A stretch of DNA of 53,900 nucleotides from an uncultured Bacteroidota bacterium (GTDB lineage Bacteria > Bacteroidota > Bacteroidia > Bacteroidales > UBA12481), in assembly GCA_903851365.1 (NCBI GenBank), contig CAINOB010000020.1:170986-224885 (forward strand). Reading direction: 5' to 3'. The notes under the pieces were generated by a model, which was not told the DNA's origin, made no database searches, and was given only the letters and a program-made list of their open reading frames with translations. Position numbers and translations under genes: made by a program. Below are positions 1-53,900 of this stretch, one piece after another (the stretch's first letter is position 1; each line of letters starts with the position of its first letter).

Positions 1-568
1 CAATCAGGGAATAGGCCTTTACTCACCTGATTTGCCTGCTATCAGTCTTGACCGGCCAGGTCTCTGGAAATACAGTAAGAATTTCGTGCCTTCCAGGAGC
101 AATGTTTTTTTTAATTTATATAACAATCAGTGGAGTACGAATTTCACAGAGTGGATTGAAGGATCATGGAATGCCAGGGTTTACCTTTGGTTCATCGATG
201 AATACGACAGCGAAAAATCGCTCATTACACCGGCGCTTGAACAGCGGCATCCATTGGTGGCAACGGTTGGAAGTGGAAAAGGAGGAAAACTTCCGCAGGT
301 TCAGACTGGGATCAGTTTATCAGCAAAGGGATTGCTAGTCACAGCCTTTGGCCCGAATCCAGATGGAAAAGGGACCATTTTGAGGATCTGGGAGAAAGCT
401 GGTAAATCTGGCAAGCTCACCGTCACCCTCCCTGCCGGAACCCATTTTACGATCGCCCGTCCGTGCAATCTCCGAGGCACTGAAACAGGGATATCCATCC
501 CCATAAATGGAAATAAAATCGAATTAAGCTACCAACCCTATCAACCCATATCTTTAATACTCAATTAA
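1..568 (+). CDS. C-terminal part of a GH38-like glycosidase (5' end outside window)
   Basis: The reading frame is open to the left edge, so only about the last 188 residues are visible and the start lies outside. The C-terminal 80 residues have the pattern of the last beta-sandwich of family 38 alpha-mannosidase-like proteins: a stretch reading GTILRIWEKAG, then alternating strands with LPAG, and a final ISIPINGNKIELSYQPYQPISLIL. This part normally packs against the catalytic domain; none of the catalytic residues are in the window. The DUF1080 lipoprotein gene begins 8 bases after its stop on the same strand, so the two are probably cotranscribed and concern glycan breakdown. The family call rests on the C-terminal pattern only and another large glycosidase family is possible. 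Confidence 0.5.
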   Translation, partial: NQGIGLYSPDLPAISLDRPGLWKYSKNFVPSRSNVFFNLYNNQWSTNFTEWIEGSWNARVYLWFIDEYDSEKSLITPALEQRHPLVATVGSGKGGKLPQVQTGISLSAKGLLVTAFGPNPDGKGTILRIWEKAGKSGKLTVTLPAGTHFTIARPCNLRGTETGISIPINGNKIELSYQPYQPISLILN

Positions 569-576
569 ACTCTCCA

Positions 577-1431
577 ATGAAAAATCTTTGTTTCTTTTTT
601 GGTCTACTGGCATTAACTGCCTGTACATCCGTAAAAAATGATCCTAAAAAGGAAGAATGGATCAGGTTGTTTAATGGCAAGGATCTTAAAGACTGGGATA
701 TAAAAATCGCCGGATCTCCGCTGAATGTAAACTTCAATAATACTTTCCGGGTGACGAATGGAGTTTTGGCTGCCAATTATGATGAGTACAAGAAGTTCGA
801 CGGCGAATACGGGCATCTCTTTTACAAGGACAAATTCTCTTATTACAAGATCCGCGTGGAATATCGGTTCATTGGGAAGCAAACTCCGGGTGGAGCTGGT
901 TGGGCCTACAGGAATTCGGGCATCATGATTCATTGCCAATCCCCAGCAAGCATGACCAAGGACCAGTCGTTCCCTACATCGATTGAGTTTCAGCTGCTTG
1001 GCGGTTCTGGTCAAGGCGAACGGCCTACCGGAAATCTCTGTACACCAGGGACTAATGTTGTGATGAAGGATTCACTTTTTACGCCGCATTGCATCAATTC
1101 AAAATCAAAAACCTACAATGGGGACCAATGGGTTAGCGCTGAGGCTATTGTCCTTGGCGATTCGCTTATTACGCATATTATCAATGGAGATACTGTACTC
1201 TCCTACACGAAGCCTCAACTCGATGAGCGAGAAGCAACTTATCCTGAGATGCTCGCCCATTTTGGCAGCAAGATGTTAAAAGAGGGATATATTTCGCTTC
1301 AGGGTGAAAGTAATCCTGTCGAATTCAGAAAAGTTGAGTTGCTCAATTTGAAAGGCTGCATGGACCCTAAGGCAGTGAATTTCAAATCATACTACGTTGA
1401 ACCGGATAACAGCAAATGCCGTTACAAATAA
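577..1431 (+). CDS. DUF1080 (3-keto-disaccharide hydrolase family) lipoprotein
   Basis: 284 residues. The N-terminus is a lipoprotein signal with lipobox LTAC (Cys16), which predicts membrane anchoring. Residues about 27-258 form the DUF1080 jelly-roll domain, seen as EEWIRLFNGKDLKDWDIKI near the start and GWAYRNSGIMIHCQ in the middle. Members of this family are concanavalin-like sandwiches, and some are reported to hydrolyse 3-keto-glycosides. After the domain comes a short Cys-bounded tail, GCMDPKAVNF followed by PDNSKC, resembling the GCxDPxAxNY...DxSC modules of Bacteroidota surface proteins. The gene follows the GH38-like fragment after 8 bases. The exact substrate cannot be told from sequence. 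Confidence 0.85.
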   Translation: MKNLCFFFGLLALTACTSVKNDPKKEEWIRLFNGKDLKDWDIKIAGSPLNVNFNNTFRVTNGVLAANYDEYKKFDGEYGHLFYKDKFSYYKIRVEYRFIGKQTPGGAGWAYRNSGIMIHCQSPASMTKDQSFPTSIEFQLLGGSGQGERPTGNLCTPGTNVVMKDSLFTPHCINSKSKTYNGDQWVSAEAIVLGDSLITHIINGDTVLSYTKPQLDEREATYPEMLAHFGSKMLKEGYISLQGESNPVEFRKVELLNLKGCMDPKAVNFKSYYVEPDNSKCRYK

Positions 1432-1492
1432 ATTAATTGCTTTCATCCATAAAACATTTTTTTTTTGCGGTTTTGTAATTCGCACATTTTTT

Positions 1493-1500
1493 TACTTTTG
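1493..1500 (+). promoter_or_regulatory. Bacteroidota-type -7 box ahead of the acidic protein gene
   Basis: TACTTTTG matches the Bacteroidota -7 consensus TAnnTTTG exactly. A TTTG that could act as the -33 element lies at 1472-1475, giving a 17-base spacer, slightly short. The predicted start lies about 10-15 bases before the ATG at 1518, so the leader would be short. Confidence 0.5.
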
Positions 1501-1517
1501 GAGAAAATCTAAAGGCC

Positions 1518-1760
1518 ATGAAAATCTTTGATGACGAAGAGACTTTTTTCTCAACCGACGCTGACGATCAGACCGATGATCTCGACACCGACTTTGAAGA
1601 AGACGAGGAAGATGATGATTTCGGTTTGGATGATGATGATATCGATGAAATCTCACTCGAGGACCTGGATGACGATGACTTCGATTTAGAAGATGTTGAT
1701 GATCTTGGTTTCGATGATGAGGATGAAGAAGATTTAGGTCTTGGTGAAGAAGATTTATAG
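1518..1760 (+). CDS. Very acidic small protein of unknown function
   Basis: 80 residues, of which about 46 are Asp or Glu (roughly 32 D and 14 E), with a single basic residue, Lys2. There is no signal peptide, no Cys and no membrane segment. The sequence is built from degenerate acidic blocks separated by single Phe, Leu, Ile or Val, for example DLEDVDDLGFDDEDEEDLGL. Its own consensus -7 box lies just upstream, which supports it being a real gene rather than a chance low-complexity frame. It is convergent with rlmI. I do not recognise a named family. Such proteins can be DNA mimics, cation or ribosome binders, or disordered partners of basic proteins; none of these is shown by the sequence. 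Confidence 0.7.
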   Translation: MKIFDDEETFFSTDADDQTDDLDTDFEEDEEDDDFGLDDDDIDEISLEDLDDDDFDLEDVDDLGFDDEDEEDLGLGEEDL

Positions 1761-1786
1761 ATCGGCTTCTTTTTTCATCGCTGGCT

Positions 1787-1818
1787 TAAATATGTTTTGT
1801 TAGCACGAAACATATTTA
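1787..1818. terminator. AT-rich hairpin between convergent genes
   Basis: Perfect 11-bp inverted repeat TAAATATGTTT (1787-1797) and AAACATATTTA (1808-1818) with a 10-base loop. It sits between the acidic protein stop and the rlmI stop, and the rlmI TAA is inside the right arm. There is no U-tract on either side, so it is not a classical intrinsic terminator; it may protect 3' ends or work as a weak bidirectional terminator. Confidence 0.4.
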
Positions 1819-3003
1819 GGTGGCTATAGCCATCAATCCCTTAAGATATTTACCCTCCGGAAAACTTGTAATCACCGGATGATCCGGTGCCTGCGAGAGC
1901 CACCGGAGGATTTTCATTTCACGTAAAGCATCGAGAGCCGCATCTGCAACAATTTTCTGAAACAGCAGATCTTCCATATGGCCCGAGCAGGAAAAGGTAA
2001 ATAGCAAACCTCCCGGATTGAGTATCTGCATGGCTATCATGTTAATATCCTTATAAGCCCTGGCGCCTTTATCAATCTGATTCCTCGACTCTACAAATTT
2101 CGGCGGATCGAGAATAATAAGGTCGAATCTGCGGTTTTCCGCTCTGAATTTTCTAAGCGTTTGAAATACATCAGCTTCCAACAGGGTATATCTATCTTCC
2201 GGAATATTGTTCAGCTGAATATTACTATGAGCCTGAGAAAGCGATGGTCCCGAAGAATCGAGTAAAGTAACATGCCGGGCGCCTCCAGCCAGGGCAGCAA
2301 CTCCAAATCCACCTGTATAACTAAAGCAATCGAGCACCTCCCTATCCTTGGAACAGGAATTTACCAGGGAACGGTTTTCGCGTTGATCAAGGTAGAAACC
2401 GGTTTTATGGCCAGCCCGGATATTGACTCCAAATTTCCGGCCATCTTCAACTATTTCAATAACTTCCGGAGGGTCTTCTCCCCAAAGCATTCCTATTGAT
2501 TCGCCCATCCCCTCCTTTTTAAGCACAGAAAGGTCAGATCTCTCAAAAATACCTTTGCATGAAATATTGTTATGAAGCGCATCAACGATTGATTTCTTCC
2601 AGTACCCGGCACCAGCGGTAGAAAACTGGCAGATCAGGTATTCACCATAGCGGTCGACAGTAACTCCAGGCAATCCGTCGGACTCAGAATGAATGAGCCT
2701 CACACCTGTAGTCTCATCACTGATCACGGGAGGATTCCTCAAAACAATGGCTTCTCTAATTTTTCTTTTGAAAAAATCCAGATCGATTTGTTCTTCCATA
2801 AAGGACCACATTCTCACCGCCATCTGAGATTGAGGTGACCATGCTCCTCTGCCCAAAAATTGCCCACCAGCAGATAATAATTCTACTGTTTCGCCTTGCT
2901 CGGGTGAGCCGACAACTTTTTGAATCGCACCAGTAAAAATCCAGGGATGCCTGCGAATGACCGATTTTTCCCGGCCTTGCTTAAGAATGACTTGTTTGAT
3001 CAA
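1816..3003 (-). CDS. rlmI: 23S rRNA m5C methyltransferase RlmI-like (TTG start)
   Basis: 395 residues, the usual length for the RlmI/YccW family of SAM-dependent methyltransferases, which methylate C1962 of 23S rRNA in E. coli. An N-terminal PUA-like RNA-binding domain (about 1-75, with the RRHPWIFTGAI signature) is followed by a linker domain and a Rossmann methyltransferase: GHKTGFYLDQRENR (198-209), DCFSYTGGFG (225-234), DPPKF (299-303) and the SCSG segment with Cys339. The start codon is TTG, directly abutting the TAA of the upstream lipoprotein gene (TAATTG). No nearby ATG would keep the conserved N-terminus, so TTG is the likely start, reached by termination-reinitiation. Confidence 0.9.
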   Translation of the reverse strand: MIKQVILKQGREKSVIRRHPWIFTGAIQKVVGSPEQGETVELLSAGGQFLGRGAWSPQSQMAVRMWSFMEEQIDLDFFKRKIREAIVLRNPPVISDETTGVRLIHSESDGLPGVTVDRYGEYLICQFSTAGAGYWKKSIVDALHNNISCKGIFERSDLSVLKKEGMGESIGMLWGEDPPEVIEIVEDGRKFGVNIRAGHKTGFYLDQRENRSLVNSCSKDREVLDCFSYTGGFGVAALAGGARHVTLLDSSGPSLSQAHSNIQLNNIPEDRYTLLEADVFQTLRKFRAENRRFDLIILDPPKFVESRNQIDKGARAYKDINMIAMQILNPGGLLFTFSCSGHMEDLLFQKIVADAALDALREMKILRWLSQAPDHPVITSFPEGKYLKGLMAIAT

Positions 3004-3420
3004 TTAGTTCACTAAAATTTCAGGCGGTCCATCGGCACTCATAACCAATTGAACTTTTCGGCAATCGCGGTTCAGTCTGAGTGATTTTCCCTCCCATTTT
3101 ATTTTACCATCAACAGATACACCACTGATAGTAATCTTTGTTCCGCCGTCTTCGGTATCATAGTAAACGCAACCTTTGGCTCCACATTCAGGTTCCTGAT
3201 CATATTTCTGATTAACCACGCCAACTTGAGCGCCATTAACGAATACATTGACATTATTATCTGAATTTGTCCAAACCGTCACGCCGAATTTCCTGTCACC
3301 GTTTCCGTAACCGGTATACTTGCTGAGACTTCCGTAATTCCCCGAACCATATTTACTGCAACCTAATAAAAGGATGAGCAGCAAAAATAAAGGCAATGAT
3401 TTAATTATTTTTGTTTTCAT
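3004..3420 (-). CDS. Small lipoprotein of unknown function
   Basis: 138 residues with a clear lipoprotein signal (hydrophobic residues 6-20, lipobox LLGC, Cys21). The mature part is Gly- and Tyr-rich at first (SGNYGSLSKYTGYGNG), then looks like a small beta-sandwich with a Cys pair (ECGAKGC) and a later single Cys. No family is recognised. It is immediately upstream of rlmI with no intervening base and is likely cotranscribed, though a functional link to rRNA methylation is not implied. It is divergent from the GT-C-like gene, with about 60 bases between the starts. Confidence 0.75.
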   Translation of the reverse strand: MKTKIIKSLPLFLLLILLLGCSKYGSGNYGSLSKYTGYGNGDRKFGVTVWTNSDNNVNVFVNGAQVGVVNQKYDQEPECGAKGCVYYDTEDGGTKITISGVSVDGKIKWEGKSLRLNRDCRKVQLVMSADGPPEILVN

Positions 3421-3479
3421 TGGTAGGGTTTTATTAGTGTCCCTAAATTACAAAAAAAATTGAATTGTTCCAAAAAGGG

Positions 3480-5186
3480 ATGAAAATTTCACAACAAGGA
3501 AGGCACTATCTGCTTCCACTTCTTGTACTTATAGTTTTAGCAGGCATTCTGCGCGCCCGATTGAATTTCTCATCGGAAATGATTCCCGGGATTAATGGAG
3601 GATATTATCCTTTGTTAGTGCGTAACCTTCTGGAGTATGGTGCAATCAGATATCCTGATACCCCTTTTGTTTATTGGCTGGAGGCAATTTTTAGTTTGGT
3701 GATCAGGTTGTTTTCCGGAATGACCTTGGATCAGTCGATCCTGCTTGCCTCTCGCCTGGCCGATTCATTTATCCCTCCCTTAACCTGTATTCCAGTGTTT
3801 CTTTTTGCAAGTTACCAACTTAAAGATAAACCCGGATCAAAGTTCATGATCCACTTGATTTCCTGGTTTAGCGTGCTCTATCTTGCTTTCCTTCTGGTTC
3901 TTACCTCGGAAATGCAGAAAAACGCCATGGGAATGGTCTGGCTTGCCTGTTTCTTTTATTCCGTCAGCAGAATCAAAGAGGATAATTCGTGCAAATACTT
4001 AATAATAAGCGTATTATTCCTTACCCTGATAGCTCTGACGCATATTGGCTGCTTTGCTGTAGCTTTTCTCTTTATTTTGATTTTTGTAGCCATCCTTCTC
4101 ATCCAATCCAGAAGGAGCGTTAAGGTAAAAACCATCTTGTGGGTTTTACTTGTTCTGTCAGCGATGATCCTGTTCAGTTTTCTTTTATTGCGCCATGACC
4201 CCGACCGACTGCACCGTGTGATCTCCTTTTACTTAAACCCTCTCCGCCTGTTCGAGTCACCCTACCTGCTAATATTATTATCGGGGCAGCAGCCCTACTT
4301 CGGCTTTCTATTTCACAACTTCCTATTGATCAATATTCTATCAATAGCAGGTTTGATCCTGATACTTTTTCATCGCTCACGCCTAACAACCTTCGAATTT
4401 ACTTTTGCTCTGAGCCTTCTTTTTCTGAGCCTTCTCCTCTCCTCCCCTCTTCTTGGAATTGAATGGGCACTGAGGTATTACCTGATGGCTTTTCTACCGA
4501 TTGCGTTCGCATCCGTTTTTGTATTCAAGACACTGACCATCAAATTTCAAAAGATTTTTTTCCTGATGGTATTCGTTGTTATTACAGGGTTTTCATTGGG
4601 GATCGGATTTAACGCAAGCCGTAGCCCATCTATCAGCGAAGAATCTCTTGCGGCGCTGATCGAAATGAAGGAGGAAACCAATATTCGTCCCAACGAGCTG
4701 ATCATTGCCCGACATGGGCTTGAATGGTGGACTGGATGGGTTTTAAGGTGCCGGACCGGGAAGGAATATTGCCTTAAAAAGGAAGACTGGGATAAATATC
4801 CAGGTATTTACTTATTGAAGCAACTATCTGGAAACAACTTCCCAGGACAACAAGGCACAGGTCAGTTTGCAGAATTTCCCGTTCCGGGATCAGCCGAGAA
4901 AATCTATTCCAACTCTTCATTCGTGCTGTATAAATTAGGCAGACCTTTAGCAATGGAGTATTACCCAGGGGAACTTCCCCTTCTTCAGGGAGAAATAAAA
5001 TCAGTGACGGATTCAGAACTGGTTATTCGTGCCCAGGGATACAGGCAGCTTGTCATTCTCAACCCATCAACCGGTTATATCGATGGAAAAAAAGAAGACC
5101 TGAAAGTAGGCATGCGTGCCGATGTTTGGGGGAGAAGAGTTCCATTCAGCTTAAATATCAAGGCCGAACGTATAAGAGCCTATTGA
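3480..5186 (+). CDS. Polytopic membrane protein, GT-C glycosyltransferase-like
   Basis: About 568 residues from the ATG at 3480; an in-frame TTG at 3465 exists, but the ATG preceded by AAAAAGGG is more likely. Residues 1-400 hold roughly 10-12 hydrophobic segments, and the last 170 form a soluble domain. The first outer loop reads PGINGGYYPLLVRNLLEYG followed by YPDTPFVYW, resembling the arrangement in GT-C enzymes of the PMT/ArnT type, where an acidic residue in this loop binds a polyprenyl-phosphate sugar donor. The expected DxD or ExD motif is not clear, so the role as a glycosyltransferase is a suggestion. It is convergent with the redoxin gene, with 4 bases between the stops. Confidence 0.6.
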   Translation: MKISQQGRHYLLPLLVLIVLAGILRARLNFSSEMIPGINGGYYPLLVRNLLEYGAIRYPDTPFVYWLEAIFSLVIRLFSGMTLDQSILLASRLADSFIPPLTCIPVFLFASYQLKDKPGSKFMIHLISWFSVLYLAFLLVLTSEMQKNAMGMVWLACFFYSVSRIKEDNSCKYLIISVLFLTLIALTHIGCFAVAFLFILIFVAILLIQSRRSVKVKTILWVLLVLSAMILFSFLLLRHDPDRLHRVISFYLNPLRLFESPYLLILLSGQQPYFGFLFHNFLLINILSIAGLILILFHRSRLTTFEFTFALSLLFLSLLLSSPLLGIEWALRYYLMAFLPIAFASVFVFKTLTIKFQKIFFLMVFVVITGFSLGIGFNASRSPSISEESLAALIEMKEETNIRPNELIIARHGLEWWTGWVLRCRTGKEYCLKKEDWDKYPGIYLLKQLSGNNFPGQQGTGQFAEFPVPGSAEKIYSNSSFVLYKLGRPLAMEYYPGELPLLQGEIKSVTDSELVIRAQGYRQLVILNPSTGYIDGKKEDLKVGMRADVWGRRVPFSLNIKAERIRAY

Positions 5187-5190
5187 TGGG

Positions 5191-5745
5191 TTATTTCCAT
5201 TTTATTCCACAGCCGATTCCCGGCTTTTGCACACTTGTTATAGGTTTCCCTGCTAAAGTGAGGTCGAGTGAATCTGCAAGGTCCTTACCTGTGACAGGAA
5301 TATTGGCCGATGGACGTGAATCATCCATCTGACCATGATAAACCAACTTAAGATCACCATCGAAAAGATAAAATTCGGGGGTGCAGGCAGCATCATAAGC
5401 TTTGGCAATCTCTTGATTTTCATCATACAAATAAGGGAACGGATAATTATTCTTTTTCGCAATAAGTGTCATTTGATCAGGTGCGTCCTCCGGATATCGC
5501 GAAACATCATTACTGCTGATTGCAATGAATGATGCGCCCAAATTTATATATCTGTCAGCCAGAGCTACTAATCCGGAATTAACATGTTTCACATATGGAC
5601 AATGATTGCAGAGAAACATGACGACCGTAGCTTTATCCGATTTTAGGTCAGAAAGTGAGAGAACCCGACCGGAAACGGTATCGGGAAGATTAAAATCCGG
5701 TGCCTTGGAGCCCAATGGAAAAGGGTGAGATTCAGTGAGTGCCAT
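5191..5745 (-). CDS. Thioredoxin-family (AhpC/TSA-type) redoxin
   Basis: 184 residues with a thioredoxin fold: PLGSKAPDFNLPD at 10-22, then the active-site region VVMFLCNHCPYV with Cys46 and Cys49 in a CxxC arrangement, and the cis-Pro region around CTPEFYLFD. A C-terminal GIGCGIKWK tail is typical of this cytosolic subgroup. There is no signal peptide, which argues for a cytosolic peroxiredoxin-like or disulfide reductase role. The gene is divergent from the MFS gene and nearly touches the GT-C-like gene tail to tail. The electron donor and substrate cannot be told. Confidence 0.85.
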   Translation of the reverse strand: MALTESHPFPLGSKAPDFNLPDTVSGRVLSLSDLKSDKATVVMFLCNHCPYVKHVNSGLVALADRYINLGASFIAISSNDVSRYPEDAPDQMTLIAKKNNYPFPYLYDENQEIAKAYDAACTPEFYLFDGDLKLVYHGQMDDSRPSANIPVTGKDLADSLDLTLAGKPITSVQKPGIGCGIKWK

Positions 5746-5813
5746 TTATCAATATTTATAAAACTATAACAAATCAGAGTACCTAAAGTTATTAAGTTAT
5801 TGCCTGACTGATT

Positions 5814-5821
5814 TATCTTTG
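5814..5821 (+). promoter_or_regulatory. Consensus -7 box upstream of the DHA2-type exporter gene
   Basis: TATCTTTG is an exact match to TAnnTTTG, 50 bases before the ATG at 5872. No good -33 TTG is seen at the usual 19-21 base distance (a TTG at 5800-5802 is only 11 bases away). Confidence 0.5.
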
Positions 5822-5871
5822 TTTAACTTTCAACTCTTTCTGTTGAAGATTGTTTCTGATCAAAAACGTTT

Positions 5872-7224
5872 ATGAAAAACAACAAAGTACTAGCGCTGCT
5901 CTTTTTTGGTGTATTAATGGGAGCCCTGGATATCTCCATTGTCGGACCAGCCATTCCTTCCATCAGTGAAGCCCTGAAAGTGGCCCAAAAGGAACTTTCC
6001 TGGATATTCAGCATTTACGTTTTATTCAATCTTGTCGGCATCAGTCTGTTTGCCAAGCTTTCCGACCTCTATGGCCGGCGAAGCATTTACATGATCACTC
6101 TTGCAGTATTCGGAATCGGGTCGTTGGTAGTTTCTCTGGCCGGTTCCCTTGACATTCTCCTGTTGGGCAGAGCCATTCAGGGTTTTGGGGCAAGCGGGAT
6201 TTTTCCGGTAGCATCAGCCGTTGTCGGAGACCAGTTTCCTCCAGAAAAACGAGGAAGGGTGCTCGGCATGATTGGCGCTGTCTGGGGTATAGCATTTATT
6301 ATTGGCCCCATTCTGGCAGGAACGCTACTTCGCTTTTTCGAATGGCATGTCCTTTTTCTCATCAACATCCCGGTGGTTATAGTTCTGATATACTTCAGCA
6401 CCAAATTGCTCAGTACCGACCGGGTTGAAACAGCCAACCAGATTGACTGGAGGGGCATTATTCTGCTTGGGTTGTTTCTGGGTTCCCTGACTTATGGGGT
6501 AAACAGTTTTGACCGGGCAACGGGCTTAAGCGGTATTGTTTCGCTTAAGGTCTGGCCATTCCTGACAGCGTCGCTGATTTTCCTGATAATGCTTTTCTTT
6601 CTCGAAAAGAACATAGATTATCCAGTTATCAATCCAAGATTATTCAAGTCGAGACAAATTCGTATCGTAGGATTCATCGCAATGGTTACCGGGCTTTTTC
6701 AGTCGGCTTTTGTATTTATTCCTAATCTGGCTGTCCTTTCATTCGGTGTCAAATCCTCGACCGCCAGCTTTATGCTCCTGCCGTTTGTTCTGGCCACTGC
6801 CATTGGTTCACCAATATTTGGAAGGTTGCTCGATAAAACCGGATCCAGGCTGGTGATTCTGATCGGACTAACCTTAGCCGCAGCCGGTCTGTTCCTGATA
6901 GGATTATCGGGTGATTCAAAAATGATTTTTTATGGTTCTGGAGTATTGATCGGATTAGGGCTTGCCGTTTTGGCCGGATCGGGACTTCGTTACATCATGC
7001 TTAATGAGGTAGGTGTTCATGAACGTGCAATAACGCAAGGAGTTCTGACTATTTTTATCAGTATCGGGCAAATTGTCGGAAGCGCGGCTATCACAACTAT
7101 TGCTGCCCGTGAACTTCTCCCCGCTGCAGGTTACAGGAAAGCCCTTTACCTGATTTCGCTGCTTATGGCATTAACTTTTGTGCTTGCACTCCGACTTAAA
7201 AGCAGAAAGGAAGAGATTAAATGA
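5872..7224 (+). CDS. MFS transporter, DHA2 (EmrB/QacA-like) family
   Basis: 450 residues with about 12-14 transmembrane helices. Family signatures are the motif A-like KLSDLYGRRSIY after helix 2, the LGRAIQGFGASGIFPV segment of motif B, and the motif C-like GAVWGIAFIIGPILAG. The N-terminus MGALDISIVGPAIPSI matches motif D1 of DHA2 drug:H+ antiporters. Proteins of this type export lipophilic compounds by proton exchange; the substrate is not predictable. Its stop overlaps the start of the next lipoprotein gene by 4 bases (ATGA), so the two are translationally coupled. Confidence 0.9.
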   Translation: MKNNKVLALLFFGVLMGALDISIVGPAIPSISEALKVAQKELSWIFSIYVLFNLVGISLFAKLSDLYGRRSIYMITLAVFGIGSLVVSLAGSLDILLLGRAIQGFGASGIFPVASAVVGDQFPPEKRGRVLGMIGAVWGIAFIIGPILAGTLLRFFEWHVLFLINIPVVIVLIYFSTKLLSTDRVETANQIDWRGIILLGLFLGSLTYGVNSFDRATGLSGIVSLKVWPFLTASLIFLIMLFFLEKNIDYPVINPRLFKSRQIRIVGFIAMVTGLFQSAFVFIPNLAVLSFGVKSSTASFMLLPFVLATAIGSPIFGRLLDKTGSRLVILIGLTLAAAGLFLIGLSGDSKMIFYGSGVLIGLGLAVLAGSGLRYIMLNEVGVHERAITQGVLTIFISIGQIVGSAAITTIAARELLPAAGYRKALYLISLLMALTFVLALRLKSRKEEIK

Positions 7225-7847
7225 AAAAAGGAACAACTCAGAGTTTACCGGTTTTTATCCTGATTCTGTTTTTGATCCTAGCAGGTTGTGTTAAAGAAAA
7301 TGACTGCAAAAAATTGTCGGATGAATATTTTCCAAATCAGGTAGGCAATTGGTGGATTTACAACCGCTTCGATAGTCTGAAAATGGAGCGCACTTCGCTC
7401 CGGGTTGATATTGTCTCTGATTCCACCACAAAGGATGGAAAATCCTACCGGATGTGGGTATTCAGCAAATCAAACCTTTATGACACCCTGTATGTGAGGA
7501 CAACTAACGATTCCGTTCTTTTTTTCCGGTACCTTGAAGGGTTCCCTCAGGAGATCATGCTGATTCCACTGGCGGTTGGGAAAAAGTGGTCCCATCCATT
7601 CATGATCAGGGATTCCACTTTTGTGCTATCGAAGGACTCCCTCATCTTAAACTACCACGAATACACCGATGCTTTTCGTGTTCAAAGGCGGATGTTTGCT
7701 TTCAATGATTACCTGACCGACACCAGATGGGTTATTCCTCATCTTGGTATATCCAAACTTCAGAATTGGCATTACCTTTTTGGATGGATATCCAAAGAAA
7801 ACTGGCAACTTGAAGATTTCTCGGTAGGGGGTAAAACATTCAGGTAA
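7221..7847 (+). CDS. Lipoprotein of unknown function coupled to the MFS gene
   Basis: 208 residues. A lipoprotein signal with lipobox LAGC is followed by a beta-rich domain of about 180 residues containing FPNQVGNWWIYNRFDS, a start seen in many uncharacterised Bacteroidota lipoproteins, and several predicted strand pairs. No enzymatic motif is visible. The start overlaps the MFS stop (ATGA), making cotranslation likely. Whether it works with the transporter is not shown. Confidence 0.75.
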   Translation: MKKGTTQSLPVFILILFLILAGCVKENDCKKLSDEYFPNQVGNWWIYNRFDSLKMERTSLRVDIVSDSTTKDGKSYRMWVFSKSNLYDTLYVRTTNDSVLFFRYLEGFPQEIMLIPLAVGKKWSHPFMIRDSTFVLSKDSLILNYHEYTDAFRVQRRMFAFNDYLTDTRWVIPHLGISKLQNWHYLFGWISKENWQLEDFSVGGKTFR

Positions 7848-7859
7848 ACTGATTTTTTG

Positions 7860-7876
7860 TTACCTTGGTGAGGTAA
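7860..7876. promoter_or_regulatory. 17-bp palindrome ahead of the C10 protease gene
   Basis: TTACCT-TGGTG-AGGTAA, a perfect 6+6 inverted repeat with a 5-base centre, ends 15 bases before the ATG at 7892. Symmetry and position fit an operator site or a small mRNA hairpin next to the ribosome-binding region. No protein is identified as its ligand. Confidence 0.3.
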
Positions 7877-7891
7877 ATAAATAATCTGACC

Positions 7892-10800
7892 ATGATGAGA
7901 GCACGGATTTCCATGGTCCTTTGTCTTTCCCTGTGCGGTTTTCACCTTGCGAATAGCCAGTCGCTTCCGCTGAAAGTCGCCGAACAATTCCTGAGTCAAA
8001 AGCTGAGTGCGGAAAACCGTCGCACTGATGTCCACTTTGATGAGCCAACCCGAATAGGGAATATCTGGATTTTCGAAAGCCACAATCCGGATGGATTTGT
8101 CCTGGTCAGAGAGGCCGATAGCTCCAGTGTCGTGGGTTATTCCACCAGCAACAGATTTACGCGGAACAAGAAAATCCCGGATCCAGCATTAACCTTTCTT
8201 GAATCCCTATCACATGCTTCAAATGCCGACATTTACTCCAGCCGGATCAAAACCAAATACAATCCGATTGGGCCATTGATTCGCTCGAAATGGAGCCAGG
8301 AGGGGTACTTTAACTACTATTGCCCAAAAGATCCTAATGGACCTGATTATCACGTCTTTGCAGGTTGCGCGGCCGTCGCTATGGGCCAGATCATCCGTTA
8401 TTATGGAAAATCAAATGGTTTTCTGGTAACGGCAGTGAATTCGGGTACCTCCTATGGAACTCTCACAGCCACACTTGGTAACTTCGACTGGAGCAGAATG
8501 GAGAACCAGCCAATCACCATAGATACGGAGGTATCAAAATTACTGTTCGGACTGGGTGTTCTTACCCAAATGTACTATAGTCCTTCAGGGTCGACTACAT
8601 CCAACTACAATGTTTACAGCGGTTTCAAAAAACTGAAATACTTTGATGCGGTAAGGATGGTCCGAAGTTCCACAACCCCGGAGGTCTGGGTTCGGAATTT
8701 TACGCAGAACTTAGCTGATTTTGAACCGATTTATGTTTCCGGATCCGGTCACTCATTTGTGTGTGATGGAATTGATGAAGACGGGATGTTTCATTTTAAT
8801 CTCGGATGGTACGGTTACGCTGATGGCTTCTATCCGTTGAATGTGGTATCAAACATTAACCCGAGTGAAGCAATTTTCAATCTAAAGCCATATTCAAACA
8901 ACCTCCCGCCAGCCAATCTCAGGATGGATATAACCAATGGTCAAAAGATCCTCACCTGGGAGAAAAACCGCCTGGCCACTACTGATCCATCAAGTTACCG
9001 TATCTATCTTAATGATACAGCCTATTACGAAAACAGCAGTACCGTTTTTAATACCATATATTTCCCTCCAGGAAATCATGAATTAATGGTTTCGGCCGTG
9101 TATCCGCAAGGCGAATCCACCGCTATCGGTCCCATTCAGTATGAGGTTGAAGGAAATCCGGTTGAGATACCTGACCTGACCTTAAAACTGGCTATCCAGG
9201 AGGAATTGATCCGTGAAAACGTCACCCCGGTTACGGACTATATTACGGTAAACCAATTACTTAAAATTAACAGGCTCGATATTCATCAAGCACCTGCCAC
9301 ACTTTCAGGTCTGGAATATTGCCATAACCTTCAGGTTATCAATATCTTGCCAGATAAAGTCGCTAGTCTGGATATTGGTCCCATAACGCTTCTTAAACGA
9401 TTAAAATGGCTGGAGCTTGAAAACATACAAATTGCCAATCCTGATCTCCTCAGTCATAACGACCGTCTGGTTCATCTCGACCTGATCCGCAGCCCTGCCG
9501 GTAATCTCGGCTTTCTGAACCTGATACCCGGTTTATTGAGTTTCAAGGCAGATAAGTTGGAAATAGCTGATACACAAATTTTCGGCACCCTTGGATCTCT
9601 CACACAACTGACTATCACTGATTGTAATCTGACCTCCTCCTCCTTCGTCCAGAGTTTGGTTAATCTTGAATATCTCGATCTTTCAAACAACCTTTTAACC
9701 CGGTTCCGCTTAAATGATAAATTACCTGAACTTAATTACCTTGATATCAGCCACAACCAGATCCCGGATCTGTTCTTTCTCGAATTTATCCCGAATATTG
9801 AAACGCTAAATATCGGAAGTAACCTGATTAATAGATTTGTAACAGGGTTGAATTTCAAGAATATTAAAGAGTTGAATCTCGAAAACAATACGATTGACAG
9901 TCTTTCAATGGCCGTTCCGATGCTGGGACTAAAAAAACTTAAATTAAGCAGAAATAAGATCCGGACGGTAAAATATCTCCAAGACTATTCGCCAGCTTTG
10001 GAAGATCTGGACTTATCTGAGAATAATATTCACGATTTTTGGCTTGGCAGCCTCCAGCAACTAAAATTTCTAAACCTTTCCGGCAACAGGATCGACCTGT
10101 TAAATGACCTGACTGCAAATCCACTTCTGGAACATATCGATTTATCATCAAACCTGTTGCCTGATCTTTATCCAATTTTTGATCATGATAACAGTTATAC
10201 TATCAAGTTTCTGGATCTAACAGGAAATCCTCTGTCAGAAGAGTCGGTTGAGGAATTTGCACCTTATCTGCGTACTGTCATCGACACTTTGGTCTTACCG
10301 GATGAATTTCAGGAATTTACACCTGGAAATCCTCAACCGGCAAGAAATTATTCTGTCACAGCCGGAAAAGCGACCATGTCATGGAAAACCTCGCAGCTTC
10401 CTTCAGGCGCCCATTATGAAGTTTCGACCGGACCCTCTGAAAGCGAGCTATCCCCAGCCGGCAGTGTTACCTCTCCAAACATGGATATTGATATTACGCC
10501 AGGGCAACACCTTTTTTGGCGGGTACGAACGGTTTTGCCAGATACTTCCTTTATAAGCGGATTATTCAGGTTTGTTACCTATCAACCTTTTGCCCTTCCT
10601 TTCAAAGAAGATTTCGAAAACTATCCGTCGTACACCTATTTCACTGAACAGGCTGATAGCTGGATAAGAGCCGCAACCATTAATTCAATTAGTACAGATG
10701 GCAGGATTGATCCTACAAGAAGATTTGAAGGGAAGCAATCGCTTAAACTGATGAATGCCTCCGATATCAGGTTACCGATGACTCATCTTTTTCAATCGGT

Positions 10801-11446
10801 GTTATATGTTTCGATGGAATTGATGATAGAAGACGGCTGTATTGCAACTGTCAAGCTAAATGATATAAATGGTGCCAATCTTGATTTGTACTTCAAGTCG
10901 AACGGAAGGTGCGACATCGTTTTCAACAATAAGGTACAGGCAGAAACACCTTTTAAGAACGGAGAGTGGTTTTCATTGCAGGTCAATCTCTACAGCAAGG
11001 GAAAGGAAATCTGGGTAACCATTGGCAGCTCCAATTTTCCGTTCGACTGGACCTTTACCGGAGACCTAGTGCACATAAATGAAATGGAGTTATTGTCGGC
11101 GCCAGGAACAATCTGGCCAACCGATGGGAATCCAACTTTCAGGGTCGACGAAATTCAGATTAAAGCCTCTGGTTCAGTAGGAACAGATGTCATTCCGTTG
11201 AATCCGGAAATCAAAATATACCCCAACCCGGCACGCGGTGCTATTTTTGTTGAAATTCCGCCCAATATACCCAAAGCGGAAATTCAGCTGATTGATCTAT
11301 CAGGCAAGTACCTATCCTCCAGCCTTACACAGGCAGGTCAGGGAAAATGGAGAATGGATCGCGGGAACATACCTCCAGGAATTTACCTGATCAGGGTAGC
11401 TTATGCCGACAAGGTTCACGTTGCTAAAATTTGTCTTATCAAGTAA
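7892..11446 (+). CDS. Secreted C10 (streptopain-type) cysteine protease with leucine-rich repeats and T9SS sorting domain
   Basis: 1184 residues. Order: Sec signal (1-22), Spi-type propeptide (about 23-120), C10 peptidase domain (about 125-335) with nucleophile Cys159 in AGCAAVAMGQI, His287 in GSGHSFVCDG and the NLGW segment (303-306). Next come a fibronectin-like linker, about ten leucine-rich repeats (roughly 430-790, e.g. LEYLDLSNN, LNYLDISHN, LEDLDLSEN), two beta-sandwich segments, and a C-terminal type A sorting domain beginning IKIYPNPARGAIFV and ending VAKICLIK. The sorting domain predicts export by the type IX system and cell-surface attachment or release. The LRR part probably binds protein ligands and directs the protease. 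C10 proteins are often much shorter, so the LRR addition is notable. A 17-bp palindrome precedes the start. Confidence 0.9.
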   Translation: MMRARISMVLCLSLCGFHLANSQSLPLKVAEQFLSQKLSAENRRTDVHFDEPTRIGNIWIFESHNPDGFVLVREADSSSVVGYSTSNRFTRNKKIPDPALTFLESLSHASNADIYSSRIKTKYNPIGPLIRSKWSQEGYFNYYCPKDPNGPDYHVFAGCAAVAMGQIIRYYGKSNGFLVTAVNSGTSYGTLTATLGNFDWSRMENQPITIDTEVSKLLFGLGVLTQMYYSPSGSTTSNYNVYSGFKKLKYFDAVRMVRSSTTPEVWVRNFTQNLADFEPIYVSGSGHSFVCDGIDEDGMFHFNLGWYGYADGFYPLNVVSNINPSEAIFNLKPYSNNLPPANLRMDITNGQKILTWEKNRLATTDPSSYRIYLNDTAYYENSSTVFNTIYFPPGNHELMVSAVYPQGESTAIGPIQYEVEGNPVEIPDLTLKLAIQEELIRENVTPVTDYITVNQLLKINRLDIHQAPATLSGLEYCHNLQVINILPDKVASLDIGPITLLKRLKWLELENIQIANPDLLSHNDRLVHLDLIRSPAGNLGFLNLIPGLLSFKADKLEIADTQIFGTLGSLTQLTITDCNLTSSSFVQSLVNLEYLDLSNNLLTRFRLNDKLPELNYLDISHNQIPDLFFLEFIPNIETLNIGSNLINRFVTGLNFKNIKELNLENNTIDSLSMAVPMLGLKKLKLSRNKIRTVKYLQDYSPALEDLDLSENNIHDFWLGSLQQLKFLNLSGNRIDLLNDLTANPLLEHIDLSSNLLPDLYPIFDHDNSYTIKFLDLTGNPLSEESVEEFAPYLRTVIDTLVLPDEFQEFTPGNPQPARNYSVTAGKATMSWKTSQLPSGAHYEVSTGPSESELSPAGSVTSPNMDIDITPGQHLFWRVRTVLPDTSFISGLFRFVTYQPFALPFKEDFENYPSYTYFTEQADSWIRAATINSISTDGRIDPTRRFEGKQSLKLMNASDIRLPMTHLFQSVLYVSMELMIEDGCIATVKLNDINGANLDLYFKSNGRCDIVFNNKVQAETPFKNGEWFSLQVNLYSKGKEIWVTIGSSNFPFDWTFTGDLVHINEMELLSAPGTIWPTDGNPTFRVDEIQIKASGSVGTDVIPLNPEIKIYPNPARGAIFVEIPPNIPKAEIQLIDLSGKYLSSSLTQAGQGKWRMDRGNIPPGIYLIRVAYADKVHVAKICLIK

Positions 11447-11511
11447 GTGGCGACTCCTGAATTTCGTGTAATTTTAGGGCTAAGGAAACTGATAATTCCT
11501 AAACTCTACCT

Positions 11512-12744
11512 ATGAAAACATACAGCATGAAAGTATCCAGGTTCTGTACCTCGTTATTCCTTATCGGACTATTTTACCTTGCTCCTGCATTCAGTTGCAC
11601 CACGGCCATTATATCGGGAAAATACACCCGTGATGGGCGTCCGTTGCTTTTCAAGCATCGTGATACTGATGAACTCAACAATAAATTAGTCATACTGACA
11701 ACAGGTAAATACAGGGTTTTGGCATTAGTGGATTCAAACGACAAAAATGCGGATAATGTATGGACAGGGATTAATGAAACTGGTTTTGCAATCATGAATT
11801 CCGCCTCCTACAACCTCAATTTAAAGGATCCATCTCCAAAAAAAGATCAGGAAGGTATCCTGATGAAGAAAGCTTTGCAGGAGTGTCGCACGGTACAAGA
11901 ATTTGAGGATTTACTCAACAGGTTACCCAAACCGCTGCAGGTGGAAGCAAATTTCGGTGTGATTGATGCCAATGGAGGAGCTGCCTATTTCGAGACCGGC
12001 AATTCACGGTTTACTAAAATTGATGTAAACGATCCCAAAATAGCTCCTCACGGATATGTTGTACGCACCAACTATTCTTTCAGCGGAGATGCGAACCTGG
12101 GCGCTGGATATATTCGTTACCAAACCGCAGAGAGCCTGTTATATCTGGCTTCGGGAACAAATGACCTGTCGGCGGATTTTATCTTAAAGAATATCAGCAG
12201 GTGCGTCCGGAACAGTCTTACCGGCGAAAACATTCTGGATTATATGGGCCTTAGTGCAAACGAAACGAAGTACATGTATTTTCAGGATTGCACTGTGAGA
12301 CCATCGACTGCCGCTTCAATTGTGGTACAGGGAGTCCTGCCCGGTGAAAATCCCGGACTCACAACGATGTGGACGATCCTGGGGTTTCCGCTGTCGTCGG
12401 TAGCCATTCCTGTTTGGCTTACACCAGCCGATTTATTGCCAACTGTACTAACGGCGCCATCAGGTGAAAAGGCTCTCCTCTGCAGCTTCGCTTTGGATCT
12501 TAAGAAAAAAATGGCTCCGATTTCACGCAGCGATGGCAAAAATTATCTGCAAACTACAGCTGTCGTAAATGCCGATCATACCGGTATACTACAGCAATTG
12601 CAACCGATGGAAGCATCTATCTCTGCTGAGGCCAACAAATATCTTCGCAATTGGAGAAAAACAGGAGTTATACAGAAGGAATTGGAAAGCTTTTACAAAT
12701 TCGTCGACAATCAGATTGTTATGTCCTATCCAGCTATAAAATAA
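11512..12744 (+). CDS. Secreted Ntn-hydrolase-like enzyme (C45/linear amide hydrolase-like)
   Basis: 410 residues. A signal peptide (about 1-28) runs to APAFS, and the next residue is Cys29, followed by TTAIISGKYTRDGRPLLFKHRDTDE. In N-terminal-nucleophile amide hydrolases of the C45 and choloylglycine-hydrolase type, the catalytic Cys is the first residue of the mature chain and is followed by CTT or CTS. Here signal peptidase cleavage itself would expose it. Further motifs fitting the family are TGINETGFAIMNSAS and NFGVIDANGGAAYFETGN. Natural substrates of this class are acylated amino acids, peptides or bile-salt-like amides; none is predicted here. The AFSC context is a poor lipobox, so a soluble enzyme is more likely than a lipoprotein. 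Convergent with GH53. Confidence 0.7.
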   Translation: MKTYSMKVSRFCTSLFLIGLFYLAPAFSCTTAIISGKYTRDGRPLLFKHRDTDELNNKLVILTTGKYRVLALVDSNDKNADNVWTGINETGFAIMNSASYNLNLKDPSPKKDQEGILMKKALQECRTVQEFEDLLNRLPKPLQVEANFGVIDANGGAAYFETGNSRFTKIDVNDPKIAPHGYVVRTNYSFSGDANLGAGYIRYQTAESLLYLASGTNDLSADFILKNISRCVRNSLTGENILDYMGLSANETKYMYFQDCTVRPSTAASIVVQGVLPGENPGLTTMWTILGFPLSSVAIPVWLTPADLLPTVLTAPSGEKALLCSFALDLKKKMAPISRSDGKNYLQTTAVVNADHTGILQQLQPMEASISAEANKYLRNWRKTGVIQKELESFYKFVDNQIVMSYPAIK

Positions 12745-12753
12745 CCATTTAGC

Positions 12754-13905
12754 TTAGTACTTCGATTTCATAAAGTCTATCCCCTGATTTACGTTCCAAC
12801 CAAAGTCGAAGAAAGTGCAGTTATCCCAAGCGGAGCCTGTACCCCAGAGATCTTTAGCCGAGGAGCTTATCCATGCCGGTTCCCACACCATGATTCCCAT
12901 GCCACCGCCATCAGTAATGGCCTGTGTAAGATCTGTCAGGTATTTCAGCTGTCCCGCGTTGGTTAAAGGATATCCTGTTACTGCATCCCCTGAATTATAA
13001 ATATTATTATAACCATCAGCATTGGTACCTGTCCATGGGTAAGTGGTTTCCACCATCATCACCTGCTTATTGAACGATTTCTTAAAATCGGCAACCTGTT
13101 GACTGATAGCATTGATTGGCACATTGCTCCATTTTGAATAATAGGAAAATCCGAGGATATCAAAGTCTGTAACCAAACCATCCGTTGTAATATGACTAAA
13201 CCAATAATTAACATTTTCCGGTTGCGCAACGTGAAGAATAACCAGGGTTTTAGTTGCTGAAAGTGCCGATGCATCCCGCACCGCCTTTATTCCCGAGTTG
13301 ATCAGCCGGCCCAGGTTTGGCCAGCCGCTGGTTGCATAACTACCTAATGGAAGAAGCATTCCGGAATTTATCTCGTTCCCAATCTGGACCATTTCCGGCA
13401 TAAGTCCTTCATCGTTCAGCGCCTTAAGCGTTTGAAAAGTGTACTGATAAACCGAATCAACGAGGACTTCGAAATCCGCTGAAGCCCAGGCGGCTGGAAT
13501 TATTTGTTTCCCTGGACCGGCCCAGGTATCGGAATAATGAAAATCAAGATTCACTGCCAGCCCGGCATTCTTACAACGACGAATAGCAACCTTAACATCC
13601 GCCAGGTCATTATACATTTTTGTTCCAGCGCTTCCGTATACCTCTTTGGTCCAGGCAGGGTTATGCCAAAGTCGGAGGCGCACCAGGTTGGCTCCATGAT
13701 CTTTAAAAATCTGATAAGGATCTTTAATCAGACTGTTATCGCGATAAACTCCGCCATGTTCCAGGATCTGGTTCACGTATGACAGGTCGGCGCCGAAAAC
13801 AAATTTTGTTTTGCCAAGAATTTCCTCCTTTTTACAGGAGGCAGACAGGAGCAGTATTGCCAATAATCCTAATGGAATCAGCAGGAATGAGGAAGTTTTC
13901 TTCAT
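12754..13905 (-). CDS. GH53 arabinogalactan endo-beta-1,4-galactanase lipoprotein
   Basis: 383 residues from the ATG at 13905. An upstream in-frame start at 13980 would add 25 residues before the signal and run into the next gene, so it is rejected. Lipobox SASC, Cys24. A (beta/alpha)8 barrel of glycoside hydrolase family 53 follows, with GADLSYVNQ near the start, RLRLWHNP, LDFHYSDTWAGPGKQ, acid/base Glu178 in QIGNEIN and nucleophile Glu286 in MMVETTYPWTG. GH53 enzymes cut beta-1,4-galactan side chains of pectin and type I arabinogalactan. The lipid anchor suggests periplasmic or surface location. The DUF4251 gene lies 32 bases upstream on the same strand. No SusC/SusD pair is nearby. Confidence 0.93.
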   Translation of the reverse strand: MKKTSSFLLIPLGLLAILLLSASCKKEEILGKTKFVFGADLSYVNQILEHGGVYRDNSLIKDPYQIFKDHGANLVRLRLWHNPAWTKEVYGSAGTKMYNDLADVKVAIRRCKNAGLAVNLDFHYSDTWAGPGKQIIPAAWASADFEVLVDSVYQYTFQTLKALNDEGLMPEMVQIGNEINSGMLLPLGSYATSGWPNLGRLINSGIKAVRDASALSATKTLVILHVAQPENVNYWFSHITTDGLVTDFDILGFSYYSKWSNVPINAISQQVADFKKSFNKQVMMVETTYPWTGTNADGYNNIYNSGDAVTGYPLTNAGQLKYLTDLTQAITDGGGMGIMVWEPAWISSSAKDLWGTGSAWDNCTFFDFGWNVNQGIDFMKSKY

Positions 13906-13937
13906 TCGATAAAAATAGGAAATATAATAACCGGCGG

Positions 13938-14558
13938 CTATCTGTCCACCCAACGGACTCCGATAGGATTGGTATACCATGGGAAGCCCCGCAGGTCAAG
14001 CGATTGAGCCCCGATTGAGATATCAGAGTTTTCCCAGGGCACAATTCTGCCATGATAATCAAGGTTTCCGCCCGAATTATAAGTAGTCACTGTTGCTGTT
14101 GCATTTCCAAAAGGAGAAATCTTCATATCGATACGAAAACCGATTCCCAATTCGGTCATCATATTCAGTTTAACCAGATGATAGCCGCTTTTAGGATTTG
14201 TGATCATGTTTCTGGAAGTTACCTTCCCCATAACCGTTTTATCGGTCATCCAGTTATTGGATTTAGTCCGATCAACCGGACTGCTGGTCTGGAATATCAG
14301 TGAATCACCTGAAACCCGGATAAAATTCATCACCGGATTTACGTCATTCCCGGAGATCTGGTTTGGTACCAAAACAAAATTTGAATTAGAAATCAGGTCA
14401 TTGACACGGCCGATACTTTCCGCTTCTGATTTTTGTCTGAGCGCTTTTTTTTCAGCATGGGTAGGTTTGGCGGCATATTGAATATCCTGGGCCACTATTG
14501 CCGGGGAAAATGCTGAACCCCCTAACATCATGAAGAATAACAATAAAAGATTTTTCAT
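13938..14558 (-). CDS. DUF4251-like secreted protein
   Basis: 206 residues from the ATG at 14558, chosen because the signal peptide (MKNLLLLFFMMLGGSAFSPAI) begins there; an ATG at 14582 would add 8 residues. After the signal is a charged helix (EKKALRQKSEAESIGRVNDLI) and then SNFVLVPNQISGNDVNPVMNF, a pattern of DUF4251 proteins of Bacteroidota, followed by a beta-rich domain. Function is unknown. It is upstream of GH53 in one likely transcript and divergent from GH127; a consensus-like promoter for it is marked separately. Confidence 0.65.
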   Translation of the reverse strand: MKNLLLLFFMMLGGSAFSPAIVAQDIQYAAKPTHAEKKALRQKSEAESIGRVNDLISNSNFVLVPNQISGNDVNPVMNFIRVSGDSLIFQTSSPVDRTKSNNWMTDKTVMGKVTSRNMITNPKSGYHLVKLNMMTELGIGFRIDMKISPFGNATATVTTYNSGGNLDYHGRIVPWENSDISIGAQSLDLRGFPWYTNPIGVRWVDR

Positions 14559-14599
14559 TGTCAGATTTTTTAAAAATACCATATATGTCTGGGGACATT

Positions 14600-14631
14600 T
14601 AAAGATACATCAAAATTGCAACATTAGCAAA
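14600..14631 (-). promoter_or_regulatory. Promoter for the DUF4251-GH53 pair
   Basis: Read on the minus strand: TTTG (14628-14631), 20-base spacer, TATCTTTA (14600-14607), one mismatch from TAnnTTTG. Predicted start is about 40 bases before the ATG at 14558. The -33 TTTG touches the -33 TTG of the opposite promoter. Confidence 0.45.
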
Positions 14632-14652
14632 TTGCCACATGGGCACATTTGC
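14613..14652. repeat. Five degenerate octamer units in a divergent promoter region
   Basis: Units AAATTGCA, ACATTAGC, AAATTGCC, ACATGGGC and ACATTTGC follow each other with a strict 8-base period and a common pattern of A-A/C-ATT..GC. They lie exactly between the -7 boxes of two divergent promoters and contain both -33 elements. Confidence 0.5.
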
Positions 14653-14661
14653 CTAACTTTA
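14632..14661 (+). promoter_or_regulatory. Promoter for the GH127 gene
   Basis: TTG (14632-14634), 19-base spacer, TAACTTTA (14654-14661), one mismatch from TAnnTTTG. Predicted start is around 14668, about 24 bases before the ATG at 14692. Confidence 0.45.
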
Positions 14662-14691
14662 CCCGGTTCGACTGAATTAAACTAGTAATAT

Positions 14692-16731
14692 ATGACACGT
14701 ACCGCAGCACTTTTTATGACCGGATTAATCACTCTTTGCCTGTCATGCAGCAAGCAGGAGGCAAATTATCCCGCCAACCGGGCGCCATTGAAAATCAATG
14801 CCTTCATTCAACTTCCGCTTGGCACTGTTAAGCCTGCAGGATGGTTGAAAGATCAATTGGAAATTCAGGCAAATGGACTTCCCGGCCATCTCGATGAATA
14901 CTGGCCCTCATTAACAACATCAGCCTGGCAAGGTGGAGAAGGAGAAGCCTGGGAACGTGGCCCTTATTATCTTGATGGTTTGGTTCCACTCGCCTATTTA
15001 CTGGATGACAAGCGCCTGATCATAAAAGTCAAAACATGGATGGAGCCGATCCTGGCATCGGGTCAACCCAACGGATGGTTTGGCCCTGCAAAAAACAAGG
15101 ATCGCTGGCCATTGGCTGTTGGCCTGAAGGTTTTAAAGAGCTATTACGAGGGAAGCAAAGATCCGCGAGCGTTGGAAATGATTAAAAAGTACTTCGTTTA
15201 CCTTGCTGATAACAGCCCCGATTGGCCTGACAAAGAATGGCGCGGTGTTCGTGCCATGGAAAATTCAGTAACCGGATATTGGCTATTTCGTCAGACAGGC
15301 GACACCATGATTTTAAAAGCTATCCGATCAATCCAGAATAATTCTTTTTCCTGGACCAGTTATTTCACAAAGTTCCCATGGGATTCCCTTGCTGCCAAAG
15401 AAGGTAGGATACCGAAAATATGGGATGCTGTGGGGTTAACGGCGCATGTGGTTAATAATGCCATGGCAACAAAATATCCGGGAATCTGGTCGCAGCAATC
15501 AGGTAACACTGCTGATATGCAAGCTTCATTAACCGGATTGGCCAATCTCGACAGCCATCATGGTCAGGTTGGGGGTCGATTTTCGGGCGATGAACACCTG
15601 AGTGGCAAGAATCCTGTTCAGGGCACCGAGATGTGTGCTGTAGTCGAGTATATGTTCTCCCTGGAAAACCTGATCGAGATCACCGGCAATGTTAAACTCG
15701 CCGACCGACTCGATATTTTAGCTTACAACAGTTTGCCTGGCACGTGCACTGCAGATTATTGGGCACATCAGTATGACCAGCAGGCTAACCAGGTTTTGGT
15801 GAGCGACGGTCTGCGGCCATGGTCGAGCAACCGGCCGGATGCCAATGTTTTTGGTACCGAACCTGACTTTGGTTGCTGCACGGCCAATGGTCATCAGGGT
15901 TGGCCAAAATTTACCCAATCTTTATGGATGGCCTCTCCGGATGGCGGGCTCGCAGCAATCAGTTACGCTCCCTGCACCGTTAATGCACTGGCAGGAGCTA
16001 AAATTCCCGTTTCCATTGAGGTTCAATCCAATTATCCTTTTGAGGAAAAAGTTCTCATTCTGGTTAATCCTTCTGCTGATGCCACTTTCCCTATCTATAT
16101 GAGAATACCTGAATGGGCAGCTAAACCTACTGTGGCAATTAATGGAGAACCATTTGCCTGCAAAACAGGGGAGTTTCTTGCCGTTAACCGCAAGTGGAAA
16201 AAGGGTGACCGCATCGAACTGGTGCTAACCTCTCCGGTCCGCATCGAAACCCGATACAATCAGGCTGCGTCGGTGGCCAGAGGACCTCTTTTCTTCAGCT
16301 TAAGGATCGCTAAAAAATTCACCGCTGTAACACTTAAGAAATCTTATACCTACCTGGGTTCAACCGATTGGATGATCGAACCGGCCAGCCCCTGGAACTT
16401 CGGACTCGTATTGGCCGATAAGGATGTTTCGAAAAATTTTGAAGTGGTAAGCAACCCGATCGGGAAATATCCGTTTGGTGACCGCGGAGATCTGATTTTC
16501 AATGCGGCAACAGGAGGTTTCGACACCCTGAATCAGAATCCTCCGGTTATGTTAAAGGCAAAAGGGAAATTGATTCCAGGCTGGGGCATGGATAATTTTA
16601 ATGCTGCGATGACACCTCATTCACCTGTCACCCTGACTGGCGATGCTGCAGCGGCTGCTCCAACAGAGATCGAACTTGTGCCATATGCTTCGGCTAAACT
16701 TAGAGTATCCGAAATACCGATAATAAAATAA
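14692..16731 (+). CDS. GH127 beta-L-arabinofuranosidase-like lipoprotein
   Basis: 679 residues. Lipoprotein signal with lipobox LSC, Cys19, then the DUF1680 family domain: LPLGTVKPAGWLKDQL at about 41-56 and an (alpha/alpha)6 barrel. The zinc-thiolate site of GH127 is recognisable: Glu313 and Cys315 in GTEMCAVVE, and Cys395-Cys396 in FGCCTANGHQGWPKF. In the characterised Bifidobacterium enzyme the equivalent Cys is the nucleophile and the others hold zinc. The enzyme would remove beta-L-arabinofuranosyl (or related) residues from plant glycans, matching GH53 next door. The C-terminal part is a beta-sandwich. It heads a plus-strand run with the 801-residue protein and the URO-D gene. Confidence 0.88.
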   Translation: MTRTAALFMTGLITLCLSCSKQEANYPANRAPLKINAFIQLPLGTVKPAGWLKDQLEIQANGLPGHLDEYWPSLTTSAWQGGEGEAWERGPYYLDGLVPLAYLLDDKRLIIKVKTWMEPILASGQPNGWFGPAKNKDRWPLAVGLKVLKSYYEGSKDPRALEMIKKYFVYLADNSPDWPDKEWRGVRAMENSVTGYWLFRQTGDTMILKAIRSIQNNSFSWTSYFTKFPWDSLAAKEGRIPKIWDAVGLTAHVVNNAMATKYPGIWSQQSGNTADMQASLTGLANLDSHHGQVGGRFSGDEHLSGKNPVQGTEMCAVVEYMFSLENLIEITGNVKLADRLDILAYNSLPGTCTADYWAHQYDQQANQVLVSDGLRPWSSNRPDANVFGTEPDFGCCTANGHQGWPKFTQSLWMASPDGGLAAISYAPCTVNALAGAKIPVSIEVQSNYPFEEKVLILVNPSADATFPIYMRIPEWAAKPTVAINGEPFACKTGEFLAVNRKWKKGDRIELVLTSPVRIETRYNQAASVARGPLFFSLRIAKKFTAVTLKKSYTYLGSTDWMIEPASPWNFGLVLADKDVSKNFEVVSNPIGKYPFGDRGDLIFNAATGGFDTLNQNPPVMLKAKGKLIPGWGMDNFNAAMTPHSPVTLTGDAAAAAPTEIELVPYASAKLRVSEIPIIK

Positions 16732-16899
16732 AGTATGAAGTAAGAGGTTGCAATTGAGAGTTCTGAGTTCCGAATGATAAGTTAAAAGTAATCGTGAAGT
16801 ATTGAAATACAACTTCATGGTGACCTGAATCTTAACCCTCGGAAATCGAAATTCTGAATTGGAATGTCAACCCTATTACCTCAAAAAAAGCTGTAACCC

Positions 16900-19305
16900 A
16901 TGAAACCAATAACCATTATACTCCTAACCTGCGTTCTATTTGCCTCCTGTGCACCAAAAGGCAATGAATGGAAAACCGACCAATTATTAATCAGGGTTTC
17001 AGATAAAGGAATGGTAACAGCGCTATCTGATGCAAAGAGTGGCAAAGATTATCTGGCTAAAACCCAGGCGTCACCTCTTATGCAGATCAGGACAGGCGGG
17101 AAGTTTCTTGTTCCGTTATCCTGCAGCGGCGATGAAAAAGGAAGCAAAATTACCCTGACTTTTGAGGGTAACCGTCAGGCTAAAATCCTGGTTCAGGTAA
17201 AACCCACACACCTGGTATTCAAGTTGGAGGAGATGACCGGAGCTGATTCACTGGATCTCATCGTTTGGGGTCCCTACCCGACGACAATCAGCCAGATTAT
17301 CGGTGAAACCGTGGGATTGGTAAGAGATTCGGCCTATGCTATTGGCATTCAGGTACTTAATTTGAAAACACTGGGAGGATTTCCCACTGAAGAAAGTGAT
17401 ATCGATCCCGGTTTCGATATTTTTGAAACCAACAGCCTGGTGGATGTTGCTGATTCCATCAAAGTTTTCTATCGTGGACAGACGGCACGTAAAGAACCGT
17501 TTGGCAGCGTAATTCAGGCTTATTGCAGGAACCGTATTAAGGAAAGGGAGATCTCCAATTGGTCGCATGAGTATTATGTGGCACCCGCATTTAAGGATGG
17601 AGGGGTTATCGGATCATCCATAGCCCTGTTTGGTTGTAAAGCACCGGAGGCACTGAAAACAATCGGTGAAATTGAAATTTCCGAAGGGCTACCCCACCCG
17701 ATGATCGACGGCGAATGGGGAAAGACAGCAAGAAGTGCCACTGCTGCTTATCTGATCATGAATTTTGGTGTCAAAGAATTTGAAGATGCCCTTGCACTCA
17801 CCAAGAAAGCCGGATTGAAATATCTGTATCATGAAGGTCCCTTTGAGACCTGGGGCCATTTTAAACTGAATGCCAGTCAATTTCCGGAAAACTGGGAAAC
17901 GATGAAACTTATGGTAAACCGTGCGGCCGAAGAAAATATTCGCCTCGGGGCACACACCTTATCGAATTTCATTACCACCAATGATCCTTATGTTACTCCC
18001 GTTCCTGATACCAGGTTAGCCAGGGTAGGTTCCTCAACACTTGCACAATCGGTGGGCAAGGATGATAAAGCCATTACCATTGTGGATCCGAAGTTTTTCA
18101 ATCAGATGAAAAACAACACATTGCACTGTGTGGTGATTGGCAACGAACTGATCAGGTATAAAGAGGTATCCGGTTCAGCTCCATGGATTTTAAAGGACTG
18201 CGAGAGGGGTGCATTCGGAACTACTGCCATCGCCCATGAATCCGGAGCTGATATTGGCAAGCTGATGGATCATGGATACAAGACATTTCTTACCAATAAT
18301 GACCTCTCAATGGAGATGTCGACCCGTATTGCAGATTTTTTCAATTTCACCGGCTGCCGCCAGATCTCTTTCGACGGACTGGAAGGCAATTGGTCGACCG
18401 GAATGGGACAATATGGCCAGCAGCGATATACACAAAACTGGTACGACCATCTTAAGCCAGAGTTGCGTGGGCAGGTGATCACTGATGCCAGCACACCCGG
18501 ACATTTTTTCTGGCACATGTATACCAGAATGAACTGGGGTGAACCCTGGTATGCGGGATTTCGCGAGAGCCAGACACAATACCGGCTACTCAACCAGCTT
18601 TACTTTCAACGAAACCTGATGCCATCGATGCTGGGATGGTTCCGCATGACACCCGAAACCAGTCTGGAGGACATTGAGTGGCTGCTCGCCCGGTCGGCCG
18701 GTTTCGATGCCGGATATGCCCTGGTGACTTCGCTGGCATCTGTCCAGAAAAATGGTTTTAGTGAAAAAATTCTTTCTTCCCTGGCGGAATGGGAACGGGC
18801 ACGAATGGCTGGGGTATTCCCTCCTGAGCTCCGAAAAAAGATGCAGAATATCAAGAATGAGTTCCACCTTGAAAAAGATGGTCCGAAAAACTGGAATCTA
18901 TATCCATATACTGTTTGGCGTGCTGAATACAAGCCAGGAACGGACCCTGCAAGCATTGATATAAATAATGACAATCCGGATCAACCAGTTCAGTTCATCC
19001 TTTCATCAGGTCCCGAGAATTCAGTTATGGGAATTACACTCAGGTTTGATGGCGGGCGGAAAGTCAGGATTCCGCTTGACCTGCCGGCCAATCATTACAT
19101 TAAGTACACTGGCGGAAGCTATATTTACCTGTACGATTCAACCTGGCAATTGGTGGGCACAGGCCAGCTAATCCAAAATGAGGTTACCCTGACGCAGGGA
19201 AAGCATAAATTGGAATTTGATGCGGTTTTCACCAAAGCAGGACCGAAGCAGGGAATAAAAATCGAGATGAAAACGGCAGGCTTGCCTCACTCTCTTTCCT
19301 TATGA
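16900..19305 (+). CDS. Glycoside-hydrolase-like lipoprotein, family not assigned
   Basis: 801 residues, lipobox FASC, Cys17. Residues 20-260 are beta-rich, like the N-terminal sandwich of GH36/GH97-like enzymes. About 280-620 looks like a (beta/alpha)8 barrel: AGLKYLYHEGPFETWGHF, IRLGAHTLSNFITTND, and QISFDGLEGNW with Asp492, a plausible nucleophile position. The C-terminus (about 660-800) is another beta domain. The barrel carries an insertion at about 370-455 containing IGNELIRYKEV and ERGAFGTTAIAHESGADI, a module type better known from phage tail and other surface proteins. The gene overlaps the URO-D gene by 4 bases (ATGA). Placing it in a named GH family needs a profile search; the function is likely glycosidic but open. 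Confidence 0.6.
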   Translation: MKPITIILLTCVLFASCAPKGNEWKTDQLLIRVSDKGMVTALSDAKSGKDYLAKTQASPLMQIRTGGKFLVPLSCSGDEKGSKITLTFEGNRQAKILVQVKPTHLVFKLEEMTGADSLDLIVWGPYPTTISQIIGETVGLVRDSAYAIGIQVLNLKTLGGFPTEESDIDPGFDIFETNSLVDVADSIKVFYRGQTARKEPFGSVIQAYCRNRIKEREISNWSHEYYVAPAFKDGGVIGSSIALFGCKAPEALKTIGEIEISEGLPHPMIDGEWGKTARSATAAYLIMNFGVKEFEDALALTKKAGLKYLYHEGPFETWGHFKLNASQFPENWETMKLMVNRAAEENIRLGAHTLSNFITTNDPYVTPVPDTRLARVGSSTLAQSVGKDDKAITIVDPKFFNQMKNNTLHCVVIGNELIRYKEVSGSAPWILKDCERGAFGTTAIAHESGADIGKLMDHGYKTFLTNNDLSMEMSTRIADFFNFTGCRQISFDGLEGNWSTGMGQYGQQRYTQNWYDHLKPELRGQVITDASTPGHFFWHMYTRMNWGEPWYAGFRESQTQYRLLNQLYFQRNLMPSMLGWFRMTPETSLEDIEWLLARSAGFDAGYALVTSLASVQKNGFSEKILSSLAEWERARMAGVFPPELRKKMQNIKNEFHLEKDGPKNWNLYPYTVWRAEYKPGTDPASIDINNDNPDQPVQFILSSGPENSVMGITLRFDGGRKVRIPLDLPANHYIKYTGGSYIYLYDSTWQLVGTGQLIQNEVTLTQGKHKLEFDAVFTKAGPKQGIKIEMKTAGLPHSLSL

Positions 19306-20333
19306 CGGAGCAAAACTGGAATACTCTCCTCAGCGTCATTCAAGGCGACCTTCTGACCCATCTTCCCGCCGGGTTTATTATCGATTGCCCCTGGCTTCCT
19401 AATTGGGCAGGGGTAAAAATGATCGATTTCTTCACGAATGATGAAACCTGGTTCCAATGTCATTGGCGAGCAGCTGAATCATTTCCTGAGGTTTTGTTTT
19501 TACCCGGATATTGGTCGGAATTTGGGATGTGCACTGAGCCATCAGCGTTTGGTGCGAGGTGCAGTTTTCCGGAAAATGAATTTCCACATGCCCATCGTGT
19601 GATTTATACCAATGAGGATATCGATCGGCTGCCCAGGCCAAATCCAAAAACCGACGGGTTGCTGCCTTTTATGCTAAAGCGACTCGTTAAATTCAGGTCG
19701 AGGATAGAAAAAACCGGTCAGCATTTACGTTTCTCTGTTTCCCGCGGACCTCTGAATATTGCCTCGTACCTGATGGGGACCACCGAATTTCTTATGCTAA
19801 TCATGATGGAACCTGAGCGGGCTCATCGGCTGATCAGACTGATAACTGATTTCCTGATTGAGTGGCATGATCTTCAAAAAACGACTATCGACAGTATTGA
19901 TGGAATCTTTATGCTGGATGATCTGATTGGGTTCCTTAGCCGTGACCAGTTTATAGAGTTTGGCTTACCTTATTTTAAAGAATTGTACGACAGACCAGTA
20001 TCTGTTAAGTTCCTCCATAACGATGCCCCTTGCCGGGAATCTGCTCCTCTGTTAAGTGCAATGGGAATTAATCTTTTTAACATGGGGATCGATGTCAGTC
20101 TAAATGAATTAAGGAGCCTGACAGGAAATAATATAACCCTTATGGGGAACCTACCACCCCGCGATGTGCTTGCTGCCGGTACACCCGATGAAGTTGAGAG
20201 AGGCACAATCGCCATGTTATCAGGAATCCAGAACAGCCGTCGCATTTTACCTTCCTGTGGTGGTGGCATGCCCCCGGAGGTCAGTGCTGAAAATATCAGG
20301 GCATTTTTGAAAGGAATTGCCAGCGTACGATAG
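19302..20333 (+). CDS. Uroporphyrinogen decarboxylase (URO-D) family protein
   Basis: 343 residues, URO-D/MtaA-like barrel. Seen: RGPLNIASYLMGTTEFL, IDGIFMLDDLIGFLSRDQF, VKFLHNDAPCRESAP with His and Cys in the region where MtaA/CmuA-type members bind zinc, and ILPSCGGGMPPEV near the C-terminus. True HemE normally carries an N-terminal Arg-rich substrate site that is absent here, so haem synthesis is unlikely. Members of this group transfer methyl groups or have unknown roles next to carbohydrate genes. The start overlaps the 801-residue gene (ATGA), so the two are made together. It is convergent with DUF5655, with one base between the stops. Confidence 0.8.
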   Translation: MTEQNWNTLLSVIQGDLLTHLPAGFIIDCPWLPNWAGVKMIDFFTNDETWFQCHWRAAESFPEVLFLPGYWSEFGMCTEPSAFGARCSFPENEFPHAHRVIYTNEDIDRLPRPNPKTDGLLPFMLKRLVKFRSRIEKTGQHLRFSVSRGPLNIASYLMGTTEFLMLIMMEPERAHRLIRLITDFLIEWHDLQKTTIDSIDGIFMLDDLIGFLSRDQFIEFGLPYFKELYDRPVSVKFLHNDAPCRESAPLLSAMGINLFNMGIDVSLNELRSLTGNNITLMGNLPPRDVLAAGTPDEVERGTIAMLSGIQNSRRILPSCGGGMPPEVSAENIRAFLKGIASVR

Positions 20334-20334
20334 A

Positions 20335-20739
20335 TTATCCTGCCAGCTCCCAGGCTTCATGCAACCATCGCATCAGCTGCTCATCAATTTCATCTTCACT
20401 TTCAATTTTTACCGAGTTGCTGAACCTGCTACCCGAATGCTGATAATTTTGGTATACAGGAAATTCATCAATCGGTTCAGCACTAATAAATATCAGTGTG
20501 AGGTGATTTTTCTCTATCAAAAAGGATAAAAAAGTTGAAAGCCTTCTTATAGTAATTCCCCATTTGCCTGCATGAACCTCAATTTCGCCAAACTCCTTTA
20601 CCCGCTCAGTTAAATGCTGGTAAAGTTCCCGGGCGATCTGCTCTTTACCGGAAAAAAGATCCTCTATGTCGTATTCAAGACACGAGTGGGTCTGCTTGTT
20701 TCGAGAAAACTTTCTCCCGCACTCCGGACAGATCCACAT
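20335..20739 (-). CDS. DUF5655 domain protein with N-terminal zinc-finger-like motif
   Basis: 134 residues. The N-terminus WICPECGRKFSRNKQTHSC gives Cys4, Cys7, His18 and Cys20, a small zinc-ribbon-like pattern. The rest (about 30-130) matches DUF5655: IHAGKWGI-like VHAGKWGITIRR, FLSFLIEKNHLTLIF and a C-terminal helix ending WLHEAWELAG. This domain occurs alone or fused to other domains and has no established activity. It is 17 bases downstream of the ChaN-like gene on the same strand. Confidence 0.75.
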   Translation of the reverse strand: MWICPECGRKFSRNKQTHSCLEYDIEDLFSGKEQIARELYQHLTERVKEFGEIEVHAGKWGITIRRLSTFLSFLIEKNHLTLIFISAEPIDEFPVYQNYQHSGSRFSNSVKIESEDEIDEQLMRWLHEAWELAG

Positions 20740-20756
20740 ATCAAACGATATAAGGC

Positions 20757-21725
20757 TTAATAAGTATTGGTCATCCTGCTTTGGACTACGACTACATAAT
20801 CACCTTTACCTTTTCCTTCGGCTTCGAGCTTTTTAAGGTCATCCTGTGAAACCGTGGTAATGACGATGATTTTAGCATTGGGCTGAAGCTTCTTCAGGTA
20901 CCAGATTATCCCCTCGTGATTATCGGAGTGATAGGATCCATTGTAGTGTATAAACTGTTTACCAGGGCTGTAGTATTTATTCATAAACCAGGCCATGGTA
21001 GCATCTTTTATTGCCTGAGCTTTAATAACATTATCTCCACTATGGGCAGCCATAGCGCTGGGCATCCCAGGAGCGGCGGGCATTGTTGCCGGCATTGTTG
21101 CAGGCATTGTGGATGGCATCGCAGGTTTTGCAGTAGCCGACGGAGTTGGAGTTCCGTTCATCGCACTGAGCATGTTTTTATAGCAGGGGACTTCGGGATC
21201 GAAAGCAATCGGCAGAGGCGGTAAAAAAGCTTTTGCTTCTGCTGACAAAGAGTCGAGAGCCTGCAGACCTTTTGAAGCCACCAGGGAAGCGTAACGACGG
21301 GGAACATTTGTTGCTATAAATGGAATTTTCTTCTCCTGTGCAAACATCAGAAGTGGTTTGTAATCGGTAGGATAATTTTTCCAAAGTCGGCAATCTTCGG
21401 TGAACTTCTTTTCAGTAAGCCAGCCTTTAAACAATTCATCAATCAGAATCTGATTATCGGTTTCAAACATCTCGGCGCCCAAAACCAGCTTTTGTCCATT
21501 CTCATCATATAAATCGCGCGTAATTTCAAGTTCGAGCCAATGCGCAATAGCATTATTATGCAGCTCACCATAAAAGACAAAGTCTGCTTTTTCAAGGTCC
21601 TTCATCATCTTGCTATACTTAACATCATTACCATCACCGGTAAAGATCTGGTAAGCAGGCTTATCCTGTGGCCAGGCAGTTAAAGAAACAAAAAGAACAA
21701 CCAGGGTAATTAAAATATTTTTCAT
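20757..21725 (-). CDS. ChaN-family (haem-binding, DUF399-like) secreted protein
   Basis: 322 residues from the ATG at 21725; the longer frame to 21884 overlaps the subtilase gene and places the signal peptide internally, so it is rejected. The signal peptide is MKNILITLVVLFVSLTAWPQ. The ChaN-like domain has FYGELHNNAIAHWLELE at 51-67 and LVLGAEMFETDNQ, a set of conserved acidic and His residues. ChaN of Campylobacter is an iron-regulated haem-binding lipoprotein; this homologue lacks the lipobox. Between its halves (about 220-260) is a low-complexity Met-Pro-Ala insertion encoded by a 12-bp tandem repeat. No Fur-like box is recognised. Confidence 0.8.
   Translation of the reverse strand: MKNILITLVVLFVSLTAWPQDKPAYQIFTGDGNDVKYSKMMKDLEKADFVFYGELHNNAIAHWLELEITRDLYDENGQKLVLGAEMFETDNQILIDELFKGWLTEKKFTEDCRLWKNYPTDYKPLLMFAQEKKIPFIATNVPRRYASLVASKGLQALDSLSAEAKAFLPPLPIAFDPEVPCYKNMLSAMNGTPTPSATAKPAMPSTMPATMPATMPAAPGMPSAMAAHSGDNVIKAQAIKDATMAWFMNKYYSPGKQFIHYNGSYHSDNHEGIIWYLKKLQPNAKIIVITTVSQDDLKKLEAEGKGKGDYVVVVQSRMTNTY
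21079..21125. repeat. 12-bp tandem repeat inside the ChaN-like gene
   Basis: Consecutive units GGCATTGTTGCC, GGCATTGTTGCA, GGCATTGTGGAT and a shortened GGCATCGCAGG. On the minus strand they encode repeats of Met-Pro-Ala/Ser-Thr. Whole-unit gain or loss keeps the frame. Confidence 0.8.
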
Positions 21726-21757
21726 AGGTAATGGATTTGCTATGATGCGAATGTAAA

Positions 21758-21792
21758 CAAAAAGGCCGTGACTCAAAATCTGTCCCGGCCTA
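21758..21792 (-). terminator. Intrinsic terminator of the subtilase gene
   Basis: On the minus strand AGGCCG (21786-21791 complement) and CGGCCT (21763-21768 complement) form a 6-bp stem over a 17-base loop, directly followed by TTTTTG. It lies between the subtilase stop and the ChaN-like ATG. Confidence 0.6.
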
Positions 21793-21813
21793 TTAAAATT
21801 TTTAAAAGGATGA

Positions 21814-23019
21814 TCAGTGGTGAGCGATTGGATCCGGAGTACCGTCAGGATCGCCACTAACATATCCATTAGTAGAAATTGCACCTATCAAAAGCAGTCC
21901 GGCAACATGCGGAGCAGCCATTGACGTTCCACTCATGGTTGCGTAAGCGCCACCTTTGTAGCATGATAAAATATTGACTCCCGGAGCACAGTAATCTACC
22001 GGAGGATTACCATAGTTGGAGAATGAAGCCCAAAGATCACCGGTACCCATTGCGGAAACCGTAAATATATTGGGTCCATTAACCCGTGAAGGTGAATAAT
22101 TGCCTGCATTTGCAGAGTTGTTTCCGGCAGCCAGGGCAACTTTAACTTTGGCCGACATGGAAGTAACCGCATCATCAAGGCTTTGACTGGGAGAGCCCCC
22201 CAGGCTCAAATTGGCAACATCGCCACTAACACCGACCGATTTAACATAGTCGCATCCGGCAATTACACCCGAAATGGTGCCATTTCCGCTCCTGTCGAGA
22301 ACACGGACAGCAACAACTTTTGCGCCTGCTGCAACGCCGACCACTCCTATATTGTTATTTATTGCGGCAATGATTCCGGCAACATGGGTTCCATGACCAT
22401 TTTCATCCTTGGCACTTGTCCCGGTAAAATATCTGGAATCAGTTACATCCACATTCAGATCGGGATGTGTAAAATCAATTCCGGTATCAATGATCCAGGC
22501 TTTACCTGTTCCGGTGTAAGTAGTGCCCCCGCCAACCCGGGTTATACCCCAGGGGACAGTTTGGGTTGAGGTTGTACCACCACCGCCTGTTCCAGGTTTA
22601 CCAAGCGAAATTTCACCATCAGGCTCTATACTTTTCACCATAGGATCCTGTTGCAATTTTTCGACCTGCTGAGCCGATAAACGAGCAGCAAAACCCATGA
22701 AAACACTGGTATAGGTTTGATCAACCTGATCATTTCCAACCCCTTTTCCGTTTAGAAAACGGTTGAGGTGCCCCGACATCACTTGCTTCCGCTGATCATA
22801 ATCATGCTTTCCGGCCAGGTCACCGGCAGCTTCAAAGGCTTCATTGAGAACAACTATATAGGAGGCTACTCCATTGTTTCCTGCTTTGAGGTTACTGCCG
22901 GACAGTACTCCTGCAGATGATGGAGCTATTACTACCGGCTCTTTGGAGCAGGCAGCGATCAATAATGCTGATATTGCCAGCGTTATTGCCAATGTGGTAA
23001 AGCGAGTTCTGGTTTTCAT
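21814..23019 (-). CDS. Subtilisin-like (S8) serine protease lipoprotein with I9-type propeptide
   Basis: 401 residues from the ATG at 23019, which has GGAG 6 bases upstream; an ATG at 23031 would add four residues and lie inside that site. Lipobox IAAC, Cys24. The inhibitor I9-like propeptide (about 50-135: YIVVLNE, VFMGFAARLSAQQVEKLQQDPMVKSIEPDGEI) is followed by a Gly-rich linker and the proteinase K-like catalytic domain: Asp178 (IIDTGID), His209 (NGHGTHVAG), Asn300 and Ser366 (GTSMAAPH). The enzyme ends shortly after the Ser helix without an added domain. It is lipid-anchored and probably matures by self-cleavage. A variant box TACTTTG lies upstream (complement of 23061-23067). Confidence 0.93.
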   Translation of the reverse strand: MKTRTRFTTLAITLAISALLIAACSKEPVVIAPSSAGVLSGSNLKAGNNGVASYIVVLNEAFEAAGDLAGKHDYDQRKQVMSGHLNRFLNGKGVGNDQVDQTYTSVFMGFAARLSAQQVEKLQQDPMVKSIEPDGEISLGKPGTGGGGTTSTQTVPWGITRVGGGTTYTGTGKAWIIDTGIDFTHPDLNVDVTDSRYFTGTSAKDENGHGTHVAGIIAAINNNIGVVGVAAGAKVVAVRVLDRSGNGTISGVIAGCDYVKSVGVSGDVANLSLGGSPSQSLDDAVTSMSAKVKVALAAGNNSANAGNYSPSRVNGPNIFTVSAMGTGDLWASFSNYGNPPVDYCAPGVNILSCYKGGAYATMSGTSMAAPHVAGLLLIGAISTNGYVSGDPDGTPDPIAHH

Positions 23020-23208
23020 TTTTTTCTCCATTTTTTTCTAATTTCCAAAAGCTTGTAAAACAAAGTACACTAATATTGAATGAATAAACCAAAAAAAGAG
23101 GACTATATTCACCAAAATTTGACTAAAGAGCTAACAACGGCACTCGAATGATTGTTCTGACGTCAATAAACTATTTGACGAAAAGCAAGTCCAAAAATAA
23201 AAAGGAAC

Positions 23209-24225
23209 ATGAAAATAATTTTCAAATATCTAATTATGACCATGTTAGGAGGACTCATCTTTACCTCCTTAAAAAGTCAGGAAGAAATCGAAATGGTCCT
23301 GAAACCAATTCAGATTACGTTGCTCCCTCCGATTGGGACCAACGGATTTGAAAGTAAAGGTTGTGTGAATAAAATTTCATTGAACATTTTGTGGGGAGTA
23401 AATGGCGGGTTAGAGGGCGCTGAGTTTGCCGGTATCGCTAATTTTGAGCGCGAATTCGTGGTTGGAGCCCAATTTGCCGGATTCGGCAACTTTATCAAAG
23501 GCAGCCTTAATGGACTTTCCTGTGCCGGATTTATGAATGTCTCCGGTTCCGTTGATGGAGCGCAGGTAGCGCATTTCATTAACATTGCCAGGAAGGTGCA
23601 TGGTGCCCAGGTTAGCAACTTTATGAATGTCGCAGGCACTGTAAAAGGGGTCCAGGTTGGGTTCATTAATATCGCCGATAATTATGAATCAGGCGCGCCT
23701 ATCGGGATAATAAATATTGTAAAGAACGGCTATCATGAATGGGAGGTTTCCTCAAGCGAACTCTGGAGTCTGAACGTAGGTTACAGGATGGGAGTTGACA
23801 AATTTTATACCCAGTTCATGGTTGGCGGCAACTGGAGGGAAGACCACAACTTTCTAGGACTTGGATTTGGGATCGGTTCACGATTTCCCATTACACGCCG
23901 GTACTTAAAAGGATCGGTTGACCTGATCTCCTATCAGATATTTAACCCCTCAGATGACCGGATGATGAATCCCCGTATGGGTGGACCTATGCGCCCGCAT
24001 CAAAGGCCGAAGGTTGTTGAGCAGGCACGGTTGACAATTGATGGAAAGATCCTGGGCCATGTCAGGTGGTTTCTAGGACCTACGCTGAACCTTTTTGTTG
24101 AGCCTTACAATTACCCTGAAGTGGATCAGCCGGGTCCGGTTTCAACCAGAATGCTCTATTCGAGGACCAGCGGAGTTAACTCAGTAAAGTTATGGCCCGG
24201 ATTTAGCGGTGGGATTAGATTCTGA
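23209..24225 (+). CDS. LA_2272-type surface repeat protein
   Basis: 338 residues with a signal-like hydrophobic N-terminus. Residues about 45-180 contain successive near-22-residue repeats with a core of GAQ/EFAGIANF, GAQFAGFGNF, GLSCAGFMNV, GAQVAHFINI, GAQVSNFMNV and GVQVGFINI, a pattern of the LA_2272 family of surface repeat proteins. The rest has alternating hydrophobic strands typical of an outer-membrane barrel-like domain. Function is unknown. An AAGGA ribosome-binding site precedes the ATG. It is flanked by unrelated genes. Confidence 0.75.
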   Translation: MKIIFKYLIMTMLGGLIFTSLKSQEEIEMVLKPIQITLLPPIGTNGFESKGCVNKISLNILWGVNGGLEGAEFAGIANFEREFVVGAQFAGFGNFIKGSLNGLSCAGFMNVSGSVDGAQVAHFINIARKVHGAQVSNFMNVAGTVKGVQVGFINIADNYESGAPIGIINIVKNGYHEWEVSSSELWSLNVGYRMGVDKFYTQFMVGGNWREDHNFLGLGFGIGSRFPITRRYLKGSVDLISYQIFNPSDDRMMNPRMGGPMRPHQRPKVVEQARLTIDGKILGHVRWFLGPTLNLFVEPYNYPEVDQPGPVSTRMLYSRTSGVNSVKLWPGFSGGIRF

Positions 24226-24342
24226 TGTTACCATAGTAGGAAGACTGAGTGGTGATCTTCATCTGACAGTAATAGGTTTAAATTTTTCATATTAATTTTG
24301 TTTATATACTTTGCATTCAGATGCATTTTAATTTAATGATTT

Positions 24343-24948
24343 ATGTCGTTGCCCGATCCTCGAATTGATACCTATATCAACAAGGCTGCACCTTTTGCTC
24401 AGCCAATCCTGAGGCACATTCGCCGATTAGTTCATAAAGCCTGCCCTGAAGTGGAAGAAACCCTGAAATGGGGATTTCCCCACTTTGATTATAAGGGAGT
24501 GATGGTCAGTATGGCTGCCTTTAAGGCACATTGCACCTTGAATATATGGAAAGCGGTCCTGATACCAGGAATTGCACCAGTTGCCGAAGGGGACAGTGCG
24601 ATGGGACAATTCGGACGAATTACAAACATCAGCAACCTTCCTGATGATGAAACCCTGCTTGGCTATTTTCGTGAAGCCCGGAGGCTGAATGAGGAAAACA
24701 TAAAGGTTCCGCAGAAACCAAAAGATACCTCCGTGAAAGAATTGATCGTTCCGGAATGCCTTTTGGAAGCATTGAAAGAAAATCCGCTGGCGTCGGAAAC
24801 CTGGGATAAATTCGCATTCAGCCACCGGAAAGAGTACGTAAATTGGATTAACGAAGCCAAAACAGAGGCTACGCGTGATAAGCGGCTGGCAACCACTATT
24901 GAATTGCTTGCTGAAGGCAAAACCCAGATGTGGAAATATGCCAAATAA
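24343..24948 (+). CDS. YdeI/OmpD-associated family protein (DUF1801 plus OmdA)
   Basis: 201 residues, no signal peptide. The first 115 residues form a DUF1801 domain: LRHIRRLVHKACPEVEETLKWGFPHFDYKGVMVSMAAFKAHC. The last 75 form the YdeI/OmpD-associated C-terminal region with FSHRKEYVNWINEAKTEATRDKR and a lysine-ended helix. Members are small cytosolic proteins tied to bacteriocin or polymyxin tolerance in a few bacteria; the mechanism is not known. Monocistronic. Confidence 0.85.
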   Translation: MSLPDPRIDTYINKAAPFAQPILRHIRRLVHKACPEVEETLKWGFPHFDYKGVMVSMAAFKAHCTLNIWKAVLIPGIAPVAEGDSAMGQFGRITNISNLPDDETLLGYFREARRLNEENIKVPQKPKDTSVKELIVPECLLEALKENPLASETWDKFAFSHRKEYVNWINEAKTEATRDKRLATTIELLAEGKTQMWKYAK

Positions 24949-24982
24949 CAAACATTCCTAAACAGGACGATAAATCAATTTA

Positions 24983-26794
24983 ATGAAAACAATCCATAAC
25001 CTCGCAGTTACGGCACTTCTTCTTTGTTCTCTTACGTCGTACAGTCAGCAAGGCAAGCACTCCTTTGCCCTTGGCCAGAAAGATTTCCTTTTAGATGGCA
25101 AGCCTTTCCAGATGATTTCGGGCGAAATGCATCCTGCACGAATACCTGCTGAATACTGGCGTCACCGGATCCAAATGGCAAAAGCCATGGGATGCAATAC
25201 AATCGCTGCCTATATTTTCTGGAATTATCAGGAGCCGGTTGAAGGAACTTTTGATTTCAAAACCAGCAACCACGATGTCGCCCGATTTATTAAGATCTGC
25301 CAGGAAGAGGGAATGTGGGTTCTTCTTCGCCCCGGCCCTTATGTTTGCGCTGAGTGGGAGCTTGGCGGTATACCACCCTACCTGCTGCGTATACCGGATA
25401 TCAAGCTTCGTTGCCGCGATCCGAGATACATAGCCGCAGTTGATCGTTATATTACTGCTCTGTCAGGTCAGCTGAAACCCATGCTTGTAAGCAATGGCGG
25501 TCCGATTCTGATGGTTCAGGTAGAGAATGAATATGGCAGTTTCGGTAACGACAAGACGTATCTGGAGGATTTGAGGAAAATATGGGTACGCAATGGTTGC
25601 AATGTTCCATTTTACACAGCCGACGGGGCGACTCCCTATATGCTTGAAGCAGGTAACATTGATGGTGCAGCCATCGGCCTGGATTCAGGTTCCAATGAAG
25701 GGGATTTTGCACAAGCTGCCAAAAGAAATCCCAATGTTCCGTCATTTTCGAGCGAAACTTATCCCGGATGGTTAACCCACTGGGGAGAAAAATGGGCCCG
25801 GCCCGATACTTCAGGCCTCTTAAAGGAAGTCGGATTTTTGCTTGATACCAAGCGTTCATTCAACCTATACGTCGTTCATGGCGGCACTAATTTCGGTTTT
25901 ACTGCCGGTGCCAATTCGGGTGGCAAAGGGTATGAGCCTGATGTAACCAGCTATGATTATGATGCCCCTATATCCGAGCAAGGTTTGCCAACGACAAAGT
26001 TCTGGGCGCTTCGGAAACTCATTACCAAATCGACTGGCAAAACAATAGAACTTCCAAAGGCGATCCCCACGGTAGAAATTCCGGAAATCCCGATGAAGGC
26101 ATTCTCAACGGTGTGGGACAATCTGCCAACTCCAGTCTGGTCGGTTCAACCAAAACCTTTTGAAGCATACAATCAGGACTATGGATTTATCCTTTACAAA
26201 ACAAAACTCATCGGGCATAAAAAAGGAAAACTTACAATCACTGAGCTTCATGACTATGCAACCATCTTTTTAAACGGACAATATGTTGGTAAGCTTGACC
26301 GACGTGAAGGTGGCAGAACCATTGATATTCCGGCCAGTGAGGTGCAGGATCCCGTGCTTGAAATACTGGTTGAAGGTATGGGACGCATCAATTTTGCCCA
26401 AAACCTGATCGACCGCAAAGGGATCACCGATAGAGTAACACTGAATGGCATGACGCTGATGAACTGGGATGTTTATAATCTTCCTTTTGATGAGCCCTTC
26501 ATAAAAAATCTGAAACCGGTAACCCAAAATCTGAAACCCGGCACCTTTTTTAAAGGCACCTTCAATCTGACCGATCCTGCCGATACCTTTATCGATTTAT
26601 CGAACTACCAAAAGGGAATTGTATGGGTCAATGGTCATAACCTGGGTCGTTATTGGAATATCGGTCCACAGTTCAGACTATACTGCCCTGCCCCATGGCT
26701 TAAAAAGGGAACCAACGAGGTTGTGGTTTTTGATTTGCATCAGACAGAAGCCAAGCCTCTCAGTGGAAAAAGAACCATGGACCAGGTTAACTGA
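24983..26794 (+). CDS. GH35 beta-galactosidase
   Basis: 603 residues. Signal peptide about 1-22 (ending SYSQQ). The GH35 barrel (about 28-360) has ISGEMHPARIPAEYWRHRI, FWNYQEPVEG, RPGPYVCAEWELGG, proton donor Glu183 in VQVENEYGS and nucleophile Glu258 in SFSSETYPGW. Two C-terminal beta domains follow, ending in GIVWVNGHNLGRYWNIGPQ, the usual GH35 jelly-roll motif. It removes terminal beta-galactose from glycans and would act in the periplasm, complementing GH53 and GH127 in the same window, although it is 8 kb away from them and not in their transcript. Confidence 0.93.
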   Translation: MKTIHNLAVTALLLCSLTSYSQQGKHSFALGQKDFLLDGKPFQMISGEMHPARIPAEYWRHRIQMAKAMGCNTIAAYIFWNYQEPVEGTFDFKTSNHDVARFIKICQEEGMWVLLRPGPYVCAEWELGGIPPYLLRIPDIKLRCRDPRYIAAVDRYITALSGQLKPMLVSNGGPILMVQVENEYGSFGNDKTYLEDLRKIWVRNGCNVPFYTADGATPYMLEAGNIDGAAIGLDSGSNEGDFAQAAKRNPNVPSFSSETYPGWLTHWGEKWARPDTSGLLKEVGFLLDTKRSFNLYVVHGGTNFGFTAGANSGGKGYEPDVTSYDYDAPISEQGLPTTKFWALRKLITKSTGKTIELPKAIPTVEIPEIPMKAFSTVWDNLPTPVWSVQPKPFEAYNQDYGFILYKTKLIGHKKGKLTITELHDYATIFLNGQYVGKLDRREGGRTIDIPASEVQDPVLEILVEGMGRINFAQNLIDRKGITDRVTLNGMTLMNWDVYNLPFDEPFIKNLKPVTQNLKPGTFFKGTFNLTDPADTFIDLSNYQKGIVWVNGHNLGRYWNIGPQFRLYCPAPWLKKGTNEVVVFDLHQTEAKPLSGKRTMDQVN

Positions 26795-26875
26795 CCTGTC
26801 CTGTAACATATTTTATTGCTGTGCGTATATTAACTCGTGTAATTCCACAATCATAAATCGATAAATCTCGAAATT

Positions 26876-27523
26876 ATGGACGCTGCAGCACCATGGCATC
26901 TTACGGGGCGGGGATTTATACTCATGTATCGTTTTCAGGATTCCTTTATCCGTGAAAACTGTTTTCTGCCCGAGGAGTGGAAAGAGACCAAATGGTCAGG
27001 AATGGGTTATGTTATGCTGGTTGACTACCAGGATACGCCCGTTGGTCCGTATAAGGAATTGTTGGTAATTCCGGGCAAATCAAGGCTCGGAGGATCGAGG
27101 CTGGCCACAATTTCAAAGATCTATGTGGATTCTGTCGACAGCATGGAAAACGGAAGAAAAAACTGGGGTATCCCCAAGGAGCTGACCGATTTCACCTGGG
27201 AGCAGGAGGGTCGGGAGCATATTATCAGCATTGGCAGCGGTGAATCATGGATGGATATTGTTCTTGAGCCTGGAAGCGTGCCTTTCCCGGTTGATACCCG
27301 AATTCTCCCGATCCACCTTTATCAGGAACTTAATAATAAGATTTACCGGGTTTCTCCGCGCGGTAAGGGTACCGGCCATTTTACCCTGGTTAAGGGTATC
27401 AACGTAAACCCAAATTTCTTCCCCGACATCGATCTAGTTGAACCCCTGGTAGCTATTTATGTTGATCCTTTCAGGTTAACATTCCCTGAACCAGAAATCG
27501 AACATATCATTGGAAATCAATAA
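26876..27523 (+). CDS. Acetoacetate decarboxylase-like protein
   Basis: 215 residues. Family signs: PWHLTGRGFILMYRF at the N-terminus, a strand with GPYKELLVIPG, and NGRKNWGIPKELTDFTWEQEG, a hallmark of the acetoacetate decarboxylase fold. Many members are not decarboxylases; whether the Schiff-base lysine of true enzymes is present needs an alignment. The gene overlaps the next SDR gene by 14 bases. Together they suggest processing of a beta-keto or ring-bearing substrate. Confidence 0.8.
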   Translation: MDAAAPWHLTGRGFILMYRFQDSFIRENCFLPEEWKETKWSGMGYVMLVDYQDTPVGPYKELLVIPGKSRLGGSRLATISKIYVDSVDSMENGRKNWGIPKELTDFTWEQEGREHIISIGSGESWMDIVLEPGSVPFPVDTRILPIHLYQELNNKIYRVSPRGKGTGHFTLVKGINVNPNFFPDIDLVEPLVAIYVDPFRLTFPEPEIEHIIGNQ

Positions 27524-28310
27524 AACAGGCATTATTCTTACCGGTGCCGCTTCTGGCATCGGATTGGCTATTCTTAATGAACTGCTGAAATTTGATTGTA
27601 AAATCATAGCCGCTGATCGAAATGCGGAACAGCTGGAAAAAATCACATTATCAGGAATAGATAAGGTAATTCCATTTGTCGGTGATCTGGCAAACCCGGA
27701 CCAGGTGGACCAGCTTGTTGGTTTTGCCAGTCAAACGCTACCATCAGTCGACCTGTTCATTGCCAATGCAGGATTTGCTTATTACGAGCAACTATCCTCA
27801 GCGGACTGGGCACATTTTGAAAATATCTTCAGGACAAACACTTTATCACCCATTTATTCTCTTCTGAAGATGAAGGAGCTGGTTCATGTCAAACCGTGGA
27901 AAACGGTTATGGTGAGCTCGGCAATGGCTGAATGGGAGGTTCCTGGGTACACTGTTTATGGAGCTACTAAAGCTGCTATCCACCGGTTTGCCGAGGGATA
28001 TCGATTCGATGATCCGGAGAAACATCTTATGGTGACTTATCCCATTGCCACGCGAACCCGGTTTTTTGAAACTGCAGGGAATCGCATTCCCGTTGCGTTT
28101 CCTGTTCAATCACCGGAATCAGTTGCAAGAAAAATCATCAGGGGAATCAGGCGCGACCATCGAAAAGTTTACCCTTCTGTCCTGTTCCGATCTATTCTGG
28201 TCATTAACCGGATACTCCCATTTATTAAGCCAGCCTATCAGGCCATAGAATTGCGAAAATTCAAAAACTGGATCAACAGCAGCCCCCCATCTGAAGATGG
28301 AGGCTCTTGA
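27510..28310 (+). CDS. Short-chain dehydrogenase/reductase (TTG start)
   Basis: 266 residues of the classical SDR fold: nucleotide-binding TGAASGIG (11-18), ANAG (85-88, for the usual NNAG), Ser136/137 and Tyr150-x-x-x-Lys154 (VYGATKAA). The C-terminus has a hydrophobic helix (SILVINRILPFIKPAY), suggesting membrane association as in lipid-acting SDRs. The only start that keeps the N-terminus is TTG at 27510, inside the previous gene, so translation is coupled. Substrate is unknown. Confidence 0.85.
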   Translation: MEINKTGIILTGAASGIGLAILNELLKFDCKIIAADRNAEQLEKITLSGIDKVIPFVGDLANPDQVDQLVGFASQTLPSVDLFIANAGFAYYEQLSSADWAHFENIFRTNTLSPIYSLLKMKELVHVKPWKTVMVSSAMAEWEVPGYTVYGATKAAIHRFAEGYRFDDPEKHLMVTYPIATRTRFFETAGNRIPVAFPVQSPESVARKIIRGIRRDHRKVYPSVLFRSILVINRILPFIKPAYQAIELRKFKNWINSSPPSEDGGS

Positions 28311-28345
28311 TATTGCACCCGTGTCATCCTTGAACTGCTGACTGC

Positions 28346-29866
28346 CTATTGCCTGCCGCCAACTGCGATGTCATTTTCGAGCTCTTCGAGGCTTCTTCCT
28401 TTCGTTTCAACGAGCATGCGTTTGACAAATAGAAAACCAAGGATGCAGATGCCTCCGTACAACCAAAATGTTCCCGAAGCTTTCAGGGAGCTATTGAGAA
28501 TAGGAAAGGTCATGGTGAGTACTGTGCAGCCTACCCAAAGGGAAAAAGTGGCAATTGACATGGCGGTTGCGCGTATGCGGTTGGGAAAGATTTCCGAAAG
28601 CAGCACCCAGGTCACCGGTGCTAAGGTAGTGGCATAAACTGCGATTGCCATGAGTACAAGGATAAGTGTTGGCAGGCTTAACATTTTCAGAGAACCGGGA
28701 TCCTTATTGATGAATAAAAATGCCGCTCCCATCATGGCATAGATGATTGTCAGGCCCGCAGTTCCAGCCAGCATGAGAGTTTTACGGCCTATTTTATCGA
28801 CAAGAGACATTCCGACGAAAGTAAAGATCAGGTTAACGACCCCGGTAAGCAAAATCGTAAAAAGCACATTTGTTTTATCGATTCCTGCGGCCGAAAAAAT
28901 ATCAGTTGCATAATTATAAATCACGTTTATTCCGCACCATTGCTGGAGAACTGCCAGGACGATGCCAATGATCAGAATCCGTGGCATTCCTTTCTCAAAC
29001 AGGTGTTTAAGATTGACTTTCCGGGTTTCATTCACCAGGGAAGCCTGAATCTGGTCAAGCTCCGATTTGGCAAATGCAACCGACCCAATTTTATTCAATA
29101 CCAACCCGGCTTTTTCCGGCTTGCCCGATTTGGTCAGCCATCGTGGGCTTTCAGGGAGAAGAAACGACATCATCAGGAAGAGGCCTGCCGGAACCGCCCC
29201 GGCAAGAAACATCCATCTCCAGCCATGAGCAGCCATATCGCCTGACCATTGCAAACGGGCCGATTCGATCAGGGAAGGATCGGTGGGTGCATGAAATCTC
29301 CCGATCCAGTAATTAGTCATTTGCGCTGCCAGAATCCCGATTACGATGGTCAGCTGGTTCAGGCTGACCAAGCGTCCCCGATAGGCTGATGGGGAAACTT
29401 CGGCAATGAACAGCGGGGAAAGCATGGAGGCAAGGCCGATGCCGATACCCCCGATAATCCGGGCGGTCATAAATCCACCGAACCCATTAACAACTGAACT
29501 ACCACCAAACCACCAAGACTGATCGATCGAACCGACCCAGATGGCAGACAGCGTAAACAGGAAAGCTGAGATTACCAATGGTTTTTTTCGTCCAAAGCGG
29601 TCGGCTATCCAACCCGAAATCATGGCACCGATAAGTGTTCCCCACAAAGCGCTGCTCATTGCAAACCCTTGAAGCCACTCAAACCTCACCGATGCTGTAC
29701 CTGCTTTTGCCGCCGCCCAAAGATGGGAATGGGCAATGAAATAGGCTTCGTAATGGGGCTGTGCTCCACCAATAACTACCCAGTCGTATCCGAATAGGAG
29801 ACCTCCGAGGGCAGAAACCAAGGAAATAAAAAGCACATAAGAAAAATTGATCCGGTCGGTTTTCAT
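28346..29866 (-). CDS. Sugar-porter MFS transporter (XylE-like)
   Basis: 506 residues with 12 predicted helices. Sugar-porter signatures: GGLLFGYDWVVIGGA in helix 1, ADRFGRKKPLVIS after helix 2, RIIGGIGIGLASMLSPLFIAEVSPSAYRGRLVSLNQL, PESPRWLTKSGKPEKA before the central loop, QQWCGINVIYNYATDIF in helix 7, and DKIGRKTLMLAG. It takes up a monosaccharide by proton symport; xylose, galactose or glucose are all possible. It has its own reading unit and is convergent with the SDR gene. Confidence 0.92.
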   Translation of the reverse strand: MKTDRINFSYVLFISLVSALGGLLFGYDWVVIGGAQPHYEAYFIAHSHLWAAAKAGTASVRFEWLQGFAMSSALWGTLIGAMISGWIADRFGRKKPLVISAFLFTLSAIWVGSIDQSWWFGGSSVVNGFGGFMTARIIGGIGIGLASMLSPLFIAEVSPSAYRGRLVSLNQLTIVIGILAAQMTNYWIGRFHAPTDPSLIESARLQWSGDMAAHGWRWMFLAGAVPAGLFLMMSFLLPESPRWLTKSGKPEKAGLVLNKIGSVAFAKSELDQIQASLVNETRKVNLKHLFEKGMPRILIIGIVLAVLQQWCGINVIYNYATDIFSAAGIDKTNVLFTILLTGVVNLIFTFVGMSLVDKIGRKTLMLAGTAGLTIIYAMMGAAFLFINKDPGSLKMLSLPTLILVLMAIAVYATTLAPVTWVLLSEIFPNRIRATAMSIATFSLWVGCTVLTMTFPILNSSLKASGTFWLYGGICILGFLFVKRMLVETKGRSLEELENDIAVGGRQ

Positions 29867-29956
29867 GTTTCATTAATTTGCCCCGGAAGATACAAATTAA
29901 CCTTTTGGCGATGTAGCACTTTGGATTGAAATTCGTCTTAAAGAAAAACCCTCCTT

Positions 29957-30013
29957 ATGCTGACAAATTATCTTCTCATTGCCATAAGAAATCTCTTCCG
30001 GCAGAAAGTCTGA
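29957..30013 (+). pseudogene. Remnant of a MacB/FtsX-type ABC permease N-terminus
   Basis: An 18-codon frame reads MLTNYLLIAIRNLFRQKV and then TGA. This is the typical first amphipathic helix of ABC3-type permeases of Bacteroidota (MLKNYLKIALRNLxRxK...). The first transmembrane helix and everything after it are missing, so it looks like a deletion scar in the gap between a transporter gene and the acyl-CoA ligase gene. Short length makes the call tentative. Confidence 0.4.
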
Positions 30014-30024
30014 GGCATCAATAA

Positions 30025-31701
30025 TCAGGCAATCTGATAAAGAAAGCGCTTAATTTTTTTTGTAGCAGTTTTCTCGAAGGGCGTATCCTGAATAATGATT
30101 GCCTGAAGTCGGGAGTAGCGATTTACCTGAGAGTTTACAAATTGCTGAAGTTCAGCTTTCATCTCCTCAATTTTCAATTCCATATGCTGGCGGGCCTCAT
30201 CCTTGAAATGAGCGAATTGTTTTTCAAGTTCTTCATAATTCAGATGGACCAAAGCAACAAGCTTACCTTTCTGCTCAACAACCACAGACTCCAGAACATA
30301 CTGAAACCTATTAATTACGGATTCAATTTCTTCAGGATAGATATTCTCTCCTGAGGCGCCCAGGATAACATTCTTTAACCTGCCTTTTATAAACAAAAAA
30401 CCGTCACGATCGAAACGGCCAAGATCCCCGGTTCTGAACCAGCCATCAGGCATCAATACCTGAGCGGTAATTTCAGGTTCATTGTAATAGCCCTGCATAA
30501 CGTTATCGCCTTTTGCCCAGATTTCGCCGATCCCAGACTCTTGATCAGGTTCATTGATTTTCAATTCAACACCGATAACAGGTTTCCCAGCTGACTGAAT
30601 TTTTGTATTTCCGGGACCTGTTCCGCTAAGCAAAGGAGCTGTTTCGGTGAGGCCATATCCGATAGAATAAGGAAATCCGCCCTCTTTCAGGAAACGGTCA
30701 GTTGCAGCATCCAGTTTTGCCCCACCAATTCCAAAAAACCTCAGGCGACCGCCAAAGGTGGCCATGAGTTTTTTGGCAGCCAGGCGGTGAAAAAATTTCC
30801 GAAAGGCCGGCAAGCGATAGAGAATCTTAAGTATCGAAGAATCGTCAACTTTCCCTTTAATCTGCGATTTGAATATTTTTTCGATCACGAGTGGTACGCT
30901 AACCATATGTGTTGGCCTGACACTTTTCATGGCAGGAACCAAAACTGAGGCGGTAGGAAGCTTATCAAGATAGTGTACCGATGCCCCATAATTCAGTGGA
31001 AGCAGCATACCTACCGTGTTCTCATAGGTATGAGATAATGGAAGGATCGAGAGGAAAACATGCGAAGTAACAATGGGTTCAACACCGTAGCATTGCCTGA
31101 TGTTCGTCACAAGATTTCTATTATTCAGCATGACCCCCTTACTGAATCCAGTGGTTCCGGAGGTATAAATCAATGTTGCGAGGTCCTCCTGGTCGAGTTC
31201 AACGGTAAAAGGATTAAGCGATCCTTTTGGTACATACGGCAGATAGGAAGCATCATCATCTATCTGGCTCCTGTTGCTGAGCACAGAGAAGTCTTCCAGT
31301 ATCATGACCTGTTTAATATCGGAAATAGTCTTTTCTGAAAGCCGGCTTAATTGTTTTCGGCTCACGATGACCATTTTTACCGAGGCATGCTCCAGAATAT
31401 GATCAATTTCCACAGCATGAAAGTCGGGAAGTATCGGTACAGCAACAATTCCAAGGGATAACAGGGTAAAATAGGAGATGATCCAGTTGGGTGAGTTTGG
31501 TCCGAGAATAGCGACTTTATCTCCTTTGAGCAGTCCCATTTGGGTTATCGCAAAAGCCAGGTGCTCCGTTTGATCTCTTAACTCGCTGTATGTCAACAAC
31601 TTTTCGCCCAGTAAACCCACAGCTGGCAGGGTTGCATGTTTCCGAAAACTTTCCCACAATAGATCCCTGACAGTTAATCCCAACTCCGAATCGTTCGTCA
31701 T
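30025..31701 (-). CDS. AMP-binding long-chain acyl-CoA ligase-like enzyme
   Basis: 558 residues from the ATG at 31701; the frame allows a TTG at 31716, but the predicted transcription start lies there. Adenylation motifs: YTSGTTGFSKG (about 179-189), SVPLVIEKIF, FFGIGGAKLD, GYGLTETAP, DGWFRTGDLGRFDRDGF and KNVILGASGENIYPEEIE. The C-terminal catalytic Lys is in TATKKIKRF. It activates fatty acids to acyl-CoA through acyl-AMP, probably long-chain given the ENIYPEEIE type. It stands alone and could feed lipid synthesis, including N-acylation of sphingoid bases, but no gene link shows this. Confidence 0.88.
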   Translation of the reverse strand: MTNDSELGLTVRDLLWESFRKHATLPAVGLLGEKLLTYSELRDQTEHLAFAITQMGLLKGDKVAILGPNSPNWIISYFTLLSLGIVAVPILPDFHAVEIDHILEHASVKMVIVSRKQLSRLSEKTISDIKQVMILEDFSVLSNRSQIDDDASYLPYVPKGSLNPFTVELDQEDLATLIYTSGTTGFSKGVMLNNRNLVTNIRQCYGVEPIVTSHVFLSILPLSHTYENTVGMLLPLNYGASVHYLDKLPTASVLVPAMKSVRPTHMVSVPLVIEKIFKSQIKGKVDDSSILKILYRLPAFRKFFHRLAAKKLMATFGGRLRFFGIGGAKLDAATDRFLKEGGFPYSIGYGLTETAPLLSGTGPGNTKIQSAGKPVIGVELKINEPDQESGIGEIWAKGDNVMQGYYNEPEITAQVLMPDGWFRTGDLGRFDRDGFLFIKGRLKNVILGASGENIYPEEIESVINRFQYVLESVVVEQKGKLVALVHLNYEELEKQFAHFKDEARQHMELKIEEMKAELQQFVNSQVNRYSRLQAIIIQDTPFEKTATKKIKRFLYQIA

Positions 31702-31720
31702 GTTCTGAATTTTCAACCTA

Positions 31721-31728
31721 CAAATTTA
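31721..31728 (-). promoter_or_regulatory. Consensus -7 box for the acyl-CoA ligase gene
   Basis: On the minus strand TAAATTTG, an exact TAnnTTTG. It lies 20 bases before the ATG at 31701 and overlaps the region where a TTG start would have to be read, which supports the ATG. No -33 TTG at the usual distance. Confidence 0.5.
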
Positions 31729-31886
31729 CAAAAATAGATGGATGGTTGCTGCATATTCCGTAAATGAAGGCAGGGAAGTGACACATTTATAGCAAAAAAA
31801 TACAGCATTTATCAATTAATAAACCTCACTTATATAACAAGGCAACTGCATTAAGAACTTCATTAACTCTACAACCCATTGACCTA

Positions 31887-31917
31887 TTGACTTTTGCCTT
31901 TTCCTGTACTATTTTTA
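31887..31917 (+). promoter_or_regulatory. Promoter-like element for the candidate ncRNA
   Basis: TTG (31887-31889), a 20-base spacer and TATTTTTA (31910-31917), one mismatch from TAnnTTTG. Predicted start about 31923. Confidence 0.35.
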
Positions 31918-31922
31918 ATAAC

Positions 31923-32096
31923 GGAAAGACAAGGGTAATCGGTTGACCTGTCTGGAGTTGTTTGAAAACATAGAAATGAGGTTTGGCTGACCTTAATTAA
32001 GTGAAAGGAACAAAACGGTTGGGGGACACCCGTTCGAAAACAATCACTACTTTTTCTAAATTAAAGGCAGCTCTTCGGCAGGTCAACCTTTTTTTT
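31923..32096 (+). ncRNA. Candidate structured non-coding RNA, rod-shaped with closing stem
   Basis: Within 31941-32088 the sequence folds into nested helices: P1 31941-31952 with 32077-32088 (12 pairs, one G-U), P2 31955-31960 with 32068-32073 (6), P3 31991-31998 with 32059-32067 (8 pairs, one bulge), P4 32000-32004 with 32044-32048 (5) and P5 32014-32018 with 32030-32034 (5). The 3' strand of P1 is followed at once by eight T (32089-32096). There is no long open frame in it. The 5' and 3' ends closing the molecule plus a U-tract, with a length of about 155-175 nt, resemble 6S-like RNAs, but the central bubble does not clearly match 6S. Orphan plus-strand transcript between minus-strand genes. 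Confidence 0.5.
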
Positions 32097-32135
32097 GCAC
32101 GTACATTTTTCTTCCATATTCTCCTCCCAAATATC

Positions 32136-32169
32136 AAAAGGGCTCCTCTTCCCAGAGGGGTCCTTTTTT
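32136..32169. terminator. Bidirectional intrinsic terminator at the end of the his operon
   Basis: Stem 32136-32149 (AAAAGGGCTCCTCT) with 32154-32167 (AGAGGGGTCCTTTT), loop TCCC. On the plus strand all 14 positions pair (two G-U) and a T-run follows. On the minus strand 12 of 14 pair, followed by TTTTGAT; the hisIE TAA is at its left end. Confidence 0.7.
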
Positions 32170-32776
32170 ATTTTGGTCCATGATGGCGTGAGGCGAGCAC
32201 CTTGGCCACATCCTGTAACGACCATCCGCGATCCACCAGAAGGACAATCAAATGATAAATCAGATCGGCACTTTCATTAAGAAATGCGTCATCATCCGAT
32301 TTCATTGCTTCTATCACTAATTCAACAGCTTCTTCTCCCACTTTCTGGGCAATTTTTGCAGTACCCTGATTAAAGAGTTTGGCCGTATATGAACCTTCAG
32401 GTAGAGTACGTTTACGTTCTTTGATTATTTCCTGCAAATAATCGAAGTACATAAGGTCGGTTTCATTGATGTCATTGAAGCAGGTATCAGGTCCGTCGTG
32501 GCATACAGGGCCATCGGGCTTTGCCATGATCAGCAAAGTATCACGGTCACAATCGGCAACGATTTTTTTCACTCGGAGCGAATTTCCGCTGGTTTCACCT
32601 TTTGTCCAAAGGACATCGCGGGTACGGCTGAAAAAAGTAACGAGACCTGTTTCCCGGGTTATTCTGAGTGACTCCTCGTTCATATATCCAAGCATGAGCA
32701 CTTTGCGGGTTACCTCATCCTGAATAATGGCCGGAATCAGGCCATTGCCTTTTGAAAAATCGAGCTTTTCGTCCAT
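32168..32776 (-). CDS. hisIE: Bifunctional phosphoribosyl-AMP cyclohydrolase / phosphoribosyl-ATP pyrophosphatase
   Basis: 202 residues, two domains. HisI part (about 1-105): LMLGYMNEESLRIT, SRTRDVLWTKGETSGN, ADCDRDTLLIM and PVCHDGPDTCF, with the metal-binding Asp/Cys set. HisE part (about 108-202): YFDYLQEIIKERK, GSYTAKLFNQGTAKIAQKVGEEAVELVIEA and ESADLIYHLIVLL, an all-helical MazG-like fold. It carries out the second and third steps of histidine synthesis in the cytosol. It is the last gene of the operon, 15 bases after hisAF, and is followed by the terminator. Confidence 0.95.
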   Translation of the reverse strand: MDEKLDFSKGNGLIPAIIQDEVTRKVLMLGYMNEESLRITRETGLVTFFSRTRDVLWTKGETSGNSLRVKKIVADCDRDTLLIMAKPDGPVCHDGPDTCFNDINETDLMYFDYLQEIIKERKRTLPEGSYTAKLFNQGTAKIAQKVGEEAVELVIEAMKSDDDAFLNESADLIYHLIVLLVDRGWSLQDVAKVLASRHHGPK

Positions 32777-32791
32777 TTTATTTCTCTTTCA

Positions 32792-34246
32792 TCATTTAAT
32801 TCTAACCGTTATTCCTTCGTTGTAAAGATACCGCTTTAGATCCGGTATCGGAATTTCACCGAAATGAAAAACACTTGCCGCAAGGGCGGCATCTGCTTTT
32901 CCCAGGGTAAAGGCATCCCTGAAATGTTCAAGTTTGCCAGCTCCACCAGACGCAATGACGGGGATAGTCAGCTGGTTGGAGATTCTTGCGAGTGCCTCAT
33001 TGGCAAATCCTCCTTTTGTTCCGTCATGGTTCATGCTGGTAAAAAGAATTTCACCACAGCCTCTCTCCTGTCCTTCTTTCGCCCATTCGAACAAATCCCT
33101 GCCTGTAGGAATTCGCCCGCCATGAACGTATACCTCCCAGCTTGCTTCTTCCCTGGCATCGATAGCCAGTACAATAAACTGATTTCCGAAGCTCTTTGCC
33201 AGTCTGTCAATAATTTCAGGATCCTTCACAGCAGCCGAGTTGAGGCTAATTTTATCGGCACCTGCTTCAAGCAGCACCACAGCATCTTCAAATGTACTTA
33301 TTCCACCACCTACGGTAAAGGGGATATTCAGAACCTTAGCAATTCTTTTCACCAGAATGGGAAAGGTTTTTCTACCCTCGATAGTTGCAGTTATATCCAG
33401 AAAAACCAGCTCATCAGCTCCTTCCGCAGCATATCTCACAGCCAGTTCAACCGGATCGCCGGCATCCCTGATATCAATAAAATTTACCCCTTTCACGGTG
33501 CGTCCATCGCGGATATCAAGACATGGGATAATTCGTTTAGCGAGGAAAGAGGCTTTGAGTTTACCTTCGTAGATTGCTTTGCCTACGATAACTCCTTTTA
33601 ATCCAGCAGTTTCCAATTGGCGAATATCTTCTGGGCCGGATACTCCACCACTGGCAACCAGGTCAATACCCGGGAACTGTTGCATCATGCGCTGATAAAG
33701 TTCAACGGCAGGACCATTCATTGCTCCATCGCGATCCACATCGGTACAAAAAAATCTATCAACACCTTTGCCTAACCAAAATCCGATAAACTCCTGCCAT
33801 CCTATGTTTGATTCGCTCTGCCAGCCATGATAGGCGACCTTTTCATTTTTTACATCAACACCAAGCAGAACACGACTTGCCCCAAAATCCATTATCCATT
33901 CCTCCAATTCATGGGGATTGGTCACGGCCAGACTACCAATGCTTACCCTGTCGGCGCCGGCATCAAGAACTGCTTTAAAAGATTCCCTCGAGCGTATTCC
34001 TCCTCCAAAATCAACTTTCATTCCACCCAGGGCAACAATCTTCTGCAGCAAGCCGGTATGCACCGGATTGCCGGTACGGGCACCATCCAGATCAACAATA
34101 TGAAGATATTTAAATCCCAAATCACGAAAATTTCTGGCCATGTCGATAGGATCATCGGAATAGATTTTCATCGTATCGAACCGGCCGCCACTCAGGCGCA
34201 CACACTTTCCATCCATCAGATCGATTGCCGGAATGATCTCTATCAT
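32792..34246 (-). CDS. hisA/hisF: HisA-HisF fusion: ProFAR isomerase fused to IGP synthase cyclase subunit
   Basis: 484 residues in one frame. HisA (1-232) has Asp9 in [22 protein letters not shown], Asp131 in [18 protein letters not shown] and ASGGVSG. HisF (about 234-484) starts [23 protein letters not shown] (Asp244), has [21 protein letters not shown], Asp363 in [18 protein letters not shown] and [10 protein letters not shown]. These are the paired general acid/base Asp of both barrels. HisA lacks its last few residues and its stop; the next codons are those of a normal HisF, so there is almost no linker. Both enzymes are (beta/alpha)8 barrels that handle consecutive steps, with HisH as HisF partner. 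Start ATG overlaps the hisH stop (ATGA). Confidence 0.92.
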
Positions 34247-34824
34247 AGGTCAATAAAGTTTTTCAGAATTTGTTGTCCCACCTCACCGCTTTTTTCCGGA
34301 TGAAACTGTACTGCGTAAAAATTATCGCGATGGAGTGCTGCACTGAAACGTATGCCATAATCACAGGTTGCGAGTGTGGAGACTCCATCCTCAACAAAGT
34401 AAGAATGAACAAAATACACATAGCAGCCTGAATCAATGTCTTTAAAAATGCCATCCTGTTTAAAGCTGATGGAATTCCAACCCATATGAGGGACCTTGAC
34501 CGATCCACGAAAAAGTTCAACCTTTTGGGGGAAAATTCCCAGTGCCGGAGTATCCCCTTCCTCGGACCATTTACACATCAACTGCATACCCAGACAAATA
34601 CCAAGAACCGGTTGTTTCAGGTCGGGAATAACCTTGTCAAGGCCGCTTTCCCTAAGATATCTCATGGTTGTGCTGGCCTCGCCAACTCCCGGAAAGATAA
34701 CTTTATCGGCTTGTCGGATAGTAAGAGGATCATCGGTCACTTCGCACTCCAAACCTAGTCTGTCCAGTGCGTTTGATACTGATCCGATGTTTCCTGCGTT
34801 ATACTTTATTACTACAATTTTCAT
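34243..34824 (-). CDS. hisH: Imidazole glycerol phosphate synthase glutaminase subunit
   Basis: 193 residues, class I glutamine amidotransferase: Cys77 in [11 protein letters not shown], His175 and Glu177 in VQFHPEKSG, and [13 protein letters not shown] at the N-terminus, plus the PHMGWN loop. It supplies ammonia through HisF for imidazole ring formation. The HisF partner is the C-terminal half of the overlapping downstream gene, so both subunits are made together. Upstream is the palindromic repeat region. AAGG lies just before the ATG. Confidence 0.96.
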
Positions 34825-34837
34825 CCTTGGTACTTTA

Positions 34838-35000
34838 AAAGGTTCGCCTTCGGCTCACTAACAGGCTCCCTTCGGTCGCTAAGTGGTTCGCTTCGCTCAC
34901 TAATTATGCTCGGCTTCGCCTCGCTAAATGGCTCCCTTCGGTCGCTATTAATAATTAGCGCGCAGCGCCTTTTAGTGAGCCGAAGGCGAACCTCTTAGGG
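34838..35000. repeat. Palindromic repeat element between hisB and hisH
   Basis: About 160 bases in a 194-base gap. Five direct, degenerate units of 21-24 bases begin at about 34838, 34862, 34884, 34905 and 34929, each with a TTCG/CTTCGGC-type hairpin core and ending in CTAA or CTAT (for example CTCCCTTCGGTCGCTA twice, at 34866 and 34932). A sixth copy is inverted: 34972-34992 is an exact 21-base reverse complement of 34841-34861. In the his transcript this gives a long-range 21-bp stem enclosing many small hairpins. No frame is conserved across units, and no transposase gene is present. Confidence 0.85.
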
Positions 35001-35018
35001 AGGCGCCAGCCGACACTC

Positions 35019-36143
35019 TTAGTCTATCGCTCCCTTGGTGCTTGGCACCCCCCCTTGTTCATTTCCTGCAATTGCTTGCTTTATTGTTCGTGCAAAACTC
35101 TTAAATATCGCTTCGATCTTATGGTGCTCATTTTCCCCAGTCGCCTCTATGTGTAAGGTACAGCGGGCACCATCTGCGAATGAGCGGAAGAAATGGGGAA
35201 AAAGCTCCGTAGGCAATTCTCCCACCTTTTCCCTCGAAAAATCCGCTTTCCAATTGAGGTAAGGCCGTCCGCCGATATCTATAGACACTGAAGCCTGTGA
35301 ATCGTCCATCGGAAGAACGAAACCATATCGGTTCATTCCCCTGAGGTCACCCCAGGCCTGACGAAAAGCCTGTCCCAGTACAAAGGCTGTATCCTCAACA
35401 GTATGATGCTCATCTACATGCAGGTCCCCTTTTATTTCAACCTCGATATCACAACCACTGTGCCTTGCAAGCTGATCAAGCATATGATCGAAAAAACCGA
35501 TCCCTGATGAAACTTTGGATTTGCCGTCACCGTAGAGAGACAGCTTTATCCGGATGTCAGTTTCCTTCGTAACGCGTTGAATATCCGCATATCGCTCTCG
35601 CTTAATCAGATAATCAGCGATTTCCTTCCAGGTAGATACTTTAAGTGCACATTGTTCCTCATCACCCGGACGAACGCGGCTATTCCATTTATCTAAAGAA
35701 CCAATATAGATGCCTTTACATCCGAGATTGGCTGCCATCCTGATATCTGTGGTACGGTCGCCGATCACGAATGATCCGGCCAGATCAAAACTACCGTCAA
35801 GGTATTTTTTCAGCATGTCAATTCCCGGCTTACGTGTAGGAAGGTTATCGGATTCAAAGCTCCGATCGATAAATACCTCACTGAAATGTATCCCTTCCTG
35901 TTCCAATGTTTCCATCATCCTGTTCTGTACCGGCCAAAATGTTTGCTCAGGATAAGAAGGGGTTCCTAAACCATCCTGATTAGTGACAATGACCAGTTCA
36001 TAAGGTAACAATCTGGCTATGCGCCCGAGGTGAGTGAAAACACCGGGCAAATACCGGAATTCCTCAAAATTATCAACCTGCTCACTTAAAGGTTCCTCAA
36101 TCAGGGTGCCATCACGATCAATAAATAGAATCTTTCTCATCAT
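35019..36143 (-). CDS. hisB: Bifunctional histidinol-phosphatase / imidazoleglycerol-phosphate dehydratase
   Basis: 374 residues. N-terminal HAD phosphatase (about 1-170) with nucleophile Asp9 in FIDRDGTLIEEP, VTNQDGLGTP and SFVIGDRTTDI; C-terminal IGPD (about 190-374) with GIGFFDHMLDQLARHSG, DEHHTVEDTAFVLG, FFRSFADGARCTLHI and NEHHKIEAIFKSFARTI, the manganese-binding His motifs. It performs the dehydratase step and the histidinol phosphate hydrolysis. The ATGATG start overlaps the hisDC stop by 4 bases; Met1 or Met2 could be used. The repeat element follows its stop. Confidence 0.95.
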   Translation of the reverse strand: MMRKILFIDRDGTLIEEPLSEQVDNFEEFRYLPGVFTHLGRIARLLPYELVIVTNQDGLGTPSYPEQTFWPVQNRMMETLEQEGIHFSEVFIDRSFESDNLPTRKPGIDMLKKYLDGSFDLAGSFVIGDRTTDIRMAANLGCKGIYIGSLDKWNSRVRPGDEEQCALKVSTWKEIADYLIKRERYADIQRVTKETDIRIKLSLYGDGKSKVSSGIGFFDHMLDQLARHSGCDIEVEIKGDLHVDEHHTVEDTAFVLGQAFRQAWGDLRGMNRYGFVLPMDDSQASVSIDIGGRPYLNWKADFSREKVGELPTELFPHFFRSFADGARCTLHIEATGENEHHKIEAIFKSFARTIKQAIAGNEQGGVPSTKGAID

Positions 36144-38653
36144 TTCGCCGCAAATTGTTGAACCAGCGCATTGATTAATTGATCGTTATCTGCGGGGGTA
36201 CCGACAGTTATCCGGAGACAGCCTTCACATAACGGCTGATTTGACCGATCGCGAACAATGATTCCATTTGCTGCGAGGTACTTGTAGGTTGCTTGTGGAT
36301 CAGTGAATTTCACCAATAGGAAGTTTGCGTCCGAAGGAAATACCTTTTCCACTCCCGGCAAAGCACGGAGGTTATCGGCAAGCCTGATCCTTTCGGTGAG
36401 GATCAGCCTGACATCAGGCCCTGTTTTCAGGATCATCTCCATGACTTTGGATGCAGTGAGTACGTTAACGTTATAGGGGTACTTCACCTTATTCATCACT
36501 TGAATGATTTCCTCATCAGCGATAGCCATCCCCAATCTCACTCCGGCAAGTCCCCATGCTTTTGAGAAAGTCTGCAAAACAATAATATTCGGGCATTCTT
36601 CAATCAGGGTAGTGGCTGAAGGACGTTCAGCAAAATCGATATAAGCCTCATCAACCACCACGATTCCATTAAACCTGGTAGCCAGATATCGTATCAGGTT
36701 AATAGTCGTCTGATTGCCAGTTGGATTATTTGGCGAGCAGAGAAAGATCATCTTTGTATCGAAACGGATGGTATCCAATATGGCGCCCGGATTGATTGAA
36801 AAATCAGGATTAAGCAAAACCTTATCTACTGCAACATCTTGAATACCTGCACATACAGCATACATCCCATAGGTAGGACTCAGGGTTATGATCCGGCTCA
36901 GACGGGGCTCGCAGAAAATGCGAATTAGAAGGTCGATGGCCTCATCGCTGCCGTTTCCGAGAAAAATATTTTCCTCATTGATACCCTTCATTGAAGCGAC
37001 CATTCTCCGAAGCTCAGTTTGCCGGGGATCAGGATAGCGGTTCAGTCCGGTGTTATTCGGATTTTCATTGGCATCCATAAATATCCCCTCCTGTCCTGAA
37101 AACTCATCGCGGGCCGATGAATAGGGTACCAGGGAAGCTATATTTGGCCTGATCAGGTTTAATGGGCTCTGGCGTGGCAATTTTTCCCCGGAATCCTCAG
37201 GGATCAGGCGATTAAGCAGGTTCAGCGGATTGATTTCGCTTTCCGGATCCAGGATATTCAATGGATACAGCAGGTTCAGCGGGTTTAAGTAATCCATCAG
37301 ATGATACTTGCTTCCAGCCTTTTCCTCATCCGGCTCTATGGTCTTATCCTCTTTTGATATTTCCTTTTTATTCTCTTCTTCACGCTGACGGATGGAAGCT
37401 GCCCTTGCATGACCTTCAAGACCTTCAGCCCTGGCCATGATACTGATAGCCGGTTCGATTGATTTCAAGCCTTTGGGAGTCAGCTCCTGAAAGGTGATAG
37501 ATTTCATGAAAGAATCGAGCGACAGACCGCTGTATATCCTGGCATATCCTGAAGTTGGCAAGGTATGGTTCGTGCCTGATGCATAATCTCCGGCACTTTC
37601 GGGTGAATAATTTCCAAGAAATACGGAGCCGGCATGTTTAACCTCACCGGCGAGCGTTGTGAAGTCTTTAGTTGCAATTATCAGGTGTTCCGGGGCATAA
37701 AGGTTAGCCATTGCAATCATTGAAACTTCATCGTGCAGGACAATTATTTTACTTTGATCGAGCACTTTTGAGGCAATAGACTTGCGCGGAAGATTTGAAA
37801 GTTGCAATTCGGTTTCGTCGTTAACCTTTTCGGCAAGTTCCCAGCTTGTTGTTAGCAGCACCACCTGGCTGTCGACTCCATGTTCAGCCTGTGAAAGCAA
37901 ATCGGCGGCCACAAAGGAAGGTTTTGCCGTATCATCAGCTATAATCATCAGTTCGGAGGGGCCGGCCGGCATATCGATTGCTATGCCTGTGCGGCTGACC
38001 AATTGTTTGGCCATGGTAACCCAGCCGTTTCCTGGTCCGAATATCTTATCAACCTTTGGAACAGGTCCCAATCCGTAAGCCATGGAGGCAATAGCCTGGA
38101 CTCCTCCGATCCGGTAAACCTGTGTTATTCCGCACCAGGCGGCTGCGTATAGAACGGCAGGATTTATTTTCCCATCCCTATTGCCCGGTGTGCACAGTAC
38201 CACCTCGGTGCATCCGGCGATACGTGCCGGAATGGCCAGCATCAGTACAGTGGAGAACAATGGAGCTGTTCCGCCCGGTATATAGAGGCCGGCGCGATCC
38301 ACCGGTACCCATCTCTGATAGCAGGTAATTCCGCGGGCAATATTCACAGGATTGGTTTCCCTGACCTGAGATTCATGAAATTTGCGAATATTGACGGCCG
38401 CCAGGGCTATAGACTGCTTCAGCGATTCGGGCAACAGATTTCCAGCTTCCTTTAATTCAGCTTCTGATATCAAGGCAGGTTCCGGCACATAACCATCGAA
38501 TTCGCCGGACATACGGCACACTTCATCCCACCCGGATTTCTGAAGTGAATTCAACATCTCCAGCACTTTGTCCTCGGTGGCTCCACCCTGAACAACTGGA
38601 CGATTCAGAATTTCATTCCATTGCTGTTTGGGCGGGTTGATTAAAATCTTCAT
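36140..38653 (-). CDS. hisD/hisC: HisD-HisC fusion: histidinol dehydrogenase fused to histidinol-phosphate aminotransferase
   Basis: 837 residues in one frame. HisD (1-421): zinc ligands Gln255 and His258 (SQAEHGVDSQ), Asp356 (ESAGDYASGTNH), His415 (LEGHARAAS), and APEHLI with Glu322-His323. Residues 422-500 form a linker: a charged stretch EEENKKEISKEDK, then hexapeptide units NPLNLL, YPLNIL, DPESEI, NPLNLL (457-480) and SPLNLIRP. HisC (about 497-837): ANENPNNTG, FLGNGSDEAIDLL, CSPNNPTGN, VVDEAYIDF and PLP lysine 698 in QTFSKAWGLAGVRLG. It does the aminotransfer and the last two oxidations. The gene starts 11 bases after hisG. Fusion of these two enzymes is unusual. Confidence 0.93.
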   Translation of the reverse strand: MKILINPPKQQWNEILNRPVVQGGATEDKVLEMLNSLQKSGWDEVCRMSGEFDGYVPEPALISEAELKEAGNLLPESLKQSIALAAVNIRKFHESQVRETNPVNIARGITCYQRWVPVDRAGLYIPGGTAPLFSTVLMLAIPARIAGCTEVVLCTPGNRDGKINPAVLYAAAWCGITQVYRIGGVQAIASMAYGLGPVPKVDKIFGPGNGWVTMAKQLVSRTGIAIDMPAGPSELMIIADDTAKPSFVAADLLSQAEHGVDSQVVLLTTSWELAEKVNDETELQLSNLPRKSIASKVLDQSKIIVLHDEVSMIAMANLYAPEHLIIATKDFTTLAGEVKHAGSVFLGNYSPESAGDYASGTNHTLPTSGYARIYSGLSLDSFMKSITFQELTPKGLKSIEPAISIMARAEGLEGHARAASIRQREEENKKEISKEDKTIEPDEEKAGSKYHLMDYLNPLNLLYPLNILDPESEINPLNLLNRLIPEDSGEKLPRQSPLNLIRPNIASLVPYSSARDEFSGQEGIFMDANENPNNTGLNRYPDPRQTELRRMVASMKGINEENIFLGNGSDEAIDLLIRIFCEPRLSRIITLSPTYGMYAVCAGIQDVAVDKVLLNPDFSINPGAILDTIRFDTKMIFLCSPNNPTGNQTTINLIRYLATRFNGIVVVDEAYIDFAERPSATTLIEECPNIIVLQTFSKAWGLAGVRLGMAIADEEIIQVMNKVKYPYNVNVLTASKVMEMILKTGPDVRLILTERIRLADNLRALPGVEKVFPSDANFLLVKFTDPQATYKYLAANGIIVRDRSNQPLCEGCLRITVGTPADNDQLINALVQQFAAK
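37214..37285. repeat. 18-bp repeat units encoding hexapeptides in the HisD-HisC linker
   Basis: Four consecutive 18-bp units encode NPLNLL, YPLNIL, DPESEI and NPLNLL; GCAGGTTCAGCGG occurs identically at 37216-37228 and 37270-37282, 54 bases (three units) apart. The same style of sequence continues in the HisC start (SPLNLIRP). Confidence 0.7.
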
Positions 38654-38664
38654 AATAATCTGAA

Positions 38665-39522
38665 TTACAATATCATTTTTTCGATCGGTATGACCAGGAT
38701 TCCCTGGGCACCGGCATCTCTTAATTTACCTATTATGCACCAGAATTCCGATTCACTTAAAACGGAATGTACAGAACTCCACCCTTCGGTCGCCAGCGGC
38801 ATCACCGTTGGGCTTTTCATCCCTGGCAAAATCTTACAGATCTCGTCCAGCTTATCATTCGGGGCATTAAGCAGTATATATTTATTATCGCGAGCGGCGA
38901 GTACTGATTTTATCCTGAAGAGGAAATTATCAAGGATAGCCCGCTTTTCATCAGACAGGCCCGGAGCAGCCACGAGGACCGCTTCAGATTGCATCACCAC
39001 TTCAACCTCCTTTAGTCCGTTACTGATCAGGGTGCTTCCCGAACTCACGATATCAAAGATACAGTCGGCCAGTCCGATAGCCGGGGCAATCTCGACTGAG
39101 CCATTCAAAAAATGGATCTCCGCATTGATCTGGTTCTCTGCCAGAAAAGTACGAAGAATTTTTGGAAACGAGGTGGCAATTTTCTTTCCGTTTAACCATT
39201 TCAATCCACTATAATTCTGCTCTTTAGGAACGGCAATACTTAAATGGCACCGACTGAATCCCAATCGGTAAACAACCTCCAGCGGGTACTCTGATTCGCG
39301 GAGCACGTCTTCTCCAATGATCCCGGCATTAGCCACACCATCAGCAACATACTGTGGAATATCATCGTCGCGAAGGTACAGCACCTCCAATGGAAATGTT
39401 GAGGACTGTGCGATAAGGTTACGCTTGCCGTTGGTCAGCGAAATACCGGCCTCAGCAATCAGCTCCTGTGAGGTTTCACTAAGCCGTCCGGATTTTTGAA
39501 GCGCTATTTTAAGTGTTTGCAT
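38665..39522 (-). CDS. hisG: ATP phosphoribosyltransferase, long form
   Basis: 285 residues, the long HisG with its own C-terminal ACT-like regulatory domain (about 215-285), so no HisZ subunit is needed. Catalytic part: LKIALQKSGRL, YLRDDDIPQYV, GIIGEDVL, ATSFPKILRTFL, LNGSVEIAPAIGLADCIFDIVSSGSTL (the PRPP loop). It commits PRPP and ATP to histidine and is normally inhibited by histidine through the C-terminal domain. First structural gene after the leader peptide and attenuator, with an AGGT before the ATG. Confidence 0.96.
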   Translation of the reverse strand: MQTLKIALQKSGRLSETSQELIAEAGISLTNGKRNLIAQSSTFPLEVLYLRDDDIPQYVADGVANAGIIGEDVLRESEYPLEVVYRLGFSRCHLSIAVPKEQNYSGLKWLNGKKIATSFPKILRTFLAENQINAEIHFLNGSVEIAPAIGLADCIFDIVSSGSTLISNGLKEVEVVMQSEAVLVAAPGLSDEKRAILDNFLFRIKSVLAARDNKYILLNAPNDKLDEICKILPGMKSPTVMPLATEGWSSVHSVLSESEFWCIIGKLRDAGAQGILVIPIEKMIL

Positions 39523-39537
39523 ATTACCTGATTATAA

Positions 39538-39567
39538 CAGAAAAGGCCTGCAGATTTGCAAGCCTTT
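39538..39567 (-). terminator. Attenuator-like terminator in the his leader
   Basis: On the minus strand AAAGGCTTGCA and TGCAGGCCTTT pair over 11 positions (one U-G), with a 4-base loop, followed by TTTTC. It lies between the leader peptide stop and hisG. Confidence 0.65.
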
Positions 39568-39592
39568 CCCGGTGTTTTACAATACCGATATC

Positions 39593-39667
39593 TTACTTCT
39601 CTGCATGAGTTTTAAACATCATATGATGATGGAAATGAAACAGCTGGTGCAGAAAATTGTTGTTCAT
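39593..39667 (-). CDS. hisL: His-rich leader peptide of the histidine operon
   Basis: 24 codons, ATG at 39667 to TAA at 39593. It begins MNNNFLHQLFHFHHHMM. Six of 24 residues are His (positions 7, 11, 13, 14, 15 and 21), three of them consecutive and encoded by CAT. The frame starts about 18 bases after a perfect -7 box and is followed by a terminator-type hairpin before hisG, the arrangement of ribosome-mediated attenuation: ribosome stalling at His codons under histidine shortage would prevent the terminator. Inside the frame CATCATATGATG is a perfect palindrome. I did not find a clear anti-terminator partner by eye. Confidence 0.8.
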   Translation of the reverse strand: MNNNFLHQLFHFHHHMMFKTHAEK

Positions 39668-39684
39668 AATTCTAATATCGGGTG

Positions 39685-39692
39685 CAAAGATA
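39685..39692 (-). promoter_or_regulatory. -7 box of the histidine operon
   Basis: On the minus strand TATCTTTG, an exact TAnnTTTG, with the leader ATG 17 bases downstream of it. No matching -33 TTG at 19-21 bases. Confidence 0.6.
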
Positions 39693-39743
39693 ATTCAATA
39701 ATTATAAATTTTGTTAGAGGTGGGTCGAAATATATTATGGCTA

Positions 39744-42700
39744 TTATTTAGTACTGAGCCACCAATTGGCGGGAACAGCTTGTTTTTTCAGGCCCGGACC
39801 TTCAACAGCAACCGAAAATGCAAAGTCAGTAGATCCGTTATAATACTGGATCTTCACCTTATGCAATCCGGCGGCCAGCAATACATATCCTGCTTCCTCT
39901 GATTCACCGTGTGCTCCGTCATTATCAGTAATCAGAACATCATCGATCGTGATGTTTGAACCATCGTCAGAAGTAGTGAAGAGCGTATAGGCACCGGCGG
40001 TCGGAACCTTAATATATCCGTCGTAAACAACTCCAAAATATTCGGCTTTATGATCCGCCGGAAGCTCAGGGGTTAAACAGGTTCCAGATTTTACAGGAGT
40101 CAGTTTTGACCAGTCGGGAAGCCTTCTCCAGCGACCTTCATAGTAGGCCCAGGTAAGACCCGGCTTAAGATTTGCCGGTTCGCTGTTGAGTGCAGCCAGT
40201 GGTTTCAGACCCTCGAATGAAATTGGTTCGTTCAATTTTGCAGCAGCTTCTTTTGTTTTGGCTGGATCGCGCGGGAAATCAACGCTGATCGGACCGGCAG
40301 CCTTTGACAGTCGGTTGGCATCATTTGAAACGGATATCGCAGCAATTCGAATGTTTTTCGAATCAGGCAACAGTAGTGTTTTGGCGCCGGCCGGAATATC
40401 AATCGCTATGCGGAAAAGATATCCGAATTTATAAGCTTCATTCTCATTGGTTTTACCCAGATGGCGATGTGTAGCTACATATCCGACAGGAACATGCTTG
40501 ACAAATGCCGGAATCAGTGCTACTGGTTTTGGATGAGCGACACCATTGATACGAATCGATTGCTTATATCCATTGCGAAGATCGCGTTTGTCCCATTGCC
40601 CGATATTGCCCGAATAATAAGGAATCTCCACCTTGACCGATTTTCCATCGACTTTGAATTCAGCTGTCTGATCCTGATCGATCGAAGAAACCATTACATA
40701 AACAGTGTTAAAAACACCATCAGGGATATTGATAGTCTGCCCCTTGGCGGTAATAAAGTTTTTCTGGCCGTCGGCTGATGAACCCATTTTAAATACTACG
40801 TCGTTCGATACGATCTCTGATGGCCATAATTCGGCAGGATAGGTATTTCCCTTGCCATCGAAATCTCCATCGGTACGGTTGGCATCGAAACTTACACCAT
40901 CGATATCATAGTTAAGAGCCAGCCATTGTGATGTTTTCCTGCCGATTGACTGTGCAGGTTTTGCCAGTTTAACAGCGAAAGTCTTTGGCTGATAAGATTT
41001 TATATCGAAAACAAGCTGACCGTTTTCCACTACGGCTTTTCCTGATGTTTCCTCGATTCCATTGACCTCACGAGCTGATACGATACCAGCCGGGAAAATC
41101 AGTTTAACTGCTTTGGCATCTTTCCCAAACAGTTCCTGAACGCGAATAACAATTTCATCAGTTTGCTCAGCTTGTTTCAGGGCTTTAACAGCCACCTGAC
41201 TGGTACTGACAGATAGCATGCTGAAAGCATTGCCGAGTGAGCCTTCGTGTTTCGGAGCATTGAAAGCCACGAGCGGCTGGTTCAGGCGGGTTGCTGACCA
41301 CTGTGAACTACCGTCTCTCCAATCGCCTTTATGCCCACCGATAGCGAAAGAAAAAGTATGAATTCCGATATCATTGGTCGCCTGATCCATGTATCCGCGA
41401 CCTGTAGCCGGGGTACGGAGCAGGGTAAGGCGGATCTGATTATCTGCAGGCTTGTCCCAGCCCATTTTATAATCACTCATTACGGTTACGCCGTAACTGT
41501 TATCGCCCTGGGTAACATCGGCCCATTGCTGAGCGGGAACCTCATATAATTTTGGCTGGTTATTATCGCGACGGATAGTTCCGATTCCAATATCGTAGGT
41601 AGCCTGAGCGTTTGATACTGCCAGCGGGAAGGCGGCTTTAAGCAAAGTGCCCTGACTGTTCCAGTCGAGTTCATTTCTGAAGTCGAGACGGTCACCGGCT
41701 AATCCGGCTGCCAGGCTGATATATTGTTTTATCTCCGAACCGTCCCTTTTGCGGACCACACAAAGTGTTACGCGGGCCGGACCGTTCTCGGTAATAGTGA
41801 TAACCGGTGCATCAAAAAAGCTTCTTGGCGCTTTGGTGACTGATTCGTACATCACTTCCCAGGCCGGCCATGAAACTGATTTATCATCAAGCATTTCCAG
41901 GCGAATCGGCGCTTTAAGCATCTCTTTTTTTGCGATTTTATCAAAGAGTGATGATACATCGCCATTCTTATCCAGGGTAACTTTGTATCTGGTATTTTCT
42001 AAAAGGTTCTTTTTAACGGTCAGGCCGGTAGCAAGGGTGCAAGGCTGAGCTGACGGCACCACATCAAAAACCTGATAGCTTACCGGAGCGCAATGAGCGG
42101 CAATGATCACCGTTGCCATGCGACCATTAAGAGAGGCTATTTGTGAAGGAACTTCCTTACCGGCTCCATCATAGACTCTCACCTGATTAAGTGTTCCAGG
42201 AAGCTCTACAGTGGCTGTCACCAAATCTTCGCGGTCGATGGACAGCGGGTTATAAATTACGACAGGAATACCGTTGGTACGGGTATCCAGTCCGCGGATA
42301 ACACCGCCCGCAGTATTTTCAAGAACGCCTGCAAACTGATTCTGACTCAATAATTCATCGTTCCATGAAAAGGTGTAAACGTCAGGAATACTGGTGCCGG
42401 TAAGGTCATCATGGAATTGATGCCATAGAAAACGGATCCATGCTTCCTGCAGGGTTTGTTTCGGATAGTAGGTAGCGCCCAACCAGTTGGCCATCACAGC
42501 AGAACGTTCGGCTGCATCGGCCAGCAGTTCGTTTTTGCGGTTCAGCATTTTCATAGCTGCTTGTGAGGAATAGCATCCGTTGCCGTGAGGTGAGGTAAGC
42601 AGTTCGCCGTTGAACTGAGGAAGTTTATCCAGCTGTGCACTTGATAGTTCACGAGCCATCAAATCTGCAGGAGCGCTAATAATTTTCAGAGGTCCATCGG

Positions 42701-43505
42701 AATGAATTGCTTTTTCGAGATAGAAAACGGATGAATCTTCGGGAGCACCGCCGACATCACCGGTACCAAAATACCTGTATCCCAGGTAAATGCCTGATTT
42801 TTCACCGGTTTTATCCACTGTTGCGTTCCACTTTGGATCTTTCGAGAGATCGCCGCGGAGTCTGGCGCCATAGGAGCCCGGGTTGAGTGCAGCGAAAACC
42901 CTTGATCCGTCGACACCTGTCCAGGCGCCGATATCAAAAGGAACACCAAAAGGAGCGCCCCATGTTAATTTTTGTGTTGAGAATCCGGAAAGTCCGCAAT
43001 GCTGCATAATGGTAGGCAGTGCATATCCGAATCCAAAGCAATCGGGGAGAAAAATGTCATAACTTTTTACCCCAAATTCCTTTTTATAATAACTCTGGCC
43101 GATGAGGATGGTACGTATTACTGCTTCAGGAGAAGAAATATTTACATCGGTAGCATCGAGTGAACTGCCGCAGATATTCCACCGTCCGGCAGCGATATAC
43201 TCTTTCACGCGCTGCCATGCCTCAGGATAATATTCCTTCATGAGCATGTATTTGATAGCACCTTCGAAACTAAACTTGTAATCGGGGTACTTCTCAAAAA
43301 GCTTGAAATTGTCGTTAAAAGTGTTTGGGAGATACTCATTGATTGAGGTTTGAATCGTCCACTGCCATTGGGTGTCGAAATGGGCGGTGCCAATAACATG
43401 TAGTGCTTTTGTTTTGGCGCTTGAACCGTCCTGGGCCATAACCTGCCCGAATAGGCTGGTCAGTCCGATTAACGCAATCAGTGTACCTTTTTGAAAACTT
43501 GTCAT
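39744..43505 (-). CDS. GH38 alpha-mannosidase with C-terminal PA14 domain
   Basis: 1253 residues. Signal peptide about 1-24 (ending QVMAQ). GH38 catalytic domain (about 35-420) with HVIGTAHFDTQWQW (His42, Asp44 zinc ligands), Asp155 in FLPDCFGFGYALP (zinc ligand and nucleophile position) and LWHQFHDDLTGTS. A middle and large beta domain follows (about 430-870), then a beta-sandwich with repeated Ig-like strands, and finally a PA14 domain (about 1115-1250: YEGRW...LPDWS, YDGYIKVPTAGAYTLFTTSDDGS, KVKIQYYNGSTDFAF), a common carbohydrate-binding add-on. It trims alpha-mannosides outside the cytoplasm. It has its own consensus -7 box. It reads toward the his promoter on the same strand without an obvious terminator. 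Confidence 0.93.
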   Translation of the reverse strand: MTSFQKGTLIALIGLTSLFGQVMAQDGSSAKTKALHVIGTAHFDTQWQWTIQTSINEYLPNTFNDNFKLFEKYPDYKFSFEGAIKYMLMKEYYPEAWQRVKEYIAAGRWNICGSSLDATDVNISSPEAVIRTILIGQSYYKKEFGVKSYDIFLPDCFGFGYALPTIMQHCGLSGFSTQKLTWGAPFGVPFDIGAWTGVDGSRVFAALNPGSYGARLRGDLSKDPKWNATVDKTGEKSGIYLGYRYFGTGDVGGAPEDSSVFYLEKAIHSDGPLKIISAPADLMARELSSAQLDKLPQFNGELLTSPHGNGCYSSQAAMKMLNRKNELLADAAERSAVMANWLGATYYPKQTLQEAWIRFLWHQFHDDLTGTSIPDVYTFSWNDELLSQNQFAGVLENTAGGVIRGLDTRTNGIPVVIYNPLSIDREDLVTATVELPGTLNQVRVYDGAGKEVPSQIASLNGRMATVIIAAHCAPVSYQVFDVVPSAQPCTLATGLTVKKNLLENTRYKVTLDKNGDVSSLFDKIAKKEMLKAPIRLEMLDDKSVSWPAWEVMYESVTKAPRSFFDAPVITITENGPARVTLCVVRKRDGSEIKQYISLAAGLAGDRLDFRNELDWNSQGTLLKAAFPLAVSNAQATYDIGIGTIRRDNNQPKLYEVPAQQWADVTQGDNSYGVTVMSDYKMGWDKPADNQIRLTLLRTPATGRGYMDQATNDIGIHTFSFAIGGHKGDWRDGSSQWSATRLNQPLVAFNAPKHEGSLGNAFSMLSVSTSQVAVKALKQAEQTDEIVIRVQELFGKDAKAVKLIFPAGIVSAREVNGIEETSGKAVVENGQLVFDIKSYQPKTFAVKLAKPAQSIGRKTSQWLALNYDIDGVSFDANRTDGDFDGKGNTYPAELWPSEIVSNDVVFKMGSSADGQKNFITAKGQTINIPDGVFNTVYVMVSSIDQDQTAEFKVDGKSVKVEIPYYSGNIGQWDKRDLRNGYKQSIRINGVAHPKPVALIPAFVKHVPVGYVATHRHLGKTNENEAYKFGYLFRIAIDIPAGAKTLLLPDSKNIRIAAISVSNDANRLSKAAGPISVDFPRDPAKTKEAAAKLNEPISFEGLKPLAALNSEPANLKPGLTWAYYEGRWRRLPDWSKLTPVKSGTCLTPELPADHKAEYFGVVYDGYIKVPTAGAYTLFTTSDDGSNITIDDVLITDNDGAHGESEEAGYVLLAAGLHKVKIQYYNGSTDFAFSVAVEGPGLKKQAVPANWWLSTK

Positions 43506-43538
43506 AACGGATGGTTTGTTTTTGATTTAACAGAAACG

Positions 43539-43546
43539 CAAACTTA
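43539..43546 (-). promoter_or_regulatory. Consensus -7 box of the GH38 gene
   Basis: On the minus strand TAAGTTTG, an exact TAnnTTTG, 33 bases before the ATG at 43505. No -33 TTG at the usual spacing. Confidence 0.5.
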
Positions 43547-43633
43547 CCCTATTCATGAGCGAATAAAGAGTAGGAAATGTTAAAAAATGTAAAAAAATGT
43601 GACGGGTGGCAAGTGACGGGTGACAATCAATTA

Positions 43634-44440
43634 TCAACTCACCTTGTAGTGATCCATCAATATCCAGGACATCAGGGAATGTGGCAGAAATGGCTTGAGG
43701 TGAGCTATCAGGCGCTGGTCGAAGCGGCCAATGATATAATGAAATTTCGGCTTATTCTTTTTAACAATCTTGCCAATCGTGCGTGCCAGAACCATAGGAT
43801 CCGAACCGCCCTGCTCATCTTTGGCCATCATTGCGATGGCATTTTGATAGTTCTTATCGTAAACACTACCCTTTGAATCTATTTCAGTAAATATCCTTGC
43901 AGAGGTAAATCCTGTTTTAAAATCGCCAGGATTTATTATCACCACCCTGATATTAAATGGCTTAACTTCCATTGACAATGCCTCACTGTAACCTTCGACA
44001 GCATATTTTGCAGCAGAATAATGGCCCTGAAACGGAAGCCCCATAAGGCCTCCGATTGAACTGACATTAATAATTTTGCCTGATTTCTTTTCCCGCATGT
44101 AAGGCAGGACGGTACGGATGACAGTTGCCATACCGAAAAAATTAGTATCCAGTTGTTTACGGGTTTCCACTTCAGAAAAATTCTCTAAAGCCCCACCGAT
44201 GCCCATGCCGGCATTATTAATCAGGACGTCGATTTTCCCCTCGGCGGCAATGACCTCATTTACGGCTGTTGCTACGGATTTTTCATCCGTAACATCCATT
44301 TTGATAACCTTATACGGATATTTCATTCCATCAGGTTTGCGGCTGGTTCCATAAACGGTGTGACCCTGTGAAGCCAGGTGTTCAGCCATTGCTTTTCCAA
44401 GACCGGATGAAGCTCCGGTAATCAGTATGACCTGAGGCAT
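43634..44440 (-). CDS. SDR oxidoreductase, candidate 3-ketosphinganine reductase
   Basis: 268 residues, classical SDR: ITGASSGLGKAMAEHL (9-15 nucleotide loop), NNAG (75-78), INVSS with Ser127/128, and Tyr141-x-x-x-Lys145 (YSAAKYAVEG). The C-terminal helices are hydrophobic with PFLPHSLMSWILMDHYKV, as in lipid SDRs. It begins 11 bases after the serine palmitoyltransferase gene, and the second step of sphingoid-base synthesis is reduction of 3-ketosphinganine, so this is the obvious candidate. The family alone would allow many other substrates; the assignment rests on the neighbour. Confidence 0.8.
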   Translation of the reverse strand: MPQVILITGASSGLGKAMAEHLASQGHTVYGTSRKPDGMKYPYKVIKMDVTDEKSVATAVNEVIAAEGKIDVLINNAGMGIGGALENFSEVETRKQLDTNFFGMATVIRTVLPYMREKKSGKIINVSSIGGLMGLPFQGHYSAAKYAVEGYSEALSMEVKPFNIRVVIINPGDFKTGFTSARIFTEIDSKGSVYDKNYQNAIAMMAKDEQGGSDPMVLARTIGKIVKKNKPKFHYIIGRFDQRLIAHLKPFLPHSLMSWILMDHYKVS

Positions 44441-44451
44441 AGTTTTACTTT

Positions 44452-45636
44452 TTAGAGAATCCCAAGCATTTTTGAAATACGGGCGATGTTCTCGATAGCG
44501 AAATCAACCTGTTTGTGAGTATGCGTTGCAATCAGGGAGAACCTGATCAAAGTGTCATTTGGCGGTACAGCTGGAGCTACCACTGGATTAACAAATACGC
44601 CGGCTTCAAGAAGTAATTTGGTCAGGATAAGAGTTTTATCCATATCACCTACCCGCAAGGGAATAATTGGGCTTTCGGCCAGGCCGGTATGGAAGCCGAG
44701 GTCCTGGAAGGCTTTCAGTGAATAGCGGCTCAATTCCCAGAGCTTGTCTATACGTTCCGGTTCTGACTTCATGATCTCCAGGGAGGCAAGAACGGTTGCT
44801 GTGGAAGCAGGAGTCATAGAAGCGCTGAAAATCAGAGCCCTGGAATTATGTTTCAAGAAGTTGATCGTATCAAAATCCCCGGCAATGAAACCTCCTAAAG
44901 AAGCGAATGATTTGCTGAAGGTTCCCATGATCACGTCAACTTTATCAGTCAGACCAAAATGATCAGCAGTACCCCGACCGCATTTTCCCAAAACTCCTAA
45001 TGAATGGGCATCATCCACCATAATCGTGGCATGATATTTTTCAGCCAGCTCAACGATTTCAGGCAATTTAACAATATCGCCCTCCATGCTGAAAATACCG
45101 TCAACGACAATAAATTTCAGTTTACCATGAGGCATCACTTTGAGCCTTCTTTTGAGGGCATCCATGTCATTGTGGGCAAACTTAACCGTTTTGGCAAACG
45201 AAAGTCGCGCGCCCTCAATAATTGATGCATGATCGAGAGCATCAAGCAAGATAAAATCACCGCGTAAAGGAAGAGTGGAAATGGCACCCAGGTTTGACTG
45301 GAAACCAGTGCTGTAACAGAGTGCAGCTTGTTTTCCAGTGAATTCAGCGAGCTTGCTTTCCAATTCGATATGGAGATCAAGCGTGCCATTCAAGAACCTT
45401 GATCCGGCACAACCGGTGCCATATTTTTTGGTTGCCTGAACTGCTGCTTCAATAACTTTTGGATGGTTTGTCAGGCCCAGGTAGCTATTGGAGCCGAACA
45501 TTAAAACTTTTTTTCCATTGATGATGACTTCCGTGTCCTGTTCGGATTCGATCACCCGGAAGTACGGATAAACCCCAGCAGCCTGGACTTTTTGGGGTGC
45601 GTCGTACTTACTTAGTCTGTCTTGTAATATGCCCAT
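44452..45636 (-). CDS. spt: Serine palmitoyltransferase-like PLP enzyme (alpha-oxoamine synthase)
   Basis: 394 residues from the ATG at 45636; a TTG 9 bases upstream is less likely. Fold-type I alpha-oxoamine synthase: FGSNSYLGL, GTGCAGSRFLNGT, LDALDHASIIEGARLS, VDGIFSMEGD, MVDDAHSLG and GTFSKSFASLGG. The spacing His136, Asp208, His211, Lys242 is the same as His159, Asp231, His234, Lys265 of the Sphingomonas serine palmitoyltransferase. It condenses serine with a long-chain acyl-CoA to 3-ketosphinganine in the cytosol. Glycine C-acetyltransferase or 8-amino-7-oxononanoate synthase are alternatives, but the SDR and glycosyltransferase neighbours and Bacteroidota origin favour sphingolipids. 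Confidence 0.8.
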   Translation of the reverse strand: MGILQDRLSKYDAPQKVQAAGVYPYFRVIESEQDTEVIINGKKVLMFGSNSYLGLTNHPKVIEAAVQATKKYGTGCAGSRFLNGTLDLHIELESKLAEFTGKQAALCYSTGFQSNLGAISTLPLRGDFILLDALDHASIIEGARLSFAKTVKFAHNDMDALKRRLKVMPHGKLKFIVVDGIFSMEGDIVKLPEIVELAEKYHATIMVDDAHSLGVLGKCGRGTADHFGLTDKVDVIMGTFSKSFASLGGFIAGDFDTINFLKHNSRALIFSASMTPASTATVLASLEIMKSEPERIDKLWELSRYSLKAFQDLGFHTGLAESPIIPLRVGDMDKTLILTKLLLEAGVFVNPVVAPAVPPNDTLIRFSLIATHTHKQVDFAIENIARISKMLGIL

Positions 45637-45672
45637 AGGGGGCAATATTAACGCTTTTCTTAATTAAATGTA

Positions 45673-46689
45673 TTATTTATCAGCAGATTTTTGGCAAAGT
45701 TCGGTATAAATACCGATCAGTTTAGCGCGTATTTTGTCCTCGTCGAATTGCTCCAGGAGATGGATCGACAATTGGCGGTCATCTTCACGAAATTCATTAT
45801 CAGTCATTAGCTTACGGACCAGATGGATGAATTCATCGGTTGTTGAAGCCAGGAGGTAAGGATGTTCATAAAGCAACCTGTATTCAGGAAGATCCTTGAA
45901 AATTACCGGCAAACCGCTTGCTGCAGCCTCCAGTGGAGCCATAGGGCAATTCTCCTGATTTGAAGGAAAAAGGAAAAGGTCAGCAGCACTATATATGAGT
46001 GGCATATCGTCTAATTCAAACATCCCGGGGAATGACACATTAGGGGTTGCATCGGCGATACGATCATGTATTCGGATCAATCCTTCAGTCAGGGCACCGA
46101 AAGGGCGCCCACCTGCCCAAACAAATTTTGCCTCAGGAATTGCTGCTGCGACATCAAGAAAATCTTCCACCCCTTTTCTTCCTTCGAGCTGTCCAACACC
46201 CAGAACAACAAAATCCTCCTCCGCCAGGCCCAGCTTTTCACGCCCCGCTTTTCTTTTTTCGTCAGAGCTTTTCCAGAATTCCAGCGGAACAGGATTATAC
46301 ATTTTCACGATCCGGGTTTTGGCGTGCAGATCGCGAATTGCCTGTTCAACCATTGGGGAAAGCGCGATACAAACATCGGCATAGGAGTATACAAGACGAA
46401 AATAAAACCGAATAAATGGCATCAGCAATTGCCAGCCCGGGATCGAACCTCTGGCGGAATCAGGAATTACATGCACGGTAAGTATCCGGCGTCCCTTATA
46501 GCCTATTCCCCGGAGGAAATAGAGCATTCCATAGGTATGTGAATGAAACACATCTCCACGGCCCTCGCCGTTTACTACCACCTCGATATCGCCCTTTTTA
46601 CCGAGCAGCTCAACCATCTGGACAAATACAGTATAAACGCCATTGCCCTTGACGACCTTTGCCATTTCATATACGAGGTGAACTTTCAT
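45673..46689 (-). CDS. Family 4 glycosyltransferase, diacylglycerol/lipid glucosyltransferase-like
   Basis: 338 residues, GT-B fold. The N-terminus MKVHLVYEMAKVVKGNGVYTVFV, VLGVGQLEGRKGVEDFL in the second domain, and the EX7E motif in SNQENCPMAPLEAAASGLPVIF with DLPEY resemble the small GT4 enzymes of Firmicutes that put glucose on diacylglycerol. It would use a nucleotide sugar at the cytoplasmic membrane face. It lies 36 bases before the serine palmitoyltransferase gene and 3 bases after GH110. A sphingoid or ceramide acceptor is a reasonable guess from position only. Confidence 0.8.
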   Translation of the reverse strand: MKVHLVYEMAKVVKGNGVYTVFVQMVELLGKKGDIEVVVNGEGRGDVFHSHTYGMLYFLRGIGYKGRRILTVHVIPDSARGSIPGWQLLMPFIRFYFRLVYSYADVCIALSPMVEQAIRDLHAKTRIVKMYNPVPLEFWKSSDEKRKAGREKLGLAEEDFVVLGVGQLEGRKGVEDFLDVAAAIPEAKFVWAGGRPFGALTEGLIRIHDRIADATPNVSFPGMFELDDMPLIYSAADLFLFPSNQENCPMAPLEAAASGLPVIFKDLPEYRLLYEHPYLLASTTDEFIHLVRKLMTDNEFREDDRQLSIHLLEQFDEDKIRAKLIGIYTELCQKSADK

Positions 46690-46692
46690 GCC

Positions 46693-48525
46693 TTACTGTA
46701 ACAAAAATTGAGCCTTACCCAACTGAAGGTCTTTCTTTGTCATATCGGAAATCCGGATATTATGCCCCAAAACGGTCGGATCTATCACGTTATCCTTTAT
46801 TACGACTCCTTTACAAAATTCCAAAGAGATGTTGAATTTCCTGGGATGCCAGGGCTGATAGCTATGGCTTGCTGTCAGTTTGTTCCCAATAAACGACAGA
46901 TTGTCAACAGAGCGGGCATAAAGAACAGGGTAATCAAACATGTCGAACTGATTATTTTCAATCCGGATATTACGATGAAAACCGGGTTTCTTTGCATCTG
47001 GTTTAGGAATTTCCGGATAAATGCTGATGACCGCTTCGCAAAACTGATACATAGAGGTAAGGCACTGGTCGGTAAAATGATTATTCCGGATAAGCACATC
47101 TTTCACCCCACCCGATTCATACCAGTTGTTTGCGTCGCCGGCAATCAGAATGGCAGACCCGCTGGATTCAAACAGGTTATTTTCAATGATCACTTTTCCC
47201 GGGGTCGACATCAGGATGCCGCGGGCACGACAGCTTTCAAACCGGCAATTGGTTATGAGAACATCCGGCGTCCACGTTAAGTTTTCAAGGGCATATCCGG
47301 GCTCGATTCCTGCAGGTACCTGATCTTTAAAATGAAGTCTGAAAAGTTCCGGACTGATGGCTTCGAACCTGCCGGCAATGCCATTAGCCACTGTGACCAT
47401 TGAATTATTTTCAATGAAGCCAATCTTCTCACCTTCACGGGCCCAAATCATACCGACACTCTGCGCGTGCATGAATTTGCAGAGCAAGGTACTGGCATCC
47501 AGCTTCTCCATGATCCTGACACTGGTACCATGAACATTGATCGGATCGTCCATCAAGCCGTGAAAGCTACACTGATCAATGGTGATTTTTCCGGCACAAT
47601 TTGAAAAGTGGAGACCATCATCGTGGCCCGAGAGAATTCTGTTTTTCGCTGGATTAGGCACTGAGTTTACCCTTCGAAAAGTCAGGTTTTCAGTATATTG
47701 AGATAATATTCCAAGTCCGGCATTATGGTACATATTCAGATCCTCGATCAGTATATTCCTGCTATTGGTAATAAAAATCCCTGCATGATCGCGTTCACTG
47801 TGCCGGAGTACCAGGAAATTACCTTTAGCTGGCAGCCGTTTAAATGCATAATTCAGCCTGACCAGTCCCGGTGAAAGTTCCTGGGCCTGGTAGTTATTCC
47901 AGCCTCCTCCCAGACAGCCCCAATCGCCTGTTTTATAAGCAACGCTGCGTGTTTCACGGTCGAATTCCATCGTTCCCCACCACTGGCTTTTCCATCCCTC
48001 ACCCAGGAATACCAATTTTCCTTTTTCGATCACATAGGGTGATTCTACTTTATCTATCCTGATATCCAGGTAGGATGGAGTAACCTCAACCACTTCGCAT
48101 TCAGCAGTTAAAGGGATATCCCAATCAATGCTGACTCCTTTTATTGTGATATCACTGCTTCCATCCAGAGTAAAAGGCTGCATACGGTCGTGGAAAACAA
48201 TATCCGAACCTCCACAGTCAACCGTAACCCCTTTGAGCCCTTCAAGAAGAATGGCGCACCTTCTGGGATTATTTACTGTAGTGTTGGATTCGTAATATAC
48301 TTTCTCGATGCATTGATGAGGCCAGAAATCATATCGGCCCCGCGGAAAATAAACTACCATATTGGCCTTCCCTTTGCAAGCATCAAGTGCTTTTTGGACA
48401 TAAGGAACAGCATTCACCCTGGAATCCGGTTTAAGGCCGAATGATACAATATTTACCGTATCAGGATTTGAATATACTGCCGCTGAAAGGAATAAAACCA
48501 GACAAGTGGAAAGAAGAATTCTCAT
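46693..48525 (-). CDS. GH110 alpha-1,3-galactosidase-like enzyme
   Basis: 610 residues. Signal peptide about 1-19. A right-handed parallel beta-helix follows with GH110 features: FPRGRYDFWPHQCIEKVYYESNTT, IVFHDRMQPFTLDGSSDITIKGVSIDWDIPLTAE, GILSQYTENL, FHGLMDDPINVHG, and CRARGILMSTPGKVIIENNLFESSG. GH110 enzymes release terminal alpha-1,3-galactose from blood-group B and linear B glycans or galactolipids. It would act in the periplasm. It lies between the outer-membrane gene and the GT4 gene in the same run. A related GH110-like family cannot be excluded, as the catalytic Asp were not mapped. Confidence 0.85.
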   Translation of the reverse strand: MRILLSTCLVLFLSAAVYSNPDTVNIVSFGLKPDSRVNAVPYVQKALDACKGKANMVVYFPRGRYDFWPHQCIEKVYYESNTTVNNPRRCAILLEGLKGVTVDCGGSDIVFHDRMQPFTLDGSSDITIKGVSIDWDIPLTAECEVVEVTPSYLDIRIDKVESPYVIEKGKLVFLGEGWKSQWWGTMEFDRETRSVAYKTGDWGCLGGGWNNYQAQELSPGLVRLNYAFKRLPAKGNFLVLRHSERDHAGIFITNSRNILIEDLNMYHNAGLGILSQYTENLTFRRVNSVPNPAKNRILSGHDDGLHFSNCAGKITIDQCSFHGLMDDPINVHGTSVRIMEKLDASTLLCKFMHAQSVGMIWAREGEKIGFIENNSMVTVANGIAGRFEAISPELFRLHFKDQVPAGIEPGYALENLTWTPDVLITNCRFESCRARGILMSTPGKVIIENNLFESSGSAILIAGDANNWYESGGVKDVLIRNNHFTDQCLTSMYQFCEAVISIYPEIPKPDAKKPGFHRNIRIENNQFDMFDYPVLYARSVDNLSFIGNKLTASHSYQPWHPRKFNISLEFCKGVVIKDNVIDPTVLGHNIRISDMTKKDLQLGKAQFLLQ

Positions 48526-48549
48526 AATTAAAGTTTTCGTGAAGATATC

Positions 48550-49629
48550 TCAGATTTCATAAACAACTGCCAGTCCCAGGAATGAAAATCCCGGAATATT
48601 CCTGAATTGTCCGTGCGGGTTTATGCCGGAATAATAACGAAAATAACCTCCTAACCTTCCGATGTTCTGGCTGGTTTTAACCTGGCGCCATCCTGCATAT
48701 ATATTTATGCAGGGTGCATATTCCTCACCAAGAGTAACTGTCCGGAAACCATTTGGGGATGATTTGTCGGACTCATATAATGAATATCCGAACCGGATTC
48801 TTTCACGCAATTCTGCCGAAACTACCGGGTAGAACCGCCCGATCCTAAGTGGTCCGGAGGGCCCGTCATACTGATATCTGATATAACCTTCAACCCGACG
48901 TTTGGATGCGACAAAAGCAGCGGGATCAGCATCAGCAGACGCCATGGAATAATATCCTCTGGACCCGTGAAATGGATACAAAAACTTTCCGCCAATGCTA
49001 AAGGAATGATTATTGGAACCAGTGCTCCAGGGATCATTCAGCGTAACCGAAGCTTCACCGGTTTCATAGGAGACATTCACCCTCGTAATCGGAAAGCCCG
49101 CTTCTTTTCTAAAAAGTGCAAGTTCGTCGCCAATATGGGTGCTTTCATGTTGTAGCAAGGCTAATCGAATCATCACATTTTTCAGGAACCCTTTATTGAT
49201 TTCTTTTAGCAGATATAGTTCCGGCAGTCCGGCTCGATAATCCACATTCAAAATGGGCACTGATTGCCGGTTCAGACAGTCGAACCATACATTTGCAGAA
49301 AGAGAACCCGCAACAGCGAATCTCATGGTACCTTTCCACAACTTTAAAGTTTTGACATACAAAGGGATATCAGTTCCAAGCGTGAATTCCAGGACAATGA
49401 TCTTTTGTGCCGTCCTGTTGCGGTTGTTGTTATAATCGGTGGCGTTCGGTACTGATCCGCTTTGGATCCTGTTTGCAGGAGAATAAATATCCGAAACATA
49501 ATACTGGCCGAAATCGCGTTTGATAAGAAATCCAGATGCTGTTGAATCCTTGACCTGGGCACAAATCGGGACTGAAAAAACAAAGAATACCCAGAGGCTA
49601 ATGGTTTTTATTTTCCCATCCACGTTCAT
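48550..49629 (-). CDS. Outer-membrane barrel-like protein, DUF1207-like
   Basis: 359 residues. Signal peptide about 1-24. Many amphipathic beta strands with Tyr/Arg end, closing with LGLAVVYEI, fit an outer-membrane barrel. The motif LLQHESTHIGDELAL resembles the xHxSSHLGDE signature of DUF1207. The ATG overlaps the URO-D stop (ATGA), so they are translated together. Function is unknown; with two glycosidases beside it, a glycan or lipid passage role is possible but unproven. Confidence 0.65.
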   Translation of the reverse strand: MNVDGKIKTISLWVFFVFSVPICAQVKDSTASGFLIKRDFGQYYVSDIYSPANRIQSGSVPNATDYNNNRNRTAQKIIVLEFTLGTDIPLYVKTLKLWKGTMRFAVAGSLSANVWFDCLNRQSVPILNVDYRAGLPELYLLKEINKGFLKNVMIRLALLQHESTHIGDELALFRKEAGFPITRVNVSYETGEASVTLNDPWSTGSNNHSFSIGGKFLYPFHGSRGYYSMASADADPAAFVASKRRVEGYIRYQYDGPSGPLRIGRFYPVVSAELRERIRFGYSLYESDKSSPNGFRTVTLGEEYAPCINIYAGWRQVKTSQNIGRLGGYFRYYSGINPHGQFRNIPGFSFLGLAVVYEI

Positions 49630-50624
49630 GGCTCACATGCCCTCCGCATGGCCAGAAGGTTATCCAAAGGGGTATTAACGGTAATCTCGCATCCGCCTGA
49701 CAGCATGAAACGCCGGCCTTTCTCCCGTTCCAGAAGTGATTTTGATCGCTCAAAAATTTTGTGGGCGGTCAGGTCCTGAATTTCCACAGGATTGATATTT
49801 CCACACCTCACCACCTGGGGTCCGAACGCATGAAATGCCTCATCCATATCCGTCATAAAATCGAGATCAAAAATATCAAGTCCAAGTCTGGAAAGGTCGG
49901 GCCAAAGGTGAGTAGTATTTCCACAGATATGAAATTTGACGAGTGCACCCAACGAATGGATGTACTCGACCAGCTGCCGGTGACGGTCGAAAACAAAGGT
50001 ATGATAGGTATCCGGGTCAATCTGTGAACAAATGGCATCGCCAACCCCGATCAGGTCGCAACCTGCAGCAATCTGTTCACGGGCAAAATCTTTGGCGGTA
50101 TCCAGGCACTTATCTAACAGGAGATGTGAGGAATCCGGATCCATCATCAGCATCAGGAGCATTTCCGTAACTCCGGCCAGATCACAGGCTTCGGCCAGGG
50201 GGCCCTCCACCCATCCCATTACCGGGACCGATCCCATAAGAATTTCCTGATAGTACCGGGCACCGTTTATGCGGTCGAGAGTACGCTGATTTTTAAGGAC
50301 ATCGGGGCGTTTAAGGTTGATAATATCCTGTGGGGTTGTAATTACATTTGCCTTGCACTGCGGCACTCCTTCCGGGATAAAATCGATCGGTGCACCAAAT
50401 GCGGAAGTCTCGCGATAGGGATCCGAGATCAGGCTGACTATATCGAAGTCGAAATATTCAAGGCATTTGACATTCGATTCGACCAGTACCCGGTAGTCCG
50501 ATGCCAGTTCTCCATAAGTATTTCCGTTAAACCGTGCCGCGAAGTGCATCAGGATAGGATAAAAAGGCGCTCTCTCAACCGGCTCACCTTTGATGAGCTT
50601 GACGAATTCCGATTTCTTGTTCAT
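49626..50624 (-). CDS. URO-D family methyltransferase-like protein (MtaA/CmuA-like)
   Basis: 332 residues. URO-D barrel with GWVEGPLAEACDLAG, DLIGVGDAICSQIDPDTY, a zinc motif His-x-Cys in VKFHICGNTTHL and a further Cys in MLSGGCEITVNTP. His-Cys-Cys zinc sites define the corrinoid/coenzyme M methyltransferases MtaA and CmuA rather than HemE. No methanogenic or corrinoid partner gene is in the window, so the methyl donor is open. It begins 2 bases after GH127 and overlaps the OMP gene. Confidence 0.82.
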   Translation of the reverse strand: MNKKSEFVKLIKGEPVERAPFYPILMHFAARFNGNTYGELASDYRVLVESNVKCLEYFDFDIVSLISDPYRETSAFGAPIDFIPEGVPQCKANVITTPQDIINLKRPDVLKNQRTLDRINGARYYQEILMGSVPVMGWVEGPLAEACDLAGVTEMLLMLMMDPDSSHLLLDKCLDTAKDFAREQIAAGCDLIGVGDAICSQIDPDTYHTFVFDRHRQLVEYIHSLGALVKFHICGNTTHLWPDLSRLGLDIFDLDFMTDMDEAFHAFGPQVVRCGNINPVEIQDLTAHKIFERSKSLLEREKGRRFMLSGGCEITVNTPLDNLLAMRRACEP

Positions 50625-50626
50625 TT

Positions 50627-52528
50627 TTACTTAAATGTTACCTGCCTGAGAATGGTTCCACCCATAGGCACCAGATCGACTGTCTCCGATTTTTGTGTTA
50701 ACGGATTGATGAGATCCGCCCTGAAAACCAGTTTATCTTTATCTGTCCGGCAGACCTTGTTTTGGGGATCAAATCCGAATACAATTTTATCTCCGGTTAC
50801 CTGAAGATCTTGAAAACCGGGCAAGACGTACTCTTTGGTGACAACTTGCCTGCCGGCTACCGGATGTGCCAGGACCAGGGGCCCATAGGTGAAGAAATAT
50901 TGTTTTTGGATATCCTGTTTTATTTCAATTTCGGGAATCAACTCAAGAACAACCTCCTCCCCATTTTGCCAGGTACGCCGCACCACCAGATAATTTCCTT
51001 TTTCCTCGTGCGGATAATTTAAAGTGAATCCCTTTGTCCAGGCTGGCTTGCGAAATTTCACGGTGAATTTTTCCGGCTTGTCCAGGGAAAACTTAAATCG
51101 AATGACAAAGTCATTTGGATAGTTTGTTTGCTCTTCAATCCTTACTTTTTGTGTGCCGATATTAGTTTCCAATACCGACGGTCCATAGAGAGCGGCAACC
51201 AGGCCATCCTTGTCGCGCATCCACATCGACCGAACATAATAAGGCGCTATTCGTCCGGCATTGGGGATGCAGCAAACAGCAACATCCTGATGTACAGGAG
51301 AATATTTGTATCTGGTTTGCTTTTTCACTGGCACCGTATCATTCAGTGGGCCCGTCATATACCAGGAATTATCGGACTTAAGGTAGGCTATTGAGCTCTC
51401 GGATGGATGCCGTGCACCCTGGGCTGCATTAAAAAACAGCCGCTCAATTTTATCGCCAAAGGATGCGGTGCCAGTTTTTTGGAGAAGCAACGAGTACGAA
51501 TCCAGCAATTCATGGATAGAGCAATATTCATATCCGGTATTTGATGCATCCGCTTTTCGGCCACCTATCCACTCATCACCCACCGGGCCGCCCGACGGGG
51601 TGGTTACAGAATCGATCCGTCGAAGGTAAATATCCAGCGCTTTTTTCAGCTGCCCGTCACCGGTGGCAAAAGAAGCCACAGTGAGGCTCCGGAGGTGCTC
51701 ATAAGTATGGACGCCATGCCCCTTTAGTTTATAACGTGGATTGAGGATATTATCGAGACAAATATCCTCCTCCATCAATTTATTTTTAGAATAATTCTGA
51801 TACAGGAAAGCGGCATAGTCAAGATATTCCTGCTTTCCCGTGAGTTGATGAAGGCGATCGAGAACATCGGTAAACATCAGGCCATGACAGATGCCGGCGA
51901 ATGATTTTTCTACTTTAAACGGATCCGACCCCACCGGATAGTTTACCATAACATCTTTCACTGCGCGTTCAATGGAGCTCAGTAAAACCTGCCGGTCGCC
52001 GGTACCCGATTCATAGCAGGCAAGCAATCCCCGGAGCAGAGTTGCCTTAGCCCAGAGTTCCCCATTTTCGGTTTTGAATTTATAGCGGAGGGTTTTGTCA
52101 TAAATGCCCAGGTAACCATTGCTGTCCTGGGTGCTTAATATATGGCTCAGGTAGGCACCAACCTTTTTCAGCTGTTCCTGATTTCCAGTCAGGATAGCCT
52201 GGCGTATCTGCCCATCGCGCCAGTTCGACTGGCTCTCACTGTTCCACCAGAGGTATTGCACTTCCCAGTCGGCCCCTTCCTTAATATTACCGACATCCTT
52301 TTTCTTATCGCGTTTTGACAGGCGGTTCTGGCCGTAAATATCATCTTTGGTAATCAGGTCAGGAATCAGCTCATCGAGGTGACCAATAAATCCCGCCAGG
52401 TCGCGATTCATCTGTTCCTTTATCCAGCTGGCAGGTTTTACCTCACCAAACTGCAGATATTCAAACTTTTCCTGTTTGTTCATACATCCCGAAAGGATAA
52501 AAATACCGGTAATAACCAGCCATTTCAT
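50627..52528 (-). CDS. GH127/DUF1680 family lipoprotein, second copy in window
   Basis: 633 residues, lipobox LSGC, Cys15. The N-terminal start FGEVKPASWIKEQMNRDLAGFIGHLDE matches DUF1680. The zinc-thiolate residues are present: Glu334 and Cys336 (TGYEYCSIHELL), Cys419-Cys420 (VAVCCIPNAGRIAPYYV). Overall it is diverged from the copy at 14692 and may act on a different sugar (the superfamily includes GH127, GH142 and GH146). Its ATG overlaps the phosphatase stop by 4 bases, and the URO-D gene follows after 2 bases. Confidence 0.85.
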   Translation of the reverse strand: MKWLVITGIFILSGCMNKQEKFEYLQFGEVKPASWIKEQMNRDLAGFIGHLDELIPDLITKDDIYGQNRLSKRDKKKDVGNIKEGADWEVQYLWWNSESQSNWRDGQIRQAILTGNQEQLKKVGAYLSHILSTQDSNGYLGIYDKTLRYKFKTENGELWAKATLLRGLLACYESGTGDRQVLLSSIERAVKDVMVNYPVGSDPFKVEKSFAGICHGLMFTDVLDRLHQLTGKQEYLDYAAFLYQNYSKNKLMEEDICLDNILNPRYKLKGHGVHTYEHLRSLTVASFATGDGQLKKALDIYLRRIDSVTTPSGGPVGDEWIGGRKADASNTGYEYCSIHELLDSYSLLLQKTGTASFGDKIERLFFNAAQGARHPSESSIAYLKSDNSWYMTGPLNDTVPVKKQTRYKYSPVHQDVAVCCIPNAGRIAPYYVRSMWMRDKDGLVAALYGPSVLETNIGTQKVRIEEQTNYPNDFVIRFKFSLDKPEKFTVKFRKPAWTKGFTLNYPHEEKGNYLVVRRTWQNGEEVVLELIPEIEIKQDIQKQYFFTYGPLVLAHPVAGRQVVTKEYVLPGFQDLQVTGDKIVFGFDPQNKVCRTDKDKLVFRADLINPLTQKSETVDLVPMGGTILRQVTFK

Positions 52529-53268
52529 GGTTCCAGAAGCAAGGTCCTCAATTGAGTCAATTGTTGTTGCGTTATACCGGCCGACATGAAGTACTTATCA
52601 ATCCCGCCATAAACTTCATCAACCTTTTTCATGGCGGTTAACAGATACCTCTCCTTAACCTCAAAAGCCGCCTGAAGGTTACTTTTGGGGTAAAGCCCGG
52701 CCGTGAACAGATGTAACCTGTTCATGAGTTTGCTGATTTTAGGCATCAGAAAAACGTTTGACCTCAGGTATTCCGCGATAATATCATTTTTATCCATGCC
52801 AAGGAACCATTGGATCATTGCTGCAGCAAAACCTGTACGGTCCTTACCGGCATGGCAATGAATGATGATTGGAAGTGCGCCCGGAGTCAGGACCAGGTTA
52901 ATCATTTTGCCCATTGGTTCCACCATCATGTCGACCATTGCGCTGTATACACCCTCGATTACGTCCATTATTTTATCGTCGGCATGCCGTTTCATCCAAA
53001 ACGGCCGCAATCCATCACGAGTAAGTTGATCAATATTACAGGGCATGGATATTTTTTCCCTGCTGGGCAGGAAAGCTGGTTTGCGGTCCTGTTCCTCAGC
53101 GGAACGAAAATCGATAACATATTGAATTTTTAGAGATTCTATATAGACTCGGTCGGCATCGTTCATTTTTTGCCATACCCCTGAACGGTACAGTAAACCC
53201 AGACGGATTTTCCTGCCATCGCTGGTTACACCTCCACCAAAATCCCGAAAATTGATCCTGTTCAGCAT
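52525..53268 (-). CDS. Tyrosine/lipid phosphatase of the PtpB-type family
   Basis: 247 residues, no signal peptide. NFRDFGG (6-12) and the active-site loop HCHAGKDRTG with Cys138 and Arg144 (Cx5R). The pattern C-x-x-G-K-D-R is that of atypical lipid phosphatases and of Mycobacterium PtpB, which also act on phosphoinositides. WxD general-acid equivalents are not obvious. In this operon, with sphingolipid and glycolipid genes, a phospho-lipid substrate is plausible; a phosphotyrosine protein is the default alternative. Confidence 0.82.
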   Translation of the reverse strand: MLNRINFRDFGGGVTSDGRKIRLGLLYRSGVWQKMNDADRVYIESLKIQYVIDFRSAEEQDRKPAFLPSREKISMPCNIDQLTRDGLRPFWMKRHADDKIMDVIEGVYSAMVDMMVEPMGKMINLVLTPGALPIIIHCHAGKDRTGFAAAMIQWFLGMDKNDIIAEYLRSNVFLMPKISKLMNRLHLFTAGLYPKSNLQAAFEVKERYLLTAMKKVDEVYGGIDKYFMSAGITQQQLTQLRTLLLEP

Positions 53269-53283
53269 CGGTTAAAAATATTG

Positions 53284-53745
53284 CTATTTGCCAAAATCAT
53301 CCGGCACTCTGATGGCAACTATCTCCCCTGTGACACAAATGTCGCCGTCGGCCATCAGGCGTGCTTCCACGGTTACCTTGCGGCCTTTAACTTCCTTGAT
53401 AATTCCTCGAATCTCCAGCTGTGCCCCGATTGGCGTCGGCTTCTTGTAATCGACCTTTAATGAGCCGGTAACACATCTGGGGGCATTAAAGCCTTCGAGC
53501 TCGATACCTTCCGCTTTTGCAATAGCGAGTGCGGCAGAGCCTGTTCCGTGGCAATCGATGAGTGAGGCCAGGAGGCCCCCGTATACAAACTGGGGCATGG
53601 CAGTATGGTATGATTTAGGAACAAATCGTGTGACGGTTTCATCCCCATCCCAGTATGTCTTGATCTGCAAACCATGTTCATTAAGCCTGCCGCATCCGTA
53701 GCAGGCGCCAAAATGATCGGGATAATAATCTTGTATTGCTTTCAT
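53284..53745 (-). CDS. Hotdog-fold thioesterase (PaaI-like)
   Basis: 153 residues. Hotdog signs: FVYGGLLASLIDCHGTGSAALA (helix with the catalytic Asp/Gly loop), VTGSLKVDYKKPTPIGAQLEIRG and VTVEARLMADGDICVTGEIVAIRV. The N-terminal CYGCG pair is common in this subgroup. It hydrolyses an acyl-CoA, substrate unknown. First gene of the nine-gene run, 15 bases before the phosphatase gene. Confidence 0.85.
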   Translation of the reverse strand: MKAIQDYYPDHFGACYGCGRLNEHGLQIKTYWDGDETVTRFVPKSYHTAMPQFVYGGLLASLIDCHGTGSAALAIAKAEGIELEGFNAPRCVTGSLKVDYKKPTPIGAQLEIRGIIKEVKGRKVTVEARLMADGDICVTGEIVAIRVPDDFGK

Positions 53746-53795
53746 AGGTATCGGTTATGAAGGGGCTGGGACAAAATGTTATTTAGAATCGATAT

Positions 53796-53803
53796 AAATT
53801 TGC
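53796..53803 (+). promoter_or_regulatory. Consensus -7 box at right edge
   Basis: TAAATTTG, an exact TAnnTTTG, pointing to the right, 78 bases before a possible ATG. No -33 TTG at the usual distance. Confidence 0.35.
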
Positions 53804-53881
53804 GACAGAAACAACATTAATGCGTTGATTGTTAGGTAATTAAATACATTATTCTTACCTTCAAGCAACAAATCAAATGTA

Positions 53882-53900
53882 ATGATAAGCAAACGAAAGA
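53882..53900 (+). CDS. Possible start of a gene running out of the window
   Basis: ATG followed by codons reading ISKRK and then the edge. It follows a plus-strand promoter-like box. Too short to assess. Confidence 0.25.

Follow-up and report, generated by a model that had tools for sequence, protein, structure and literature searches.

A serine palmitoyltransferase gene (SPT), a short-chain reductase gene (SDR) and the gene of a lipid-type glycosyltransferase (GT4) appear to be co-transcribed with a glycan-degradation operon, perhaps under its control; we put the probability of this reading at about 0.6. Nine ORFs occupy positions 43634–53745 of the window (the whole 53,900-nucleotide stretch of DNA analysed), every one on the minus strand, as are all features given below. 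In transcription order they encode a thioesterase (THIO), a phosphatase (PTP), a GH127 glycosidase, a URO-D superfamily protein (UROD), an outer-membrane protein (OMP), a GH110 glycosidase, GT4, SPT and SDR. The successive gaps are 15, −4, 2, −4, 24, 3, 27 and 11 bases, with ATGA overlaps at 52525–52528 (PTP/GH127) and 49626–49629 (UROD/OMP). This bears out the layout given in the initial annotation, a nine-gene minus-strand run with two ATGA overlaps and gaps of at most 36 bases, the actual range being −4 to +27. Elsewhere in the window, 30 genes (hand-picked from its ORF lists with small ORFs omitted) form 29 neighbouring pairs, of which 11 lie on the same strand with a gap of at most 36 bases; at this background rate, eight consecutive such joins have a probability of roughly 4e-4. 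Only 155 bases separate the thioesterase start from the end of the contig and of the window, which leaves it uncertain whether the run begins with this gene.

We envisage a polycistronic unit of two origins, with GT4-SPT-SDR at its 3' end and carbohydrate-catabolism genes at its 5' end. The SPT product (397 amino acids, TTG start; 44452–45645) scores 661.9 bits with the Bacteroidota SPT model NF047600, over the curated equivalog cut-off of 640, and would convert serine and acyl-CoA to 3-ketosphinganine. No second SPT of the same type was found in the genome, where the other matches have at most 36% identity. For the SDR product (268 amino acids; 43634–44440) the best of 230 models is KdsR (NF049977), at 356.7 bits under a curated cut-off of 400. 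Model rank and pairing with SPT suggest a 3-ketosphinganine-reductase-like enzyme, which would reduce 3-ketosphinganine to sphinganine. The two genes thus fit the role first proposed for them, the start of sphingolipid synthesis. The GT4 product (338 amino acids; 45673–46689) has Pfam glycosyltransferase group 1/4 domains. Its best NCBIfam model is IagA/BgsA (NF053513; 145.1 bits, below the cut-off of 460), and with the Dgs model it scores 118 bits, far under the cut-off. By family models it is lipid-type, in keeping with its earlier description as a small glycolipid-type enzyme, and it would make a glycolipid by glycosylating a lipid acceptor (diacylglycerol or ceramide).

The remaining genes (THIO-PTP-GH127-UROD-OMP-GH110), together with a GH38 gene after SDR, would form a lineage-specific, variable carbohydrate-catabolism locus. 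The GH110 protein (610 amino acids; 46693–48525) belongs to the alpha-1,3-galactosidase family, with PF23763 and PF23764 over cut-off. Its residues D303, D326, D327 and R433 align with D321, D344, D345 and R451 of PdGH110B, whose catalytic roles are given in PMC7939477. The family assignment as an alpha-galactose-cutting enzyme therefore stands, with the domains present and the catalytic Asp residues intact in the alignment. The GH127 protein (633 amino acids; 50627–52528) has its catalytic and middle domains over the Pfam cut-off (PF07944, 39.3 bits, and PF20736, 51.3 bits, respectively) and is a putative member of the beta-L-arabinofuranosidase family; its E-x-C and CC motifs, which we take to be functional residues, align with 4qjy. 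The same-strand GH38 gene, which lies 128 bases after SDR, is part of the conserved neighbourhood and was absent from the run as initially annotated. Its product (alpha-mannosidase family with a PA14 domain, 1253 amino acids; 39744–43505; PF01074, PF07748 and others) may be a tenth member of the run or belong to a neighbouring unit. Judged by eye, the N-terminus is signal-peptide-like in GH110, lipobox-like in GH127 and of one or the other type in GH38; GT4, SPT and SDR lack both types. Since the glycosidases have N-termini resembling export signals and these three proteins do not, the glycosidases would not meet a cytosolic intermediate. Once secreted, they may act on external glycans, at linkages of alpha-1,3-galactose, arabinofuranose-like sugars and mannose.

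Among the smaller proteins, the thioesterase (153 amino acids; 53284–53745) is of the 4HBT hotdog type (Pfam, 31.1 against 20.6 bits), with 2prx as its nearest solved chain (E 1.2e-52); no similarity to YigI was found. The phosphatase (247 amino acids; 52525–53268) matches Y_phosphatase3 (PF13350, 182.6 bits), shows by eye the P-loop HCHAGKDRTG and is nearest among solved structures to 8dhi (E 2.7e-32), with PtpB 1ywf at E 2.9e-21. The URO-D protein (332 amino acids; 49626–50624; PF01208, 198.9 bits) scores 131.1 bits with TIGR01463 (MtaA/CmuA), below the cut-off of 235.4, and 80.6 with HemE, which places it closer to the MtaA/CmuA methyltransferases than to HemE. Its nearest solved structure is MtaA 4ay7, with HxC and Cys aligned, presumably in a zinc role.

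Eight of the nine proteins exceed a Pfam cut-off, and their initial family calls hold; the ninth is OMP (48550–49629), whose sole Pfam match, DUF1207, reaches 19.3 bits against a cut-off of 22. OMP is a predicted beta-barrel with a predicted fold resembling outer-membrane phospholipase A (OMPLA), which disfavours a plain porin. (An early model from three sequences, with a pLDDT of 41.6, was useless.) In 13 sequences, H161, R183 and N185 are invariant and position 163 is Ser or Cys; a 71 amino acid fragment (L175) was omitted from this alignment. A His-x-Ser...Asn pattern, written post hoc, occurs in 13 of 13 relatives (two with Cys for Ser) and in 38 of 3900 shuffles, and it may correspond to the OMPLA catalytic triad. 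Homology between E. coli PldA and the family has an hhalign probability of 1% and is without support in the whole-sequence alignment, and the 13 members have no Pfam matches other than DUF1207 and one chance-level DUF3930. In contrast to PldA (OMPLA), to which it shows no detectable profile homology, OMP is DUF1207-related. The predicted fold leads us to propose a lipase-like role for this outer-membrane family; a literature search covering few subscription papers found no paper on DUF1207.

The set is not unique to one strain, the case that the initial annotation had named as refuting its proposal. A second species, G001, carries it on two contigs, THIO-PTP-GH127-UROD on one and GH110-GT4-SPT-SDR-GH38 on the other. 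Four species of the genus (those of the window, G001, G004 and G006) retain the order GT4-SPT-SDR, and in them the GT4-SPT junction (45646–45672 in the window) has an equal length of 27 bases and a similar sequence. GH110 directly precedes GT4 or SPT, and GH38 follows SDR, in G001, G003, G005 (23-base gap before GH38) and G006. In G005, a single strand of one contig encodes Gfo/Idh, URO-D, a 775 amino acid protein, KDPG aldolase, THIO, PTP, TauE, DUF2284, a protein of a fucosidase family, a metallophosphoesterase, DUF2961, GH127, GH110, SPT, SDR and GH38. No OMP copy was found elsewhere in G001 and G006, where contigs break between UROD and GH110 and inside GH110, respectively. We regard GH110, GH127, PTP and the thioesterase as a variable sugar-catabolism neighbourhood.

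Conserved order in distant genomes, which the initial annotation had looked to for support, was not found, and the set was seen only within the genus. GH110, GH38, UROD, GT4, PTP and THIO occur at none of 37 distinct SPT loci judged to lie outside it (up to four ORFs on each side; ten records have about 1.5 kb of flank and some others end at contig ends; L086, a repeat of L029, was counted once). One locus, L144, has a GH127-like ORF with 22% identity on the opposite strand. SPT and SDR adjoin in all 17 loci of one SPT group (tree fork support 83/75, moderate), and we consider them an older pair than the rest of the run. Among 60 relatives, 21 have an SPT of at least 60% identity; six carry GT4 (four are of one genus), and in each of these six an SPT with 63% identity or more is present. 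SPT lies at only three of 50 loci of GT4 relatives, all within this genus, and a neighbour family of DedA size lies at 23. A pairing that is kept in one genus and unseen beyond it makes shared control plausible and does not imply a single common pathway.

Could the arrangement be an accident of gene order, in which a housekeeping SPT-SDR pair with its own promoter came to lie downstream of a run of glycosidase genes when the genus arose from its ancestor? The restriction to one genus and the differing upstream content of congeners are what this would leave, and in G006 the gene order runs on (by eye) into his genes, and common descent may therefore account for some of the synteny. Gaps of 98 and 88 bases before SPT in G005 and G003 leave room for a separate SPT promoter, and a weak sigma-70-like site (46788–46759) lies about 70 bases before GT4 in the window. 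Against it, GT4-SPT-SDR and the 27-base junction survive neighbour loss or replacement in G004, which has no GH110 over threshold and no GH38 at the site, and no gap from THIO to SDR in the window exceeds 27 bases. Nor do the intergenic gaps of the run contain a −7-like motif; two lie within UROD and one within SPT. Weak matches precede THIO (TACATTTG, 53874–53881, 129 bases before its start) and GH38 (TAAGTTTG, 43539–43546, 34 bases before its start). The consensus searched is what we take to be that of Bacteroidota; TANNTTTG occurs seven times on the minus and seven times on the other strand of 39001–53900, against 4.8 expected, which leaves the motif evidence at background level, and no full −33/−7 pair was found there. 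Predicted sites do not split the run into unrelated units, as had been considered at the outset, and the terminator-like sites on its strand all fall within genes. This evidence is weak because both site kinds show only a mild excess over shuffles (26 against 17.6 and 19 against 11.0). On balance we find such an accident unlikely.

Less likely still is the dedicated glycosphingolipid pathway first suggested, in which SPT and SDR supply the base, GT4 glycosylates ceramide with alpha-galactose or glucose, GH110 (with GH127 and GH38) trims or recycles the head group at the surface, and OMP and the thioesterase remodel acyl chains. Conserved GT4-SPT-SDR order, intact GH110 active-site residues and the predicted lipase-like fold of OMP would all suit it, as would the family that GT4 shares with the B. 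fragilis alpha-galactosylceramide synthase BF9343_3149 (PMC9692976). However, of 48 genomes with GT4, of unstated completeness (L037, by accession the same assembly as L035, was left out), 28 have an SPT over cut-off, one has an SPT below it (G099, 568.8 bits) and 19 have none over threshold, including nine of the ten rows of a GT4 clade mostly of other phyla. On this count we reject a sphingolipid-specific GT4, found only in sphingolipid producers. Beside SPT, no same-strand glycosidases were seen at the 37 loci outside the genus, and Pfam scans of ten proteins (the nine and GH38) revealed no ceramide-synthase-like gene. The congener G002 cuts both ways, with GH110 and PTP beside a GH59 galactocerebrosidase-family gene but no SPT over threshold in its fragmented assembly (370 contigs). 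Of the initial idea of a glycosylated-sphingolipid operon answering glycans, the operon-like run and the enzyme families survive; the distant conservation that would have supported it was not found. A sulfonolipid operon, with the SPT-like gene as a cysteate acyltransferase, is very improbable. The 3-ketocapnine reductase of that pathway is presumably also an SDR. Such a reductase has been described (PMC11211663), and the match to the cysteate acyltransferase 28eh has an E value of 4.8e-66, but the SPTs 8guh and 3a2b, the nearest solved structures, match at about 4e-153, and the protein scores above the SPT equivalog cut-off.

What we consider new here is the arrangement and not the kind of system. 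B. thetaiotaomicron has the same two enzymes by family, SPT BT_0870 and 3-KDSR BT_0972, which are not clustered (PMC9278070), whereas SPT and SDR of the window are 11 bases apart and accompanied by GT4 and glycosidases. The SPT-CerS-CerR sets of Caulobacter (CCNA_01212/CCNA_01222) and B. fragilis (BF9343_4218/4240), named in PMC10865984, are likewise SPT-led lipid genes, but the run described here includes an SDR of KdsR type and lacks a GNAT gene. At eight of the 37 loci from outside the genus, L029 among them, SPT is followed by a GNAT protein, putatively CerS-like. As candidate ceramide synthases elsewhere in the genome, GNAT relatives reach at most 29% identity, and such matches also turn up in genomes that lack this type of SPT. 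With BF9343_3149, GT4 shares its family and, by family, a putative lipid acceptor; it differs in that its top-scoring models are those of LTA-anchor and diacylglycerol transferases, and in the DedA-size neighbours of its relatives. PdGH110B (7jw4) and PpaGal (9i4f) share domains and catalytic residues with the window GH110, which, unlike them, sits among sphingolipid genes. No SusC/SusD pair was found among the ten scanned proteins, the contig ending 155 bases upstream. The same literature search found no paper on an SPT within a polysaccharide-utilization or glycoside-hydrolase gene cluster in Bacteroidota, on a Bacteroidetes glycosylceramide glycosyltransferase with SPT, or on agcT as a B. 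fragilis glycosyltransferase for alpha-galactosylceramide.

The SPT-SDR linkage in 17 loci contrasts with the unlinked B. thetaiotaomicron genes (PMC9278070) and offers the SDR neighbours as a candidate 3-ketosphinganine reductase family. Because the cell's sole recognisable SPT would be transcribed along with genes for glycan degradation, an increase in glycan metabolism may go together with one in lipid metabolism. A bolder version, which we consider doubtful, is a glycan-inducible envelope switch in which one transcript carries surface glycosidases, an OMPLA-like lipase, an acyl thioesterase, the cell's only SPT-SDR pair and GT4; if true, feeding on alpha-galactose-bearing glycans would directly shift the membrane towards (glyco)sphingolipids. 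Sphingolipids of Bacteroidota affect bacteria and, in gut relatives, hosts, and to our knowledge little is known about the control of SPT expression in this phylum. With the lineage's sole recognisable SPT placed within a glycan-degradation run, a link from diet to membrane becomes directly testable.

In the window, the run at 43634..53745 consists of nine minus-strand genes. In transcription order they encode a 4HBT thioesterase (THIO), a Y_phosphatase3 phosphatase (PTP), a GH127 glycosidase, a URO-D superfamily protein (UROD), a predicted outer-membrane barrel (OMP), a GH110 glycosidase, a lipid-type glycosyltransferase (GT4), serine palmitoyltransferase (SPT) and a 3-ketosphinganine-reductase-like protein (SDR). 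The tight same-strand spacing described in the initial annotation is borne out, with gaps of 15, -4, 2, -4, 24, 3, 27 and 11 bases (all -4 to 27). A further 128 bases on, the same strand carries a gene for a GH38 glycosidase. Elsewhere in the window, 11 of 29 adjacent pairs are on the same strand with gaps of at most 36 bases (30 other genes, hand-picked from ORF lists, small ORFs excluded); at this rate, a run of eight tight joins is improbable by chance (approximately 4e-4, a crude count). The end of the window coincides with that of contig C20, and therefore the true first gene of the run may be absent.

Transcription signals do not settle the extent of the transcript. There are 26 sigma-70-like sites versus 17.6 in shuffles and 19 terminator-like sites versus 11.0, and every minus-strand terminator-like site is intragenic. 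Using the Bacteroidota promoter consensus, we find seven -7-like motifs on the minus strand of 39001-53900, where 4.8 are expected: THIO and GH38 each have one ahead of them, UROD contains two, SPT contains one, and two lie below GH38. The plus strand likewise has seven.

SPT exceeds the NF047600 cut-off (661.9 vs 640), its best solved-structure alignments are the SPTs 8guh and 3a2b, and no second gene of this kind was found in the genome, where the remaining matches have at most 36% identity. The best model for SDR is KdsR (356.7, below the cut-off of 400). Among the other proteins, GT4 is nearest to models of LTA-anchor and diacylglycerol glycosyltransferases, with scores far below the cut-offs. 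Aligned with 4qjy, GH127 retains the E-x-C and CC residues; UROD is closer to MtaA/CmuA than to HemE, though below the MtaA/CmuA cut-off, and its HxC and Cys align with the zinc ligands of MtaA (4ay7). PTP falls in the same family as PtpB (1ywf). In GH110, the three catalytic aspartates of PdGH110B and its +1 subsite arginine are conserved (roles as given in PMC7939477).

Two other features of the window deserve mention. The pairing of GH127 with URO-D recurs on the plus strand (14692-16731 and 19302-20333), with an 801 amino acid protein lacking a Pfam match between them. Fused his genes lie on the minus strand: an 837 amino acid ORF (36140-38653) joins histidinol dehydrogenase to a HisC-like class I/II aminotransferase by an odd linker, and a 484 amino acid ORF (32792-34246) has two His_biosynth stretches (HisA-HisF-like).

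How is the run arranged in the same genus? We compared eight genomes. G001 has THIO-PTP-GH127-UROD up to a contig end and, separately, GH110-GT4-SPT-SDR-GH38; G006 has GH110 (at a contig start)-GT4-SPT-SDR-GH38, followed by his genes (by eye). G005 has GH127-GH110-SPT-SDR-GH38; THIO and PTP lie upstream on that strand of the contig, interspersed with genes for KDPG aldolase, URO-D, TauE, fucosidase-family and DUF2961 proteins. This contig (C163; L129 and L020) shows 16 same-strand genes among ORFs of at least 100 amino acids, sugar-catabolism genes (Gfo/Idh, URO-D, KDPG aldolase, fucosidase-family, DUF2961) being intermixed with THIO, PTP, GH127, GH110, SPT, SDR and GH38. G003 has DUF2961-like-GH110-SPT-SDR-GH38, with PTP on a separate contig. 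G004 has UROD-GT4-SPT-SDR and, on a second contig, a KDPG-aldolase-like gene (by eye) and then THIO-PTP; directly 3' of its SDR, at the congeners' GH38 position, is a recombinase-like gene, with further mobile-looking genes beside it (L019:4162-5742; all by eye). G002 has PTP-GH110-GH59 and no SPT over threshold; its GH59 galactocerebrosidase-family gene overlaps GH110, with PTP upstream (L126:2696-6744). G007 has a different SPT (62%), located elsewhere.

The initial annotation proposed that the operon may build or remodel a glycosylated sphingolipid, for which conserved order in distant genomes would have spoken. We examined 44 SPT neighborhoods: six of the genus (that of G007 incomplete) and 38 others, 37 of them distinct (L086 repeats L029). 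Fourteen of the 37 are outside the genus by reported kinship, and 23, found via GT4 loci, are so judged by SPT identity (at most 70%) and tree. Within four ORFs on each side of SPT, none of the 37 has GH110, GH38, UROD, GT4, PTP or THIO, where the flanks span only approximately 1.5 kb in ten records and stop at contig ends in several more. A GH127-like ORF (22% identity) occurs once, in L144, on the strand opposite SPT. In 11 of the 37 loci the gene after SPT is SDR, and these, the window and five congeners (17 rows) come together as a single group when all 44 SPT rows are placed in a tree (support 83/75). In B. thetaiotaomicron, in contrast, the SPT and reductase genes are unclustered (PMC9278070). 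In eight loci (L029, L136, L142, L145, L156, L082, L085, L087) the gene after SPT encodes a GNAT-type protein, which may be a ceramide synthase; in six of them an SDR like that of L029 follows (Pfam scan for L029 alone).

A profile scan of species genomes with GT4 gives 50 loci, several of them short, in 48 genomes. A DedA-size family occurs in 23 loci (one member confirmed as VTT/DedA), and SPT adjoins GT4 in three, every one of this genus. SPT is over the cut-off in 28 of the 48 genomes, below it in one (G099, 568.8 bits), and absent or at paralog level in 19, genome completeness not being given. On the 51-row GT4 tree the SPT label is clustered (7 changes vs 16.5 in shuffles), and in one clade of ten rows, G099 among them and most from other phyla, no row has SPT over threshold. 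The relatives point the other way: all six of 60 that carry GT4, four being of one genus, also encode an SPT with 63% identity or more, the baseline being 21 of 60 with at least 60%. From its distribution, with carriers lacking SPT and SPT rarely adjacent, GT4 is probably a general glycolipid synthase placed beside SPT in this genus.

A unified glycosphingolipid pathway, as in the initial annotation, is possible. Its main new support is the GT4-SPT junction kept within the genus, 27 bases long and alike in sequence in each of the four genomes where it occurs, together with a protein in the run whose predicted fold is OMPLA-like. The latter, OMP (48550..49629), was aligned with 12 relatives (alignment A3); these DUF1207-related barrels may be outer-membrane lipases of an OMPLA-like family. 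The word DUF1207 occurs in no paper of the literature searched. The main difficulties for the unified pathway are the GT4 carriers without SPT and an arrangement not found in the loci compared outside the genus. We instead read the run as a lipid half (GT4-SPT-SDR) and a glycan half with separate histories, joined in this genus. The halves are co-directional with operon-like spacing and are likely to be co-transcribed; gene order is the firm link between them.
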